From NCBI GenBank assembly GCA_031213475.1, contig JARUPZ010000002.1, forward strand, positions 3,286,001 through 3,350,000: DNA of 64,000 bases, written 5' to 3'. This DNA comes from Nereocystis luetkeana. Lineage: Eukaryota; Sar; Phaeophyceae; Laminariales; Laminariaceae. The notes under the pieces are model-generated. The model searched no databases, was not told where the DNA came from, and saw only the letters and a list, made by a program, of their open reading frames with translations. The position numbers were made by a program, and so were the translations under genes. How positions within the stretch are numbered: position 1 is the first letter of the stretch; every line of letters begins with the position of its first letter. This document shows, one piece after another, positions 1 through 64,000 of the stretch.

Positions 1-633
1 GGCGTATTTTAGATTTAACGATATTTTCTCGAAGCCACCCGTAAGGAACGAGGGAGCGAGCGACCAACGCGGAGAAAAACGCCGCTTACCGCGTGAAACC
101 GCCACTGACGTACGGGGGGCAGGAGACAAGGTCTGAACCGGCACCGTTGGAGTATACATACGTACACAAGATATATAGGTCACGTCTGTTCGTACATTGT
201 TCCGATGTCGACAGACCCACCTGCTGCTGTACGATAACTCTCATATCATCACCCTAAGCCGCATTCCTTCATGCACGACTGGCACTAAAAAGTGTTGGGG
301 GAGACGTAGTCGCGCCTCCGGTCTCTGGCGCCCGTCACATCACATCGCCGACCGCGAAACCACCCCATCCGGGAATCTAGCGTGCCTCAGCAGGGGCGCA
401 AGTTCGTCCAGACTGCGAGACAAGTGGAAAACGAAAACGCCCCGTTTTCCGCTCTCTGGAAAAACTGCGGCTGAATGAATTCATCGTCCTCCTGGAGCGG
501 GGTAAACACGCGTGATGCCCGTTTAGCGGCAGCTGACTCACACCGCTTCACATGGAAATATTCACGTGGTACCTATTGCTGGTGCTGGCGCTCCCCCCAC
601 AGGCGCCCATGGGGTGGTTACCACCTAGTTTAC

Positions 634-913
634 CCTTCGCCCTCTCTCTGGAAGTGGCCACAACAGACAACGGATTAATTTATTTGAGCCTGTCAATCCG
701 TATACAGGTCCGCCTCACAGGCGGTTCCTAGTAGGCCGCAGCTCACCGTTCGCGCGACTTGACCAGCAACTCACGCGTGCCTGGCGCTTGGTGCAAGCAA
801 TGTCTACCTGGTCGGTGAAAACCCGACATGTTCCGTCCTGGGCATTTTAGCAATGCGAGGGTCTAGGGTCATACGACTACGACCATGCGTGGCATGAGTC
901 CCCCCCCCCCCCA
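634..913 (+). repeat. Poly-C family repeat, copy 1
   Basis: It starts with CTCTCTGGAAGTGGCCACA, carries the block TGGTCGGTGAAAACCCGACA and a CATACGACTACGACCATGC block, and ends in a run of about 12 C. Similar copies lie at 6855-7138 and 16248-16512, with a partial minus-strand copy at 57515-57640. No coding capacity is seen. Confidence 0.75.
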
Positions 914-1281
914 AACAATGCCTTCTATAGCGCTCCTCCCACGTTGCGGAGAACACTACAAAACACCAGGTGGCCAGCTATGAGCATTTTTGTTGTTGTT
1001 TAGTGCTTCCACGGCCAGAGGAACAGCGTAAGATGTTTTGTTTTTACGCACCGTGATGGCCTTGACCAAATACGCGACAAACCACATGGTCTGTCTCCAA
1101 TCAACCGCGGCGCAGCGCATCTACCATCTCTCCCTTTTGGTACCCGCGGCCGCCCTCTCCACTCCCATTTACATGGCGCATATACCGTGGAAGAAAGAGG
1201 TGACACCGCGAATCGCATTGAGCAATGTGGGAGGCGAGCGGCGTCGCCCATTTCTCGCGGCTTTCGTGTGCCGCAAAAGGG

Positions 1282-1488
1282 GCGGGGCTCGAGTCGAAGC
1301 GACATACCAGGTACACAATAGGTTCAGTTGGTCGCAAAAAGGATGGGGCTCGAGTCGAAGCGACATACCAGGTACACAATGGGTTCAGTTGGTCGCAAAA
1401 AGGATGGGGCTCGAGTCGAAGCGACATACCAGGTACACAATAGGTTCAGTTGGTCGCAAAAAGGATGGGGCTCGAGTCGAAGCGACAT
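1282..1488 (+). repeat. 61-bp minisatellite, about 3.4 units
   Basis: The unit GGCTCGAGTCGAAGCGACAT followed by an ACCAGGTACACAATAGGTTC segment repeats with a constant 61-bp step: GGCTC falls at 1286, 1347, 1408 and 1469. Units are nearly identical, so the array is young. Each full unit contains one TACCAGGTAC motif, which is also common elsewhere in the window. Confidence 0.9.
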
Positions 1489-1673
1489 GCAGTTGGTTGG
1501 TTGTGGGGACGGGGGGGTGGAAATCTTCGCGATGGTTGCGAGTGGATACCCGCGCGGCCATGCTAGTTTACAGTTTGTTTGCACATTAATTTCATTTCAT
1601 CTCTGCATGTGCGCCTTCTTATCCTAGTCGGGTGTGCTTTTTGCTACCTGGTAGATGATAACAAGCCCCGTGC

Positions 1674-1771
1674 TTAAACTCTTTTAGAACCGCAGTCCCG
1701 TTTAGGGGACAAACCAGTCAAGTTCCAAGTAGTTTGTCCCCAAAACGGGACTGTAGTCCTGAAAGGGTTAA
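1674..1771. repeat. TTAA-type palindromic MITE-like element, copy 1
   Basis: The arms TTTTAGAACCGCAGTCCCGT and GGGACTGTAGTCCTGAAAGG are inverted copies around a core with GGGGACAAACCAGTC. The element is about 95 bp and ends next to TTAA. It abuts copy 2 at a shared GTTAAC. It is non-coding; a non-autonomous DNA transposon is inferred from shape and copy number. Confidence 0.75.
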
Positions 1772-1862
1772 CCCTTTTAGAACCGCAGTCCCGTTCTGGG
1801 GGCAAACCAGTCAAATTTTAAGTAGTTTTGTCCCCAAACGGGACCGCGGTTCTAAAGGGGTT
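1767..1862. repeat. TTAA-type palindromic MITE-like element, copy 2
   Basis: The left arm begins GTTAACCCTTTTAGAACCGC and the right arm ends GCGGTTCTAAAGGGGTTAA. This is the cleanest pair of arms in the family and has TTAA at both ends, as expected if TTAA is the target site. Confidence 0.8.
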
Positions 1863-1969
1863 AATGTACCAGCCGAATTTTGTTTGCTTGTGAAAACAAA
1901 AAGAAGGTTTTCGAATCTTGCTACGGCCCCAGCACCTTTGTGTGATCATGTACACCTTGACATGAGAGT

Positions 1970-2064
1970 TCACCCTTTTAGGACCGCAGTCCCGTTTTGG
2001 GGGCAGATCACTCAGAATTTGACTGGTTTGTCCCCGAAACGGGACTGCGGTCCTAAAAGGGTTA
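1970..2064. repeat. TTAA-type palindromic MITE-like element, copy 3
   Basis: It has arms ACCCTTTTAGGACCGCAGTC and GACTGCGGTCCTAAAAGGGT around GGGGGCAGATCACTCAG. One end has TTAA and the other has TTCA. Three copies of the family lie within 400 bp here. Confidence 0.75.
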
Positions 2065-2461
2065 ATGTGAGAACAGACAACAGTAACAAACAACAGCAGC
2101 AGCAGCAGACAGCAGTGTCAGATGGTTGCGAAGATACCACACCCCCTGGGATAGTTTTTCCGGGCCGGCTTTCTCCTAGAGCAAGAGACACACACACGCG
2201 CCAACACCAAAGCACGAAAACGACGCCTTTGGAAAGGTCTCGTCGAGGCCTTTCCATAGACCCATCGCTCGGCATTCGTTCGCACTCTCTCCCCGTGTTA
2301 TCGGGAACAAAAAAACCAACCAGCTCGGAAGTTTGTCAGGGATGGGGGGGGGGGGGGGCGTGTTATCACGCGGGGCATACGGAAATCTTCCGGTTTTTTC
2401 CTGCGCCGTAAAAACATGCCACGACACTGAATGAACTATTATTGTAGCTCACGTCGGAGTG

Positions 2462-2800
2462 GACAGATAATCTACAGAGATAGATCATCTATAGACCATC
2501 TACACAGATAGATCATCAATTGATCATCTACACAGATAGATCATCCATAGATCATCTACACAGATAGACCATCTATAGAGTATCTACAGAGATAGATCAT
2601 CTATAGATCATCTACACATAAATCATCTGTAGATCCTAACCTCCTGCCGTTGTGATTTGTTTCGCAGGATCTGCCCCCGCAGTGCATACAGATCCAACTC
2701 AGGAAGCACGCCCCACAGTGGACCATGAAGGTTATACTTACATGGTCCCCACCCGGCAACATGAGCTAGATCATGCAGGCTAAGAAATGTATCCGCCCCC
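2462..2800 (+). repeat. GATCATCTACAG-type repeat with adjoining dispersed element
   Basis: About 180 bp of degenerate tandem GATAGATCATCTACACA units lead into a unique block with TACAGATCCAACTCAGGAAG and a CATGAGCTAGATCATGCAGG segment. The same two-part structure recurs at 4494-4745 and, reversed, at 14052-14345 and 15273-15480. It looks like one dispersed element of about 300 bp with an internal GATC microsatellite. Confidence 0.7.
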
Positions 2801-2886
2801 TGAAATATCCATCGATAGAGGATAGAGTAGCGATCGATAATCCATCTGTCGGTGATACGTCCTAGGTGTGGACTACATAATAGCAG

Positions 2887-2989
2887 TACGGGGGACCATA
2901 TTAAATAGGACCTACGGTACACACAAAAACCTATATATTTCGCTCTTTTTACTAACAATATTTGGTCCTATTTACTATGGTCCCCCGTA
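2887..2989. repeat. GGGGGACCATAG-type palindromic MITE-like element, copy 1
   Basis: It is about 103 bp with inverted ends TACGGGGGACCATATTAAAT and TATTTACTATGGTCCCCCGT. The AT-rich core reads ACACAAAAACCTATATATTT and CAATATTTGGTCC. Five more copies lie at 28959, 34708, 50338, 61246 and 61561, in both orientations. Confidence 0.85.
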
Positions 2990-3101
2990 AATAGTGTTGC
3001 TTGGAGTTCGCGACGTTCTCGATCGAAAATACCGGCAAGGGCGAGGGTAAGGGGATGGTATACGATAATACATAGACGACGGTTCCGCCGTTTTTCCGGT
3101 A

Positions 3102-3143
3102 CGGGAGGGAGGGAGGAAGGGAGGGAGGGAGGGAGGGAGGGGC
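3102..3143 (+). repeat. (GGGA)n purine tract
   Basis: About 40 bases of GGGA and GGAA repeats form a pure purine tract with many G-triplets, capable in principle of forming a G-quadruplex. No gene is next to it. Confidence 0.85.
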
Positions 3144-3234
3144 TGACCGCGACAAAAGACACGGGGACTGATTCACCGCCATCTACAATAAACACCAAAA
3201 TCAACTTTTGGGTAGTAGTACTATTAACACCGCC

Positions 3235-3590
3235 ATGGTGTGCCTTCATTCTACCCTGTTACAGGTGGCATGCTCTCCTTCAACCACAACACAGGCAGCA
3301 GAAGCCCCCCGTTGCTTTCAACCACCATAGTCTCGCGTTCAACCACAGGCAGCAAACAGACGCCGCCTTCTAATAGTCGCCTCCAACCACACCACAGGCA
3401 GCAAGCACCTACGACGCCAGCCAAAAAACTATACCGGGTACAGTAGCCGCTTTCAACCGCACGGCAGCTTGGCACTACGCTGCCTTCAACCATGGGCCGC
3501 CTTCAATCGACAGGCGGCTAACGCTCACCGCCTTCAACCATGGGGCAGCAAGCATTGATGTCACCTTCAACCATAGTCGCCTTACACACT
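3235..3590 (+). repeat. Degenerate tandem repeat of CCTTCAACCACAGGCAGCA
   Basis: CTTTCAACCAC, ACAGGCAGCA and GCCGCCTTCAACCAT recur every 30-45 bases with many changes. A single related piece (GCCTTCAACCACAACAGCC) lies near 3950. The array is old and diverged. Confidence 0.6.
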
Positions 3591-4234
3591 GCTGTATTTG
3601 AACCCCCTTTCGGGCACCGACCTAGCGACCAAAACAATGGTTGCCGACTCTTTTTGTGGTATCAGTCAGCTAGGAGCGGCGTGAGCTCCTTGATATACGG
3701 GTAGAATCATGTTGCACCCGTACTGTACGACTCCCTGCACCAACCATCGTAACTCGGAAACCAACCATTGTATGATATTATCCCCCAATCACGCAGTGGG
3801 CGTCGTTGTAACCGCCAGTTTTTTTACCGTCAATGTTTCCCCCTCTCTCGTCCTACTTCGAGTACGAAGTATTAATAGTAGCCGCAAGCGAGTTGAAGCA
3901 TACCAGGTACCAGGGTTGGCAGCAAGCACCATGGTCTTCGGCCAGAGTCGCCTTCAACCACAACAGCCAAGCGAGCGCTGATGCTGCCTCCAAATTCTCC
4001 AGCCACCGCACCAGGAAATACCAACACACAGACAAGAAAAAAAAATACTGAGGACGAGCAAGACGACACCAACAGCACAACAACCGCAGCATCATGTCAC
4101 ATACCCAAGCATCAGTACCCGGGGATAAAATACCATGCGATACAACAAAGCAATACCTGATACCAGTACACTAGAATGCTTCGATATAGTACGAAGTACC
4201 ATGGCATGTCATATCATAGACTATCGTCTCAGCA

Positions 4235-6205
4235 TCAGTTCATCTTCTCCATGAGCATCATGGCCTCCTTGTGCACTTGGAACTCCTCCATCTCCACGCT
4301 GTTGTAGAAGCGCGACACAACGCTCACCTTGAATTTTTGACACGCCGACGAAAACGGGGGCAACCAAACACGAACAGAAAACACGCACACACGGGTCGGG
4401 GAGAAAAAAGAAGCAAGGCAACTATTGATACGGCTGTACAACAACAACTAGAACAACAAGAACGCAGAATAAACATAAAAAACAACCCACTGGATAGATC
4501 ATCTAAAGATAGATCATCTACAGACAGATCATCTACAGATAGATCATCTACAGATATTATCATCTACAGGCAGCTCATCTACATATATATCCTTTACAGA
4601 TGGATCATCTAGATCATAACCTGCCGATACGACATCCGTACAATACAGATCCAACGCAGGAAACATGCCCTAGATCATGCAGACTACCGCGTCTCGAGCT
4701 CTACCCCACGAGCTAGATCTTACAGACTGGGAATGGACAGGGATACCATACCAGGCGCCAAAACAAAAGCCTTGACCCCCCCCCCCAAAAAAAACAGCTT
4801 TGAGAAAAATTGCATTCCCACGGCCCGGGTTTATCTCGAAATATACTGAAAAAACAAACGATATATCGGTTATCGTTGCTCTGTTGAGGAGTGTCCCATC
4901 AGCCATGAATATTTGCCTTGTGAGGCAAAAAGTGCTGCAGTAGTGGTCCCTGTATAGTGCCGGTTGCCCGCTATAGTGCCTGCGGAATCGCTCGATACAG
5001 ATGGGAATAACTGTTGATAGTGTGACAGGTGTGCTGGGTAATGCCGGTTGTCGCTATAATAGCTGGCTGGCGCATACCTGGTATATACCAGCACTATATG
5101 GTACATACAGTAGCACGCATCGTTTCAGGCGCAAGTCGAGCGAAAACTTTCTACCAGGTAGGTCTTGAAAGCCAGAATTATTCATTGCTGTCGCGTACGT
5201 ACTACACAGGGACAAATTACCACGGGTGCCAACCAAAAAAAAAAGCAAAAAAACCTCCTTACCATAGTGTTGAACATTCCCGCGCCTTGAGCCATGTCCC
5301 GGAGGGGGAGCGGGGCGTGCATGGCTAGCGCCCAGAGCAGCTGGAAGGCTTCTTTGAGGAGTCTGGCTCGACCCGACGCCATCGGGTTAACCTCGTGAAC
5401 CAGATATGGTATTGCAGAGTCGAGGCGACAAGAGACGAGCGGGAGAACACGACCGTGCGCCAAAAAAGAGAAGAAATATAAGGAGAAGAAAGGGGAGCGG
5501 GTTCGGCCTTGGGGGGCGAAAACACTGTAGCACCGGGTATCGCACGACTACACATGCATACAGACGGAAGACATGACCTTGAGTGGGGTCCGGCCTGAAA
5601 AACGAGACGAGGCAAGGCAAGGCAAGGCCAGACAAGACAAGACAAGACAAGACAAGACAAGACAAGACAAGACAAGACAAGACAAGACAAGCCGAGACAA
5701 GACAAGACAAGACAAGACAAGACAGGGAAAGACAAGACGAGACAGGAAAAGACAAGACAAGACAAGACAAGACGGGACGAGACAAGACAAGACGAGACAG
5801 AACAAGTCATGACACAAAAACAAGACACGACAAGACAAACCGCCTTTGCTCGTAATTCATAGTGCACCCCCGCCCCCCTCGTAGACCTTTTTTACATATA
5901 ACCACGACCCACCCTCCAGCCCTCACCCACGGCACCTGCGAATATCTTCGCCTCTCCCAGTCTTCAAGCTCGAACCGGACGAAGTTCACCAGGGCGGGGA
6001 TGATACTCAAACCTCCCCTCTCGTCTCCCGCCTCCGCTCGCCCTCCGGCCACCCCCCGCCCCCCACTCCCCCCTTCCCCCCCACCTACGCCTCCACATCC
6101 ACCACGACCTTCGCCATTTTCGAACAAGGGCCGGGTGGCGTCCTTCCCGTACCTTTGACACGCGTAGAACACGAAGCGGATGACCGACAGCCGAAGCCCA
6201 ACGTT
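4235..6205 (-). CDS. Probable C-terminal exons of the ATRIP-like gene
   Basis: Three minus-strand exons join in phase 0. 6205-5936 encodes 90 residues starting NVGLRLSVIRFVFYACQR, with a Gly-rich insert and then LSIIPALVNFVRFELEDWER; it starts after an AAG acceptor and ends at GTGCCG, or at GTGAGG 9 bases later. 5391-5263 encodes 43 residues including LLKEAFQLLWALAMHAPLPL, with donor GTAAGG. 4327-4235 encodes 30 residues ending MMLMEKMN and a stop. The helical, leucine-rich pattern suits HEAT-like repeats, known from the C-terminal half of ATRIP/Ddc2 proteins. Assignment to the gene further right rests on strand and phase, with Copia-1 in the intervening intron. It could instead be a separate small HEAT-repeat gene. 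Confidence 0.5.
4494..4745 (+). repeat. GATCATCTACAG-type repeat element
   Basis: A tandem run of AGATCATCTACAGATAGATC leads into TACAGATCCAACGCAGGAAA and CCCTAGATCATGCAGACTAC, the same order as the element at 2462-2800. It lies in the last intron of the gene at 4235-6205. Confidence 0.7.
4925..5110 (-). repeat. Related copy of the CCGGCACTATAG satellite
   Basis: TGGTCCCTGTATAGTGCCGG and TGCCCGCTATAGTGCC are the reverse complement of the satellite unit at 62095-62252. Only one to two diverged units are visible here. Confidence 0.5.
5610..5830 (+). repeat. (GACAA)n pentanucleotide microsatellite
   Basis: More than 30 GACAA units, perfect at 5634-5690 and then increasingly interrupted by GACGA, GACGG and GGAAA. 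The strand is almost pyrimidine-free apart from the C. A second stretch of the same unit lies at 57389-57490. It falls between two exons of the minus-strand gene. Confidence 0.95.
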
Positions 6206-6429
6206 CTTCGAAGGCGTGCCGGCAAAGCAGGGGGGGGGGGGGGAGGAGGGGGGGTGAGGGGTACGAGTTTCAACACAACATAAAACAGCAGCGGCTAATA
6301 ATTGGAAGAGTTGATTCGATGGCATGGGGGGGAAAAAACAGCGTAGCACATCAAGACGAAGTGCGGGTGTGCATGGTAACACGAAAATGCGTTTTTAGGG
6401 AGAGGGAGGCGCAGGGGAGGGGGGGGGGG

Positions 6430-7138
6430 GGGAGAGGGGGCGCACTCATGTGTCGCTTGCCTTAAGTCGTTTGACCACTGAGCACGCATCCCCTTCGAGA
6501 CGGAACACCGTTCCTGCTCCTAATCCAGACGACTCCCAACACTTGGGCGGGGCGCATTAAAGCTCTGCAGTTGCGATGCGTGGCACCATGGCGGGCGTTC
6601 TTAATGTGCTCCCTCACCAAAAACAGAAATCGATAATCCTGCAACATCCCCCAATGCGCACAAACTGCCAGCGGTCTCCTGCCGCACTAGCCAAGCCACC
6701 ACCCCTGACCGGAATTAACAAGAAGAGTGTCAACATACCGCCCCATCGCCCCCCTGACACCCCCCCACCCCACTCGAAAGGGATGCGTTGTCAATGAACA
6801 AAATATTAAGGCAAGAAACAAATGGGTACGCGCCCCCCCCCCCCCCCCCCCCCCTCCGTCTCTGGCAGTGGCCACACCGGAAAATAAATTTAACTCATTG
6901 AATCTGTCGTACATACGCAAGTCCGCGTCACAAGCGGTTCTTAGTACGATGCGGCTCACCCTTCACGCGACTCTCCGAACACTTCGCGTTTCGCTTCGCG
7001 CTTGGTGCAAGCAACTCAACGTCAGCCTGGTCGGTGAAAACCCGATGTGCTCCGTCCCGGCATTGCAGGGACGCGATGGTCTGTGGCCATACGACTACGG
7101 TCATGCACGATATCGAGTACCCCCCCCCCCCCCCCCCC
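6430..7138 (+). repeat. Composite poly-C family repeat
   Basis: Block B (CACTCATGTGTCGCTTGCC and later GCATCCCCTTCGAGACGG) follows a G run at 6420-6440. Block B reversed recurs at about 6775-6835, runs into about 20 C, and joins block A (CCGTCTCTGGCAGTGGCCAC to CGGTCATGCACGATATCGAG), which ends in another C run near 7120-7138. The order block B', poly-C, block A, poly-C is repeated, reversed, at 57785-57515. Confidence 0.65.
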
Positions 7139-7518
7139 CGCGCCCCGTCCCCCTCTCACCGCGCCAAAGAGAGAGTGTTCTCCGACCGTCACCGCGTCGA
7201 AGCACAGCTGTCGCAGCAGCGAGCCCCCGGTGCCGCCCGCCCTCGCGCTACCGTCGTCATCGGCAGAGGCATCTTCTTTTCATGTTCACGTGTTCACGTG
7301 GAACACACGAGGCAGGGAGGGAGGGAGGGGGGGGGGGGGGATGGGTGGGTGGGTGGCGAAGTGGAGAAGGCGATGGGAACGATAGCCATTGGAAAGCCGG
7401 ATGAGCGAGGGGAAGTTCTGCACCCCTCAAAAAGGTCATCGATTCACACTAACCTAATCTAGATCTCGCACAACCTCGGGACGGGGGGTCGCGACCTTTC
7501 AGGGCAGACATATGATCT

Positions 7519-7816
7519 TGTTGACTGTGCTAAAAGATACGACGGAGATGATCCATTTTGTAGTAGGGAGTTCCATATATCGATGAGGCGTTGTGTGTGA
7601 GGGGAACATCTACGTGGAATTAGTGGCTATATTGCGGGAGAAAGGGACGTTTCATGTCTGGCAGCTTGCTGGATAATGTCCTTCGATGTTTCGTCATGGG
7701 CTGTCACTCGACAGCTCGATAATAATACAAGAGAGAGTTTCTGTGTTACTGCCGTCTTGAGTCATCAACGACGTGTTCCTGTGCCAACTACGTATACCTT
7801 TAGAGATCAATCAACA
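7519..7816 (+). repeat. 5' LTR of Copia-1
   Basis: It begins TGTTGACTGTGC and ends AATCAACA (TG...CA), 298 bp, preceded by the target duplicate GATCT. It matches the 3' copy at every base I compared. Confidence 0.95.
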
Positions 7817-8946
7817 CACTAGTGTGAGCCGGTGATCTTCTACTGGTACGAACGTAGTCGAGGCCAGCCTAGAGAGGCTGGAACCAGCTCCCAGCGATGC
7901 CCGATTCAGATGGGCAAAGCGTGGACGCGAACGTCGAAGCAGAGGAGAAGATGCGAGACATGAGAGAGGAGATAGAGGTCCTGCAGAGGACAGTGGAGGA
8001 GCAGAGGCTGCGCGCCCGGAGGGACGCGCTTCTCGCAGAGGCGGGAAGGGGGGCCGGTGGGGGGAGGAGAGAAGATGCAGCATCGACGACTACTGCTGCG
8101 ACTACTGCGGCGACTGCTGCTGTGCCAACACCCGGGCAAGGAGCCCACTCAGGCACGTCGCACTTTTCCCTTTCGTCCCGCCCTACTCATAGTTTAAGTC
8201 AGTCGAGACCCCCCAAGTTTGATAATATAGAGGCCCACTTTGGTATGTGGCGCAGCAAGTTCCAGGCTTACATGTCATCACTTGGTTGCCTGCACGTACT
8301 CAAGTTGACAGCCAACCCAGTGATGGTAGGAGACATGAACGTGTCTCAGGAGGAGTTGGAGCAGAGGCACACGCCACAAGAGATTAGAGATGCGCGGTTT
8401 GTGTATGGTTTGATGATGGAGTCGATGACAGGATACGCTATCGCCGAATTTCGTATGCAGCAGGCAATGTCACCGAGTGGTGCGTGGCAGGAACTAGAGA
8501 AGTACTACATGCCTAAAACTATCGCCGCAACCCATAGACTCAAGAGGGACTTTGAGACCATCCGGATGGTAGAGGGAGAGGAACCCCTGTTGTTTCTCGG
8601 CAGGGTAGACCAGGCAGCTGATCAGTTGGCCATGCTAGGTTGTGGGAAGAGCGTAGAAGAAGTCAACAGACACATCGTCAACAACCTTTCCTCGCTGTAC
8701 AACATACAGAGCAAATCCATCCTCTCTCGCCCGTCCATCCCTCGTTCCGAGATCGATGAGATCATCCGTGATGCGTACGCGAATGACAGGGTTGAGAAGG
8801 AGATGATATCCAAGGCATTGGGGGTTAAGGGGGTAGGAGATCCGCATGCCTTGTACGCCGGCGCTGCGCAATCTGCCGGTGGTGGAGGTGCGGGTTCAGG
8901 CGGAGGAGGGAGGAACAACAGGAGAGGCGGGAGGTTCAAGGGTGGT

Positions 8947-8981
<35 letters not shown>

Positions 8982-8996
8982 ACCTCAGCAGCAGCT

Positions 8997-9031
<35 letters not shown>

Positions 9032-12000
9032 CTCAGCAGCAGCAGCAGCAGCAGCAGCAACCTCAGCAGCAGCAGCAGCAGCAAGATCGTCGCCCGAAGC
9101 AAAACGGTGGCGGTAGGGGTGGAGCTGCACCGCAGGGCATAACTGGCCCCCAGTGGCGTTGGGATGCCGCGGCCTGCAGGTACCGTTGGGATGACTCTGG
9201 TTCAAATCCGTTCGGTACCGGTGGGCAGGTCCCGCCGATGGGCTGGGTACCTACTGCGCCACCGCCTGGGGCCATGCCTCCGATGCCCCCGCCGCCAGTC
9301 AACGCTCCGACGGGCTGGGGTCCCCCACCGGGTGGTGCGCCGAGGAGGGGCAAGGGACTTTGCTTTCGCTGTAACCGACCGGGTCACTATATCGCAGAGT
9401 GCCCGGTTGTCCCCGCGCATATGAATGTCGCGATCCCGTCTGCTGCCCCTCAACACCCCTCGATGTACTACGGTGGTGGCTGGCTGCAGGAGACACCGAC
9501 ACCCTACGGCAGTGGTGGGTATACCTCAGCCGGAGCTTCCCCGCCTCAACCATCCTCGAGCCCTTCTCCTGACCAGGCGAACAACGGCAGCTTCGCGCCT
9601 TCGTTCGACCCGCATCTCCTCACCGCGCAGTTTGCGCAGCAAGGCAAGGCTGGTAGTCATGATTTTGTTCGGGGGGATAAGAGGGAAGAGTGGGTAGCGG
9701 ATTCTGGTGCTACTTTTCATGTGACGGGTAACCCCTTGGGTATGGTAGAGTGTTTCCCCCCTTCCCCGGACAGGAGCAGTTTGGTCGTCGGTGACATGAG
9801 GTCACTGAAGGTTGAATGTTTTGGTAGTATACCGATGGTGATGCACAGTCAGCAGGGTGACGTAGAGGTCAAGCTGTTGGACGTAGCGTATGTACCCGGT
9901 ATTCGCTTCAACCTGTTCTCGCTCCACGCGGTCATGCCGAAATGCCCTGTCACGCTCAATGCCAATGGAGCTCACCTGTTGGGTGGAGGTTTGTCTTTCA
10001 TGCGTAGAGATGCAGGATCATACATTCAGGCTACACGGACTGTCGAGACCCCCATCGCTGCCGCAGTGTTGGCCCCTGGTAAGATGAGGAGGATCGATAT
10101 TAACGATCTTCATGTTTCCCTTGCCCACTCCCATGCCGATACGCTTCGTGAGACGGCCCGCCAAATGGGCATTAAGGTTTTTGGAGAGTTGGTTTCGTGT
10201 GCCGGATGCTCAGAGGCGAAGGGGAGGAGGATGGCGGTGCCGTGGACGACCGAGTGCCGCTCCACCAGGCCTCTGGAGCGTCTTTTCGTGGACCTGTCGG
10301 GCAAGCAGCCTACGTCTGCAGGCGGTGCCGAGTACTTGATGATGATCGTCGACGACTACTCGCGGCTGGGATGGCCGTATTTCTTGCGCCGGAAGTCCGA
10401 CGTCCCGGAGGTCTTCGCTGCTTTCCTCGCCGACATCAACGCCAAAGGTCGCCCGTCCATCGTGGAGTGCCTTCGCTCCGACAACGGCACCGAGTTCCTT
10501 AAGGCGCAGTTCGTGGCGATGCTCAACCACTACGGCATTCGGCGCGAGCACACGCCTGTCGGCTCTCCTAAGCATGATGGCGTGGTCGAGCGCCGGATAG
10601 CTATGACGCTGGAGCTTGCGATGGCGTCACGCCTGGAGGCCCCCCGCCTGTTCGGGGACACGAAGATGCCATCGACGCAACCCCTCTGGGCCGAGGCCTG
10701 CAAGTACGCGAGCGACGTCATCAACATGACGGCGAGGGTGAGAGACAAGCCGGACATGCACTCTCCGTACCGGCGTTTCTACGGGAGGTCACCGTTTGCG
10801 CGGCTGCTCCCGTTCTTGAAGCCGGGCTACCACCACGTGAGGAGAGCCCTGAAGACGGGACCCAAGGCGGAGCCCTGCTTTTACCTCAACAGCGGAAATC
10901 ATCACTCGGCTGACTGCTGCAAGATCCTGCTGCTGTCTGGCCAGAAGTCGTACTCCCGCGACGTTACTTGGGAGCACCCGAGGAAAACGTTCGTGGGATT
11001 ACTGCCTTCGGAGGAGGAGTGCTCTCCGCCGCCGCCGCCGTCGCCGTCCCCGGGCACGCCGGAGCCTCTGGGAGGCCCCGGCGTAGGATCCGACCAACCG
11101 TCGCCTTCCCCACTGCTGCCGCCGCAACCGCCGTCATCACCGCCGCCGCCGCAACCGCCGCTACCGCCGTCGCCGTCACCATCGCCGTCGCTGCCGCCGT
11201 CTTCGTCACCGCCGCCGCCACCGCCATCGTCACCGCCGCCGCCGTCGCCGCCGTCGCCGCCGCCGCCGTCATCGCCGCCGTTGCCGCCGCAGCAGTCGCC
11301 GCAGCCACAGCTTTCTCAGCGTGCTGCCCGGGAGTTGGGTAGTTACAACCCAGGCCCGGAGGATGGCGATGTACAGAGAGGCCGGACTAGGGGGGAGACT
11401 GTGAGGCACCAGGAGCTGGGTGGCCTCACCCCGAGTCCGGAGGAAGGTGACGTGCAGAGGGGCAGGACCAGGGGGGAAACTGCGCGTCACCGGGAGGCTG
11501 TGGGACATGGGCTGCTGTCGCTGATGGCAGCGAGGGAGGGTATAGGTCATATACTTTTCCACCAAGCCCCGCCGTACGAGAATCCCCCCCTTCCCGCACG
11601 ACCGGTGAGCGAGCTTTCAACGCCGAACTCGTATGCTGAAGCGTGTACGGACGAGTATTCGGCCATCTGGAGGCAGGCGATGGAGAAGGAGTATCGTGGA
11701 CTGGCGGACGCGGGGACGTTTGGAGCGACGTAGCAGCCAAGCGGGCTGAACGTCATCTCGGCGAAGTGGGTCTTCGCCTGGAAGTCCAACGAGCATGGTG
11801 AAGTGGTCCGGGCGAAGGCGAGGCTGGTGGCGCGAGGTTTTAAGCAGCGTGAGGGTATTGATTTCTTTGAGACTTTTGCCCCCACCCCCGCGGCGTCTTG
11901 TTTTCGTTTGTTGGGTGCTATTGCGTGCGAGTTGGGTTTGGATTTGTGTCATTTTGATGCTGAGCAAGCGTTCGTTCAGTCGAGTTTGGAAGAGGATGTC

Positions 12001-13753
12001 TTTATGCGACTGCCCCCCGGTTGCGGCGAAATGTCTGGTAAGGTAGTCAGGTTGAACCGCAGTCTCTACGGCTTGAAGCAAGCGTCGAGGTCGTGGCACA
12101 ACCACCTACTTACTCACATGAAGAGTCTTGGATTTGAGCAGAGCCCAGCTGATGCTTGTGTCATGCGATTGGTCGAGTCGGGCTCTGTCTCCATTGTAAC
12201 AGTGGTTCATGTGGATGATATTTTTGCTGTAGGACTCAAGACCAGGTGCGATCAGTTCTGTGAAGATCTGAACCATCTCGTCCCGATTAACAACCTGGGC
12301 GAGTTGCGGTGGTATGCTGGTTGTCGTTTTTTGAGGGATTGGGATGCTGGTACTTTGACGATTTCGCAGCAGGCTTTCGCTGAAAATACCGCGGCGAGGT
12401 TTAACGTTAGTTCTGGGAGGAGTAACCCACTTTCGACTGGTGTGAAACTCGAGGAGTTCGACGAAAGTGAACCCGTGAGTGACTGGCCTTTTCGCGAGTT
12501 GGTAGGATGCTTGATGTGGCTTGCGAACCAAACACGACCGGATATTGCGAACGCGGTGCGAGCGGTAGCAAGGTATTCGAATAAGCCGAGGGAGGTACAT
12601 TGGAAGATAGCGATTGGTATTTTAGAGTACGTGCTTTCTACGAGTGATTTCGGCATTACGTTCCAGAAGGGAAAGGGGCTTGACCTGGTAGCGTTTGCAG
12701 ATGCAGACTATGCTAGCAAGGCCACTGACAGGAGGTCAGTTTCCGGTGGGGCTATAATGTGTGCGGGGGCGTGTGTGTGCTGGTTTTCGAGGACGCAGAA
12801 ATGCGTTACGCTCTCGACCACTGAGGCCGAGTATGTAGCACTGGCAGAAACCATTAAGGAGGCGATGTTCATGCGGTATGTCTGGAGTTTTATTTTTCCG
12901 GGTTTTGGGGAGACATGCATGACGGTTTTTGAGGATAACGAGGGAGCAAGGCACCTGGCACAAAACCCAGTGTGTACGTCGAATTCGAAACACATCGACG
13001 TGCGACACCACTTTTTGCGGGAGCTTATTTTTAAGGGGGAGTTTGGTATTATCCATGTAGAGTCGGAGGAACAGCATGCAGACTTCTTGACAAAGCCACT
13101 CAACAACGCGGCTTTTCGTTACCACAGAGGTTTTCTGATGAATATTGATGCGTCTTCGAGATAGGAGGTTTTTATGTTGGTTTTCATTTCGGGTATTGTG
13201 GTTTGAACGCCGGATTAATTATTTGGGAAGGAGTATGTATGCTATCTCGCGTTACCGTCGCGATCTGTGTATCTATGGCGGTAGTAGGGGATGGAAGGAG
13301 GCTTTCATTCGAGGGGACGGAGTCCCTTGCGATCTCTGGCATTCTATACTTTTCCTAGTTTTTATTTTTTTGGTGTAACCACGTACAATAGTGTCCTATT
13401 TTTCATGGCTACGACGTAAAATGATTTTCGTCTGAAATTGTGTGAGAGGCTTTTGAGAGGTTTTTGCTTGTCGTAAGGATGAGTTTTTCCTTTTGATATT
13501 AAGATGTTTTGGGTTTGAAGGTTCGGATACCTGATGTGAGGTTTTGAAGGTTTGATTTGAGGAATTTGATTTTTTGATTTGGAGATTTGATGAGCTTTCA
13601 GTTTTCAATTTCATTTTTGGTTTTCGATTTTGTGCTTCAAGGGTATGAGAGTTCATTATGATTGCGATGTGTCCACCCTGCGTTGTCGTGCCTTGTCATG
13701 CACAGAGCAGGGGGGAGGGAATTTGTATGGTCGTATGTATTGAGCAGGGGGGA

Positions 13754-14051
13754 TGTTGACTGTGCTAAAAGATACGACGGAGATGATCCATTTTGTAGTA
13801 GGGAGTTCCATATATCGATGAGGCGTTGTGTGTGAGGGGAACATCTACGTGGAATTAGTGGCTATATTGCGGGAGAAAGGGACGTTTCATGTCTGGCAGC
13901 TTGCTGGATAATGTCCTTCGATGTTTCGTCATGGGCTGTCACTCGACAGCTCGATAATAATACAAGAGAGAGTTTCTGTGTTACTGCCGTCTTGAGTCAT
14001 CAACGACGTGTTCCTGTGCCAACTACGTATACCTTTAGAGATCAATCAACA
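13754..14051 (+). repeat. 3' LTR of Copia-1
   Basis: 298 bp, preceded by the purine tract GAGCAGGGGGGA and followed by the target duplicate GATCT. The duplicate is part of a GATCTGTATGATCT repeat, so the element landed in the GATC family. Confidence 0.95.
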
Positions 14052-14345
14052 GATCTGTATGATCTGTATGATCTAGCTCACGTTGTCCGGTGGAAACCAT
14101 ATCACCTGTATGATCTACTGTAGCATATGTTTCCTGGGTTGGATCTGTATTGTACAGATGTCATAACGGCAGATTGGGATCTAGATGATCTATCTGTAGA
14201 TGAGCTGTCTGTAGATGATAGATCTGTAGATGATCTATTCTGTAGATCATGTATCTGTAGTTGAGCTGTCTGTAGATGATCTATCTGTAGATGAGCTGTC
14301 TGCAGATAATCTATTCTGTAGATGATCTGTCGTGATCTGTAAGAG
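14052..14345 (-). repeat. GATC-family dispersed element, Copia-1 target
   Basis: GATCTGTATGATCTAGCTCA, a TTTCCTGGGTTGGATCTGTA block, and then tandem AGATGATCTATCTGTAGATG units: the reverse of the element at 2462-2800. Copia-1 is inserted at its edge. Confidence 0.7.
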
Positions 14346-14905
14346 GTGCGTAATTTTGTGCATCGATCAAGAATTTCCTTGTCCATACAGAGTGAGGCAC
14401 ACAGGGCAAGAGCACACGTGAGTGAGTAGCGTGAGAGATAAGCTGTCTACAGATTGGCGGATGGCGAGAGCGAGGGCAAGGGCTTATAACCAATGCGGTA
14501 AAGCGAAGCAAAGCAAGGTGGGGCTAAAGTCAGCCAAGCAAACGCAAACAAAAAAGCACCACAAGAGAGCAAAGCAAGGCAAAGCAAAGGCAAAGGAAGG
14601 CAAGACAAGACGAGGCAACGCGGGGCGAGGCAAAAAAAACGCACAGCCCGTCTCATCCCATCACATCCCAGCACGGCAGCAAAGCGAATCCAAACATTTC
14701 GACAACAAAAAAATGAGACGCTTCGTATAAATTTTACCCGTGCCTCAAAAAACCTTTCCGCTCGTAACAACTTAGGCAAACCTCGAGAGTTCTGCACCAT
14801 GATCGTTCGTGTGAAGACGCTGCCATTGTCCAATAATACCCCCCGCCCCCCTCCCCCCCTCCCGTCGCCCCTCCAGGCGATAACTCGTCCCCGCCTCTCT
14901 CTCAC

Positions 14906-15128
14906 CGATAGGGTGGGAGTTCCGGGTAATTCCAGGGGGAGGCGTTGGTAAAGCGGTGGCCTCGGTCCTCGCGGACTTCGCCACGGAGACGTCAGCGCCG
15001 CCACCATCACCACCAGCCCCGCTGGCCGTGCCGCCACCTTCCCCCCCGTTATCTCGCGCGCCGGTTGCTATCCTCCGGAAGAGGGCCGGGTTGCGCGCGA
15101 GGACACGGAGCACCTTGGCGCCTGGCGC
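14906..15128 (-). CDS. Candidate exon of the ATRIP-like gene
   Basis: A minus-strand open stretch begins after a good acceptor (TCCTCGCAG) and reads APGAKVLRVLARNPALFRRI, followed by a Gly/Ala-rich segment. A GTGAGA donor candidate gives the end at 14906. Its phase-0 start fits the phase-0 end of the exon at 16643, and a leucine-rich HEAT-like helix is plausible. The donor phase does not match the next exon at 6205, so either the true donor lies earlier or another exon is missing. I cannot assign it by sequence alone. Confidence 0.4.
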
Positions 15129-15272
15129 CTGCGAGGAATGGGGGGGAGGCGAAGTTCCCGGTTCAGAGTAAGAAGGGGGGGGGGGGGAGAAGGTGCGCGA
15201 TGTCATCATCATCATCATCATCATCACGAGGGTGTTAACGTTGCACACCTCGGGGAATGTAATTGATTGCTA

Positions 15273-15480
15273 CATGATGATCTAGCTCTTCCAGGGCAGA
15301 TCTGTATGATCTGTATGATCTGTGTGATCTAGTTCACGTTGCCGGATGGAAGCCGTAAAAAACCTGCATGATCTACTGTAAGGACATGTTTCCTGGGTTG
15401 GATATGTACTACAACGGACATATCCTGCACAAAATACCATGACGGCAGGATAGGATCTATTCACAGATGATCTAGATCAT
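15273..15480 (-). repeat. GATC-family dispersed element
   Basis: GATCTGTATGATCTGTGTGA, GTTCACGTTGCCGGATGGAA and TTTCCTGGGTTGGATATG match the element at 14052-14345 in order and orientation. It is a diverged copy. Confidence 0.7.
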
Positions 15481-16247
15481 CATCTGCGCGAGTTGCGATT
15501 ACTACTGATGTACAATGTACCACTCTGTCCGGAAAATGTAACGAACCTTTGGGTGTTACTATGAATCCCCAAACGGTCCTTGTATGTTTTTCGGGCGGAT
15601 TAGTATGTGCCTGCGGCTAGGGAAGAGACGCGGCGTGTAACCTCGACGCCCGTTTTATTGAGCGCGAGACGCCAGAGGTACCCGAGCCGGCGATTCGAGA
15701 GAACAGTGACAAAAGAAAAGACTGACTGCCGCACGCACGCACGCACAATTTCTCTAACTGGCGGCCATCTGAGACACTAGGAACTCCATTGTCATGAGCG
15801 GGTGCGCGAAGCAGTTTCCCCACCGCAAAACAATTTTTTCTATTTTCACTTTTTTCCGAACAATTTGCAAATGTACACGCACCCAAAAACCAAGCAATTT
15901 ATCCCCCAAAACACGTTTTGTCAATCAGTCTATGTCGCGAATACACATTGCCCCACCAAAAGCAAACAAGCGAAACTTGCCCCCCCCCCCCATTATATAT
16001 AGGTTGGGTTGGCATCGGTTGACAACGACACTAGTGTAAAGCATGCCGCTCACTACTTGAGCTAGACAACCACGGTACCGTTTTTTTTTTTTTTTTTTTA
16101 ACGGTCGGTCACAGCTGGTTGTCGAGTTATAATATATCGTTTGTGAGAGGTGAACAACCTTTACTCCCCACAAGTGGGAATGATTGTATCACATACCAGG
16201 TAGTGTTTATGGTAAGACACTCAAGAGGAAGTTGCATAGTACTCCCA

Positions 16248-16512
16248 TTGCTGTCTCTGGAAATGCCTACACCGGGATTTTAAACCAACTCACTGAAGCT
16301 GTCATCCACATGCAAGTCCGCGTCACAAGCGAGTCTTAGTAGGGACGCAGCTCACCCTTCATGCGACTCGCCAGGCCCCTCACGGTAGCGCTTTGCGCTT
16401 GGCACAAGCAATGCCTGCCTGGTCGGTGAAAACCCGACATGCTCCGTCCCGGCATAGTAGGGATGCGAGGGTCTATGGTCATACGACTATGGCCATGCAT
16501 GAGATCGAGTAC
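16248..16512 (+). repeat. Poly-C family repeat, block A copy
   Basis: It runs from GCTGTCTCTGGAAATGCC through TGGTCGGTGAAAACCCGACA to CATGCATGAGATCGAGTA. The terminal C run is reduced to short runs within CACACCCCCCC. It lies in an intron of the ATRIP-like gene. Confidence 0.75.
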
Positions 16513-16642
16513 ATCTCTCCTATCGAGCACACCCCCCCTCCCACAACACTTGGTTTTCAGAGGCCAAAAGGGGGCTTCTACGGCTTAACCTGTAGCTAGC
16601 AAACGGCAGCGCTAAATAAACCACACCACCACCATCTCTCAC

Positions 16643-19600
16643 CCACGCCGACTCGTGCGCGTCTGAGGACATCACTTCCACGAAGCTGCCGCCCTCCATA
16701 AGGCAGCCCCAGGCGACTAGCTCTGCGCCCTGCCTGTCCCAGATGGCGCTCAGGATCGCCTGCGGTGGGAGGGAGGGGGGGGGGGGGGGGGGGGGAGGGG
16801 GGGCAGGGCAGAAGCAGCAGCCGATGAAGATAGGCAACGGGAAAAAGAATACCCAGCGCTAACAGGCGAGACGCCAAGAAAACGTCGCCCCCCGGGACGC
16901 GGCAATCTGATCGGGACCATGGGATGCTGTCTCGTTGGGTATGTGTGATCCCATATGGGAAAACGACTTCAGATACATACGTCATTTGGGTCATGGGATA
17001 TCATCCCATAGGATAACGGAACATACCTCATGGGATAATCCCACGGAAGAAAATATGGAGTAGAGGTCACTTGGGTGATGATATATCATCCCATACGTAG
17101 CCTTTGGGTCAAGGGATATCATCCCATAGGATAATGGAACATACCTCATGGGATAATCCCACGGAATTAAATAAGGAGTAGATATCACTTGGATGATGGG
17201 ATGTCATCCCATAGGACAATAGGATATGTATATCTCATGGAACGTATTTTCTCATGGGACGTGTCCCATGGGACACAACATGGGGACAAACAAACCAACC
17301 AAGTAGTGCAGTTCAGGGAACTGGACGCTGCGGGCCGGGCCACGCAACGCGCTCTTGTTTCCGTTTTTTTTTTTTCTACAGGCAGTGAGCGAAAAAAAGG
17401 AGAGAGACTGACGGCGAGACGAAGGGGGGTTTCGCCAGTGTCTCCTTGACCAGCGCTACTACTCGTACAATCCATAAATAGTCGTGGTGTCCTTCCTGAC
17501 GCTTACGTGCTGTAGAGCGTGGAAACCGTTCGGTGCTATTCGACGCGAGAGTTGACGAGGGGGGAGAAAGTGCTGGAACTCTAATCTCGCGATCAAACTT
17601 CAAGGCGCTTACCGTAGTTGTGGGGAGGGGGGGAGGGAGGGGGGGAGAAACGCCTGCCAAGTGACTCCACAACCCTACCTGCAGGCACCCCTTGTGCCTT
17701 GGCGCGACCACGGGTCACCATATACGGCAACGACCTCCTGAAAATCATCACCAGCGACAACGACGCACATGTTGGACAGGCCATGATCTGTCGCGATAGG
17801 TCATCTACAGTACTTCCTCGCATGCCGCGGTGAGAGAGGTTGTGAGACAGGATCTGCATGATACACACATGTCCAATCCAGGAAACACGTGCTAGATTGA
17901 CGCAGAATATAACGGTCCCATCCGGCGACATGATCAGCATCATATCGCACAAGGTCGGGAACAGACCTGCCTTGGAAGATCTACACAGCTAACAGCAACA
18001 GCAACAGCAACAACAACAACAACAACAACAACAGGCAACCGCAGACCCGCTCACCTGTAAGCAGGCCTCCACCAGCGCCGAGCAGCCGCGCACAGCCCCC
18101 TGGTGGAACAAGGCGACCAGTCCGCCTTTCACCCTCCGCCCCCAATCCTCTGCACCCCGCCTGCCCGCCCAGCCCAGCCCATCCCTGCCCCGCCCCCCCG
18201 CCGCACCGCCGGCCTCCATACCACGGCAAGACTCCCCCTTCCCATCCCCATCTATCGTCGCAAGCGTCGCCCCTTTCGAGCACACGACGCTCCCCCAGGC
18301 GGAGGGGGGGAAGTCCCCCACGCCCCCCGGTTGCCCGGCGATAAATAGCGAGCACTCCGTCGTCACCGGCGGCGGCGAGAGTCCCTGACGCCCGTCAGTA
18401 TCGGCACCAGCATCAGCGCTAGCATTCGCGTCGGCGGTAGGGTCAGCATCAGCACCAGCCTTAGCCTTATCAGCCTTGGCGTCGCCGCTGCCGCCCCCGC
18501 CGCCGCCGCCGCCGCTGCTGCTTCCGCCGCTATCAGGACCTCTTCTTCCTCCGTCCTTGTCACCCTCACCTCCTAGACTGCCCCCGTCGCCGATCTCACA
18601 GCGGCCTCTTTTCCTCCCCTTTCCCGGCACCGCCTCTGAAGGGAGTTCCTCGAGGCCGAGCCTGCGGTCGACGCCATGCATCCCCACCCCCGCCCTTCCC
18701 CGGCCACCTCCGCCGCTGCGGCTGCCGCCATCACCGGGTAGGCCAGCCACGGGCGTAGAGTCGGCAGAAACGCCAGTCGCAGGAAAATCCGGGTGGGCCC
18801 CACCCAGGGCGACCGCGGCAGCTGCGTGCGGGGTAACGGTTAGCGTGCGAAAAACCAGCCGCACCGCGCTCACGATAATATCAAGGTCGCTGTCCTGAGT
18901 CGGCGAGCACAATGGTTGCGAGTCGGCGCAGGGGAAGTGCAGGGTGAGACCAGACCCACCCAACGGTACGTAGGGGTTTCCATTTTTTTTTTTTGGCTCA
19001 GCATTTTCTGACAATGACGGGTTGGGCTCCTCGACTTAGCAACTACCGGTTCCTAATAGTGTGCTGATTGCTACTTTAACTACCAGTGCAATTGTTTTAG
19101 GGGCTACGCGAGCGCAAAATGAAAGCTTGATCGCGACAGCACGAAGAAACTCTCTGAGAAGAAAGTCACGTTTCGGGCGAGGTGACATATTGAGCTCTTC
19201 ATTGCGAGGAGAGCTAAAACGAATAAGCCGCCACCCCTACAGGGGCATTGCTCGACGCACAAGGCGATGTTGGGCATCGGGAGATTTCGAAGGCCCGGCA
19301 ACTAAGAATCACATCTTCAGGAGATTGTCGTAGCTAGCCCGAGACATCGTTATCCGGGGCAACCAATATGCCGCCGCCGCCGTGCGGAGTGGGTGGGTGT
19401 GTGGATGAACCTAGGCCCTCGGCTAGTCGCGGCGTTGTTTCGTTCCATACTGTTTAAGGCCTAAAGTCAGCGCGGGTGTTCACAAGCCTACCGGATATTG
19501 GCATACCCTGCACCGCTACTGTATACATATATTTACTATTTACTGTAATGTGAATCATCCTAGGGCCGCAGTCTGGCTGACGGACGATGCGATTGGCCAA

Positions 19601-22309
19601 GAAGATCAAACCAACGCAACGCCCACAAGCTGTCGGCCACCCCGAAAAACATCAAAACCCGCTCTCTCCCCTCTCATCACCGTGACAGGCCACGCATAAA
19701 GTGCATACCATACCAGGTACATCCTTCCTGGCCTCACCCTCTCTCCCGGTAGCGTCTCCAAAAATCTCACGAGAACGTCCAACAGATCCCCCGCGCACGC
19801 CTCTCCCTCAACCAACGCCATCACGCACGCGAACATCTGCGACGACAGGCCTTGCAGTTCTTCCAATCTCCCACCATCACCGCCACCACCACCTGCGCCA
19901 CCGACACAAGCATTCCCGCCTCCCTGCCAGCCAGCCTCCCCCGCGCGCCCAGGACTGATATGAGCCGTTGCCGAGTCCGCGTAGCGAACACTTCCAGCCG
20001 AAGGCGCTCCGCTCACGGCGCGCAGTGACCCCGAACAACCCGTAGCCCTCCCCCGCAAGGCCGACCCGTCGTTCGCCCCCGCCGCCGCCGCCGCCGACGC
20101 CGACGCCATTCCGCGTTCCCACGGCGCGAGCCTCGAAGGGGTGAAGGCTAGCGGCAGGGGCGAAGCTCCGCACACATCGCCACCGCCCCGGCGTCTTGCT
20201 CCGCCGCTACCGAACCCTCCGTCGACACCGCCACCGCTACCGCCGCCGCCGCTGCTACCGGCGAGAGCACCCCGAAAACGCGCTCCTGCTCCAGCTGGCG
20301 ACGCGGAGCCCGGGGCCGCCGCGCCCGAGAACGGTGAGTAAGGACCGCTCGGAACAGAGTCGACGCCGCCGCGGCGCCGCCGCTTACCGGGCAGGGGGGT
20401 TTCCATTCGGAAGCCGGTTCCGTCGCCATCACTGCTACTGCTGTTAGCCTCGCCGTCCTTGCCCCCCCTCCTCCAGTGGTTCCCCCCAGGATTCCGACCT
20501 TCACCGCCACCGGCGGCTCTGAGCAGCACCATCACGTCCTCCGAGGAATCGGAGAGCAAGATTTCCGCTAGCGTGGGGAAGGGCGCTTCTTCTTCTACTT
20601 CTTCCCCGCTGCCGCTGCCTGGCGTTGCCGCGGAGGAGCCGCGGCTTATGTCTGCCGAGGCGCCGGAAACATCGGCTGCGGAGGCGGCCAGTGCGGCGGC
20701 GGCGGCGCTTTCAGCGGCGGCTGCGGTGGCGGCGGCAGCGGCGGCTTGCGCGGTGATTGCCGCGGCCTCTTGCCGCTCTCGCTCCGCTTCTTCCCGGTCC
20801 CTCTTCCTCTTGCCTCGCTCCGCGCCGAGCTCCCTCATAGCGCTTGCGTGGCTCTTCTGAGCCTGGGTTAGCTGGTGGTCTTTGAAGGTCAGCTCGCTCT
20901 GGAGCGCCTTCGCCTGCTTCTCCACCCGGTGGGAGGCTTCCACCTCGATCAGCTGGCCGGTACGAGGTATGCGAGGGGGCAAGCACGTTGCGGCGGAATA
21001 TTGCACAAGAGGAGGGGCTGCTTAAGTGAGAATCGGGTCAAGACGGGGGGTGATGACGGGCACAGGTGGTTAGTTACACTTGCATCACGGGTTGTGTCGC
21101 TCCTTGGGTGTTGACGTCGGGTTCGGTAAAAAACACTCCGGTTTCGTGTTCTTCTCGCCCGTGCTTGCGACAAAAACATCCCATGTACGCGATCCGTGAA
21201 GGTCCGACCAGCTATTCAACAGCAGCTCAGCCTACCCAACGCCTGGCAAACACGTGCACTCCACCGCTGGACACGACATACCGCGGTACCAGGATGTATT
21301 TTTACCCACCGACAGAAAACGTGTTCCACGGGTGTTGTCTATACACACTTGCTATACGTACGGGTATACTACGCACGTAACGCAACCATGGCAACATCAC
21401 CTGCATGGCCGCCTCAAGGTCAAAGTTGGTGTCTTCCAGCTCCTGTACCCGTGCCATCACCTCGGCGTTTTTCGCCTCGACCTCTGCCAGACGAGCTCGG
21501 AGCGCCGCATCCCCCCTGGGAGAAACGCTAACAGCAACAACAGAAACATCATCATCACCATCACGACCACCACCACCACCACCACCAGTAGCAGTAGCTG
21601 CAGGGTCCGTGACCAGAGGCTGGTGGCCAGAAAGCGTACGGTCACCATCGGGGCTTGCGGATGCACCAGCATCAGCAACAGCAGCAGCAGCAGCAGCAGC
21701 AGTTGCGGGGGCAGGGAAAACGCTTCCATCCGGGCGGACGCCGCACGCGGCATCAAGCGTCGGACGCGCGATGGCCTGTTGGCCCGTCTGGTGCTGGGCT
21801 CGCTGTTGGAGGACACTGCCATGACGGGAAGCCGCCGGAACCTGCAGAGGTTCCTCTCGACCGGGCTGGAAGGATCGGCCGTTGTTCGCCGGAGCCGCGC
21901 CTCCCCCACCGCCATTCGGTCTCGTGGCCGGGACCGCCGGTCTGCCGCTGTTCGGCGGGGGGTACTGGCGCCGTGCTTGAGCTTGGGCCTGCGCCCGCCC
22001 TCGCACTTGCCCTTGCGGCTGCACTTGGGCTTGCGCTTGCCTCCCTTGGTGAGGCGCGCGGTCGTGCGATGGCGGCCGCTGCGGTGTCGATTCCGCCTCC
22101 TGGGAACCTTCTTGAACTTGCCTCTCCTCATCCAAGCGAGGAGGGCCTTGTCGAGGTAGGGCCGCGCCGTGCGCACCTGGCCTACTGCGGGGGGCGGGAG
22201 CGGCTTGTCCTTGATGGCGAGGCGGGGCGGGCTCGTGGGTCCTCCCTCTGGGCATTTGCGCGCGCCCTCCACCGCCGAAGTTTAGCCTATTTCTCCCGGA
22301 GGCTGGCAT
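16643..22309 (-). CDS. ATRIP-like checkpoint protein, N-terminal and middle exons
   Basis: Exons run right to left. About 22309-21401 is a Gln/Gly/Pro-rich N-terminus ending in the coiled coil LRARLAEVEAKNAEVMARV. 20952-19738 (405 codons) opens LIEVEASHRVEKQAKALQSE and contains LQSELTFKDHQL, close to the LQSELQFKDAEM block I recall from vertebrate ATRIP; a long Ala/Gly/Ser region and LLDVLVRFLETLPGER follow. 18894-18055 (280 codons) holds DLDIIVSAVRLVFRTLTV, a low-complexity stretch and GCSALVEACLQ. 17737-17679 is a probable short exon; 16759-16643 encodes ILSAIWDRQGAELVAWGCLM. Joins 21401/20952, 19738/18894 and 18055/17737 are phase 0. At least one exon between 17679 and 16759 is not placed. 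ATRIP brings ATR kinase to RPA-coated single-stranded DNA. The open frame extends upstream towards 22800 through poly-Asn and Gln/His runs, so the true start is uncertain. Confidence 0.6.
16985..17215. repeat. 118-bp tandem duplication rich in ATGGGAT palindromes
   Basis: The two units start GGGTCATGGGATATCATCCC (16988) and GGGTCAAGGGATATCATCCC (17106). Both contain GGAACATACCTCATGGGATA and an ATCCCACGGAA block. The palindrome ATGGGATATCATCCCAT and its variants recur into 17270. It is intronic. Confidence 0.8.
17787..17950 (+). repeat. GATC-family fragment
   Basis: GATAGGTCATCTACAGTAC, AGGATCTGCATGATACACA, CCAATCCAGGAAACACGTG and GGTCCCATCCGGCGACATGA follow the order of the 2462-2800 element, strongly diverged. 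Confidence 0.5.
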
Positions 22310-22394
22310 GCTTTTGGCATGGTCCTGTTGCTGCCGTTGTTGTTGTTGCCCACTTGGATGAAGGTTAGTCCGCTGCCCTCGACTCTGTTGGTAG

Positions 22395-22404
22395 CCGCCG
22401 TTGC

Positions 22405-22492
<88 letters not shown>

Positions 22493-22530
22493 ATTGTTGT
22501 TGTTGTTGTTGTTGTTATTGTTGTTCTTGC
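22395..22530 (+). repeat. (GTT)n microsatellite in the ATRIP-like 5' region
   Basis: About 40 GTT units occur, interrupted by ATT. On the minus strand, in frame with the exon at 22309-21401, they would encode poly-Asn; (CAG) and (CAC) runs just upstream would encode Gln/His. It may be an unstable homopolymer in the N-terminus or lie in the 5' untranslated region. Confidence 0.85.
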
Positions 22531-22809
22531 TAGCGCTGGCGCTATCACTAGCTACTGCACTGCTGCTCGGCGTTGGCTGCGGGTGTTCAGCACCCCACCG
22601 ATGCTGCTGGTGCTGGTGCTGGTGCTGCTGCTGGGCAGTAGGATGCTCTGCAGAGATAGCCGGCCTGGGCGTTGCACCGGCGGGGGGCGGTCTCGATACC
22701 GCTTGGAGCTGTGCGCAGGCGGCACAGTTTTCGATGGGGGTAGGGCAGCAAAGCCGATCGATGTAAACTCGTGTGGGGGTGGAGACAATCAGGAGCGAGG
22801 AAAAACAAG

Positions 22810-24588
22810 GGGGCGGGACGAGAATATTCTCAGGAGCACCCGTACCGTACCACCACTGACCACAAAAGGTGCCACTAGTGTATGCTGGTATTGGCAGAAG
22901 GCCGGTTGTTTAGGGCGCGCCAAGTCAAGGCCTGCTTTGGCCTGAACATGGTTGTAATAGAACAGAGGGGGAGGTCGGTGAGGGGTCCTGACCGCGGGCT
23001 CCAATGAATACTGCCGTAGGATATTTCCTGACCACTAACTGTCGCAGCTGGACACGGGCCTGAAGTTGTACTTTAACAAAGTAGAACCTGCTGAGCCGCA
23101 CGAAGCTCGACCTCCGCAACTCAATAAACCCCGTAACGCATACGAGCCTGTTCCCGACCCGGAGGTCATTGTGCGTGGTACAGTTCATACAGCAGTAGTA
23201 CACCAGTAGTGCTGCTGCTGTAGCAGCGTACTGGAAACTTACGCGATGTCTTCTACCGTGTGAGTGAACAACAAAACTACAGCAAAGCAGATTGCAATGT
23301 CGACGACACAACAAGGACAACTGCTCGTACTACCACCGTGCCATCCACCAGCGCACACAAGTTGACCACAGTTGCAGAATACCCTGCTGCGCGAGTTCCT
23401 AGCGACAGCAATGCTATACCTTACTGTTGGTTAGGTAATACAAGGCTGCGCGTGTGTGCCGGCTGTCGCCGGCACACACGCTCGGGAAGGGGTGAAGGGG
23501 TTGAGGTGTTGAGAGGTTTTACTTCGGAGACAAATATTTTCGTGGGTGTTCAGGGGGTGGACACAATGCCAAGTGCTGGAAAATCGACGGCGCACACCCC
23601 CATGCTCCGGGGGAAAACACACACCAAAAGTCACCCCAAAACAACTTCCAGTACATAGAACGATACGATACAACCATCGGGTACCTATGCATGTGCATAC
23701 AAATACTACTGGTAGGAACGGATATGCCTGCTGCCTTTGTTGTAAAAATATGATACTTCACATGTATGATACAGCAGCGGCAGAGGAAACGAGGTTGGTG
23801 GTGGAAAGACGTCGTTGCCCTTGTCGGGCATTTTTTATTCCATCCCATTTACGAGCAAGCAATGTAGCTGCCCTTTTCAGCTCTCTCCCTCCAACGAACG
23901 TAAATCAGATCCGGGGACACACAGCGGGGGTCTCCTCCCTCCTCCCCGCTACGCTCCGTGCCTTGTATATTTTTTATCGCGAGGAGAGCACGCACAGCTG
24001 CAGGATCACACAGCTCCCCGAATTCTCAACCCATCAACAGCAAGCTGCTGGGTATATTGTAGTGCGTTTAAGATGAATCTGGCTCGGGAGCAAGCCCTGG
24101 CGTGCAGCTGCCCTGTCTTTTGCACGCTGAGCTTCAGTAGCATACACACCGATAAGAGCGAAGGACTCGTGGGATGGTTCGGTGTCGAGATCGAAGGCCG
24201 ATCTATACAGCACTACGTGATCTTGGATGAATATCAGAATCGTCACCCATCGAAACATTTTTTCCCAGGGGGTTATCCAATACCAGGTACAAACAATTCT
24301 TCCGCCTATGAGCACATTGGCCCGACTGCACACATACGTACTTCGATGCAACATTTCTTCACCCCTCTTCCACGAGTGCGTACATGTACTTGCACTTCAA
24401 GCGCTCAAGAGCAGTCTGGCTCGGATGCAAGCCCTGCTTGGCTGCTGCTCTGTTTTCTTAGCACCAAGCTCCAGAAACATACACACACCGGCGCGAGCGA
24501 AGAATCAAGAGAAATATGATTTTTGTGTCGAGATCGAAGGCCGATTTACAGCGGTACGTCGTCATGAATGCAATCCGTCGTCATATTA
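22810..24588. other. Intergenic stretch with a hairpin and diverged duplications
   Basis: No gene is supported. It contains a perfect 13-bp stem hairpin at 23451-23480 (GTGTGTGCCGGC, loop TGTC) and a SINE-core relic at 23825-24040. There is also a diverged direct duplication with a step of about 340 bp: CTGGCTCGGGAGCAAGCCCT near 24078 and CTGGCTCGGATGCAAGCCCT near 24418, both followed by GTCGAGATCGAAGGCCGAT. Confidence 0.55.
23825..24040 (-). repeat. SINE-core relic without tRNA-like head
   Basis: Read on the plus strand it has ATCCCATTTACGAGC, TCAGATCCGGGGACACACAG and a TTTTTATCGCGAGGAGAG block, matching the body of the SINEs at 35893 and 40621. No T-arm-like box follows, so the head is missing or never present. 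Confidence 0.55.
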
Positions 24589-25816
24589 CGGTGGTATCTA
24601 CGGTTTAAGAGAGCTCAGTTTAAGAGAATTTCCGGTTTAAGAGGGATCAAAACAGCCGGGCACACCCCTCTCTTAAATCGAACTGTCTTCCCTTGTGTTG
24701 AACCCACCGCATACCCCCCGCTCTCGTACAGTACAGTAGCTTAGAACTAACAACTCTCAGCACGTACAGCAGCAGCAGTAGTAAGGATAGGGTTGGGGTT
24801 TTGGCGAGGCGCAGGCGGGTCTGGGGTTGGCAGCTGGCGCAGAGCCAAGTCGGGTTTTTATGGATGTGGTGGAGGCATGGTTCCGCACAGAGGAGAGCGA
24901 CGACGTGGCGGGAGCGGTGATTGCAGATCTGTAGGATGAACTTTGTGATTTGTCGCTTTCCCAACTGAAGATAGACGACTCGAATGACGACCAGGCCGGT
25001 TCTTCGGCGGTAGACAAGGACGGCCAACGCACGAAGCCCGTGCTCTATGCGCGTCCGCCACCGCACTCTGACGTAGCTGGGCGGTTTGGGGAACTCGAAG
25101 GGGTAGCTGAGCGGTGCAACATGGCTGAGGTGTCGTACCATCTTCGAAAGGCCCAAGCTGGCCTGGATGAGCGAGGTTAGGTCAAGGAAAACAGAGCAAA
25201 CTTGCTTCGCAGACTTCGTGTAACGTTGCAGAAGCTGTCGTAATAAAGGTCTGTAGCCGAGTAGGAGAGGTGCAGGTGCTTCCGTTTCGCTGGTTGTGAG
25301 ATTCAAAGTGCTGCTGTACTGATAGCACCTCTCTGCCTTTTTTTTCTTGTCTTTTTGCTTCTGTTGTTATTGCTTTCGAGATGTGACGCGTGCGATGAGC
25401 ATGCTCTCTGTGTTCTGTTGGCCGCTACGGCCAGATGTTGGAACACCTTCTTTGACACCACAAAAGGTAATTGTGTTCTTCATGATACATGAACAAGGAG
25501 GGGCCGTGCTGGGTGTGGGGCCTGTGACGCACAAAAACTAAATGCGAACAACACAGAACATGCTCTTTCAACGCTTCGACTAGGCACCAGTGCACAAGAG
25601 TCCCTTCCGCCCCTCTTGATTTCACGCACAGAATGTCCAAAGCCCATATATTCGGTTTAACGGAGGTTTTCTAATAAACCGTTACCAGGTATAACAGAAA
25701 CCTATACTGAATCGGGTCAATAGAAAACCTCTCTTAAACCGATGTAACAGAAGGTCGGGGTTTAAGAGATGTTTCTTGGTATGGCACACCCCTCTCTTGA
25801 ACCGTAGATGCCACTG
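24589..25816 (+). mobile_element. pogo/Tigger-like DNA transposon, decayed
   Basis: The terminal inverted repeats CGGTGGTATCTACGGTTTAA (left) and CAGTGGCATCTACGGTTCAA (right, reversed) match at most positions and are flanked by TA on both sides, the target of Tc1/mariner-pogo elements. Sub-terminal CGGTTTAAGAGAG motifs recur inside both ends. At about 24858-25180 on the plus strand, an acidic open stretch (DVVEAWFRTEESDDVAGAVI, then LSLSQLKIDDSNDDQAGSSA), crossed by one in-frame TAG, resembles the acidic C-terminal tail of pogo transposases. The DDE catalytic part is absent at 1.2 kb, so it cannot move itself. The subfamily is inferred. Confidence 0.65.
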
Positions 25817-26089
25817 TACATTAAAAAAAGGTTTTCCAGGGGGTTCAAGGATACCGCCTCTTTAGCTTGAGCCACAGCTCAAATTCCTTCTCCGCCCCCA
25901 GAAGCGAAACGCCTCGGGTTTCCGCCCCAACGTCGAGCCCCGAGAGCTTCGCGGCAAATTTTTAACGTCACGGGACAGCTCACGCGGGCTTTGATTGCGC
26001 GCCGCGCAATGTATATAAAACCCCTGTTCTGGCAGGCACTGGAGTCATTCCCATTGACATACGCCAACTTTTATGAGAGTCCTCGGCAG

Positions 26090-26530
26090 ACATCGATCGA
26101 CAAAACCTACGATACCGTCATGAATTCTGAACGTAATGCGCTGATTAAGGTCTCCGACCCACCCTACTGTCACAGTGCTCACACCTCCGTCGGTGATATG
26201 TGGCGTGGGCTGACCAGGCGTCTGATAAAAAATCGTTTTGGCGCTGGTCTGTATAAGACAGATGACAAAAAATCTCGACCCCTCTCCGATGCCAAGAAAT
26301 CGACCATTTTTCAGGTTTGACATCGATCGACAAACCCAACGATTACGCCATGAACTCTGAATGAAGCGAGCTGATTAGAAGCTCCGACCCACACTAGTAT
26401 CACAGTTCTCACACTTCGGTCGGCGATATATGGCGTGGGTGGGCCAGGCGTCTACTAAAAACATATTTGGCAGCTGGTGTGTAGAAAACAGACGACAAAA
26501 ACTCTCGATTCCTCTCCGTTGGCACAAAAC
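26090..26530 (+). repeat. Diverged tandem duplication of about 240 bp
   Basis: ACATCGATCGACAAAACCTA (26090) and ACATCGATCGACAAACCCAA (26322) start two units. Both contain GTGATATGTGGCGTGGG or GCGATATATGGCGTGGG, CCAGGCGTCT and ACAGATGACAAAAA or ACAGACGACAAAAA. I recognise no product; the rest of 25817-27244 shows nothing else I can name. Confidence 0.75.
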
Positions 26531-27244
26531 AGAACTTTTTTTTTAAGTTTTGACGAAGAGCGTAGGACGCCGCGGCCAACTTCTCGCCACCTAGACCACG
26601 GATGCCGATGATACCTCCGAGGCCATAACTTTCTCTAATTGGCCTTGCCCGGTACGAAGCTCGTTGACCATGGGTGGATTACATGCCGAGATCGAAGGTC
26701 AATCGTCGCGTGACTGGGTGTGCGAGCTGCGAGCTGTGTCTTTCTTTACCTTGTTTGTGTGCGGCGTGATTTCGCGTGGTTCCCGTGGTTCCCGTTAACA
26801 CAACGATTTTACTGGAAGATGGCTTCCGTCGTTCGCGTTCTTTCAGCCATTTTGATTGGAAGATAGCTGGCGTCAACTGTCCCGTGTTATTTTACACTTG
26901 CCCTCCCCCCACGCTGCGCGCGCGCGTGTGGGTCTCTGCTCCCTGCCCGGGAACAGCCACTGGTAAAGCGACCGGAGTCTCGGCTTCCGGCGCGGGTGTC
27001 TGACATTTTTCGTCGGGTTTTAGAGCGAGCAAGTGTTTCGAATACCGCTCTCTCAGTGATCGATGGAAATGGTAAATAGGTTTATCGGAGGGATAAATAT
27101 ACACCAGGGTAACTACTTACATATATCTCACTCTCTGGGCGTGCTCGATTGGTACATCCCTGGCCTCTCAGAGCTCCCACTTGGAAATCGCCTCCGTCTA
27201 TTACTTGCTGGACCTTTCCAGCGTTTTTTTGTTCTCTCCATTTC

Positions 27245-28120
27245 TTTGGCACTTTCGGTTAATTTTCTTTTTTTTCTTCGTTCGTTTCGTGTTGTGCGTG
27301 TACTCGGAGCACGGCACCGCGGGCGAGCCCGCCGCCGTTGCGGATGTCAGCGGGTAGAGGGGGGTAGCAAGGAGCGCGGTCACCGTCTTCGTGCCAAAGG
27401 CGTCGCGTGTGCCTCGAGACACGAGGGAAGCGTGAATGGGATCTGTCTAACCTCCATTTGTGGATTTGGATAGAGCATGTGATGGTCTATAAGGGTCGTT
27501 CGGGATTGCAAGGCGAGATTCAAGCGGTGCTTATTTTTGCGACCAAGCTGAAATTCACAGAGAGAGCTACTCGTACGCAGTCTGAGTGAGTACCAACATT
27601 GTCGAGCTGGCGAACGACGGCGAAGGTAAGCGCCGGGCTTAACTCGAGGCGGGCGACGGGGCTCACAGTGACAGAGAGTGAGGAAAGCTTTATCTCGACC
27701 GAATCGGTGGCGAGGTGGTCGCGAAAGGGGTGGGCGGCGTACGAGGCTGCGAAAAGCTCTCCGCTGTTCGATTTTTTTTTCTTCAATCCGTGCAAGGTGT
27801 TCTAATCAGGCAGAAAATTATTACATGAGAGGGGACGGGGATTTTTTTGTCTTTCCGATTTTTTCGGCTTCGTTTTCATCGTTTTTGCGGTGTTGCTGTG
27901 CCGTGCTGTACTTTCTCTTTCGTACATATGGTAGAGCATATCAAAAGAAGAAAATAAATACCCTAGTTGGGGTATGTCCATCCGTACGGTATGTGAGCGA
28001 GTGTGGCGGGCGGAACCGCCCGCGACGCGAAGCGTATGTGGCGTCCGAGCTGTTTTCTCCTGAAGCATCACGGCGGGAGCCTCTTGGCATTATCAAGTCG
28101 CCAAGTTGCCACTAGAATCG
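27245..28120 (+). repeat. Left arm of a long inverted repeat flanking Copia-2
   Basis: Landmarks in order are TTTGGCACTTTCGGTTAATT, GTGCCTCGAGACACGAGGGA, AAGGGTCGTTCGGGATTGCA, CGACCGAATCGGTGGCGAGG, TTACATGAGAGGGGACGGGG and CATTATCAAGTCGCCAA. The same landmarks occur in reverse complement and reverse order at 35735-36895. No protein is recognised. Confidence 0.8.
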
Positions 28121-28161
28121 TAAAAAAAAAACAACATTCAATTGTTGGCCTCTGCCCGCTT

Positions 28162-28410
28162 TGTTCGTTTGGATCGTTCCAGCAGCGACGGTTACAAGTT
28201 CTAGAGGGTTGCGTATATCTTCGCAGGCGTTAGTGTGGATTTTGCCGTGTGTTCATGAGGAGATGAGGAGACTTCAAGCACTCCGTTCTCCGCTCCGAGC
28301 TGCGAGCTAGGCTCCGCTCTCTCTTTCCTCTGTCCTCTAATACAACGAATATAAAGAATTTCATCAGACCACATGGTGGTCGGGGCATCCAGGTTTGGAC
28401 GCTACGAACA
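28162..28410 (+). repeat. 5' LTR of Copia-2
   Basis: TGTTCGTTTGGATCGTTCCA to CTACGAACA. Polyadenylation-like features (ATACAACGAATATAAAG) lie near its end. It matches 34881-35124 with scattered substitutions and small length differences. Confidence 0.9.
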
Positions 28411-28958
28411 CACTACAGGTAGTGACATGAACGTTTGAGGTCTGGTACCAGAAGCCAAGATGCCTTCGGAGAGGTCGGCTCAAGAGGAGCACGATTGTCC
28501 AGGTGAAGTTCAAGATCTGAGGCGCGAGGTAAAGCTCGCCATTGAGCACAGTCAGGCGTCGGTGATGAACGCCACGAGGGGCATGATGGCCGAGTTCACG
28601 GGGAACAGCGGCCGATCGGAGTCCGGCAGCGCTGAGGGCAGCGCTGCTGTTGGGCAGATCCCGCGTGGGATAGTGCCCGTTGCTGTGAGAGATACCCCTG
28701 CTGCTGCTGTAGGCATGGCACGGGATATAGCAGCAGAACAAGAGACAAGATTTGCGCGAGGACGCCTCGCCAGGTTTGGGAGGGACTGGGCGCGGAGGAA
28801 CTGTGTTGCCTGTCGAGGTTGGCCCACCGAGGGGTCAGCCAGACCAGCCTGGGGGGACTGGAGAATGGGGTGCATACCCTGACTGTGAGCTGGGTGGTCG
28901 ATTTGATCTACCTCTCTCGCGCCATTTGGCAGTGAAACATACTCCTGTGCCATCGTTT

Positions 28959-29066
28959 ATTACAGGGGACCATAGTTAGTAGGACCAAATATTGTTAGTA
29001 GAAATGGCTAAATATATAGGTTTTTACGTATACCACAGGTCCTATTAACTATGGTCCCCCGTAATA
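28959..29066. repeat. GGGGGACCATAG-type MITE-like element, copy 2, in Copia-2
   Basis: Ends TATTACAGGGGACCATAGTT and AACTATGGTCCCCCGTAATA; the core is in the opposite orientation to copy 1 (GGACCAAATATTGTTAGTAG). It lies inside the Copia-2 internal region. Confidence 0.85.
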
Positions 29067-29259
29067 GTGGGCTGAAGCCTGAGTTCAATCCCTGGACAAG
29101 AGACGCTCGATATTACGCCAAAGGAGTACGAGGTTTCTTGTCTGCCTTTGTGTCGGATCCACCGCAGTACATTCCCGTACGTAAAGGGAATTGGACACAG
29201 AGAACTCGATGCTTGTCGCTAGGGGGGGTTTAGCCGCAAAAGTGTGCACATGCACACAC

Positions 29260-29611
29260 TGGCGTGGAATTTCCTGTCGACTGCCCTCAAAAGCAAGAGC
29301 GACAAGAGCACTTTGCACCGGTGTACCTCCCCGAGGCAAGCGTGGGACGCTCTCCTCGCGTGGTACGGCCCTTAAACGGCGGGGGCCAAGTCGGGCCTCT
29401 CGAGACTCCTAAATAGCTTCAATGTAGCACCGGGGAACAACCCGCTCGAGAGCTATTTAGGCGTCTCCAGAGGTCCGACTTGGCCCCCGTCGTTTGAGGG
29501 CCGTACCGCGCAAGGAGAGCGTCCAACGCTTGCCTCGGCGAGGAACACCTGTGCAAAATGCTCTTGTCGCTCTTGCTTTTGAGGGCAGTCGACAGGACAT
29601 TTCACGCCAGC
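29260..29611. repeat. Large imperfect palindrome, arms about 160 bp, within Copia-2
   Basis: The left arm TGGCGTGGAATTTCCTGTCG ... CTCCTAAATAGCT pairs with the right arm AGCTATTTAGGCGTCT ... CGACAGGACATTTCACGCCA around a 32-base spacer (29419-29450). Arms differ at scattered sites. Next to it, 29619-29710 is an inverted copy of part of the same element's RNase H region. Confidence 0.85.
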
Positions 29612-29799
29612 CAACGCTATGGCCTCCTGGTTATCCTCGAAAACCCGAACACATGATCCGCTTAGCTCTGGACAAATAAACGACAACACCGCGCCCGTAA
29701 AAACAGGCAACGCGGCTCCTCCGCGTCCAAGTCAAAACCCCACGTCACGACGAGACTATGGGTTCCTCTCAAGGGGGCGGGGGGACCCTCACCGTTCCC

Positions 29800-30241
29800 T
29801 GGATGGTGGATGAGCTGGACGACGGTCTGGCTCACTTGGACGACCTCGATCTGGACGCGTTTATGCAGGAGCGAACACAGCAGGTTTTTCGTCGCCGGCC
29901 TCTCGCCGGCGGCAGGTACCTGCTGTGTGCGCTCCAGCATAAACGCGTCCAGGACGAGGTCGTTCAAGCGAGCCAGACCGTCGTCCAGCTCATCCACCAT
30001 CGTCGCCGGCCTCTCGCCGGCGGCAGGTACCTGCTGTGTGCGCTCCGGCATTAACGCGCCAAGGTCAAAAACCCCACGTCACGCAACCTGGACGCGTTTA
30101 TGCACGAGCGCACACAGCAGGTACCTGCCGCCGGCGAGAGGCCGGCGACGAAAAACCTGATGTGTGCGCTCCTGCATAGACGCGTCCAAGGCCGAGGTCG
30201 TTCAAGTGAGCCAGACCGTCGTCCAGCTCATCCACCATCGA
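29800..30241. repeat. Interleaved palindromic modules within Copia-2
   Basis: The module GATGAGCTGGACGACGGTCT ... GACGCGTTTATGCAGGAGCG ... GGTACCTGCTGTGTGCGCTC appears forward and reversed several times, separated by short GCCGGCCTCTCGCCGGCGGC hairpins. A third, forward copy lies at 32320-32480. Confidence 0.8.
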
Positions 30242-32319
30242 ACCTCTCAAGACGCCTGAATAGCTTTAGGATAGCGCCGGGGAGCAACCCGCTCGAGGAG
30301 ACGGGCAGGATCGAGGATCTTGCCGCGGAAAGGCGCAACGCAGGAACGTCAGTAGACGACCACATGCTGTACACCTGTACACCATCTTTATTGACGCTAT
30401 GCCTGCCGAATACGAGGTGGAGGCTCGGAACCTGGCATCGCGTGACAGCATCGGCCGTGATGACATCATCAAGGCTGTTCGAGAGCGGCGACACCGACTT
30501 TCTGGAAACAGGAAGAAGGGGTCCAACGCTGGCCACGCAGGCCATGCTATGTACGCCGGCGGCGGTGGCGGTGGCGGTAGTCGCGGACAGGGTGGGGGTA
30601 ATGGCGGAGAAAAAGGCGGACGGCGACGACAGCCTGGACGAGGTGGAAAAGGCACCAACGAGGACGGTGGTGGCTCGGCCGCGGCTGCTGGTAGCGATGG
30701 CAAGTGTCATAGGTGTGGCAAGGAGGGCCATTGGAGGAGCGACTGCACGGCGAAGCTATGCAGCCGATGCCAAGGACGGGGGCACTCTGCCGATGCCTGT
30801 CCCACGCCCACGGACCGATGCAGTCGATGCAACGGACGGGGGCACGCTGCTGATGTCTGCCCCTCATCGAAAGAAGAAGCTGTCATGGCGGTGGCGAGCG
30901 AGGTTGGGGCAAGGGACGACGACCAAGAGAAAGGTACGGTCCAGGCCTCAGCTTTTAAGGCGGAGGAGACAGGCAAGTACGGTGAAGGTTCGGGGGAAGG
31001 GGAGCCTGCTTGGCAGGTAGGAGACGAGGCATGGATACGTGATAGTGGTGCGTCTACTCACATGACGCCCTCAGCGGATTGCATGATCAACTATAGAGAA
31101 TGCAACCTGGAACTGCGAATCGCCGATGGGTCCACTCGATCGATCGAAGGTTACGGTGACATAAGCGTTGTCTTTCGGTCCGGAAACGGTCTCGTGCAAG
31201 CGCTACTTACGAACGCTGCGCACGACGTGCCGGATCTCTGCTACCACCTATTATCCCTGCCCACTATCGTCAAAAACGGCCACACTTTCGAAGGGCGCCC
31301 CACGGGGGTTGGAGCCAGGCTCAAGTCAGAGCGTTCGATCGTGTTTCCGCTGAGTGGGACCCTTTGCAGGCTGTACAGCTACCGGGTCGACCGCAGTGGT
31401 GGGGGAACTGCCTGTGCTGTACTCGCCGCGGGGCAACTGCCCCACAAGTCTGCGATCAACATCAATGACTTCCACTGCGCGGCTGGACACTCCCACGAGG
31501 TATTACTCCGCAAGACCGCGGAGCAGCGAGGGATTGTCCTCGAGGGAGAGCTGCTGGAAAGCAGAGGGTGCTCCATGGCGAGGGGTCTCCGCAAAGGTAT
31601 CAAGCAGTCCACACACACACACACGAGCAGATAAGAAGCTTGGGAGGCGCGGAATTGTTCGAGCAGTTCCTTGCGGATTCTCGTGCAGACGGTTACCCTT
31701 CTACTGTGGTAATCGTCCGATCTGATGGAGGTGGCGAATTCCGCGGGGGCAAGTTTGGCGACCTGTGTAGATCACGAGGGATCAAGCAGGAATTCACGAC
31801 GGCCGACAGTCCCCAATTCAATGGAGTAGCACAGCGCGCGCTGGGTTTGATCGAGACGGCCGTAATGGCGGGTCGAATCCAGGCTCCTGAGTTTTTCCCC
31901 GGCGCGCAACTCCCGGCCATTGCGTCGTTGTGGGCGGAAGCGTTCCACTGGGCGTGTGACGCCTTGAACCGCATAGCAACGACAGCTAACCCTGGGAGCA
32001 AGTCGCCGCATGAGATGTGGCATGGTAGCTCCCCCTCGGTAGTACTACTACCTTTTCTCAAGCCTGGCTACTGCAAGGTGAAGAGGGAAAACAAGGCACA
32101 GGCACAAGCGCAAGAGTGCTTTTACCTTGGTCCTGCACCCAACTACCCCCGAGACTCAGTACGAGTATTGACGAGGCAACGCACTGTGCAAATCACACGA
32201 AATGTCACCTGGCAACGCGTGTCGCCTGCACCACCTGCACCTGCCCAGGCGAATGACTCCATATCTACGGAAAAGGGGGGGGCCGAGGCGGACGACGCGA
32301 GCACGTCGGATCGAGGTGG

Positions 32320-32480
32320 TGGGGGGGGTGGCGGATGAGCTGGACGACGGTCTGGCTCACTTGAACGACTTCGACGGGACGTGGGGTTTTGACCTGGACG
32401 CGTTTATGCAGGAGGGCACCCAGCAGGTACCTGCCGCCGGCGAGGCCGGCGACGAAAAACCCTAGACGATGGGTTCGTCT
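32320..32480 (+). repeat. Second-site copy of the palindromic module
   Basis: GGCGGATGAGCTGGACGACG, GTTTTGACCTGGACGCGTTT and AGCAGGTACCTGCCGCCGGC repeat the 29.8-30.2 kb module. It lies between the integrase and reverse-transcriptase parts of Copia-2 and is followed by ATGGGTTCGTCTCAAGGGGG, also found near 29760. Confidence 0.8.
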
Positions 32481-34707
32481 CAAGGGGGTGCCATGGACGC
32501 CTCCTCGGTCTCGGCAGGGAGGGCCGAAAGCGACCCGGGTGTAGCCTCAGCCTCCGAAACCGGCCAACGGAACGGTGAGGGTCCCCCCGCGATCCTGTCG
32601 GGCAGGCCAGCACACGAGCTGAGCAGCTGGGGACGGCTCCCTCCAACAGTACGGGGCCGGACCCGGGGTCAGAGCCAACGCCTAGAGGGTGAACCTGCTG
32701 TGCACCAGCTAAGTATGGATAAAGGAGCCGCAGACGCACTGCTTGTGGCAGCGTGCGAGTGGTCGACGACGCCTGGGAGTATCCTGAATCGTACGTCACG
32801 GACGACGGAGGACGCAGTGGCCTTGATGGCCGGAGGACCTGCTGTGGAGAATAAAGGGAAGTTGAGCGTGTGCATGCTGAGTGGTTTCCCGGAAGACGTA
32901 GAACAGCCCCCGCAGTCCGTAGCAGATGTAGAGTTCCCAGTATAAAGCGGCGTGGCACGAGGCCATGCAAATTGAGTTGGACGGACACGAAACGACCGGT
33001 ACGTACGAAGCCGTGACACCGCCACAAGGGCGGAAACATGTAGGTGCGAGGTGGGTGTTTACCTACAAGACGGATAAGGATGGCCTGATAGTAAAGACAA
33101 AGGCCAGACTTGTGGCTAAGGGTTTTAGCCAGGTGCAGGATGTAACACTTTGGAACGTTTGCACCAACTCCCTCGTCAGCGTCAGTTAAACTTCTGGCGG
33201 CTGTTGCCAACGAATATGGTCTGAAGATCTTTCATCTAGACGTCGCACAAGCTTTTGTTCGCGCGAAACTTCTAGCCGAGATATACATGAAACTGCCCGG
33301 TGGGTGTGGTGACATGTCAGGAAGGCTGGTCCGCTTGAACATATCACTGTATGGTCTAAAGCAGAGCGGACGGCAGTGGGCCGGACTATTGGTAGATACG
33401 GTGGTAGAGTACGGTATGGAGCAGTGTAGGTCTGACCCGTGTGTGTCGCATGGTTGTGGACGGCAAGGTAGAACTGATCATGGCGGTTCATGCAGATGAC
33501 ATCGTGATCGCAGGATCGGACGAGACATGCAGAGATTTCCATGCCGCGCTAGTTACGAAGTTCCCCACAAACAACCTCAGCGACCTGACTTGGTATACTG
33601 GTTGTGCTTTCAAACTCGACTGGAAATTGGGGATATTGGAGATTGTGCAGAAGGCGTTTATTGAGAGCATACTGAATCGTTTAGGTGTTAACTCATCCTC
33701 TGACATCCCCGCGACCCCCGGTGTGGAACTAGGTCCAAGAGAGGAGGGCGAACTTGGAGGAGACTGGCCGTGCACGGAGGCTGTGGGCAGCTTGATGTGG
33801 CTGTCGACCATGACGAACGAGGCAGGACATCTCGAACGCTGTGCGTGCTGTGGCGCGCCACTCCCACAACCCAACGGAGAGGCACTGGAAGGCAGTTTTG
33901 AAGATTAAGGCTTACCTCCATGGGACCAGGTTTATGGGATTGACTTTTGTGCGGGGCTCGGGATTGGATTAGACTGCGTATAGTGATGCTGATTATGCTG
34001 GTAAGTCGAACGATAGACGCTCGGTATCGGGGACGGTAATTACCCTAGGGGGTGCGGCCGTCAGTTGGGCAAGTAGCACGCAGAGGTGTGTTACGTTGTC
34101 GACAGCAGAAGCAGAGTATGTCGCCCTGGGTGAAGGGGTGAAGGAAGCTTTGTTTACGGGCGCGGTGTTGTCGTTCATTTGTCCAGAGCTCAGCGGATCA
34201 TGTGTTCGGGTTTTCGAGGATAACCAGGGGGCCATAGCGTTGGCTGAGAACCCTCTTAGTTCTGCGCGGAGTAAGCATATTGACGTGCGTTATCCTTTTG
34301 TCAGAGAGCTACTTCGTGCTAAGATCGACATTCAGTTAGTCGCCTCGGAAGAACAGCACGCGGATATTTTGACGGAATCCCTTGTTGCGACCCCTTTCAA
34401 GTCTCATCGTAGGTTCTTGTGGAATCTGCCTTTGGAGGGTGCATAAGAGGGTATGATCATTATTCGATGAGTACCATGTTTGAGTGATGCGAGGAATAAT
34501 TTGTCAGGTCGCCAACCCTGCGCTACTTTGAGGGGCATGGGGGAGTAGGGCACAGCTTGGCATTTTATTTTCTGGCCATGGTCATCGTTTGGAGTGCGGC
34601 CGCTGTTTCAATTGCAATGGTTTGGAGTATATATGCCATACAGGGAGTTTTGACCCTGTGGCCGGGTTTTCTCCTGCGGGGCTGTCGTTGGCTGTTCGTA
34701 GGTCCTG

Positions 34708-34825
34708 TTACGGGGGAACATATTAAATACCTGGTAGGACCTACGGTACACACAAAAACCTACATATTTCGCTATTTTTACTATATTAACAATATTTGGC
34801 CCTATTTACTATGGTCCCCCGGAAT
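34708..34825. repeat. GGGGGACCATAG-type MITE-like element, copy 3, in Copia-2
   Basis: Ends TTACGGGGGAACATATTAAA and TACTATGGTCCCCCGGAATA. It carries a small internal insert, ACCTGGTAGG. It lies just upstream of the Copia-2 3' LTR. Confidence 0.8.
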
Positions 34826-34880
34826 AGCAAGTCGTGAATATCGCTTCGGTCTCGTCACTGCTGTGAAGAGCCAGGGAGGG

Positions 34881-35124
34881 TGTTCGTTTGGATCGTTCCA
34901 GCAGCGACGGTCACAAGTTGTAGAGGGTTGCGTATATCTTCGCAGGCGTTATTGTGAATTTTGCCGTGTGTTCATGAGGAGAGTTCGAGCACTCCGTTCT
35001 CCGCTCCGAGCTGTGAGCTAGGCCCCGCTCTCTCTCTCCTCCTCTGTCCTCTAATACAACGACTATAAAGAATATCATCAGACCACGTGGTGGTCAGGGC
35101 ATCCAGGTTTGGACTCTACGAACA
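34881..35124 (+). repeat. 3' LTR of Copia-2
   Basis: TGTTCGTTTGGATCGTTCCA to CTACGAACA, followed by the target duplicate CGCTT. The purine tract CCAGGGAGGG lies directly upstream. Confidence 0.9.
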
Positions 35125-35159
35125 CGCTTCGCATAATTTGATGCGTATTTTTTATTTTT

Positions 35160-35675
35160 CCTTCCTGAGCGAGAGTAGCGGATGGCGTAGGCCGCCCGCG
35201 GAGCGAAGCGCGTTGCACCTATTACTCAATTCAGCCAGCGCTGACTGAGTATATTATCTCTTCCAACCACCGGGCACGTTTTGGAATAGGGCTATCACCT
35301 GAAGCTGTCCACCTCGCGGGCCCGCTCGTCCGCCCGCAGCGCCGCTGGTCGTGCCATGATCCTGGTACTGATGGAGGGCGGGGGGAGAGGCGTCCCAAAA
35401 GTACCGGAAGCGGGGGGCCAGCAATGGGTATATATAGAGTGTACGGCGGTTGATGACACGTGCACGCGCGTTTCGGCAGGTGCGGCAAGGCTTGAGACAG
35501 GGTCCATACGAGCGTTACACGTGTTGCGAGGTGCAAGCGGGTCTGGAGCAACGAGAAGATTTTACGATAATGACCTCGTATCCAAGTATCTACTGCTGTA
35601 CGATCGTAGTTATACAAGGCGCTTCGCTCCGCGGGCGGCCTACGCCGCCCGCTACGCTCGCTCTGGAAGAAAAAA
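35160..35675. repeat. Element with 50-bp GC-rich inverted ends
   Basis: GGCGTAGGCCGCCCGCGGAG at about 35183-35202 is matched in reverse at about 35632-35651 (CTCCGCGGGCGGCCTACGCC); flanking bases extend the match to about 50 bp per arm. The 400 bp between shows no coding signal I recognise. Confidence 0.7.
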
Positions 35676-35734
35676 TCCATCGAATTACGCGAAGCGGACA
35701 GAAGGTCGATGATTGAACATATATTCTTATGATT

Positions 35735-36895
35735 GTTGCAGTTGCAAATTGGCGACTTGATAATGCCAAGAGTCACATGCCGTACGTACGTACGTACGTA
35801 CGTACTGGTATACCCCAGGTAGGGTCCTGATTTTCTTCTTTCGATATGCTGTATGATATGTACCTGGTATGTACGCACGAGAAAGCACAGCATTTTTTAT
35901 TTTTTATTTTCTCATCCCATTCATTATCTTCGCCCATCTTCTTCTCTCTCTCCTTCCAACTCGTAACTCAGATCCGGGGTCACATAGCAGGCCCTTCTAC
36001 CCCCTTCCCGCTACGGTACGTCCCTTCATTTTTATCGCGAGAAGATTTCAGCCTTTTTCTTCCCTCGTCGACTCGCATCGAATTGTGCCTACCCACGCTG
36101 CAAGGCGCTCTCAACAATTGAATCCTTTTTTATTTTTGCAAATAAAGTCAAAGTTCGACCCACCTGGGGCTCGAACCCAGGACTCAAACAAGTAGAATTC
36201 GAGGTTAACCACTTGAACCACCGGCATGGCACAGCACAGCAGCACCGCAAAAACAATATGAAACCGAAAAATATGGAAAGAGAAAAAATCCCCGTCCCCT
36301 CTCATGTAATAATTGTCTGCCTCTGGAACACCTTGCATCACTCAAATAAGTAAAAAAATAAACAAAATGAACAGCAGAGCTTCTCTCTCAGCCTCGTACG
36401 CCGCCCGCCCCTCTCTCGACCATCTCGCCACCGATTCGGTCCGGGTAAAGCTTTCCTCCCTCTCTGTCACAGTGACCCCCGTTGCCCACCCCGCGTGAAG
36501 CCCGGTGCTCACCGTGACCCTCGTTCGCGAGCTCGACGATATCGATGGTCAGACGGGCGTTCGTCTCTGTGTATAGTTCAGGGTGGTTGCAAAAATAAGC
36601 ACCGCTTGAATGCTAGCTTGCAATCCTGAACGACCCTTATGAACTCGTACATACTCAGTCTAATTTTTCAGATGGAGGCAAAGGAGAGCCCATCCATGCT
36701 TCCCTTGTGTCTCGAGGCACACACGACGCCTAGCCACGAAAACCGCGACCGCACTCCTTGCAACCCCCCCTCTACCCGCCAGCATCCGCCGACACCCGCG
36801 ACGGCGCCGGGCTCGCCCGTGTCGCGGTGCTCCGACTACACACGCGCACACGAAACGTAAGAAGAAAAAAGGAAAAAATAACTGAAAGTGCAAAA
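35735..36895 (-). repeat. Right arm of the long inverted repeat flanking Copia-2
   Basis: It is the reverse-complement partner of 27245-28120. It carries an additional SINE (35893-36228) that the left arm lacks, so the left arm preserves the empty site. Confidence 0.8.
35893..36228 (-). mobile_element. tRNA-derived SINE, copy a
   Basis: Read on the minus strand it starts with a tRNA-like head: A box TGGTTCAAGTGG and B box GGTTCGAGCCC, with arms CTGGGTTCGAGCCCCAG. Next come a TTTGCAAAAATAAAAAAGG stretch and the body CGCGATAAAAATGAAGGGAC to GATCTGAGTTACGAGTTGG. It ends in an A-rich tail. GCACAGCA flanks both sides as a target duplicate, consistent with LINE-driven insertion. The head would fold poorly as a functional tRNA. 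Confidence 0.8.
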
Positions 36896-37756
36896 GAAAT
36901 TTCAACCAGCCGGTGAAAAAAAGCGAAAGAGGGCCTCCCAAACCGCTGAAAAACAAAATCGACTTTTTCTTTTTCCGAGTTTTTTTTTCTGTTGTTCCGG
37001 GGAAAAAAGTGTGGCACGACAAGCAAGCACGCAAAGAAAGCAAAGGACGCGAAGAAAGCAAGGATCGTAGAAGCGACAAAAAATCGTGGGCACTCGCTGA
37101 GCGTGAGGCAGGTGCTTATGATCAAGTGATTTTAGGAAAAGGGTAAACGTGATAATGTTTACGTACAGCTGTTGTGTTGCTCGTAATAGTACCGGATACC
37201 AGGAGTAGTACCGGTACTGCTGTACTGCAATGTGAAGTTGCCGCTATGATATCACACCGCACCAGCTTGTGGGATACGCAGCAGGGATATATATAGGCAC
37301 CCTCCGACATCTCACTTGGTGCCTGGTATTTCCAGGTGTAGCCGCTCCTGCTCCTCCGGCTGACACGGCTGCTTTCGAAAGTACGAGCGAGGACGGCTTT
37401 CTCTTGGCGCCCTTGTTGTAGGCACCTCCTCCGCGGCCGTTCATGGGGGAACAAACACCCCAAGCTCCGAAAGTGTGATCTCTCAACGCTTCAAATTCAA
37501 AACTCTACCAAGCTGAACTAATTTAATACATACAGGAGATGCTGTTTGCTCCTCGGCTTTACACGTAAAAGCTCCACGCTCAGAGCCGAGAGCTAACAAC
37601 AGCATTAATGGCTCTGGCTCTTTACAGCTCACACTGCACGCTGCTTATCATGGGACTGGGGGCACATGTCACACGGCCTTGAAACTCTTATTACCCCGGT
37701 ACCCGTATAGAACACGCCACTTAGAACGCTACAACGCCGAATAAAATAAAGTCAAC

Positions 37757-37960
37757 TGCTGCTGTAGATTGTACCTGGTAGATCCTACCGGATATTTGCC
37801 GTTGTGAGATGTTCCGCAAGAGCCGTACCGTACTCGTAGATCCCACGTGACAAACGTGAACATGTGTGCAAGGGCCGTGTCAAGATCCTACCCTGCAAAA
37901 CATGATCTACTGCTGTTGATCTTGCATATATATGAGGAATGTACCAACTCGGAAAGATGG
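37757..37960 (+). repeat. GATC-family fragment, strongly diverged
   Basis: GTAGATCCTACCGGATATTT, TGAGATGTTCCGCAAGAGCC, TGTGTGCAAGGGCC and CAAAACATGATCTACTGCTG loosely follow the order of the 2462-2800 element. Confidence 0.35.
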
Positions 37961-38265
37961 ATGGATCTACTACTACACTGCTCTGTATTGTACGCTACAC
38001 TATTAATACTTGTTGCTGCAGCAGCTGCCGTCGTGCCGTAGATCGTGAAAAATAGTACCAGTACCAGGTATTATAGTATCTGGTCCAAAGTCCAGAATGT
38101 AAGTATGAAACTGTTAATAATGTTGCAGCAAAGCCGAGGGAGACCCCAGTTGACGCCGGGAGAAGGAGGGAAATGGCTGTGTTAGCCTTCGTGCGTTGCG
38201 GACTTGAAAGAAGAAAACATCGGGCATGCAGTGAGACACAAAAGACGGAAAGTATGCGACAACTT

Positions 38266-38364
38266 ATTAACCCCTTTGGAACCGCAGTCCCGTTTTGGGG
38301 ACAAACTACTTGAAGTTTGACTGGTTTGTCCCCACATATGGGACTGCGGTTCTAAAAGGGTTAA
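38266..38364. repeat. TTAA-type palindromic MITE-like element, copy 4
   Basis: TTAACCCCTTTGGAACCGCA and TGCGGTTCTAAAAGGGTTAA enclose GGGGACAAACTACTTGAAG. TTAA stands at both ends. Confidence 0.8.
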
Positions 38365-40177
38365 CTACTACCTGGTACGATACTACGAACGAATTAATAC
38401 TGCGGGAATATCCAGCCCAGCGGGTACATCTGGTCCAAAAAACATTTACTACCTACCTGGTATCCATACATAACAGATGGGCAGGTCGGTATCTATACTT
38501 TGGGCGCCCCATTATATTTGTTATACACACCACCTTGCAAAAAAACTTGTTGTGCAACATCTATCTTTTGGTTACCAACTAAGTTGCACGGTGGCCCAAA
38601 TCCAACCATGCACCGGGCCTTGCTTTTTTTGGGGGGGGGTCGAGGTGGTGACGTTCTTCCTATAATACCCCGGCCGGCCAAAGGTCAGCCTCGCGACAAA
38701 GCAGACAGCAACCATTAGCAGTGAGTGGTATTGCACGGGTCAAGTTGCAATGGCGTTGCAACTAGGGTCTCCCACCGGACTTCTGGTCTTCACGTGGTAC
38801 TGAGCGGAGGGGAAGGGGGGGGTGGGGCGTTGAAAAAGCCTGGAAAACACCGTGATGACGTCTACAAAGTGACACTCGTACTGGTATGTACGTAGGAGGA
38901 GTATTATTGCAATTATTAAATAGTTGGAATATTGCTTTGAAGGAACATAACATCGCCAATGGCGACAAAACAAATAGAAAACGAGTGAGTAAAAATGGCG
39001 CTTCTGACCACTACGAGTACGAGCGTAGCAGCAGCACGGCGATGGATATCGCGCTCCTCCAAAGTACAAGCAACGAGCGCCTTCGCCAATTATTCCCAGT
39101 CTAGTGCGCGAGAAACAAGCGCGAGATTGAAAGATTCGCCAACGAACGCACATCCATCGGATTCTGCGACTGAACGGAAAACATCGCACTACTCCGTCGC
39201 ACGACCTTTTGTCCTTCCACAACAACTCCTTTTTTTGGTTTCACGAGCATGCCGAACCAAATTGGACTGGCGCGTCTGCATCGCTACGACCATTGCCACA
39301 AAGTCTTACTGACTACTGTACATATATGATGCTGAAGAGCTCTGGTAAAAGCTACAGTCAGCAGCGGTCATCAACAACTGGACTCATGTATGATACTTCG
39401 TATATATATTATTCGGGAAACCCCCGACAAAAAATACAGGTTCCAGTTTCAAGCCTACTGAGTTCGTGCACAATGCCTGTCGTTTCTCGTCCCCACCAAA
39501 CCCCCGCCAACCACAACACCCGCCTGGGATAACCCGACCACACTGCCTTCCTAGCATTCGCCCCCCCCTGCCCCCCGAGACAAACACCCAGACAATCCGT
39601 GCACTACATGCTGCAGTTAAAGCAACGCGATTCAGGTAGGTACCCAGTCGGCTTCTGGCACAATGTATACACATTGCACACCAGGGAGCAGGCTCTGGCT
39701 CGGCTCAAAGCTACAAGAGCATCGTTGGGGCGGTTCGATGCAGTCAGTCAGGCCCATGAAGGGTTCGCGGCTCACAGCAAAATCGCCCCCACAACACCCT
39801 TTTTCCAAGGCGTGCTATGTACGTACGCCTTTTTTCTTCCCCCTGTTCTCCCAGAAGCGCGTTAACAAGCACGCATGCTCCGCTCCGTATGGGAGGCAGC
39901 CGCAGGCGCAAGGGGAAGGATCAATCCCATCGGCGGGGATGAGGTACGGAAGGAAGGGAGGCAGGCAGAGATATCACGCACACACTCGCCATAGCAGAAA
40001 AAAACAACAACGCCCAGCAGTTGAGCAACGGCGGTATCAGCATGCTCTGTGCTTTTCCCTCGCATTATTTCGGATTCTCGGTTCGCGAACTTGCTGGCAC
40101 ATCGACACAATCAGCATTCTGCCGACACGGCACTCGCGTTGAGGCGAAGAGGCAATGGCCCTTTCTGCACGCCGGCC

Positions 40178-43100
40178 TCAGCCCTCCGCTATCTCCTGCT
40201 CGTCGATGAAAGCTTGGTCGTCTTTCCTCTCTTCCTGGGCGCCCTCCACCGCGTTCACTGCTTCGCACTCGTCGATCCAATCCGTGTAGACATCTATTGG
40301 TTCGGTTAAGTCTGCAGCAATGATCGACAAACGGGGAGGGGGGATAGGTGCCGATACCAGGAAGCGGGCGGGAGAGAGGGGGGGGGGGGGAGGGAGGCAG
40401 GGGAGCAGGAAAACAGGAAGGCAGGCAGGCAGGCAGGCAAGGAGGGAGGAATGTGAGGCTGGGGTTTTGCTTTTCACGGGAAGGTTAACTGGCGCAGGCG
40501 TTGCACGTGCGCAAAAAGACGACCGGGCTCACAACCGGTGGTAGCCTCCAGGGTCTCTCTCTTTCTGCCTCGAAAAAACTAATTGGCTGTTCGGGCATAC
40601 AAGGCGGGGAGACTGCTGTACTTTTTTTTTTTTTTTTTTTGCTCATCCCATTCATTATCTTCGCACACCTTCTTCTCTCTCTCCTTCCAACTCGTAGCTC
40701 AGATCCGGGGTCACATAGCAGGCTCTTCTACCCCCTTCCCGCTACGGTACGTGCCTTCATTTTTATCGCGAGAAGATTTTAGCCTTTTCTTCCCTCGTCG
40801 ATTCGCATCGAATTGTGCCTACCCACGCTACAAGGCGCTCTCAACAATTGAATCCTTTTGATTTTAATTTTTGCAAATAAAGTCAAAAGTCCGACCCACC
40901 TGGGGCTCGAACCCAGCACTCAAACACAAGTAGAATTCGAGCTTAACCACTTGAACCACCGGGGCGACCGGCTTACTGTAGGAAATAAATGCGCCATAGA
41001 CGATGCCCTCGTGTGGGTTTTGTAACGAAAACACGTGACAACGGCAGGGATCGATCTGCACCTTGGCCTCGAAAGCTCGGGGGGGCTTTTTCTTGCTGAG
41101 ACCACAAGCAGCCAGGCTCCCCCTCTTCTACGTGAATTTCGCCGACCAACACCGCAGGGGACACACGCGAAGCCGCAAGGTCTTGGTCAGCCTCGATACG
41201 TCAACTCACTTGCATGCTCTGCACCAAGAACACAACACCTTCAACCAGCAGAATTCATAGAGTACATATCCGTACGTCACGCGAGAAAAACTCTCGTTTT
41301 TCGCCTATTAATAGGAGCTGTTGTCGAATACACACCAGGCACAATGTTTACATACGCTTCAGACTTCCAGGGCTTTGAGGCGAGCCGTACACGGCCAATC
41401 TCGCCGGGCTCGTACAAGACCCCTCCCGCACGCATCCCTTCCACCGACCTCGAGACGATGGAATGTCGCACTTGGTGGTACCAATACGTAGTGACCCTGC
41501 AGAGATCGTAACAGGCGCTGCCAGGTCGAGCCTAGAAGCAGAACCTCGCGAAACTACTCCACGAATAACCGCGGTGGACGCAGCGACTCACAGTTTATAC
41601 CCATCTCGTAGTTGATATCGCACATGCGGCACTGCAGTCTCGCCGTTCCTTCCTTCCGATCCCTGCCCAAAGCGGATTTGAACCAGGGGCCGGAGAGAGA
41701 GTGAGAGAGAGAGTTCAAACGCGAACGCACAGATCGGGTAGAACAACGGGGCAGAACCAAGCTTGTGATTAATGAAAAAACAGCAGTAATGCTGCTGTAA
41801 GAAGAGACCGCTGTACTGCTGTGCCCCCGGTGTTACACTGCAGTGCAGCGCCAGTGAATGTCGTTGGCACTTTTCCCCCTAGACGCCCATACTAACGGTT
41901 GGGATAGAGGCATGGATTTGCTGTACCGTGGGTGCTATATTAGCACTATACTCAGGTAATTACCATTGCTGCCGCGGTTGGAATGCTATGCTTCGGCCGC
42001 TTCGCGAGCTTCTTGAAAGATAAACCAACACTGACCGTACAACTCGGACCAAATGCGCGCAGAGTGCTATATTCCAGCCACACGGTACTCGCCCACCAGC
42101 AGCATTCGGACACGAGGAGAGCGACACGCCGTGTTGCCATACGTAGGAGTACAGTAGTGAGTTCTAAGAGATGTGTTCTCGGCTCCATCGTCGTACCAAT
42201 ATCATCCGCCGTAGAACAGCCCCCAACATTCGCCGAGGCTACGGATACGCTTCAATACTTCCTTGGTACATCGTATTGAACGACCGCGGTCGCCCATGTT
42301 TCAAGCCTACTACTGCTATCGCCAGTTACGTGACATGTGCTGCTATCGCCAGTTACGTGACACGCCCCGTGGACAAGCCATCGTCGACGCCCTACCGAAA
42401 GTCCTTGAACTGTGAGACAAGATATTCCGCTCGTGCTCACTCGTGCTTTCGCCTTCCTCATTGTGGCCCAAACCGTGCTTGATCTTACATGAAACCTGGC
42501 GCGTACTCCGCGCTACTATATCAGCCGAGGGAGGACGTGTCGCAGACGTCGAGGAGTCGAACCGGGGATCCCCTCCCCTCAATGGCAACGATGAAACGCA
42601 TGCGCACCCCTACGTCGAGTCTATGTCCTCAGAGGACGGGTTGGGGCGCCCATGCTTCTTTTTCGTCGGACCGCTGGAAGATGGCGTAGCCGAAGCCGAT
42701 TCACGCTCTTCCCGGGTGTGGGTGTGACACTGCTCAGTCGTGTGAGCCCGCTTGCTACAGCACCGGTGGCAGGAAGCAGGATCACACGAATGAGCGCTGT
42801 CACACCAACACCAACGAGGACGGTGAATCGGCTCCGGAAGCGCCTCCCACCGGCTCGAAGAAAAACAAGAAGAGTCCCCGCAACAACCCTTGGTTTGAGG
42901 GCGAAGTTTCTCACGCAGCGGTGGGTGCCCAGGTGTGGTAGAAACTCCGAAAATCCTGGCTCCCTGCTTCTGAATCTTCGAAACGTGTGCTGGCTTCTCC
43001 AGTGCTAACAACTTCAAACGTGGGGGGGCATTGTGGATTCCAAGCATTGTGGATTCCAAGCTCTCGATCCCATCGTCGTACGTATCTCATCCGCCGTATG

Positions 43101-46100
43101 ATAGATCCTAAGTTCGCCGAGGCTACGGATACACGGCATTGCATCCTTCGTACCAGTATATCGGGTTGAGCGACTGAGATCGTCCCTGTTCCAAGGCCAT
43201 GACTGCTGTCGCCAGTTGCGTGACATGTCCCGTGGACAAGATACTATCGACGCCCCACCAAAGGTCCGTGAACTGTGAGACGGAAATATATTCCGCTTGT
43301 GTTCACTCGTGCTTTTGCCTTCCTCGTTTTGTATTTTTCATTTTTTTTCATCATCACTTTTACTCAACTCGCAGGAGGCTTTTACCCTCAGCGGTCTTCA
43401 TCCCAGGGACAAACCGTGGTCACAGGTGTCGTCCCTCCCCCCCCCGGTGCGTGCCTTCATTTTTATCGCGCATAGGGTGCAGCACTCCCACTGCCCGTCG
43501 ATTTCCATCGGACGTCGCTAACTCACGCTCTCGCGCTTTCCGCTATTAATAGTCAATTCTTATGCAAGAAAAAATCCGTATATAGGGGTATATGCACCCG
43601 GTGAGACTCGAACCCACCAAATTGCCATTAGCAGGCACGCGGACCACCTACCAAGCCGCAGGGGATGTCGGCTGGTAGGGCCCAAACCGTGCTCGATCCT
43701 ACATGAAACCTGGCGCGCACTCCGTGCTACCCATCAGCCGACGGGAGGAAGTGCCGCAGACGTCGAGTCGAACCCGGGGTCTTCTTCCCTCGTCGGCGTC
43801 GATCAAACACATGGGCACCCCTACGTGGAGTCTTTGTTCTCCACAAACACATGGGCACCCCTACGTGGAGTCTTTGTGCTCCAAGGACGGGATGGGGCCC
43901 CTATCCTTCTTTTCGTCGAAGCACCGGAAGATGGCGTGGCCGAAGCCAATTCACCTTCCTCCCGGATGTCGGTGTGACACTGCTTAGTCGTGTGGTCCTG
44001 CTTGCTGCAGCACCGGTGGCAGGAAGCAGGACCACACGAATGAGCGCTGTTACACCAACATCAGCGAGGAAAGTACACCGGCTTCGGAAACGCCTTCCAC
44101 GGTCTCGAAGGAGACACAGGAAGACGCGCCGCAACGTGTGTTCTGAGGGTCAAGAGTCCACGTAGCGGTAGGTGCCCAGGTGCGGTAGGCAGTCCCAAAG
44201 TATGTCTCCCTTCTTCTAAGTGTTCGAAAGGTGTGCTGGCTTCTCCAGAGTTGACAAGATCAAACATGGGGGGATTATGTGGTTCCAACTCCTCTACCCC
44301 ATCGCCACACGTATATCATCCTCCCTACAATACGTCCCAACATTCGCCGAGGTTAAGGCATTCACGTTATTTAGTAAGCACTTCGTAGATCGTTTTGCAC
44401 AACCGCGGTCGTCCATGCTCCAAAACCAGTGACTCGCATTGCTATCGTCAGATACGTGACATGTTCCGTGGACACGTAATTGTTGACGCCCTACCAAAGG
44501 TCCTTGGACTGCGAGACAAGAGATTCCGCTCGTGCCCACTCATTCGTTTGCCGTGGTCAGTAGAGCCAAACCGCGCTCGACCCTGCACAAAACCTGGCAC
44601 GTACTCAGGGATACTTTATAAGACAAGGGAGGCAATGCCGCGGATGTCGAGCCGAACCACCGGGTTCCCTCGCCTCAATGGCGTCGATGTACCACCTGGG
44701 CACTTCTACGCGGAGTCTATGTCTTCACAGGACGGGTTGGGGCGCCTTTCCTTCTTTTTCGTCGAACCGCTTGAAGACGACGTTGCCGAATCCGATTCAC
44801 GTTCCTCTCGGGCGTGGGTGCAACACGCTCAGTCTTGTTGTCCCGCTTGTTGCAGCACCGGTGCTGCAGCAAGCAGGGCTACACGGCTGAGCGCTGTTAC
44901 ACCAACATCAGAGAGGAGGATGAAACGGCTTCGGAAACTTCTCCTACCGGCTCCAAGATAAACAAGAAGAGGCGCCGCGACCCGTGTGTCGTAAAGGCGA
45001 AGGTTTTTTACGAAGCCGTGAATTCCCAGGTGTGGTAGATACACTCGAAAGTCTTCCTCCCTTCTTCTAAGTGCTAGAAGCATGGGCTGGTTTTTCCAGT
45101 GTTAACAAGTTCACACATGGGAGGGCGAAGATGGGTTCCTAAATCTCGACCCAACAACCGTCGCATGTGCATCATCCCCCGTACGACGGGTCCCGATATC
45201 CGCCGAGGTTCCGGATACACTTCATTCAGTACGTACGTAATTCGTACCTGGTACGAAGGTCGTATGGAACGAGTGCGGTCGTCCATATTCCAAGACCAGT
45301 TAACACTGTTATCAGATACGTGCCATGTCCCAGGGTCCTTGTTGATGCCCCATCAAAGATCCTTGGACTGCGAGACGACAGGAGATTCCGCTAGTGCTGG
45401 CTCGTTCGAGCTAAAACCATGTTTGATCCTACATATAACCTGGCGCGTGTTCCGCGCTACTACGAGTACACAAGCCAAGGGGGAAAAGTGTCGCAGATGC
45501 TGAGACGAACAGCCCCCGCCCCGTCGTCACTGGCGTCGACGAGACACCGGGGCACCCCTACGTGGAATCTTCGTCCTCAGAGTATGGGTCGGGGTCCCTA
45601 TTCTTGTTTTATGTCGAACCGCTGGAAGATTGGCATTCCCGAAGCAGACTCACTTTCCTCCCGGATGTGGGTGTGACACTGCCCAGTCGTGTGGTCTCAC
45701 TTGCCGCAGCACCGGCGGCAGCAAGCAGGACCACACGACTGAGACCTGTTCCATCAACATCTCTAGGAGCCCGAATCAGCTTCAGAAACGTCTTCTTGCT
45801 GGCCTGCTGTTGCGTACCTCGACGCTACGATCGTAGTGGATGTCGTGTGATGTGAGTGTGTGAAAGAGTCACCTTGAGAAGGGTTTCCTGGCGACCATAG
45901 GGCCGTGATCTAGGGGATAGTAATTTTTCATCCTTGCGGTTTCCAAGGTGAAATATTATCGGGTAACCGACTACCTGGGGCCCACATGCGGGTACAAATG
46001 GTTACGATACTTGATGCTCGTACCCGTGACGGGTATTGGCAGGCCGGGTAATACCCGCGGGTACCCGGGCAAGTAGCAAAATGCACATTTTTCACTCCGC

Positions 46101-46842
46101 TTAGAGTAGTACTGCACACGGTACACCATACACCAGTGCAAGCCTTTTTTTTTTAACCAGAGTCACCAAAACGCAGCGAGGCAACACATGAAATATGGAA
46201 TGCTGGTATGTTACAGCAGTAGCACTGCTGTAAGGGCAAGTACCGGGTACGTGGTATCGCATTACCAGGTACATATTCGGCATACGAAGTACAGGTATGA
46301 ATATAGCTTCGAGGATGCATGTACGAGTATCGGGCTCTACTGCTCGAGAGCCCTTGACCCATTACGGAGCAACCCGTATTACTGTCCACGACTTGCTTTC
46401 ATATACCCCTCAAGATTTCGACAGCTGTGGACGGCAAACACATAGGGGCTCTCTGTACACGAGTACACGGCAAGTCTGCAGAGCTCCTCATTTGCACGGA
46501 AAGCCTCGACATAGAGGCAGCACGTGACACAGCAAAAGTACAGTATTAATAGTAGCAGCAGCAGCACCAGTGCTGCATGCTGCGCAACTCCTGTTGAGGA
46601 ATCAACCCCCCAGCGGGTGATTTCCACGGATGAAGCCACAACTCGAGTGAACGCCCACACATCACCTATCGCATGCAGTCTACCAGGGCGGATAGTGGTG
46701 GCGACAGAAGCTGCTCGCTCATCGCTCACATGGTGCACTCGACGACCTTGTCGTGGTTGCAGAAGGGGCACTTGAACACCTTGTCCAGCTTCGAATTCTT
46801 CTTCACCACGATCTTCTTCGTGCTCTTCTTTCGGCGACCCAT
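40178..46842 (-). CDS. ELOF1: Transcription elongation factor 1 homologue (ELOF1/Elf1)
   Basis: Three exons join in frame to 105 aa. Exon 1, 46842-46730, reads MGRRKKSTKKIVVKK and KVFKCPFCNHDK, with donor GTGAGC. Exon 2, 41662-41592, continues DRKEGTARLQCRMCDINYEM, with donor GTGAGT. Exon 3, 40311-40178, reads LTEPIDVYTDWIDECEAVNA to the stop. Split codons give Met38 and Tyr62. ELOF1 is a small zinc-ribbon protein that travels with RNA polymerase II and helps transcription through nucleosomes and lesions. The basic MGRRK start, CxxC pairs C25/C28 and C49/C52, and the EPIDVYTDWIDECE helix are family hallmarks. The protein has a charged 24-residue C-terminal extension absent from the 83-residue human form I recall. 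Introns are about 5.07 and 1.28 kb, full of repeats. It is divergent with PHB1. Confidence 0.93.
40621..40970 (-). mobile_element. tRNA-derived SINE, copy b
   Basis: Same head and body as copy a (minus-strand B box GGTTCGAGCCC; body TTTTTATCGCGAGAAGATTT on the plus strand). It ends in 20 T on the plus strand, a poly-A tail in its own direction. It lies in intron 2 of ELOF1, in the gene's sense. Confidence 0.8.
42140..45870. repeat. Four-unit tandem array of hairpin-forming repeats
   Basis: Units of about 850 bp share CATCGTCGTAC, ATTCGCCGAGG, ACATGAAACCTGGCGCG and TCGAACC blocks. Each is centred on an inverted repeat whose tips meet at GCACCGGTGG: near 42761, 44011, 44855 and 45709. In the first, GTGTGGGTGTGACACTGCTC left of centre pairs with GAGCGCTGTCACACCAACAC to the right; pairing continues for about 100 bp or more per arm. 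Spacing is about 1250, 845 and 853 bp; the long one contains SINE copy c. The array lies in ELOF1 intron 1. Confidence 0.85.
43328..43680 (-). mobile_element. SINE with a different tRNA-like head, copy c
   Basis: On the minus strand the head has GCTTGGTAGGTGGTCCG and a B box GGTTCGAGTCT (arms GGTGGGTTCGAGTCTCACC), followed by a body with GCGATAAAAATGAAGGCACG as in copies a and b. It interrupts the second unit of the 42140-45870 array, between GCCTTCCTC and GGGCCCAAACCGTGC, which are nearly adjacent in unit 1. Confidence 0.7.
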
Positions 46843-47496
46843 GGCGTGGCCGGTCCTGGAAGCCTGTGCTAGGTGTTTTCCTGGTTCGCGGCGGTCGTCC
46901 GCTCGGTGTCGCTTCGCTTCCCGTGGCCTGTTGTTGCCTAGCGTGAGGACGGCGGTGGTGGTATCCGAACAACAAGCGCCGTGTTAGACGTACATACGAG
47001 GCAGGGCTGAACGAGGAGTGCTTTTATGTCGTTGTGTTATACCTGGTACAAGTCACTGCATTCGTGTGTTGTTTGTATTGAACAAAGAAAGCGGCTGGCA
47101 ATCAGCAGTGAAACCCACTCAGGGGTAGTCCCATGTCGAGCCACAACTATCACACAGGGATTCCTTGCTTGCCTACAAGGATTGGAGAGGCAGTCGCACT
47201 CACGGTAACTGCTCCTACCCACGGTCTGGTGACTTCGAAACTCGCTGGTCTTGGGTAGGGGATAACACGAGGGGTTCGATTTTGTATGCATGCCTGCGAA
47301 GAATATGGAAAACCACGCTGTTTTCATGGTGCGGTCGCAGGCAACGCAGAAAAGACGGGGAGGGTAGACACGTGACACTACAGGAGATTTGCTAGGGATT
47401 GCACTGGTACCCGAACATCTGTCTCTGTTAAGTACCCGAGGGTATCTTCGTGCGTCTCTACATTGCTGTTGACGCCTTGAGAGGAGCTAAGGAACC
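46843..47496. promoter_or_regulatory. Shared divergent promoter region of ELOF1 and PHB1
   Basis: The two start codons face away from each other with 654 bp between. No other gene fits. A TACCTGGTAC motif lies at about 47040. I see no clear TATA box near either start, so the transcription starts cannot be placed. Confidence 0.5.
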
Positions 47497-50400
47497 ATGG
47501 CCGAAAAGGTGCTGCAGAACGTGTCGCGGCTTGGCGGCGTGGTGGCATTAGCAGCAGCAACGTGAGTGCGCGGCGCCATCCCTCTCTAGAGCGGGCTATG
47601 CTTGGTCTTGTCGTGGTGATATGTCTTGTTGTGTATCGGCATTCCCTCATGAGGAGTTCTTTGATTCAGGCCGAGAACACTCCAGAACTGCAAGATGTTG
47701 GGTTGACACACACCGCGTGCTGTTGTATACCGGTACTGCTGAAGAACGAAGAGCCGTCAGCCTCTGCTGTGCCAGTCAGGCTGTGGGGCAGCAGCACGCA
47801 GTAATGCTTTTACCTGGTGTGATACTGCTGTGTAGCACTGTGATACCTGTATCAGGTGTACCTGGCAGGGCGTAGTAGTTCCGGCCAGAGGGCTTTTGTG
47901 CTACGTGTCCTCAGTTTCTGAGCCACCTTAGGCGACGCCTTCGCTGATCGACTGCTGCCTGGTTGTTGTCCGGCGACGTTTTCTCCCGCCCGCTCTATAA
48001 TACCAGGGTATGAGTATTTTCTGCTGCAACACAGCAGTGATCTCAGCGGTCAGCATACGATTGGTCTCACCGCGTACCCGGTAGTATCTCATCGCTGGAA
48101 ACCGCGACCCGTGACCCCTGCCCGTGTCTCCGGCAACGCACCAATACTTGCTGTGCGAGCTTCCATCTGGTCGGCGTTGGATTGCAAAGTTGACTTACAC
48201 ATCGTGGGATGGCAGAGGAATGTGTCATAGACCACCCTAAAAGTGCGTACATCACCCGAGTTCCTACAGCATATACACCTGGTAGCTCTCTACTCTCTGC
48301 GTGGTATGTTAGAGGGGGGCTAGATACCACGACTAACAAGTAACGTTTGGTCTCTCTCGCCCCCCCCCCCCCCCCTTACTCCCCTTTTTTACGACGCCTT
48401 GGCGTGGTGCTGCCTCCGGTCTCACTCTTCGGCGACGCTTTTTGATTGGCCGGCGATGGGACTGGGGAAAATTCCCTGAAATGATATTCTTCTCTGCCAC
48501 TGGCACGGTTCGCTCAACCACACGACTTTGACCCGCGCGCGACCCAAAGGGAGATGTGTCTGTTCAACGTCGACGGCGGGCAGCGGGCGGTCATTTTCGA
48601 TCGATTTCAGGGGGTAAAGGAGGCGGTAGTCGGGGAGGGGACGCATTTCATGATCCCCGTCGTGCAGAAGCCGATCATCATCGACGTGCGCGCGAGACCC
48701 CGCACCATCAACTCCATCACGGGAACCAAGGACCTCCAGATGGCCAACATCTCGCTCAGGGTGCTCTCCCGGCCTCTCGAGTCCGAGCTGCCCCGGATCT
48801 ACCAGGAGCTGGGGACCGATTTCGACGACAGGGTATTGCCGTCGCTGGGGAATGAGGTCAGTGCCAAGCCCTCGATGTCTCCCGGCGGACCAAAAAATAA
48901 AACTTGAAGAGGCACTTATCGTGTGTTCCCCCTCGTTTTTGCATGTTGGCGGTACAGGCTTCCAGTGTTTGAACTATCTTACAGCAACGGGATCGGAGTT
49001 GTCACACGCTAACCTGAAAGATTAGCCAGCCTGCTCGACAGAAAGTGTTGATAGTCACACCGAGGGCGAAGACATTCCGTGTGGCAAACTACAGTAGTAA
49101 GGGTCAGTGTAAAACGTGTGCTCTGCCCGTGTATTTCCCGTGTTTTTTTTGTTGTTGCGTGGAACGTGACGCCAGGTTCAGTCCGTCAGCTTACGCACGC
49201 CGACTCAGGCGGAAAGACACGTGTGTGGTGTGTGTGAAGTGCGTGCGTGAAACCGAAATTTAAATCATACTGGGGGGGGGGGCGGCACCCACTGACGTGC
49301 CGCGTTGTTATGTCAGCCCTGACCTTGATGTACGCAAGTGACACCTGCGTCCACGCCCACCCCTGTACGGCCAAGCGCGTCGATCACACACGGAGCCAAC
49401 AAATCGCGAGATCTATCCTGTCGTTGCGTGACTATTTCGGCTCTGGCGTCCCCGCGTTTGCGATCGAAGTTGGTTGACACCTCTTCGCACGCTCAGTTTT
49501 CGGTCCATAGGTCCAGAATATACGTCGAGTATCGTGCGAGCCCTGCACGACGCCGCTGGTTTCATCGGTTAGAGTCTGGCGCATGCGTGCTGCGAAAGTT
49601 GCTGTGCGCGATATTTTCTGGTTGGTGGGTCTTGTTCCGGTCTGAGTAGGTGGTCAACCCTCCCTTCCTTCCTTCCTTCCTTCTGTCCATAGTGGTCTGG
49701 CAATGTCAGAAGTGAGACACGAATCCCCCCCCCCCCCCCCCCACCATCACCGCCACCACCACCAACAGCAACACCATCAAAAACAACAATAACAGTGATA
49801 ACAATCACCGCCGCGTGCAGGTGTTGAAGGCCGTGGTGGCCAAGTACAACGCGGAGGAGCTGCTGAGCAAGCGTGAGTCCGTGAGCACTCGCATCCGCGA
49901 CGAGCTGACCCACCGCGCAAAACAGTTCCACCTGATCATGGACGACGTGTCCATCACCCACCTCACGTTCGGGCACGAGTTCACCAAGGCCATCGAGAAC
50001 AAACAGGTGGGTGTTTTCTGCGTTTGTCCTGTGGGTTGCGCTATGTTTTGCGTTTTTCACCCGTAAAACTGAAAAAACGGCTCCGATCCTTTCCCCGGGG
50101 AACAACTTTCAAGGAGTTCAATTAACGGGATGTTTTCCTCGGGGAGAGTTCGTTTCACTTGGTTTTAGACTCTGTCTCGAGTTTTTCGCGTGAACCGGTA
50201 CCAATACGCCCGATGAAGTAAGGTTCCTTGGGTTACTATTAATAGTATAAGTACCGACAATGTCTTGCCTTTCCGGATAGGGTGGCGCTGCTGCTTACCA
50301 CTGTCTGGAATCATAAGGACTGTCGGGGCATTTATTCTATTACGGGGGGCCATAGTTAATAGGGCCAAATATTGTTAGTAGAACAGGTTAAATATATATT

Positions 50401-51635
50401 GGTAGGTGTTTATGTATACCATAGGTCCTACTACCTATGGTCCCCCGTTATAGTATCAAAACTCTCTTACATATCCGGACAGGGTGGTTATATTTCTGCA
50501 GTACTGCTGCTGTTTTTGAATTTTGACGGGAAACGCGTCCTTCCTGCCACTGCAAGCACAGGGTTTGTTCCCCCTGCTGCAGGCAAGAGCTCGGGTTAGA
50601 CCAAGCTAGTGGTGCTGGTATTATAGTCTGGTGATGGTGCTGCTGTCGTCTGCCTACGCTTACGCACTCAAAACTTGTGCCTGTGGCCTCTTGGCAGATG
50701 AGGGTAAAGGGTACAGGGATAGCAGGCTTCGCAGCCCCCAGCTTTCTACCCTCTCACAGACAGAGCGCAGACCCCGAGACACACAACAAGGCACAGACTA
50801 TAGGGGGAAGACACCGCCGCACCACCATGGTGTTGGGCCACCCTCTGCTTCGTCGGTTGTCTAAGCTCGCGAGCTGCAACAGCGGTTTCTCTCTTCCTCG
50901 CGCGCACCACCTCTCGTCTCGTCTGACAAAGGCGGCGCGATCGTGCTGCCAGTAACCGACGTTTTGTCTCAACAAAATCCCTACGAAAACTCGTCTTTGA
51001 TTGGTGCTACTTGGCAGAAAATTCCAGATTTTTTCAATATAAACCCCCAACAAAAATTGCCTAACGTACAGGTGCTGTGCCAATAAAAGAAAAGAAGACG
51101 GCGTCCAGTCATTCAGCCGTCTGCGTTTTGTACTATGGTGTTTTTTTTTTCGTTCATGTATTATCAATGGGTTGTCTTTGACTCGTTTTGCTTTTGTTTT
51201 TGGCCGCAGTCGTAAACACGACCGCCTGGACGGGATTTAAATAGGGCATCAATAAAAAATAACAGCAGCACCAGCAGCATTACCGGGCGCAGCAGGACCA
51301 CCACCACCGCCACCACAGACCCCTTTCCTCCCCCTCCCCCCTCCCGGCGCGCGTAAAACAAACGACAGGTCGCGCAACAAGAGGCCGAGAGGCAAGTGTA
51401 TGTGGTCGCTCTCTCCGACCAGGAGCGACTGGCGGCCATCATCCGGGCCGAGGGAGAGGCCGAGGCAGCCGAGCTAATCTCGGCGGCGCTGAAGGAGAGC
51501 GGTATCGGACTGATCGAAGTGCGGCGCATCGACACCGCCAAGGAGATCGCGCAGACCCTGGCCACCTCGAGGAACATCACCTACCTGCCTAGCGGCAACG
51601 GGTCCAGCATGCTCCTCGGACTTAACACGGCTTAG
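47497..51635 (+). CDS. PHB1: Prohibitin 1
   Basis: Four exons: 47497-47561, 48550-48856, 49821-50006 and 51369-51635, with GT-AG introns (donors GTGAGT, GTCAGT, GTGGGT), joining to 274 aa; human PHB1 has 272. Prohibitins form ring complexes with PHB2 in the mitochondrial inner membrane and support membrane proteins, proteases and cristae. Residues 1-27 form a hydrophobic anchor ([10 protein letters not shown]). The PHB/SPFH domain follows, with [54 protein letters not shown] and [20 protein letters not shown]. The C-terminal coiled coil has [13 protein letters not shown] and the protein ends [16 protein letters not shown], typical of PHB1 rather than PHB2. No damage is seen. It is head to head with ELOF1. 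Confidence 0.96.
50338..50452. repeat. GGGGGACCATAG-type MITE-like element, copy 4
   Basis: Ends TATTACGGGGGGCCATAGTT and ACCTATGGTCCCCCGTTATA, with the core in the same orientation as copy 2. It is in the last intron of PHB1. Confidence 0.85.
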
Positions 51636-52230
51636 GCTTAACCGTGCTTTGTTTGGAATCGCTAGCTGTTGCGTTGTTAGTTGTTTGCTGTTTGCTTGCT
51701 GCGGGTGCTGGTGGGTGTTGGTTCTGGTGCTTGCTTGCTACTTGCTACTGCGGTGGCTGCTTGCTGTCGCAACTGCAATTGTTGCTGCTGCTGCTGCTGC
51801 TACTGCTTCTGCTGCTGCTCTTGTCATTTTTTTCTCCGTGTGGATGTGTCTATTGTTTTGTACTCACACGGCGGGGTCGAGCGACTTCGCTACGGGTTCG
51901 GCGGTGTTAGGAAAACAAGGGTAGGAGAGGCTGTGGGAGACAGGAAGTCTTTGTCTTTTGGGGAGCGGGTCCGTGGGTGGATGGGTAGAGGGGTGTCTGC
52001 TTCTGACTTCGGCGGGGTTTGGTCAAAAACAAATTTGACTCAGGTCCGGGGCTTTGAGTGTTGTTTGCGCAGGCAGTTTGGTCGACGAAACAGAGACAGA
52101 TCAGACCGCCTTCGAATAGGTCTCTCCAGGGAGGTGTGCAGATAGCGGAATCTGTCGTTGCTGCAGCCATACTCGTCTTCCCTCTCTGATTGTTTTGCTG
52201 CTGCTGCAGCGTTCTTCCCCCATGAGGCAA
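51636..52230. other. Downstream flank of PHB1
   Basis: GCT/TGC-rich sequence (about 51740-51830, several GCTGCTGCT runs) follows the PHB1 stop; the 3' untranslated region probably lies here. No coding signal is recognised. Confidence 0.5.
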
Positions 52231-52481
52231 TCAAGATCGACTCGTGTGTACGTTGGGCGTGTTGCGGAGTAGCTCGACACGAATCTGGCGCAATTCCTGG
52301 ATCACTCTGGCAGGATCGTTTTTGTCAGCCGCAGTCACTTGCAAATTGGCGAGCTGATCGTGCAGCTCCTGCATTCTCGACTCGCCATCGAGCCGGTATT
52401 TGGCCCCGAGTGCCATCACAGCACCACGACCATCGACAAACTCCGCTATTTCTATCGGAGCGCACGTGTCGGAGATTTTCC
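52231..52481 (-). CDS. Possible terminal exon of an unknown gene
   Basis: A minus-strand open stretch starts after a CTACAG acceptor and reads KISDTCAPIEIAEFVDGRGA, then MALGAKYRLDGESRMQELHD, QLANLQVTAADKNDPARVI and a stop after NTPNVHTSRS. The even, non-repetitive composition and predicted helix (ARVIQELRQIRVELL) look like real protein. I do not recognise the family. No partner exon upstream on the minus strand is identified, so it may be a relic or part of a retroelement gag. Confidence 0.35.
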
Positions 52482-53651
52482 CTGTAGGGCTTTGCGTTGG
52501 CGTGTGCCCCGTTGAACACTGCTCTGTGGATTACTTTTTCGGTCGAAGTGAGGGGGGAGGGAGGAGGGGGGGGGCGTGGACGGCGCTACGAATTTGTCCG
52601 CGCGCTGCGTTAGTTGGTCAGACTGGAGGTGAGAAACGAAACGTTAGTGCGACAACGAGTTTCATCGATGCTATGGGTAGTAGAGAGGTTACCGACGATT
52701 CACTCGCATTCATTGCAGCGGGGCTTCTTATGTCACCATACGTAATGTGATTGAAGGGCAATTGTCGCCTTTCTCTCATCACCAGCAGAAAGACCACTGC
52801 CGCTCAACTCACAGTTTGAGTAGAGAAAAGTATTGTACTGTCACTCCGCATATTATTTGCAGAGAGGCTACTGTTGGTCACCATGTCTACGAGTACTGTA
52901 GTGAGGCTCCTGCCTGTCACCTGTATTGTTTATACAGAGCCTGCCATCGTCTCACACTTACGCATTTTTGGGAGTTGCTTGCCTTTACCGGTCTCGACAC
53001 GATGGGCTCACAGCCCCTTTCTAAAGTCAACACAGGCAATGCCGACGAAGGCAACGCTGTCGATCTAGAACTACACCGCTCGTTTCGAGGACGAAAAACT
53101 TGGAATTCTAGTTGGATTATGTTGGCAGGCTACTGTCTTATTTACAGTAGAGGGGTTAGTCTACGCCGAGAGTTAGGCGGTGCGTAGCTGCACGTTTAGT
53201 ATCTCTGCAGGCGGGCCATCCTCTGCAAGACTGCAAGGCTGTAAAGCACAACAGTAGGTTGGAATCCGCTTTCCGGAGGGCAGAAAGGCGTGTTTTCCCC
53301 CTGGTACACATACACGACGCCTCGAATGTCTACCTGGTACGGTTCCTCGTATTTTCATGTACCCCCATTACGCCGTTACGACCTCATGAAACGGTACGCT
53401 AATGCCATGTTCGCGCAACAAGGTTGTGGTGTTACTCACGCGTCGCGTCCTCAATGGAGGTCGGCCCGCGGCCAAAGGTAGCTGCCCGCCTCGTCCGTCC
53501 GCTTTGCGTGTCTCTTTCTGACGATACTGTCGTGATCATGTGCCAGCTCTCCATCAAAATATTACGCCAAATCGCACACATCCTACGGCTTGTCATTGCT
53601 CTGCTGCATTTGGGCTACGCCGCGTCGTTCGCGGGTAATGTCGCACACATG

Positions 53652-54095
53652 GAAACCCAAGTTCGATGCTCAGATTGCACGCCATGTTACAAACCTCTTT
53701 TGGCCCGAGTTCGATTCTCGGATTCAACCCCATTGTAACAAACTTCATTTGACCCGAGCTCGATTCTCGGGTTGGTCGCAGTGCTGTGGACCTCGCCTGA
53801 CCCGAGTTCGATTCTCGGATTGGACATCATGCTACGAAATTCGTTAGACACAACTTTGATTCTCGGATTGGACACCATGTTACACTCCTTGTCAGAGCCT
53901 ACTTCGATTCTCGCACTTGTACACCATTGTAGCAAACTCCGTCTGGCCCGAGCTCGATTCCCGGATTGGACGCCATGCTACCAACATCGTCTGACCCCGA
54001 GTTCGATTCTCGGGTTGGACACCATGCTACAAAATCCGCTTGACACAAATTTGATTCTCGGATTAGGCACCATGTTATAAACACCGTCTGCGCGC
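53652..54095 (+). repeat. Nine-unit array of tRNA T-arm-like boxes, 48-50 bp period
   Basis: Each unit contains a CCGAGTTCGATTCTCGG-like stem-loop followed by ATTGGACACCATGCTACAAA. The TTCGAT (or CTCGAT/TTTGAT) cores lie at 53662, 53710, 53759, 53807, 53855, 53903, 53953, 54002 and 54050. The boxes approach the RNA polymerase III B box GGTTCGANTCC but lack its first G and last C, and no A box is seen. Confidence 0.85.
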
Positions 54096-56095
54096 GCATC
54101 ATTGAAACCGATATGGAGAGGTCACCCTGTCTCTGCCGAGAGGTCATGGTCATGCCCTTCTAAAACCCTTAATAAATGTTTTTCTCATACGATTGTTCCC
54201 GTCTATCCATGCAGTACCAGAAATAAAGGTACTATTCACAGCGCGATGTACTGCACGTGTTTATTAATGCAACATTGTCACATTGTTTCCTTTCTTTCGT
54301 TCTTTTGAATTTTGTGCTTGCCACGAAGATGAGACGAAATTGAGTAGAACGCGCGACACATCCGATATTAGTGGCGTCCAAGGGGATTAGGGGGGGGGGG
54401 GGGGTAACGGTCGTAGGGAAACCGCGGTTGACGAAAGCAGGAAGGTGCTTTTGTTGTGCCTCGGTTTTCCCGTCCTTTTTCCTTTCGCACTTATTCTGCT
54501 TATATGTTGTTGTGTTCGTTTAATCATACGCTGTACCAGTACCCTCGTTAGTTTGGTGTAGACTGTCACATCTACTCCGGGGGAGCGCAACCCTTCCTCT
54601 TTTACTTTCGTTTTTAAATTTGTTTCTTTCGCTTTTCTCTCTTTCAACGTATGTATCTAGATTGATATAATCTGTATCTTGTGCCTGTCGTATCCAGTAC
54701 GACGAACATGCCATTGCATTGCCCACTGAGCTGACTGCATCAGTGCAGTATCTCCGTGTCGTGGAGTTATGACCACAGAGCATGTACCTCTTTACTGTAG
54801 GATGAAGAATCACCACAGACACTGAGTGTGCTTAGTGTCGGCGACTAAAAATACCGGTTTAATGTGAAGAACACACACATAAGGCGAGAAGGTCACACCT
54901 CTAATTTCATCAAGCCTAAGCTTGTCGAGTTCACGTGCAGACCTCCAGCCGTGGGTGAGCGTAGCCCATAGCGGCCTGGGCATCGTATATCTGAGCCCTC
55001 CCATCGCTTCTAGCAGCCACACGCTTCTACCTAGCAAACGTGTGGGGGGCAAGGGATTAAGCAAGTAATTGTCCAGAGGAGCTCCACGCTTTTCGCTTGA
55101 ATCGCAGGAAGGCTTGTTTCCCCGGGTTCGTAACGTCGTTGTGTCCTAGTTACCAAATCTATGAAATATTGCCTGGATCCATGGAAAAGACAGAACACAG
55201 CCAGCCGTCATATTAACACGATACGCGCCCTTGTAGGCAGTGTCTGTCATGATGGGTTGCGTCCTCGGGGCAGCATTTGGGAAAACATCACCCCGCGAAG
55301 CTTCGTACGCAGTGCATGGATGGGTTGTGTCCTCGAGAATCGGCATTTATTTCAGAAACCGGGGCACTGGAGAGAGCTCAATAGAATGCAAGGAACGCGT
55401 GGTCGAGGGGCAGCAAACCGAAAAAAAAAACAAACGAAACATTGGGAAAGAAACAAAAAAAAATCGGAGGTTAATTGGCGACGACAGACGTTCGGGGGCG
55501 ACTTCTTGGTTTCGCCATTCATTGCTCTCCCATACTCAGCCCATTTTTACAGCCTCGGCCGCATGGACTGCTGTATGTGAAAAGAACGAGCGCCTGGAAC
55601 CTCGTCTCCAGTTTTCCATTGCTGCTTCGATTGAGCGCTGATACCGTGTGAGCCAGTTTGCAGCTCGACTAGGCAGGCAAAACAACTGTTTTCTCGCTGT
55701 GGGCACGTACTCGTACCTTACCCGAGGTACATGTTGAAGAGCGACGACATCAACCCCAACATACATGTGCAATGCAACATGTGCCGTTGTCAATTACGTG
55801 ACAGGCAGGAGCGGACGAGCGTGGATAGACCAAGCGCTACGTACCCTGATTCTGGGCGATTTCAGAGGCCATTTTCGCTACGTAGCCCGCTGCATATATA
55901 CCAACGGTGGCGTATCGTCCCCTGCCTGCCACGTTCTCTTCCTATCGGTGCGCTTTGCCCCCCCCCCCCTCACCCCCTGCCCCCCCCTGCCACCCCCCCC
56001 TTCCCCTCCCTTCTCGGCTCTGCCCGAGACGATAATTTCATTCCTGGATCGGTGGGGATGAAACCGAGACAACCTCTAGCCGCCGTTGTTCATGT

Positions 56096-56207
56096 CGCTG
56101 CCGCTGCCGCTGCCGCTGCCGCTGCCGCTGCCGCTGCCGCTGCCGCTGCCGCTGCCGCTGCCGCTGCCGCTGCCGCTGCCGCTGCCGCTGCCGCTGCCGC
56201 TGCCGCT
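56096..56207 (+). repeat. (GCCGCT)n hexanucleotide array
   Basis: About 18 perfect units of GCTGCC/GCCGCT occur without interruption. It could encode poly-Ala, Pro-Leu or Arg-Cys depending on frame, but no gene around it is supported. Confidence 0.95.
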
Positions 56208-57388
56208 ATTTCTAGCTCCCCCGCTGCAACCTCCCACTCGTCATAAAAGGCGACGGTGCTCATTTCTACGCGCCCGGAACTCTGTCGGTAACCTTATTAA
56301 TAAACCACTACAGCATGATAACATCACGTAAAACACGATCTAGCAGTGAACGTGAAAGTCCCTCTTGGTGCGGCAATGAATGCCCCGACAGCAGTTTCGA
56401 AACGAAAGGATGCCAGGCCTAGCCTCGCTGCCCCCGCCCCCACCCCCCTCCGACGGGATAATCTACCGCCCCTACATAAATAGGCGCTGCTCTTGGGTAT
56501 GACAACCTCTCCTTCCGGCCATACAGTAGGTACGTGGCCCGCGCCGAGAACTAAAGACTGCTACTGTATCTCGAAGCTTCCCGCCCTCCGCTACATTCGG
56601 AGCGAGAAGGCAACGAACAATATACACCCCGAGGAAGAAAAAAAAAACACTGCACCAGCCAGTTGTACTACTGCTGCTACCGCTGCTGTACCGCTACCGC
56701 AGTACTTCTGCGACTGCTGTAGCACGAGAACAACGGCTGCTGTACACGACGAGCCCACCGGGGGACACGCGATAAAAAACCCCTCCTATACAGCGCCGAC
56801 GCAGGTACTACGTTACCTCTGCAACGAGGTCGACGTCACAACACATACGCACAGCTCGGCTATCCTTGCGGTGTGCTTCTTCATAGCCAGCGAGCTTCCG
56901 TGCGAGAACGCAGGCATCTGTCCGAAAATCCTGCCATCATATGCAACGCTTAGCGAGGAAACGCCGCCGCCCAATGGCACTCCTCACACATACGCACACA
57001 GAGCACATACATGCCTTCCTTGTTCGGCCTCGTCCGTCGCCCATCTCTTCCCGGACACAATAAACAGACCTCTTCAACCTATAACCCTCCACCCCCCCCC
57101 CAGCCCCCGCCCCCCCCCGCTTCCCCCTCACCCCAACCTAGCCGACGCTGGCGCGCCGCCTGCGTCACTTCAAGATATCTAACGCTATTTGTACGGGATA
57201 AATAGACCTTCCACTCCTCAACCCGACGGTAGTGTGGCGCCAAGTCTTGCTGACCCTTGCTCGTGGCTTTGCAGCGTTGTTGCCTATGTTGCCCTGCTGC
57301 TGCTTTGTTTTAGTTGCTCATTGAGTTACTCTTGCATGGCGGCACGTCGACGGCGGGAAAGCGCCATCTGCACGGACACAGCAAGATA

Positions 57389-57490
57389 AGACCAAGACAA
57401 GGTAAGACAAGTTGAGACGAGACGAGACCAGACAAGACAAGACAAGACGAGACAAGACAAGCCATGACAAGACAAGACAAGACACGAGAG
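57389..57490 (+). repeat. (GACAA)n tract, second site
   Basis: Interrupted GACAA/GACGA units, the same repeat as 5610-5830, end at GACACGAGAGCGC beside a G-rich stretch and the reversed poly-C family copy. Confidence 0.9.
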
Positions 57491-57514
57491 CGCGGGGGGG
57501 GCGGGGGGCGGGCG

Positions 57515-57631
57515 GGGAGTACAATCATGTCATGCATGGCCATAGTCGTATGATCATAGGCCTTCGCATCCCTAAAATGCCGGGACGGAGCACGTCGATT
57601 TTTCACCGACCAGACAGGCCTTTGCTTAGAG

Positions 57632-57664
<33 letters not shown>

Positions 57665-57785
57665 AAGGGGGGGCGTACTCATTTGTTGCTTGCCTTAGTC
57701 ATTTGACCATTGACCGCGCATCCCTTTCGAGACGGAGCACCGTTCCTACTCCTAGTAGAGACACCTCCCACAATTGGGCGCTCAT
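57515..57785 (-). repeat. Poly-C family repeat, reversed composite copy
   Basis: GCATGGCCATAGTCGTATGA and GTCGATTTTTCACCGACCAG (block A, reversed) lead into about 35 G and then block B (TTGTTGCTTGCCTTAGTCAT, CATCCCTTTCGAGACGGAGC). This is the mirror image of 6750-7138. Confidence 0.7.
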
Positions 57786-58118
57786 TACGTTGTTTCCATA
57801 TATTGCATAGGTGGGGGGGGCATGCAGTACCATATGAGCATAGCCTGGAAGCATATAATAAGCGTGCATATACGTGATCAGGAGGGGGGGCATGAAGCCG
57901 GGCGGGTCAGCCAGCCGGGGCGGAACTTTTGGCTTGAAGGGTGGAGGAGACCAGAACGCGCGGAGGAGCAGAGGCGATACACTGTCGACGGCGGCGGCTA
58001 ACAGCCGAGGGTATAGTGCCAAAAACAATTTAGCAATGCGTGTGTGTGTGCGAGGGGGATGCCCCAACAATCCTCGCTATCCATGAACGTATGAGAGTTT
58101 CCCCCGTCCTCTTCCCTC

Positions 58119-61100
58119 CTACAATATCTCCCCTCCATTCAAACTCACGAGAGCGTCATCGTCGGAGTCTCCATCTTCTTCCGCCCCCTCTTCCCCAGCC
58201 ACAGCCGCGCCCTCATCCTCGGCACGCGAGTCCACCCCGCGCCTCCTCCTCTGAGCTCTGGCCACCCTCGGCGACGTCGAAGTGGCAGCAGCAACACCCC
58301 TACCCTTCCTCTTGGGAGACGCAGCGGCTCGTTCTTTCGGCGCTTTTCTCCCGCGAGATGTAGCCGGCTTGGCAGCCGCAGCAGCAGCAGCAGCAGCAGC
58401 AGCGGTAGCGGCGGCGGTGGTTGCAGCATTTCTCTTCGTCGTGCTCCTCTTTCTTTGCGGTGTCGCTGGCTTCACCGGCTGCTGCTCCTGCTGCCGCTGC
58501 TGCTTGGCCGCAAGAGGGGCCTTGCGAGCGGCGTTCTTCTTCCGAGCGGCGGCCCCCGACGCCCTCCCACGAGAAGAAGAACCCACACCTGCGTCCAGAT
58601 CTGCGTCTGATCCCTCGGCAGCCGCAGTGGCAGCGGGAGAAACAGCGGCCTCAGACCGCCGAGGTGACGTCCTTCCCCTCGCGACCCGCTTCTGCTTCTT
58701 TGCCGGAGAGGGGCTGTCCTCCTCTTCGTCTCCCACGCTTCCCTCCGAAGGGCCACCGCTGCTGACGCTGCCGCCACCGGAAGCCGACGTCGCCGCGCTT
58801 CCCCTGCGCCCCGTCACCTTCCCGCCCTTCGCGCCACCCGCGGTGGCGGCAGCGGGCGCGACGGCAGTGGTCACGGACCTGTTAGCCCTCTTGCGCCCTC
58901 CCTTCTGCTGCGGTTGCTGCTGGTGTTGCTGTTCAGAGGGTGGCTGATCACGAGCGGAAGCTGGCGCCGCTACAGGTACCACCGCCGCCGCCGCCGCCGC
59001 TTGAGGTCTCCCCCTCTCGGCGCGCGCGGCCCTACCCCCGCGCCCCTCCATCGGGCTCGCTGGGGGCGGCTTCTTGGCCCCACCGCGGGCGACGGCACTG
59101 CGGCCGGACGACGAAGGGCGCGGAGAAGACGCGGCAGCAGCAGCGGAACCTTCAGAAACAGAAAAAGCGGAAGCAGAAGAAGCAGAAGAATCAGCGGAAG
59201 GGGCACCTTGCGACGTGGGCGTCGACGTAAGGAAAGACCCCGCCCCCCTGCTCGGGCCGCCGCTGCCGCTGCCACCACCACCGCTACTGCCACCACCGGC
59301 CACGGGGCTTCCCCACTGCGGAGGAGAGTCGAAAGCTCCAGCTCCAGCTCCAGCCCCAAAGCCTGCAGCGGCACCTCGGCCTTTGGCCTTAGAGGCAGAA
59401 GCTCCCGCCACAGCCTGCTCCCTGGCTCCCCGCAAGCCTCCGCCTCGCCGCCCGCCGCGAGCCTGGCGTTTGTCCGGCTGGGGCGTCGTCGTCGCACAAA
59501 TCGGGGATAGCGACGGTGACGCAGGTCCGTCGCTTTTTTCGTTGCCGCCTCCACTGCTGCCACCACTGCCGCTGCCACCGCCGTCGAAAAGCGAGACCGG
59601 CGAGCGCGAGCGGAGGCTCCGGCGGTGGCCGGAAGGGGTTCCCCTGGAAAGGGTGGGCGAGCTCCCTGGCGCTGGTGCAGACATTTCCCCCCCTTCCGCC
59701 CCCTTCGTTTCCCCTGCTCCCTCCTGTGCTTGTTCTTCCTCTGCTTCCTTCCGCAACGACCGGCGGCCGCTACTAGCAGAAGACAACCGAGGAGTTCCAG
59801 CAGAAGAGCCGGGCGTGCTGTGGTGGTCGCGGGCTTGTCGGGCGGAGGACACCCTGCCTCCCCCCGCCCCCCCCCCCGCCGCCGCCTCCCCCACCGCCTC
59901 CCTCACCGCTAGCGCCGCGAGGCCCTCTGCTGTTGCTGCTGCTGCCGCTGCCGCCGCCGGCGAGATCTCCTGCGGAAGAGAGGAGCGGCGAGAAAGGGGC
60001 GGGACTAGCGACCCCCGGCGCCGGCGACGACCTTGCTCGGCGTTGGAACAGCGGGGCCGGGAGGAAGATGGTCCCGGGGTAGGGCTGGAGGTTGCCTTGA
60101 GTGCGGATTCTGCTGGCCAAGATCTTCGAAGCGGGGAGAAGCGGGGAGCGTTGGCAATGGAGTGGGAAGAGGGGGCGGGGCGTGGGGAGGGGAGGTGCTC
60201 GCGATTTCTCCGCTGTACATACCGTATTCAGTCGTGAGTAATGCTGGGGTCGCTGGCGGCGAAAGGGCTTGTATACATACTACCACTACGGTGCATGCCC
60301 ACATATATAGCATCCGCCCGCCTGTATAAATGCACAAAAGGGGAACAAAAACAGAAATAACTACTGCAGAAAACTAGGCGAACGAGAACAATATTTAAAA
60401 CAGTACCCAACACTAGGCTACAAGCGTCAGCAGAAGCACACTAACACTGTTGTAGTATCATAGCAGCGGCAATACCCTGTATGCTGATGTAGCAGAAATA
60501 CACTTACCTGCTGTGCTCATACCTAGCACGACTTCAGTACAGATTTATATCAACTGCAGTAGGCCACCGTAACATCAGCATCCTGCCGCGACATCGGTAG
60601 GCTGCTGGATCAGCAAAGCTGACAGGCAGCAGCGGCCACCGTAACATCAATACCCTACTGCAACATCAGTAGGCCGCTGGATCAGCAGGGGGTTACAGTA
60701 GCATCCATAACCCACTGTAATCACTGCGACATCAGCAGGCGACCGCCTTATCAGCAGGCTATCGCATGATATCAGTAGACTACTGCATCATCTCAGCAGG
60801 CTGCTGAAACATCACTAGGCTACATCAGCAGCATATAGAAACGGGGGCAGGCGTCCTCACCTGGCGGGCCACGCGAGCGGTCACATGCACCCGGGTGCTG
60901 GAGGGCTCCAGTGCATCCTCGTACGACGTGGTAATCGTGTCCAGCATTTGCAACAGCAGCGACAGGTTATCGGCCTCTCCCCCGTGCCCGCCGACAAGAG
61001 GGTCAAGGAGAAACTCAAGGTAGCGCTGAAGGTTTTTCATGCGCAGCTTGTCGTCCTGTCGGGGGCGGGGGCGGGGGGGGGGGGGGGGGGCGTCGGGACA

Positions 61101-63043
61101 ATAAGACCGTGTAATGAGGCGTTTGTGAAATGCCACGATAGCGGTGCACCCACTTTTGTATGGGCGTCCTCACTTAATCATAGTATAGGAGCCCTATATC
61201 TGACCCGAAACACCGACTTTGAGAAAACATGTCGAGAGCAACCGCTATTACGGGGGACCATAATAAATAGGACCTATGGTTCACACAAAAACCTATATAT
61301 TCCGCTATTTTTGCTAACAATATTTGGTCCTATTAACTATGGTCCTCCGTAATAGTTGAAGTGGCGCCCTCTGGTGAAATGGGCCGGGCCGGGATGGGTT
61401 CACGGATGGGGTCTCATGGTAGCAGGACGCACGGGGAACATGTATGACTTAAGAGTAGAATAAAGAAGAAACTAATCATGAAGTGCCATTAATGCGGCAC
61501 CTCCCCGGTACATACGAAACGTACCCGAGAGATACATGCCAGATGTCTCTGCGTATACTAGTACGGGGGGACATAGTAAATAGGACCTATCGCACTCACA
61601 AAACCTATGTATTCAACTATTTTTATCGACGATATTTGGTTCTATTTACTATGCCCCCCCCGGAATAGACGGTTACGCGCAACCATCGCGTACATCTCGT
61701 ACTACCAACAAAACACGAACGGGCAGCCCGAAGGCCCACATATGTACATAACGAACAACTCGTAAAACATAGATAATTCGTACACACATATGCATGGAGT
61801 TCCAACGATGTTGGGCAAGTAGAGGTCCTCGGTTAACCCCTCTTAGGACTGCAGTTTCGTTTTGGGGACAAACTAATTGGGATTTGGGGGGTAGTGCCCC
61901 CAAAACGGGGCTGCAGTATATACTGAAAGGGCTAAGGACCCCGACAACTCAGAAAAAATCTGCCTTCGGAGACAAAAAATTAGCTTTACACCAGGTACAC
62001 CCTACATGCGCCAGCCAACAACACCTGCACTATGGTGGCAGCCGGCACTGTATACTCCGCACACTGCCCCACTGGTTAATCCCACCTCGCACTAGAGCGG
62101 GCAGCCGCACTGCTCAACCGGCACTATACAGGGACCACTACCGCAATGTAGCGGGCAGCCGGCACTACTCGACCGGCACTATAGAGGGACCACTACCGCA
62201 CTATAGCGGGCAGCCGGCACTACTCAGCCGGCACTATACAGGGACCACAACTTGACTTAAACCCTATTAGAACCGCAGTGACGTTTTAGGGACGAAACCT
62301 TTGTAGTTAGACTGGTTTGTCCCCCAAACGGGACTGCGGCACTAAAAGGGTTGAGGGATCGAAACCGCCAAAAAAAAAAATCGGCAAAAGAGCCTTCACA
62401 GCAGTTCCCTGCGATTCGTACCAGTGGATGCACATGGATTGATAAAATAAACTGTATGCGCATAATCGGAGGCAGGGGTCGCTGCACTTAACACTGCCGT
62501 CGCTAACCGCAAAAACTGCTCCCCGTTCCCGTTCCCGTTCCCGTAACCTCCCACTTCCCCCCACCTCCACCCAAACACACACGCCTTCCAGCGCGGAAAC
62601 CCGACTACGACTCGCCTTATTCACCGGGAAATCCGGGTGATGCGCCAGCAAATGAATCGCGTAAGGCACTACATACTCCGGCATCGAAGCCTCAAGCGCC
62701 GCTCCCGCCCCCGCCCCCGCTCCTCCCCTCGTGCTAGCTCCGCGCGTCGAAGTCCCATTGGGCGTGCCTTCGCCATTTCCACTGCCTTCGGACGCCGCCG
62801 TCGTCGCCGCCGCCTCCGCCGCTGCCGTGGCTGCAGCAGCCGTTGCGCACTCGTGTTGCAGCCTCAGCTGGCGCACTTTTTTGGCCATGGCCAGCTTTGC
62901 CTCCCTGCGGAGCGGCTCCGCCTGTTGTTGGCGATGTTGTAGTTAGCGTCGTCGTAGGAGGGGGGGGGGGTGGGTGGGAGGGGGGAGGGGAGGGGGCCGG
63001 TTCGCTGCTGATTAGTTGGCTAGGGTGCGTGCTTACTTACGAC

Positions 63044-63083
<40 letters not shown>

Positions 63084-63379
63084 TCTCCCCCCTTCTCTCC
63101 CTCCCCCCCATCCTTCCTCCCGCTCTCTCTCTCATTCACCTCGAAAGCGGAGAGGCACAAGTAGGCCATAAACCTCAGCGTAGACGGGCCTCCAGCGTTC
63201 AAAGAGCCCCCAGTCCCGCCCCCCGCGGTAACCCCGCCTCCGCCGCCACCGCCACTACCAACACCCCCAGTTTGATCCAGGCTCCGACACACTTCTCGGA
63301 GAAAGCCCGCCCTAACTCTAGGGGACGGGTCCATCAGCGTCCACGCAAGCGAATGCCAACGTTCGGGGCTCAGCAAAGT
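58119..63379 (-). CDS. PDS5: PDS5 cohesin-associated protein, C-terminal part (5' end beyond window)
   Basis: Exons run right to left: 63379-63140 (LSPERWHSLAWTLMDPSPRV, LRFMAYLCLSAFE), 62921-62625 (AEPLRREAKLAMAKKVRQLR, MPEYVVPYAIHLLAHHPDF), 61055-60861 (LRMKNLQRYLEFLLDPL), 60123 to about 60030 (LASRIRTQGNLQPYPGTIFL) and 59969-58119 (616 residues to the stop). The first three are 80, 99 and 65 codons, all phase 0. PDS5 is a HEAT-repeat protein that binds the cohesin ring and controls loading, release and acetylation. The block PEYVVPYAIHLLAHHPDF closely matches LPEYVVPYTIHLLAHDPDF of animal PDS5. The tail is Ala/Gly/Ser-rich and basic, with one RGRP AT-hook core, resembling the charged tails of other PDS5 proteins. 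The donor between exons 4 and 5 is unsure; a GTGAGT near 58155 leaves open an alternative end. Confidence 0.88.
60540..60840. repeat. Degenerate CATCAGTAGGCTGCTG repeat
   Basis: ACATCAGTAGGCCGCTGGAT, ATCAGCAGG and GTAACATCA recur irregularly every 30-60 bases. It lies in the PDS5 intron between 60861 and 60123. Confidence 0.6.
61246..61354. repeat. GGGGGACCATAG-type MITE-like element, copy 5
   Basis: Ends TATTACGGGGGACCATAATA and TTAACTATGGTCCTCCGTAA, with the core as in copy 1. It is in the PDS5 intron 62624-61056. Confidence 0.85.
61561..61667. repeat. GGGGGACCATAG-type MITE-like element, copy 6
   Basis: Ends GTACGGGGGGACATAGTAAA and TTTACTATGCCCCCCCCGGA: the most diverged arms of the family. 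It is in the same PDS5 intron, 200 bp from copy 5. Confidence 0.75.
61832..61935. repeat. TTAA-type palindromic MITE-like element, copy 5
   Basis: TTAACCCCTCTTAGGACTGC and TGCAGTATATACTGAAAGGG enclose GGGGACAAACTAATTGG; arms are more diverged than in copies 2 and 4. Confidence 0.65.
62095..62252 (+). repeat. Satellite of about 60 bp, three units
   Basis: GCGGGCAGCCGGCACTACTC followed by CCGGCACTATAGAGGGACCA and CTACCGCACTATA repeats nearly three times. A reversed, diverged relative lies at 4925-5110. It is in a PDS5 intron. Confidence 0.85.
62257..62353. repeat. TTAA-type palindromic MITE-like element, copy 6
   Basis: TTAAACCCTATTAGAACCGC and ACTGCGGCACTAAAAGGGTT enclose GACGAAACCTTTGTAGTTAGACTGG-like core sequence. 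It directly follows the 62095 satellite. Confidence 0.7.
63048..63080 (+). repeat. (TC)n dinucleotide tract at a PDS5 intron start
   Basis: About 16 TC units lie 60 bases inside the intron that follows the exon 63379-63140; read on the minus strand it is (GA)n. Confidence 0.9.
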
Positions 63380-63574
63380 CTGGGTGGCGCGGACGACAGC
63401 GATGTTTTAGGGGGGGGACAAGAGAGGACGCACGATGCGCAAGCGTGAGAGAAGGAATACATACACTACACAAAACGCAGGAGCAAAATCACACAAGAAA
63501 AACTACCCACGCCAAATCCACGCGCAAAAAAACATACGCGCGACAACACACAAGCGAATTACACAGGGCTTTTC

Positions 63575-63840
63575 GCGGGTCATGACCCGACCCGCGGGTC
63601 GGGTCAGGGGGGTTTCAAAATGTCGCGGGTCGGGTCGGGTCGGGTCGGGTCAACTTTTTTCAAAATCTCGCGGGTCGGGTTGGGTCAAGTTTTTAAAAAA
63701 TCTCACGGGTCGGGTCGGGTCGGGTCAAGAGGTTTTGAACTCTCGCGGGTCGGGTCGGGTCGGGTCAGGAGGTGTTCAAAATATCACGGGTCGGGTCGGG
63801 TCATGACCCGTGAGATACGGGTCATTCGCGGGTCTGGCCC
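63575..63840 (+). repeat. GGGTC satellite with GGGTCATGACCC palindromes
   Basis: Five units of 35-50 bp each have (GGGTC)2-4 followed by an AT-rich spacer such as AACTTTTTTCAAAATC. GGGTCATGACCC palindromes stand at both ends (about 63577 and 63795). It lies upstream of the first visible PDS5 exon, probably in an intron. Confidence 0.85.
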
Positions 63841-64000
63841 ACGGATCAGTGATTTTGCTAGCGTGTGCAGCTACCTGCCGGAAGGCCGCCTTTGTGGCCC
63901 GCGGGTCCGGCATTGTACAACAACAAATACTCGCCGTTTCCAGCCCAAAGGCTTCTCTCGTACCGATATGTTGACCTCCGAGAGCACATCATAGGTTGTA

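Follow-up and report, generated by a model that had tools for sequence, protein, structure and literature searches.

Intron 1 of ELOF1, in the 64,000-nucleotide stretch of DNA that was analysed as a whole (the window), carries an array of about four head-to-tail units, each containing one palindrome, and this array probably arose when a composite repeat was duplicated in tandem on the spot, and has decayed since.

Results

The three joined exons match Pfam Elf1 (E 5.7e-31), which identifies the host gene as ELOF1, and the array lies between exons 1 and 2, where the original prediction had placed it (table 1). It runs from 42177 to about 45800 and consists of three whole units, 850-890 bp long once the SINE is set aside, followed by a fourth that is cut short. 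A dot plot and a tandem-repeat analysis had been proposed as checks on the claim of four tandem units of about 850 bp; self-comparison by blastn gave the expected direct diagonals, as strong as E 5e-156 (weakest separate pieces about 1e-11), but Tandem Repeats Finder did not report the array, and the longest period it gave there was 500. Pairwise identity between units is 0.70-0.78 (K2P 0.26-0.38), in agreement with the earlier view that the copies are old. The head-to-tail arrangement is that of a satellite or tandem repeat; large or multiple genomic arrays were not found, the seeded genome searches returning a single array of about four units. Comparison of its two flanks gave nothing beyond short matches, the best (E 0.013) in CAG-like motifs at 41780-41801 and 46213-46234, and lends no support to terminal repeats around the array.

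Table 1. Features of ELOF1 and of the array in its first intron (positions in the window)
Feature	Position	Strand	Remarks
ELOF1 exon 1 (coding part)	46730..46842	-	coordinates by hand from sequence
ELOF1 intron 1	41663..46729	-	holds the array
ELOF1 exon 2	41592..41662	-	boundaries inferred from GT-AG sites and reading frame
ELOF1 exon 3 (to stop)	40178..40311	-	joined-exon translation
Unit 1	42177..43061	+	885 bp; palindrome ~42605-42936 (profile); dyad 42764/42765
Unit 2	43062..44290	+	890 bp with SINE set aside; palindrome ~43847-44182; dyad 44014/44015
SINE	43332..43672	-	~341 bp; inserted in unit 2; abundant dispersed family
Unit 3	44291..45146	+	856 bp; palindrome ~44692-44985; dyad 44859/44860
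Unit 4	45147..~45800	+	654 bp; truncated within right arm of palindrome; dyad 45713/45714

The long spacing of one unit had been attributed to a SINE, and such an insert is indeed present in unit 2. A first look at the genome gave 4186 candidates for its family, and among the 40 that were scored 39 are 78-82% identical, the remaining one being the query itself, so that the insert has the abundant, dispersed short copies expected of a SINE. Its minus strand carries GGTTCGAGTC, spotted by eye, which we take to be B-box-like; ARAGORN (bacterial code) found no tRNA gene. Unit 2 also carries a 40-bp internal duplication (43804-43883).

Each unit has one palindrome, centred on GCACC/GGTGG, and units 1 and 2 carry GCACCGGTGG unchanged, while units 3 and 4 each differ from it at one position. 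The inverted repeats were detected by blastn at 42655-42869 (74%), 43930-44097 (78%) and 44732-44985 (74%), and the profile gives palindrome lengths of 332 bp (unit 1), 336 bp (unit 2), 294 bp (unit 3) and 254 bp (unit 4, which is cut). The original prediction had described the whole unit as centred on an inverted repeat meeting at CACCGGTG; the inverted repeat is present in every unit, but only about 295-335 of the roughly 850 bp are palindromic. A loose alignment suggested that the whole unit is a single palindrome whose second dyad faces the first, and this was ruled out by controls in which self-complementarity was followed with distance from the centre (z 25.6 at 0-140 nt, 3.8 at 140-220 nt and at most 2.3 beyond). 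The hairpins of units 1-4 fold with z of -9.1, -9.5, -10.2 and -5.2, none of the 200 shuffles for each folding as well, whereas 200-nt windows of the array outside the palindromes range from +2.2 to -1.8 (30 shuffles each). All four hairpins are predicted on the ELOF1 sense strand and, given their position in the intron, would be transcribed. Other parts of the window are also rich in palindromes, among them a small cluster of tandem palindromic modules (1677-2065).

Outside the array the palindrome was not found in the 465-Mb genome by seeded DNA searches, which can miss diverged copies: the hairpin of unit 1 gave five matches, the core pattern five and the whole of unit 3 seven, all within the array. 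Viral contigs scanned with two core patterns gave no match to either. The label of fold-back element is therefore apt in part, in that the inverted repeat can fold back, but it occupies about a third of the unit, is placed away from the unit's ends, and the dispersed copies expected of a fold-back element or MITE did not appear in these searches. The non-palindromic parts of the unit have relatives elsewhere. For the head (unit positions 1-415) one outside relative was found, on C18 (E 3.3e-17; profile E 1.1e-27 and 1.4e-14), and for the tail (738-843) one on C29 (E 5.9e-13; profile E 1.4e-15), which is the yield of a seeded search able to miss diverged copies. Both are isolated pieces that lack the palindrome of the array, and the two stretches have nothing in common with each other. 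Since the palindrome was found only in the array and the relatives of head and tail are without it, the unit looks composite, a palindrome embedded in old dispersed sequence, the whole then multiplied in place.

In a tree of the palindrome arms (83 columns) the left arms stand apart from the right arms with a bootstrap of 0.90, and the two arms of any one unit group together no more than 11 times in 1000 replicates. Identity is 0.76-0.85 between left arms, 0.70-0.79 between right arms and 0.66-0.74 between left and right arms. The separate grouping of left and right arms places the inverted duplication before the tandem one. The original prediction found it puzzling that a fold-back structure should be amplified in tandem within an intron; the puzzle is milder than it was made out to be, because the inverted duplication came first on this reading and the segment containing it was then duplicated in tandem, and because further palindromes, a small tandem cluster among them, occur in this window as well.

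Protein coding in the units was rejected, codon-phase bias being absent from every one of the 15 ungapped blocks that span 90 columns or more. Three of the four window frames of the array that were compared with Pfam had no match and the fourth, which contains the SINE, had one below threshold; the four consensus frames had none at E up to 1, and open frames in the consensus, which reach 151 aa, are only slightly above chance by our own estimate. No Rfam family reached its gathering score in the whole window. At E up to 5 the region 41650-46750 gave six matches, of which five hit microRNA families from other lineages and the sixth a snoRNA, and the best microRNA matches (E 0.0044 and 0.0083) both fall in unit 3; none of the six reached the gathering score, and no known microRNA precursor family was thus recovered there.

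Within units the arms match at 0.709, whereas re-assigned arms average 0.695, and the within-unit assignment ranks first of 24 by Watson-Crick pairing and fourth of 24 when G-U pairs are allowed. A plain consensus count makes changes rarer at paired sites (79/763 versus 64/372); this count was judged to be biased, and a leave-one-out count, meant to remove the bias, gave 73 changed sites among 593 paired, 26 among 184 unpaired and 192 among 1233 non-hairpin ones (paired versus unpaired p 0.53; paired versus the rest p 0.065). The covariation term is +1.44, which is unfavourable, and a two-sided change with the pair kept occurs in 3 of 63 pairs; single changes that keep the pair number 18 of 59, where 12.8 are expected (p 0.07). 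Column conservation is 0.80 in the left 150 columns, 0.72 in the right 150 and 0.71 in the rest, a modest excess of the left arm and centre over the spacer. Rotations do as well in 19% of cases for the hairpin-sized stretch and in 8% for the inner 120 columns, so that constraint may exist but is not demonstrated. The first rank by Watson-Crick pairing and the better conservation of the left arm are weak hints of upkeep. As the arms lack convincing covariation and the rate of change is much the same at paired and unpaired sites, the data fit neutral decay of the hairpins. These tests, which have little power with four copies, do not support a function of the four hairpins.

Discussion

We propose that an inverted duplication gave rise to a palindrome of about 300 bp between the head (unit positions 1-415) and tail (about 740-850) sequences; the homology of the arms is observed, and the mechanism is what it suggests. 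Within ELOF1 intron 1 the whole segment of about 850 bp would then have been duplicated until there were about four copies, replication slippage or unequal exchange being the probable mechanism; afterwards the SINE would have entered unit 2 and the copies drifted apart. Transcripts of the intron could fold into the four predicted hairpins, and most likely the intron merely carries them and is then spliced out, with no clear indication of selection on the folds.

The unit could instead be a non-autonomous transposable element of 850 bp with ends of its own, inserted and concatenated head to tail, the C18 and C29 stretches being broken ends of its family. This we consider unlikely. The array begins at unit position 1 and the profile match of the C18 relative at position 4, one of four pairwise comparisons, that involving the start of unit 4, opens precisely at TCTYGACC, and the left edge of the array may therefore coincide with the edge of the relative; such a shared edge fits a pre-formed element as well as a local duplication. 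The relatives of head and tail lie on different contigs, and Tetris (Tetris / TIR-220), a fold-back element of Drosophila virilis that gives rise to satellite arrays, illustrates that fold-back elements are able to feed tandem arrays (PMC4079207). A complete dispersed copy was, however, not found in the seeded genome searches, the inverted repeat is internal and not terminal, no target-site duplication was identified (no systematic search was made), and the C18 and C29 stretches share no similarity. Tetris resembles the present array in tying a fold-back structure to head-to-tail amplification, but according to the parts of PMC4079207 consulted it carries tandem repeats within its terminal inverted repeats and its satellite-like arrays are kilobases in size, whereas here a central palindrome occurs in each tandem unit, in four copies at one intronic site. 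MITE-derived satellite DNAs are likewise tandem repeats from inverted-repeat elements, although those in the portions consulted of a review (PMC6947457) are named satellite families and not about four copies at a single site.

By analogy with tandem hpRNA loci of flies, the array might function as a hairpin-RNA cluster, with Dicer cutting the intronic hairpins into small interfering RNAs, a reading that we regard as quite improbable. Four strong hairpins are predicted on the transcribed strand, and tandem clusters of this kind are known: hp-CG4068 and hp-tHMG of Drosophila are likewise tandem hairpins in a single cluster, but their siRNAs are proven by sequencing (PMC10317233), whereas here the hairpins are predicted and the arms have decayed without clear coevolution. 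In Ectocarpus, probably a related lineage, complex palindromic small-RNA loci (65 weak miRNA candidates) are palindromic stretches of several hundred bases that yield many small RNAs; the sections consulted of PMC4513859 document those RNAs and do not describe the loci as tandem 850-bp arrays, whereas our hairpins are predicted. Arms merely 66-74% alike, the absence in four copies of both convincing covariation and significant constraint at paired sites, and six Rfam matches all below gathering score speak against this function. Very doubtful, too, is a cluster of this type in a transcription-elongation-factor gene of a brown-alga-like genome, built from a palindrome that the searches located in this array alone, whose small RNAs could target the dispersed relatives of head and tail. 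A retrozyme, that is, a tandem ribozyme or viroid-like repeat making circular RNA, would share the tandem units of several hundred bases and the strong self-complementarity, but is exceedingly improbable: none of the six Rfam matches is a ribozyme family, the excess structure is limited to the palindromes, and the hammerhead or other self-cleaving motif expected in every unit was not found. The three CTGANGA motifs in 42.0-46.0 kb include two at equivalent places in units 1 and 4, where units 2 and 3 have none, and a ribozyme or viroid-like unit is accordingly not supported.

Read as a decayed local duplication, the array is a legible example of a palindrome that would have formed first and then been amplified in tandem inside a gene, with the matches of its dispersed relatives stopping near the palindrome edges. 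It suggests that an intron can harbour four strong predicted RNA hairpins with no upkeep that these tests detect, and if small RNAs were found to arise from it, the array would offer a test of how hairpin clusters in introns originate in this lineage.

Structure of the array

When the interval from 41.5 to 46.5 kb was compared with itself, direct diagonals joined all four of the tandem units that had been predicted (best E 5e-156), and the inverted repeat expected at each unit centre was seen as inverted matches in units 1–3. A repeat search gave families in register, with spacings of about 850–890 and 1210–1250, and a short inverted repeat in the middle of unit 4. GCACC|GGTG, or a sequence close to it, stands at every centre. 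With the SINE in unit 2 set aside, identity between units is 0.70–0.78, units 1 and 2 being the closest (K2P 0.26) and unit 4 the most distant (0.36–0.38); outside the array, the unit profile had one match in the whole 64 kb, at E 2.5. Small local duplications lie within units 1 and 2 (see table) and suggest repeated slippage in the array. The location inside ELOF1 intron 1 also held: the intron is about 5.07 kb long, and the identity of the gene is confirmed by Pfam Elf1 (E 5.7e-31).

The inverted repeat measures 168–254 bp in units 1–3 by blastn, and the palindrome 294–336 bp by profile (254 bp in unit 4), occupying about positions 401–743 of the unit profile. Within 140 nt of the centre the self-match of the consensus is strong (z 25.6); between 140 and 220 nt it is marginal (z 3.8), and farther out z is 2.3 or less. 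RNA folds predicted for the ELOF1 sense strand have z of -9.1, -9.5, -10.2 and -5.2, and windows of the array off the palindromes, with z from +2.2 to -1.8, show no folding beyond that of shuffled sequence.

Features in and around the array and elsewhere in the window (L035, a stretch of contig C18)
Feature	Position	Strand	Remarks
Unit 1	42177-43061		885 bp
Unit 2	43062-44290		890 bp with SINE set aside
Unit 3	44291-45146		856 bp
Unit 4	45147 to about 45800		654 bp
Small duplications, units 1 and 2	42311-42363; 43028-43061; 43804-43883
ELOF1 exon 1	46842-46730	minus	placed by hand from sequence
ELOF1 intron 1	46729-41663	minus
ELOF1 exon 2	41662-41592	minus	placed by hand from sequence
ELOF1 exon 3	40311-40178	minus	placed by hand from sequence
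Palindrome	29259-29610		352 bp, 86.5%; region of Copia-like element
Nested palindrome cluster adjoining it	29802-30240, including 29802-30001 and 30000-30151		82-94%
Palindromic element, MITE-like	1677-2065		about 97 bp, three clustered modules
Its single relatives	38267-38364; 61833-61931; 62257-62352
Second palindromic family	2887-2990; 28958-29067; 34705-34827; 50337-50453; 61245-61355; 61558-61668		about 110 bp, six places
Copia-like element	7519-14051		terminal repeats 298 bp
Copia-like element	28162-35128		terminal repeats about 90% identical
Second SINE-like family	35893-36224; 40624-40962		93% between copies
Short tandem duplications	26089-26541; 53655-54090		about 79%
C18 palindromes	L035:6120-6238; 6388-6478		91-126 bp

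Relatives of the unit in the genome

The genome searched comprises 465 Mb in 1987 contigs, the window being part of contig C2. All matches to the unit 1 hairpin (5), to a 27-base core pattern allowing three mismatches (5; reversed control 0) and to the whole of unit 3 (7) fell within the array. Being seeded, the DNA search can overlook copies that have diverged, and its queries did not include unit 4; run with the SINE, it gave 4186 candidates, of which 40 were scored, and so does detect dispersed repeats. Single copies elsewhere, which the original prediction had proposed to look for, were found for the flanking pieces, matches to the palindrome being confined to the array. A spacer pattern with up to three mismatches matched three places in the array and one on contig C18, and is weak by itself since its reversed control gave one match; this C18 site was also hit when the head of unit 1 served as query (E 3.3e-17), and the unit profile matches there at positions 4–209 and 205–415. 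The tail query found one place outside the array, on contig C29 (profile 738–843). Given the extent of the palindrome on the profile, both matches stop near its edges. Inverted repeats within 3 kb around the head relative are only of 16 and 26 bases, and the 9 kb examined at the tail relative showed none with E of 1e-5 or lower. We infer that the palindrome is a separate piece placed between older dispersed pieces, an arrangement for which alternatives exist. Two palindromes about 1.0–1.4 kb from the head relative on C18 do not match the unit.

Order of events, age and pairing

Identity is higher among left arms (0.76–0.85) and among right arms (0.70–0.79) than between opposite arms (0.66–0.74), and left and right arms separate with bootstrap 0.90 on 83 complete columns, with fixed different letters in only one column; therefore the palindrome probably preceded the tandem copies. 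The SINE in unit 2 is 12.2% off the consensus of 11 other aligned copies (the best of 39 other scored matches among the 4186 candidates), which are 4–10% off each other's consensus, and the units are about 16% off their own consensus outside the hairpin. The array is thus about as old as the SINE insertion or older, in line with the original view that the copies are old.

Whether selection maintains pairing was weighed by several counts. Arms pair hardly better within units (0.709) than across them (0.695), and the within-unit assignment ranks 1 of 24 by Watson-Crick pairs and 4 of 24 with G-U pairs. Leave-one-out changes affect 73/593 paired, 26/184 unpaired and 192/1233 remaining sites; in RNAalifold the covariation term is unfavourable, a two-sided change being kept in 3 of 63 pairs. 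Slightly higher conservation in the left arm and centre counts against a neutral reading, single changes that keep a pair are slightly in excess (18 vs 12.8 expected, p 0.07), and a simpler consensus-based count favours paired sites. On a fair reading of these alignments, constraint on the hairpins is not demonstrated, four copies giving low power.

Comparison with known systems

The array is a decayed, locally amplified tandem repeat with a palindrome, of a known kind and apparently new. It was compared with Tetris (PMC4079207), tandem hpRNA clusters (PMC10317233) and palindromic small-RNA loci of Ectocarpus (PMC4513859), with a review of the passage from TE to satellite (PMC6947457) and Ectocarpus TEs as further background. 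Gene structure, composition and repeats suggest that the DNA comes from a brown alga; PMC12477816 gives an Ectocarpus assembly of 200 Mb, unlike the 465 Mb here. Among the titles listed by the literature searches, with subscription papers mostly outside their scope, none describes the array, weak evidence that it is so far undescribed.

Other repeats in the window

Within the window, palindromes look ordinary, a small tandem cluster included. The two terminal repeats of the Copia-like element at 7519-14051 are identical, hence its insertion is probably recent; a stop codon separates its integrase and reverse-transcriptase frames. The other Copia-like element is probably older. The second SINE-like family had no blastn match to the unit 2 SINE beyond a stretch of about 38 bases (43433-43470) that the two have in common.
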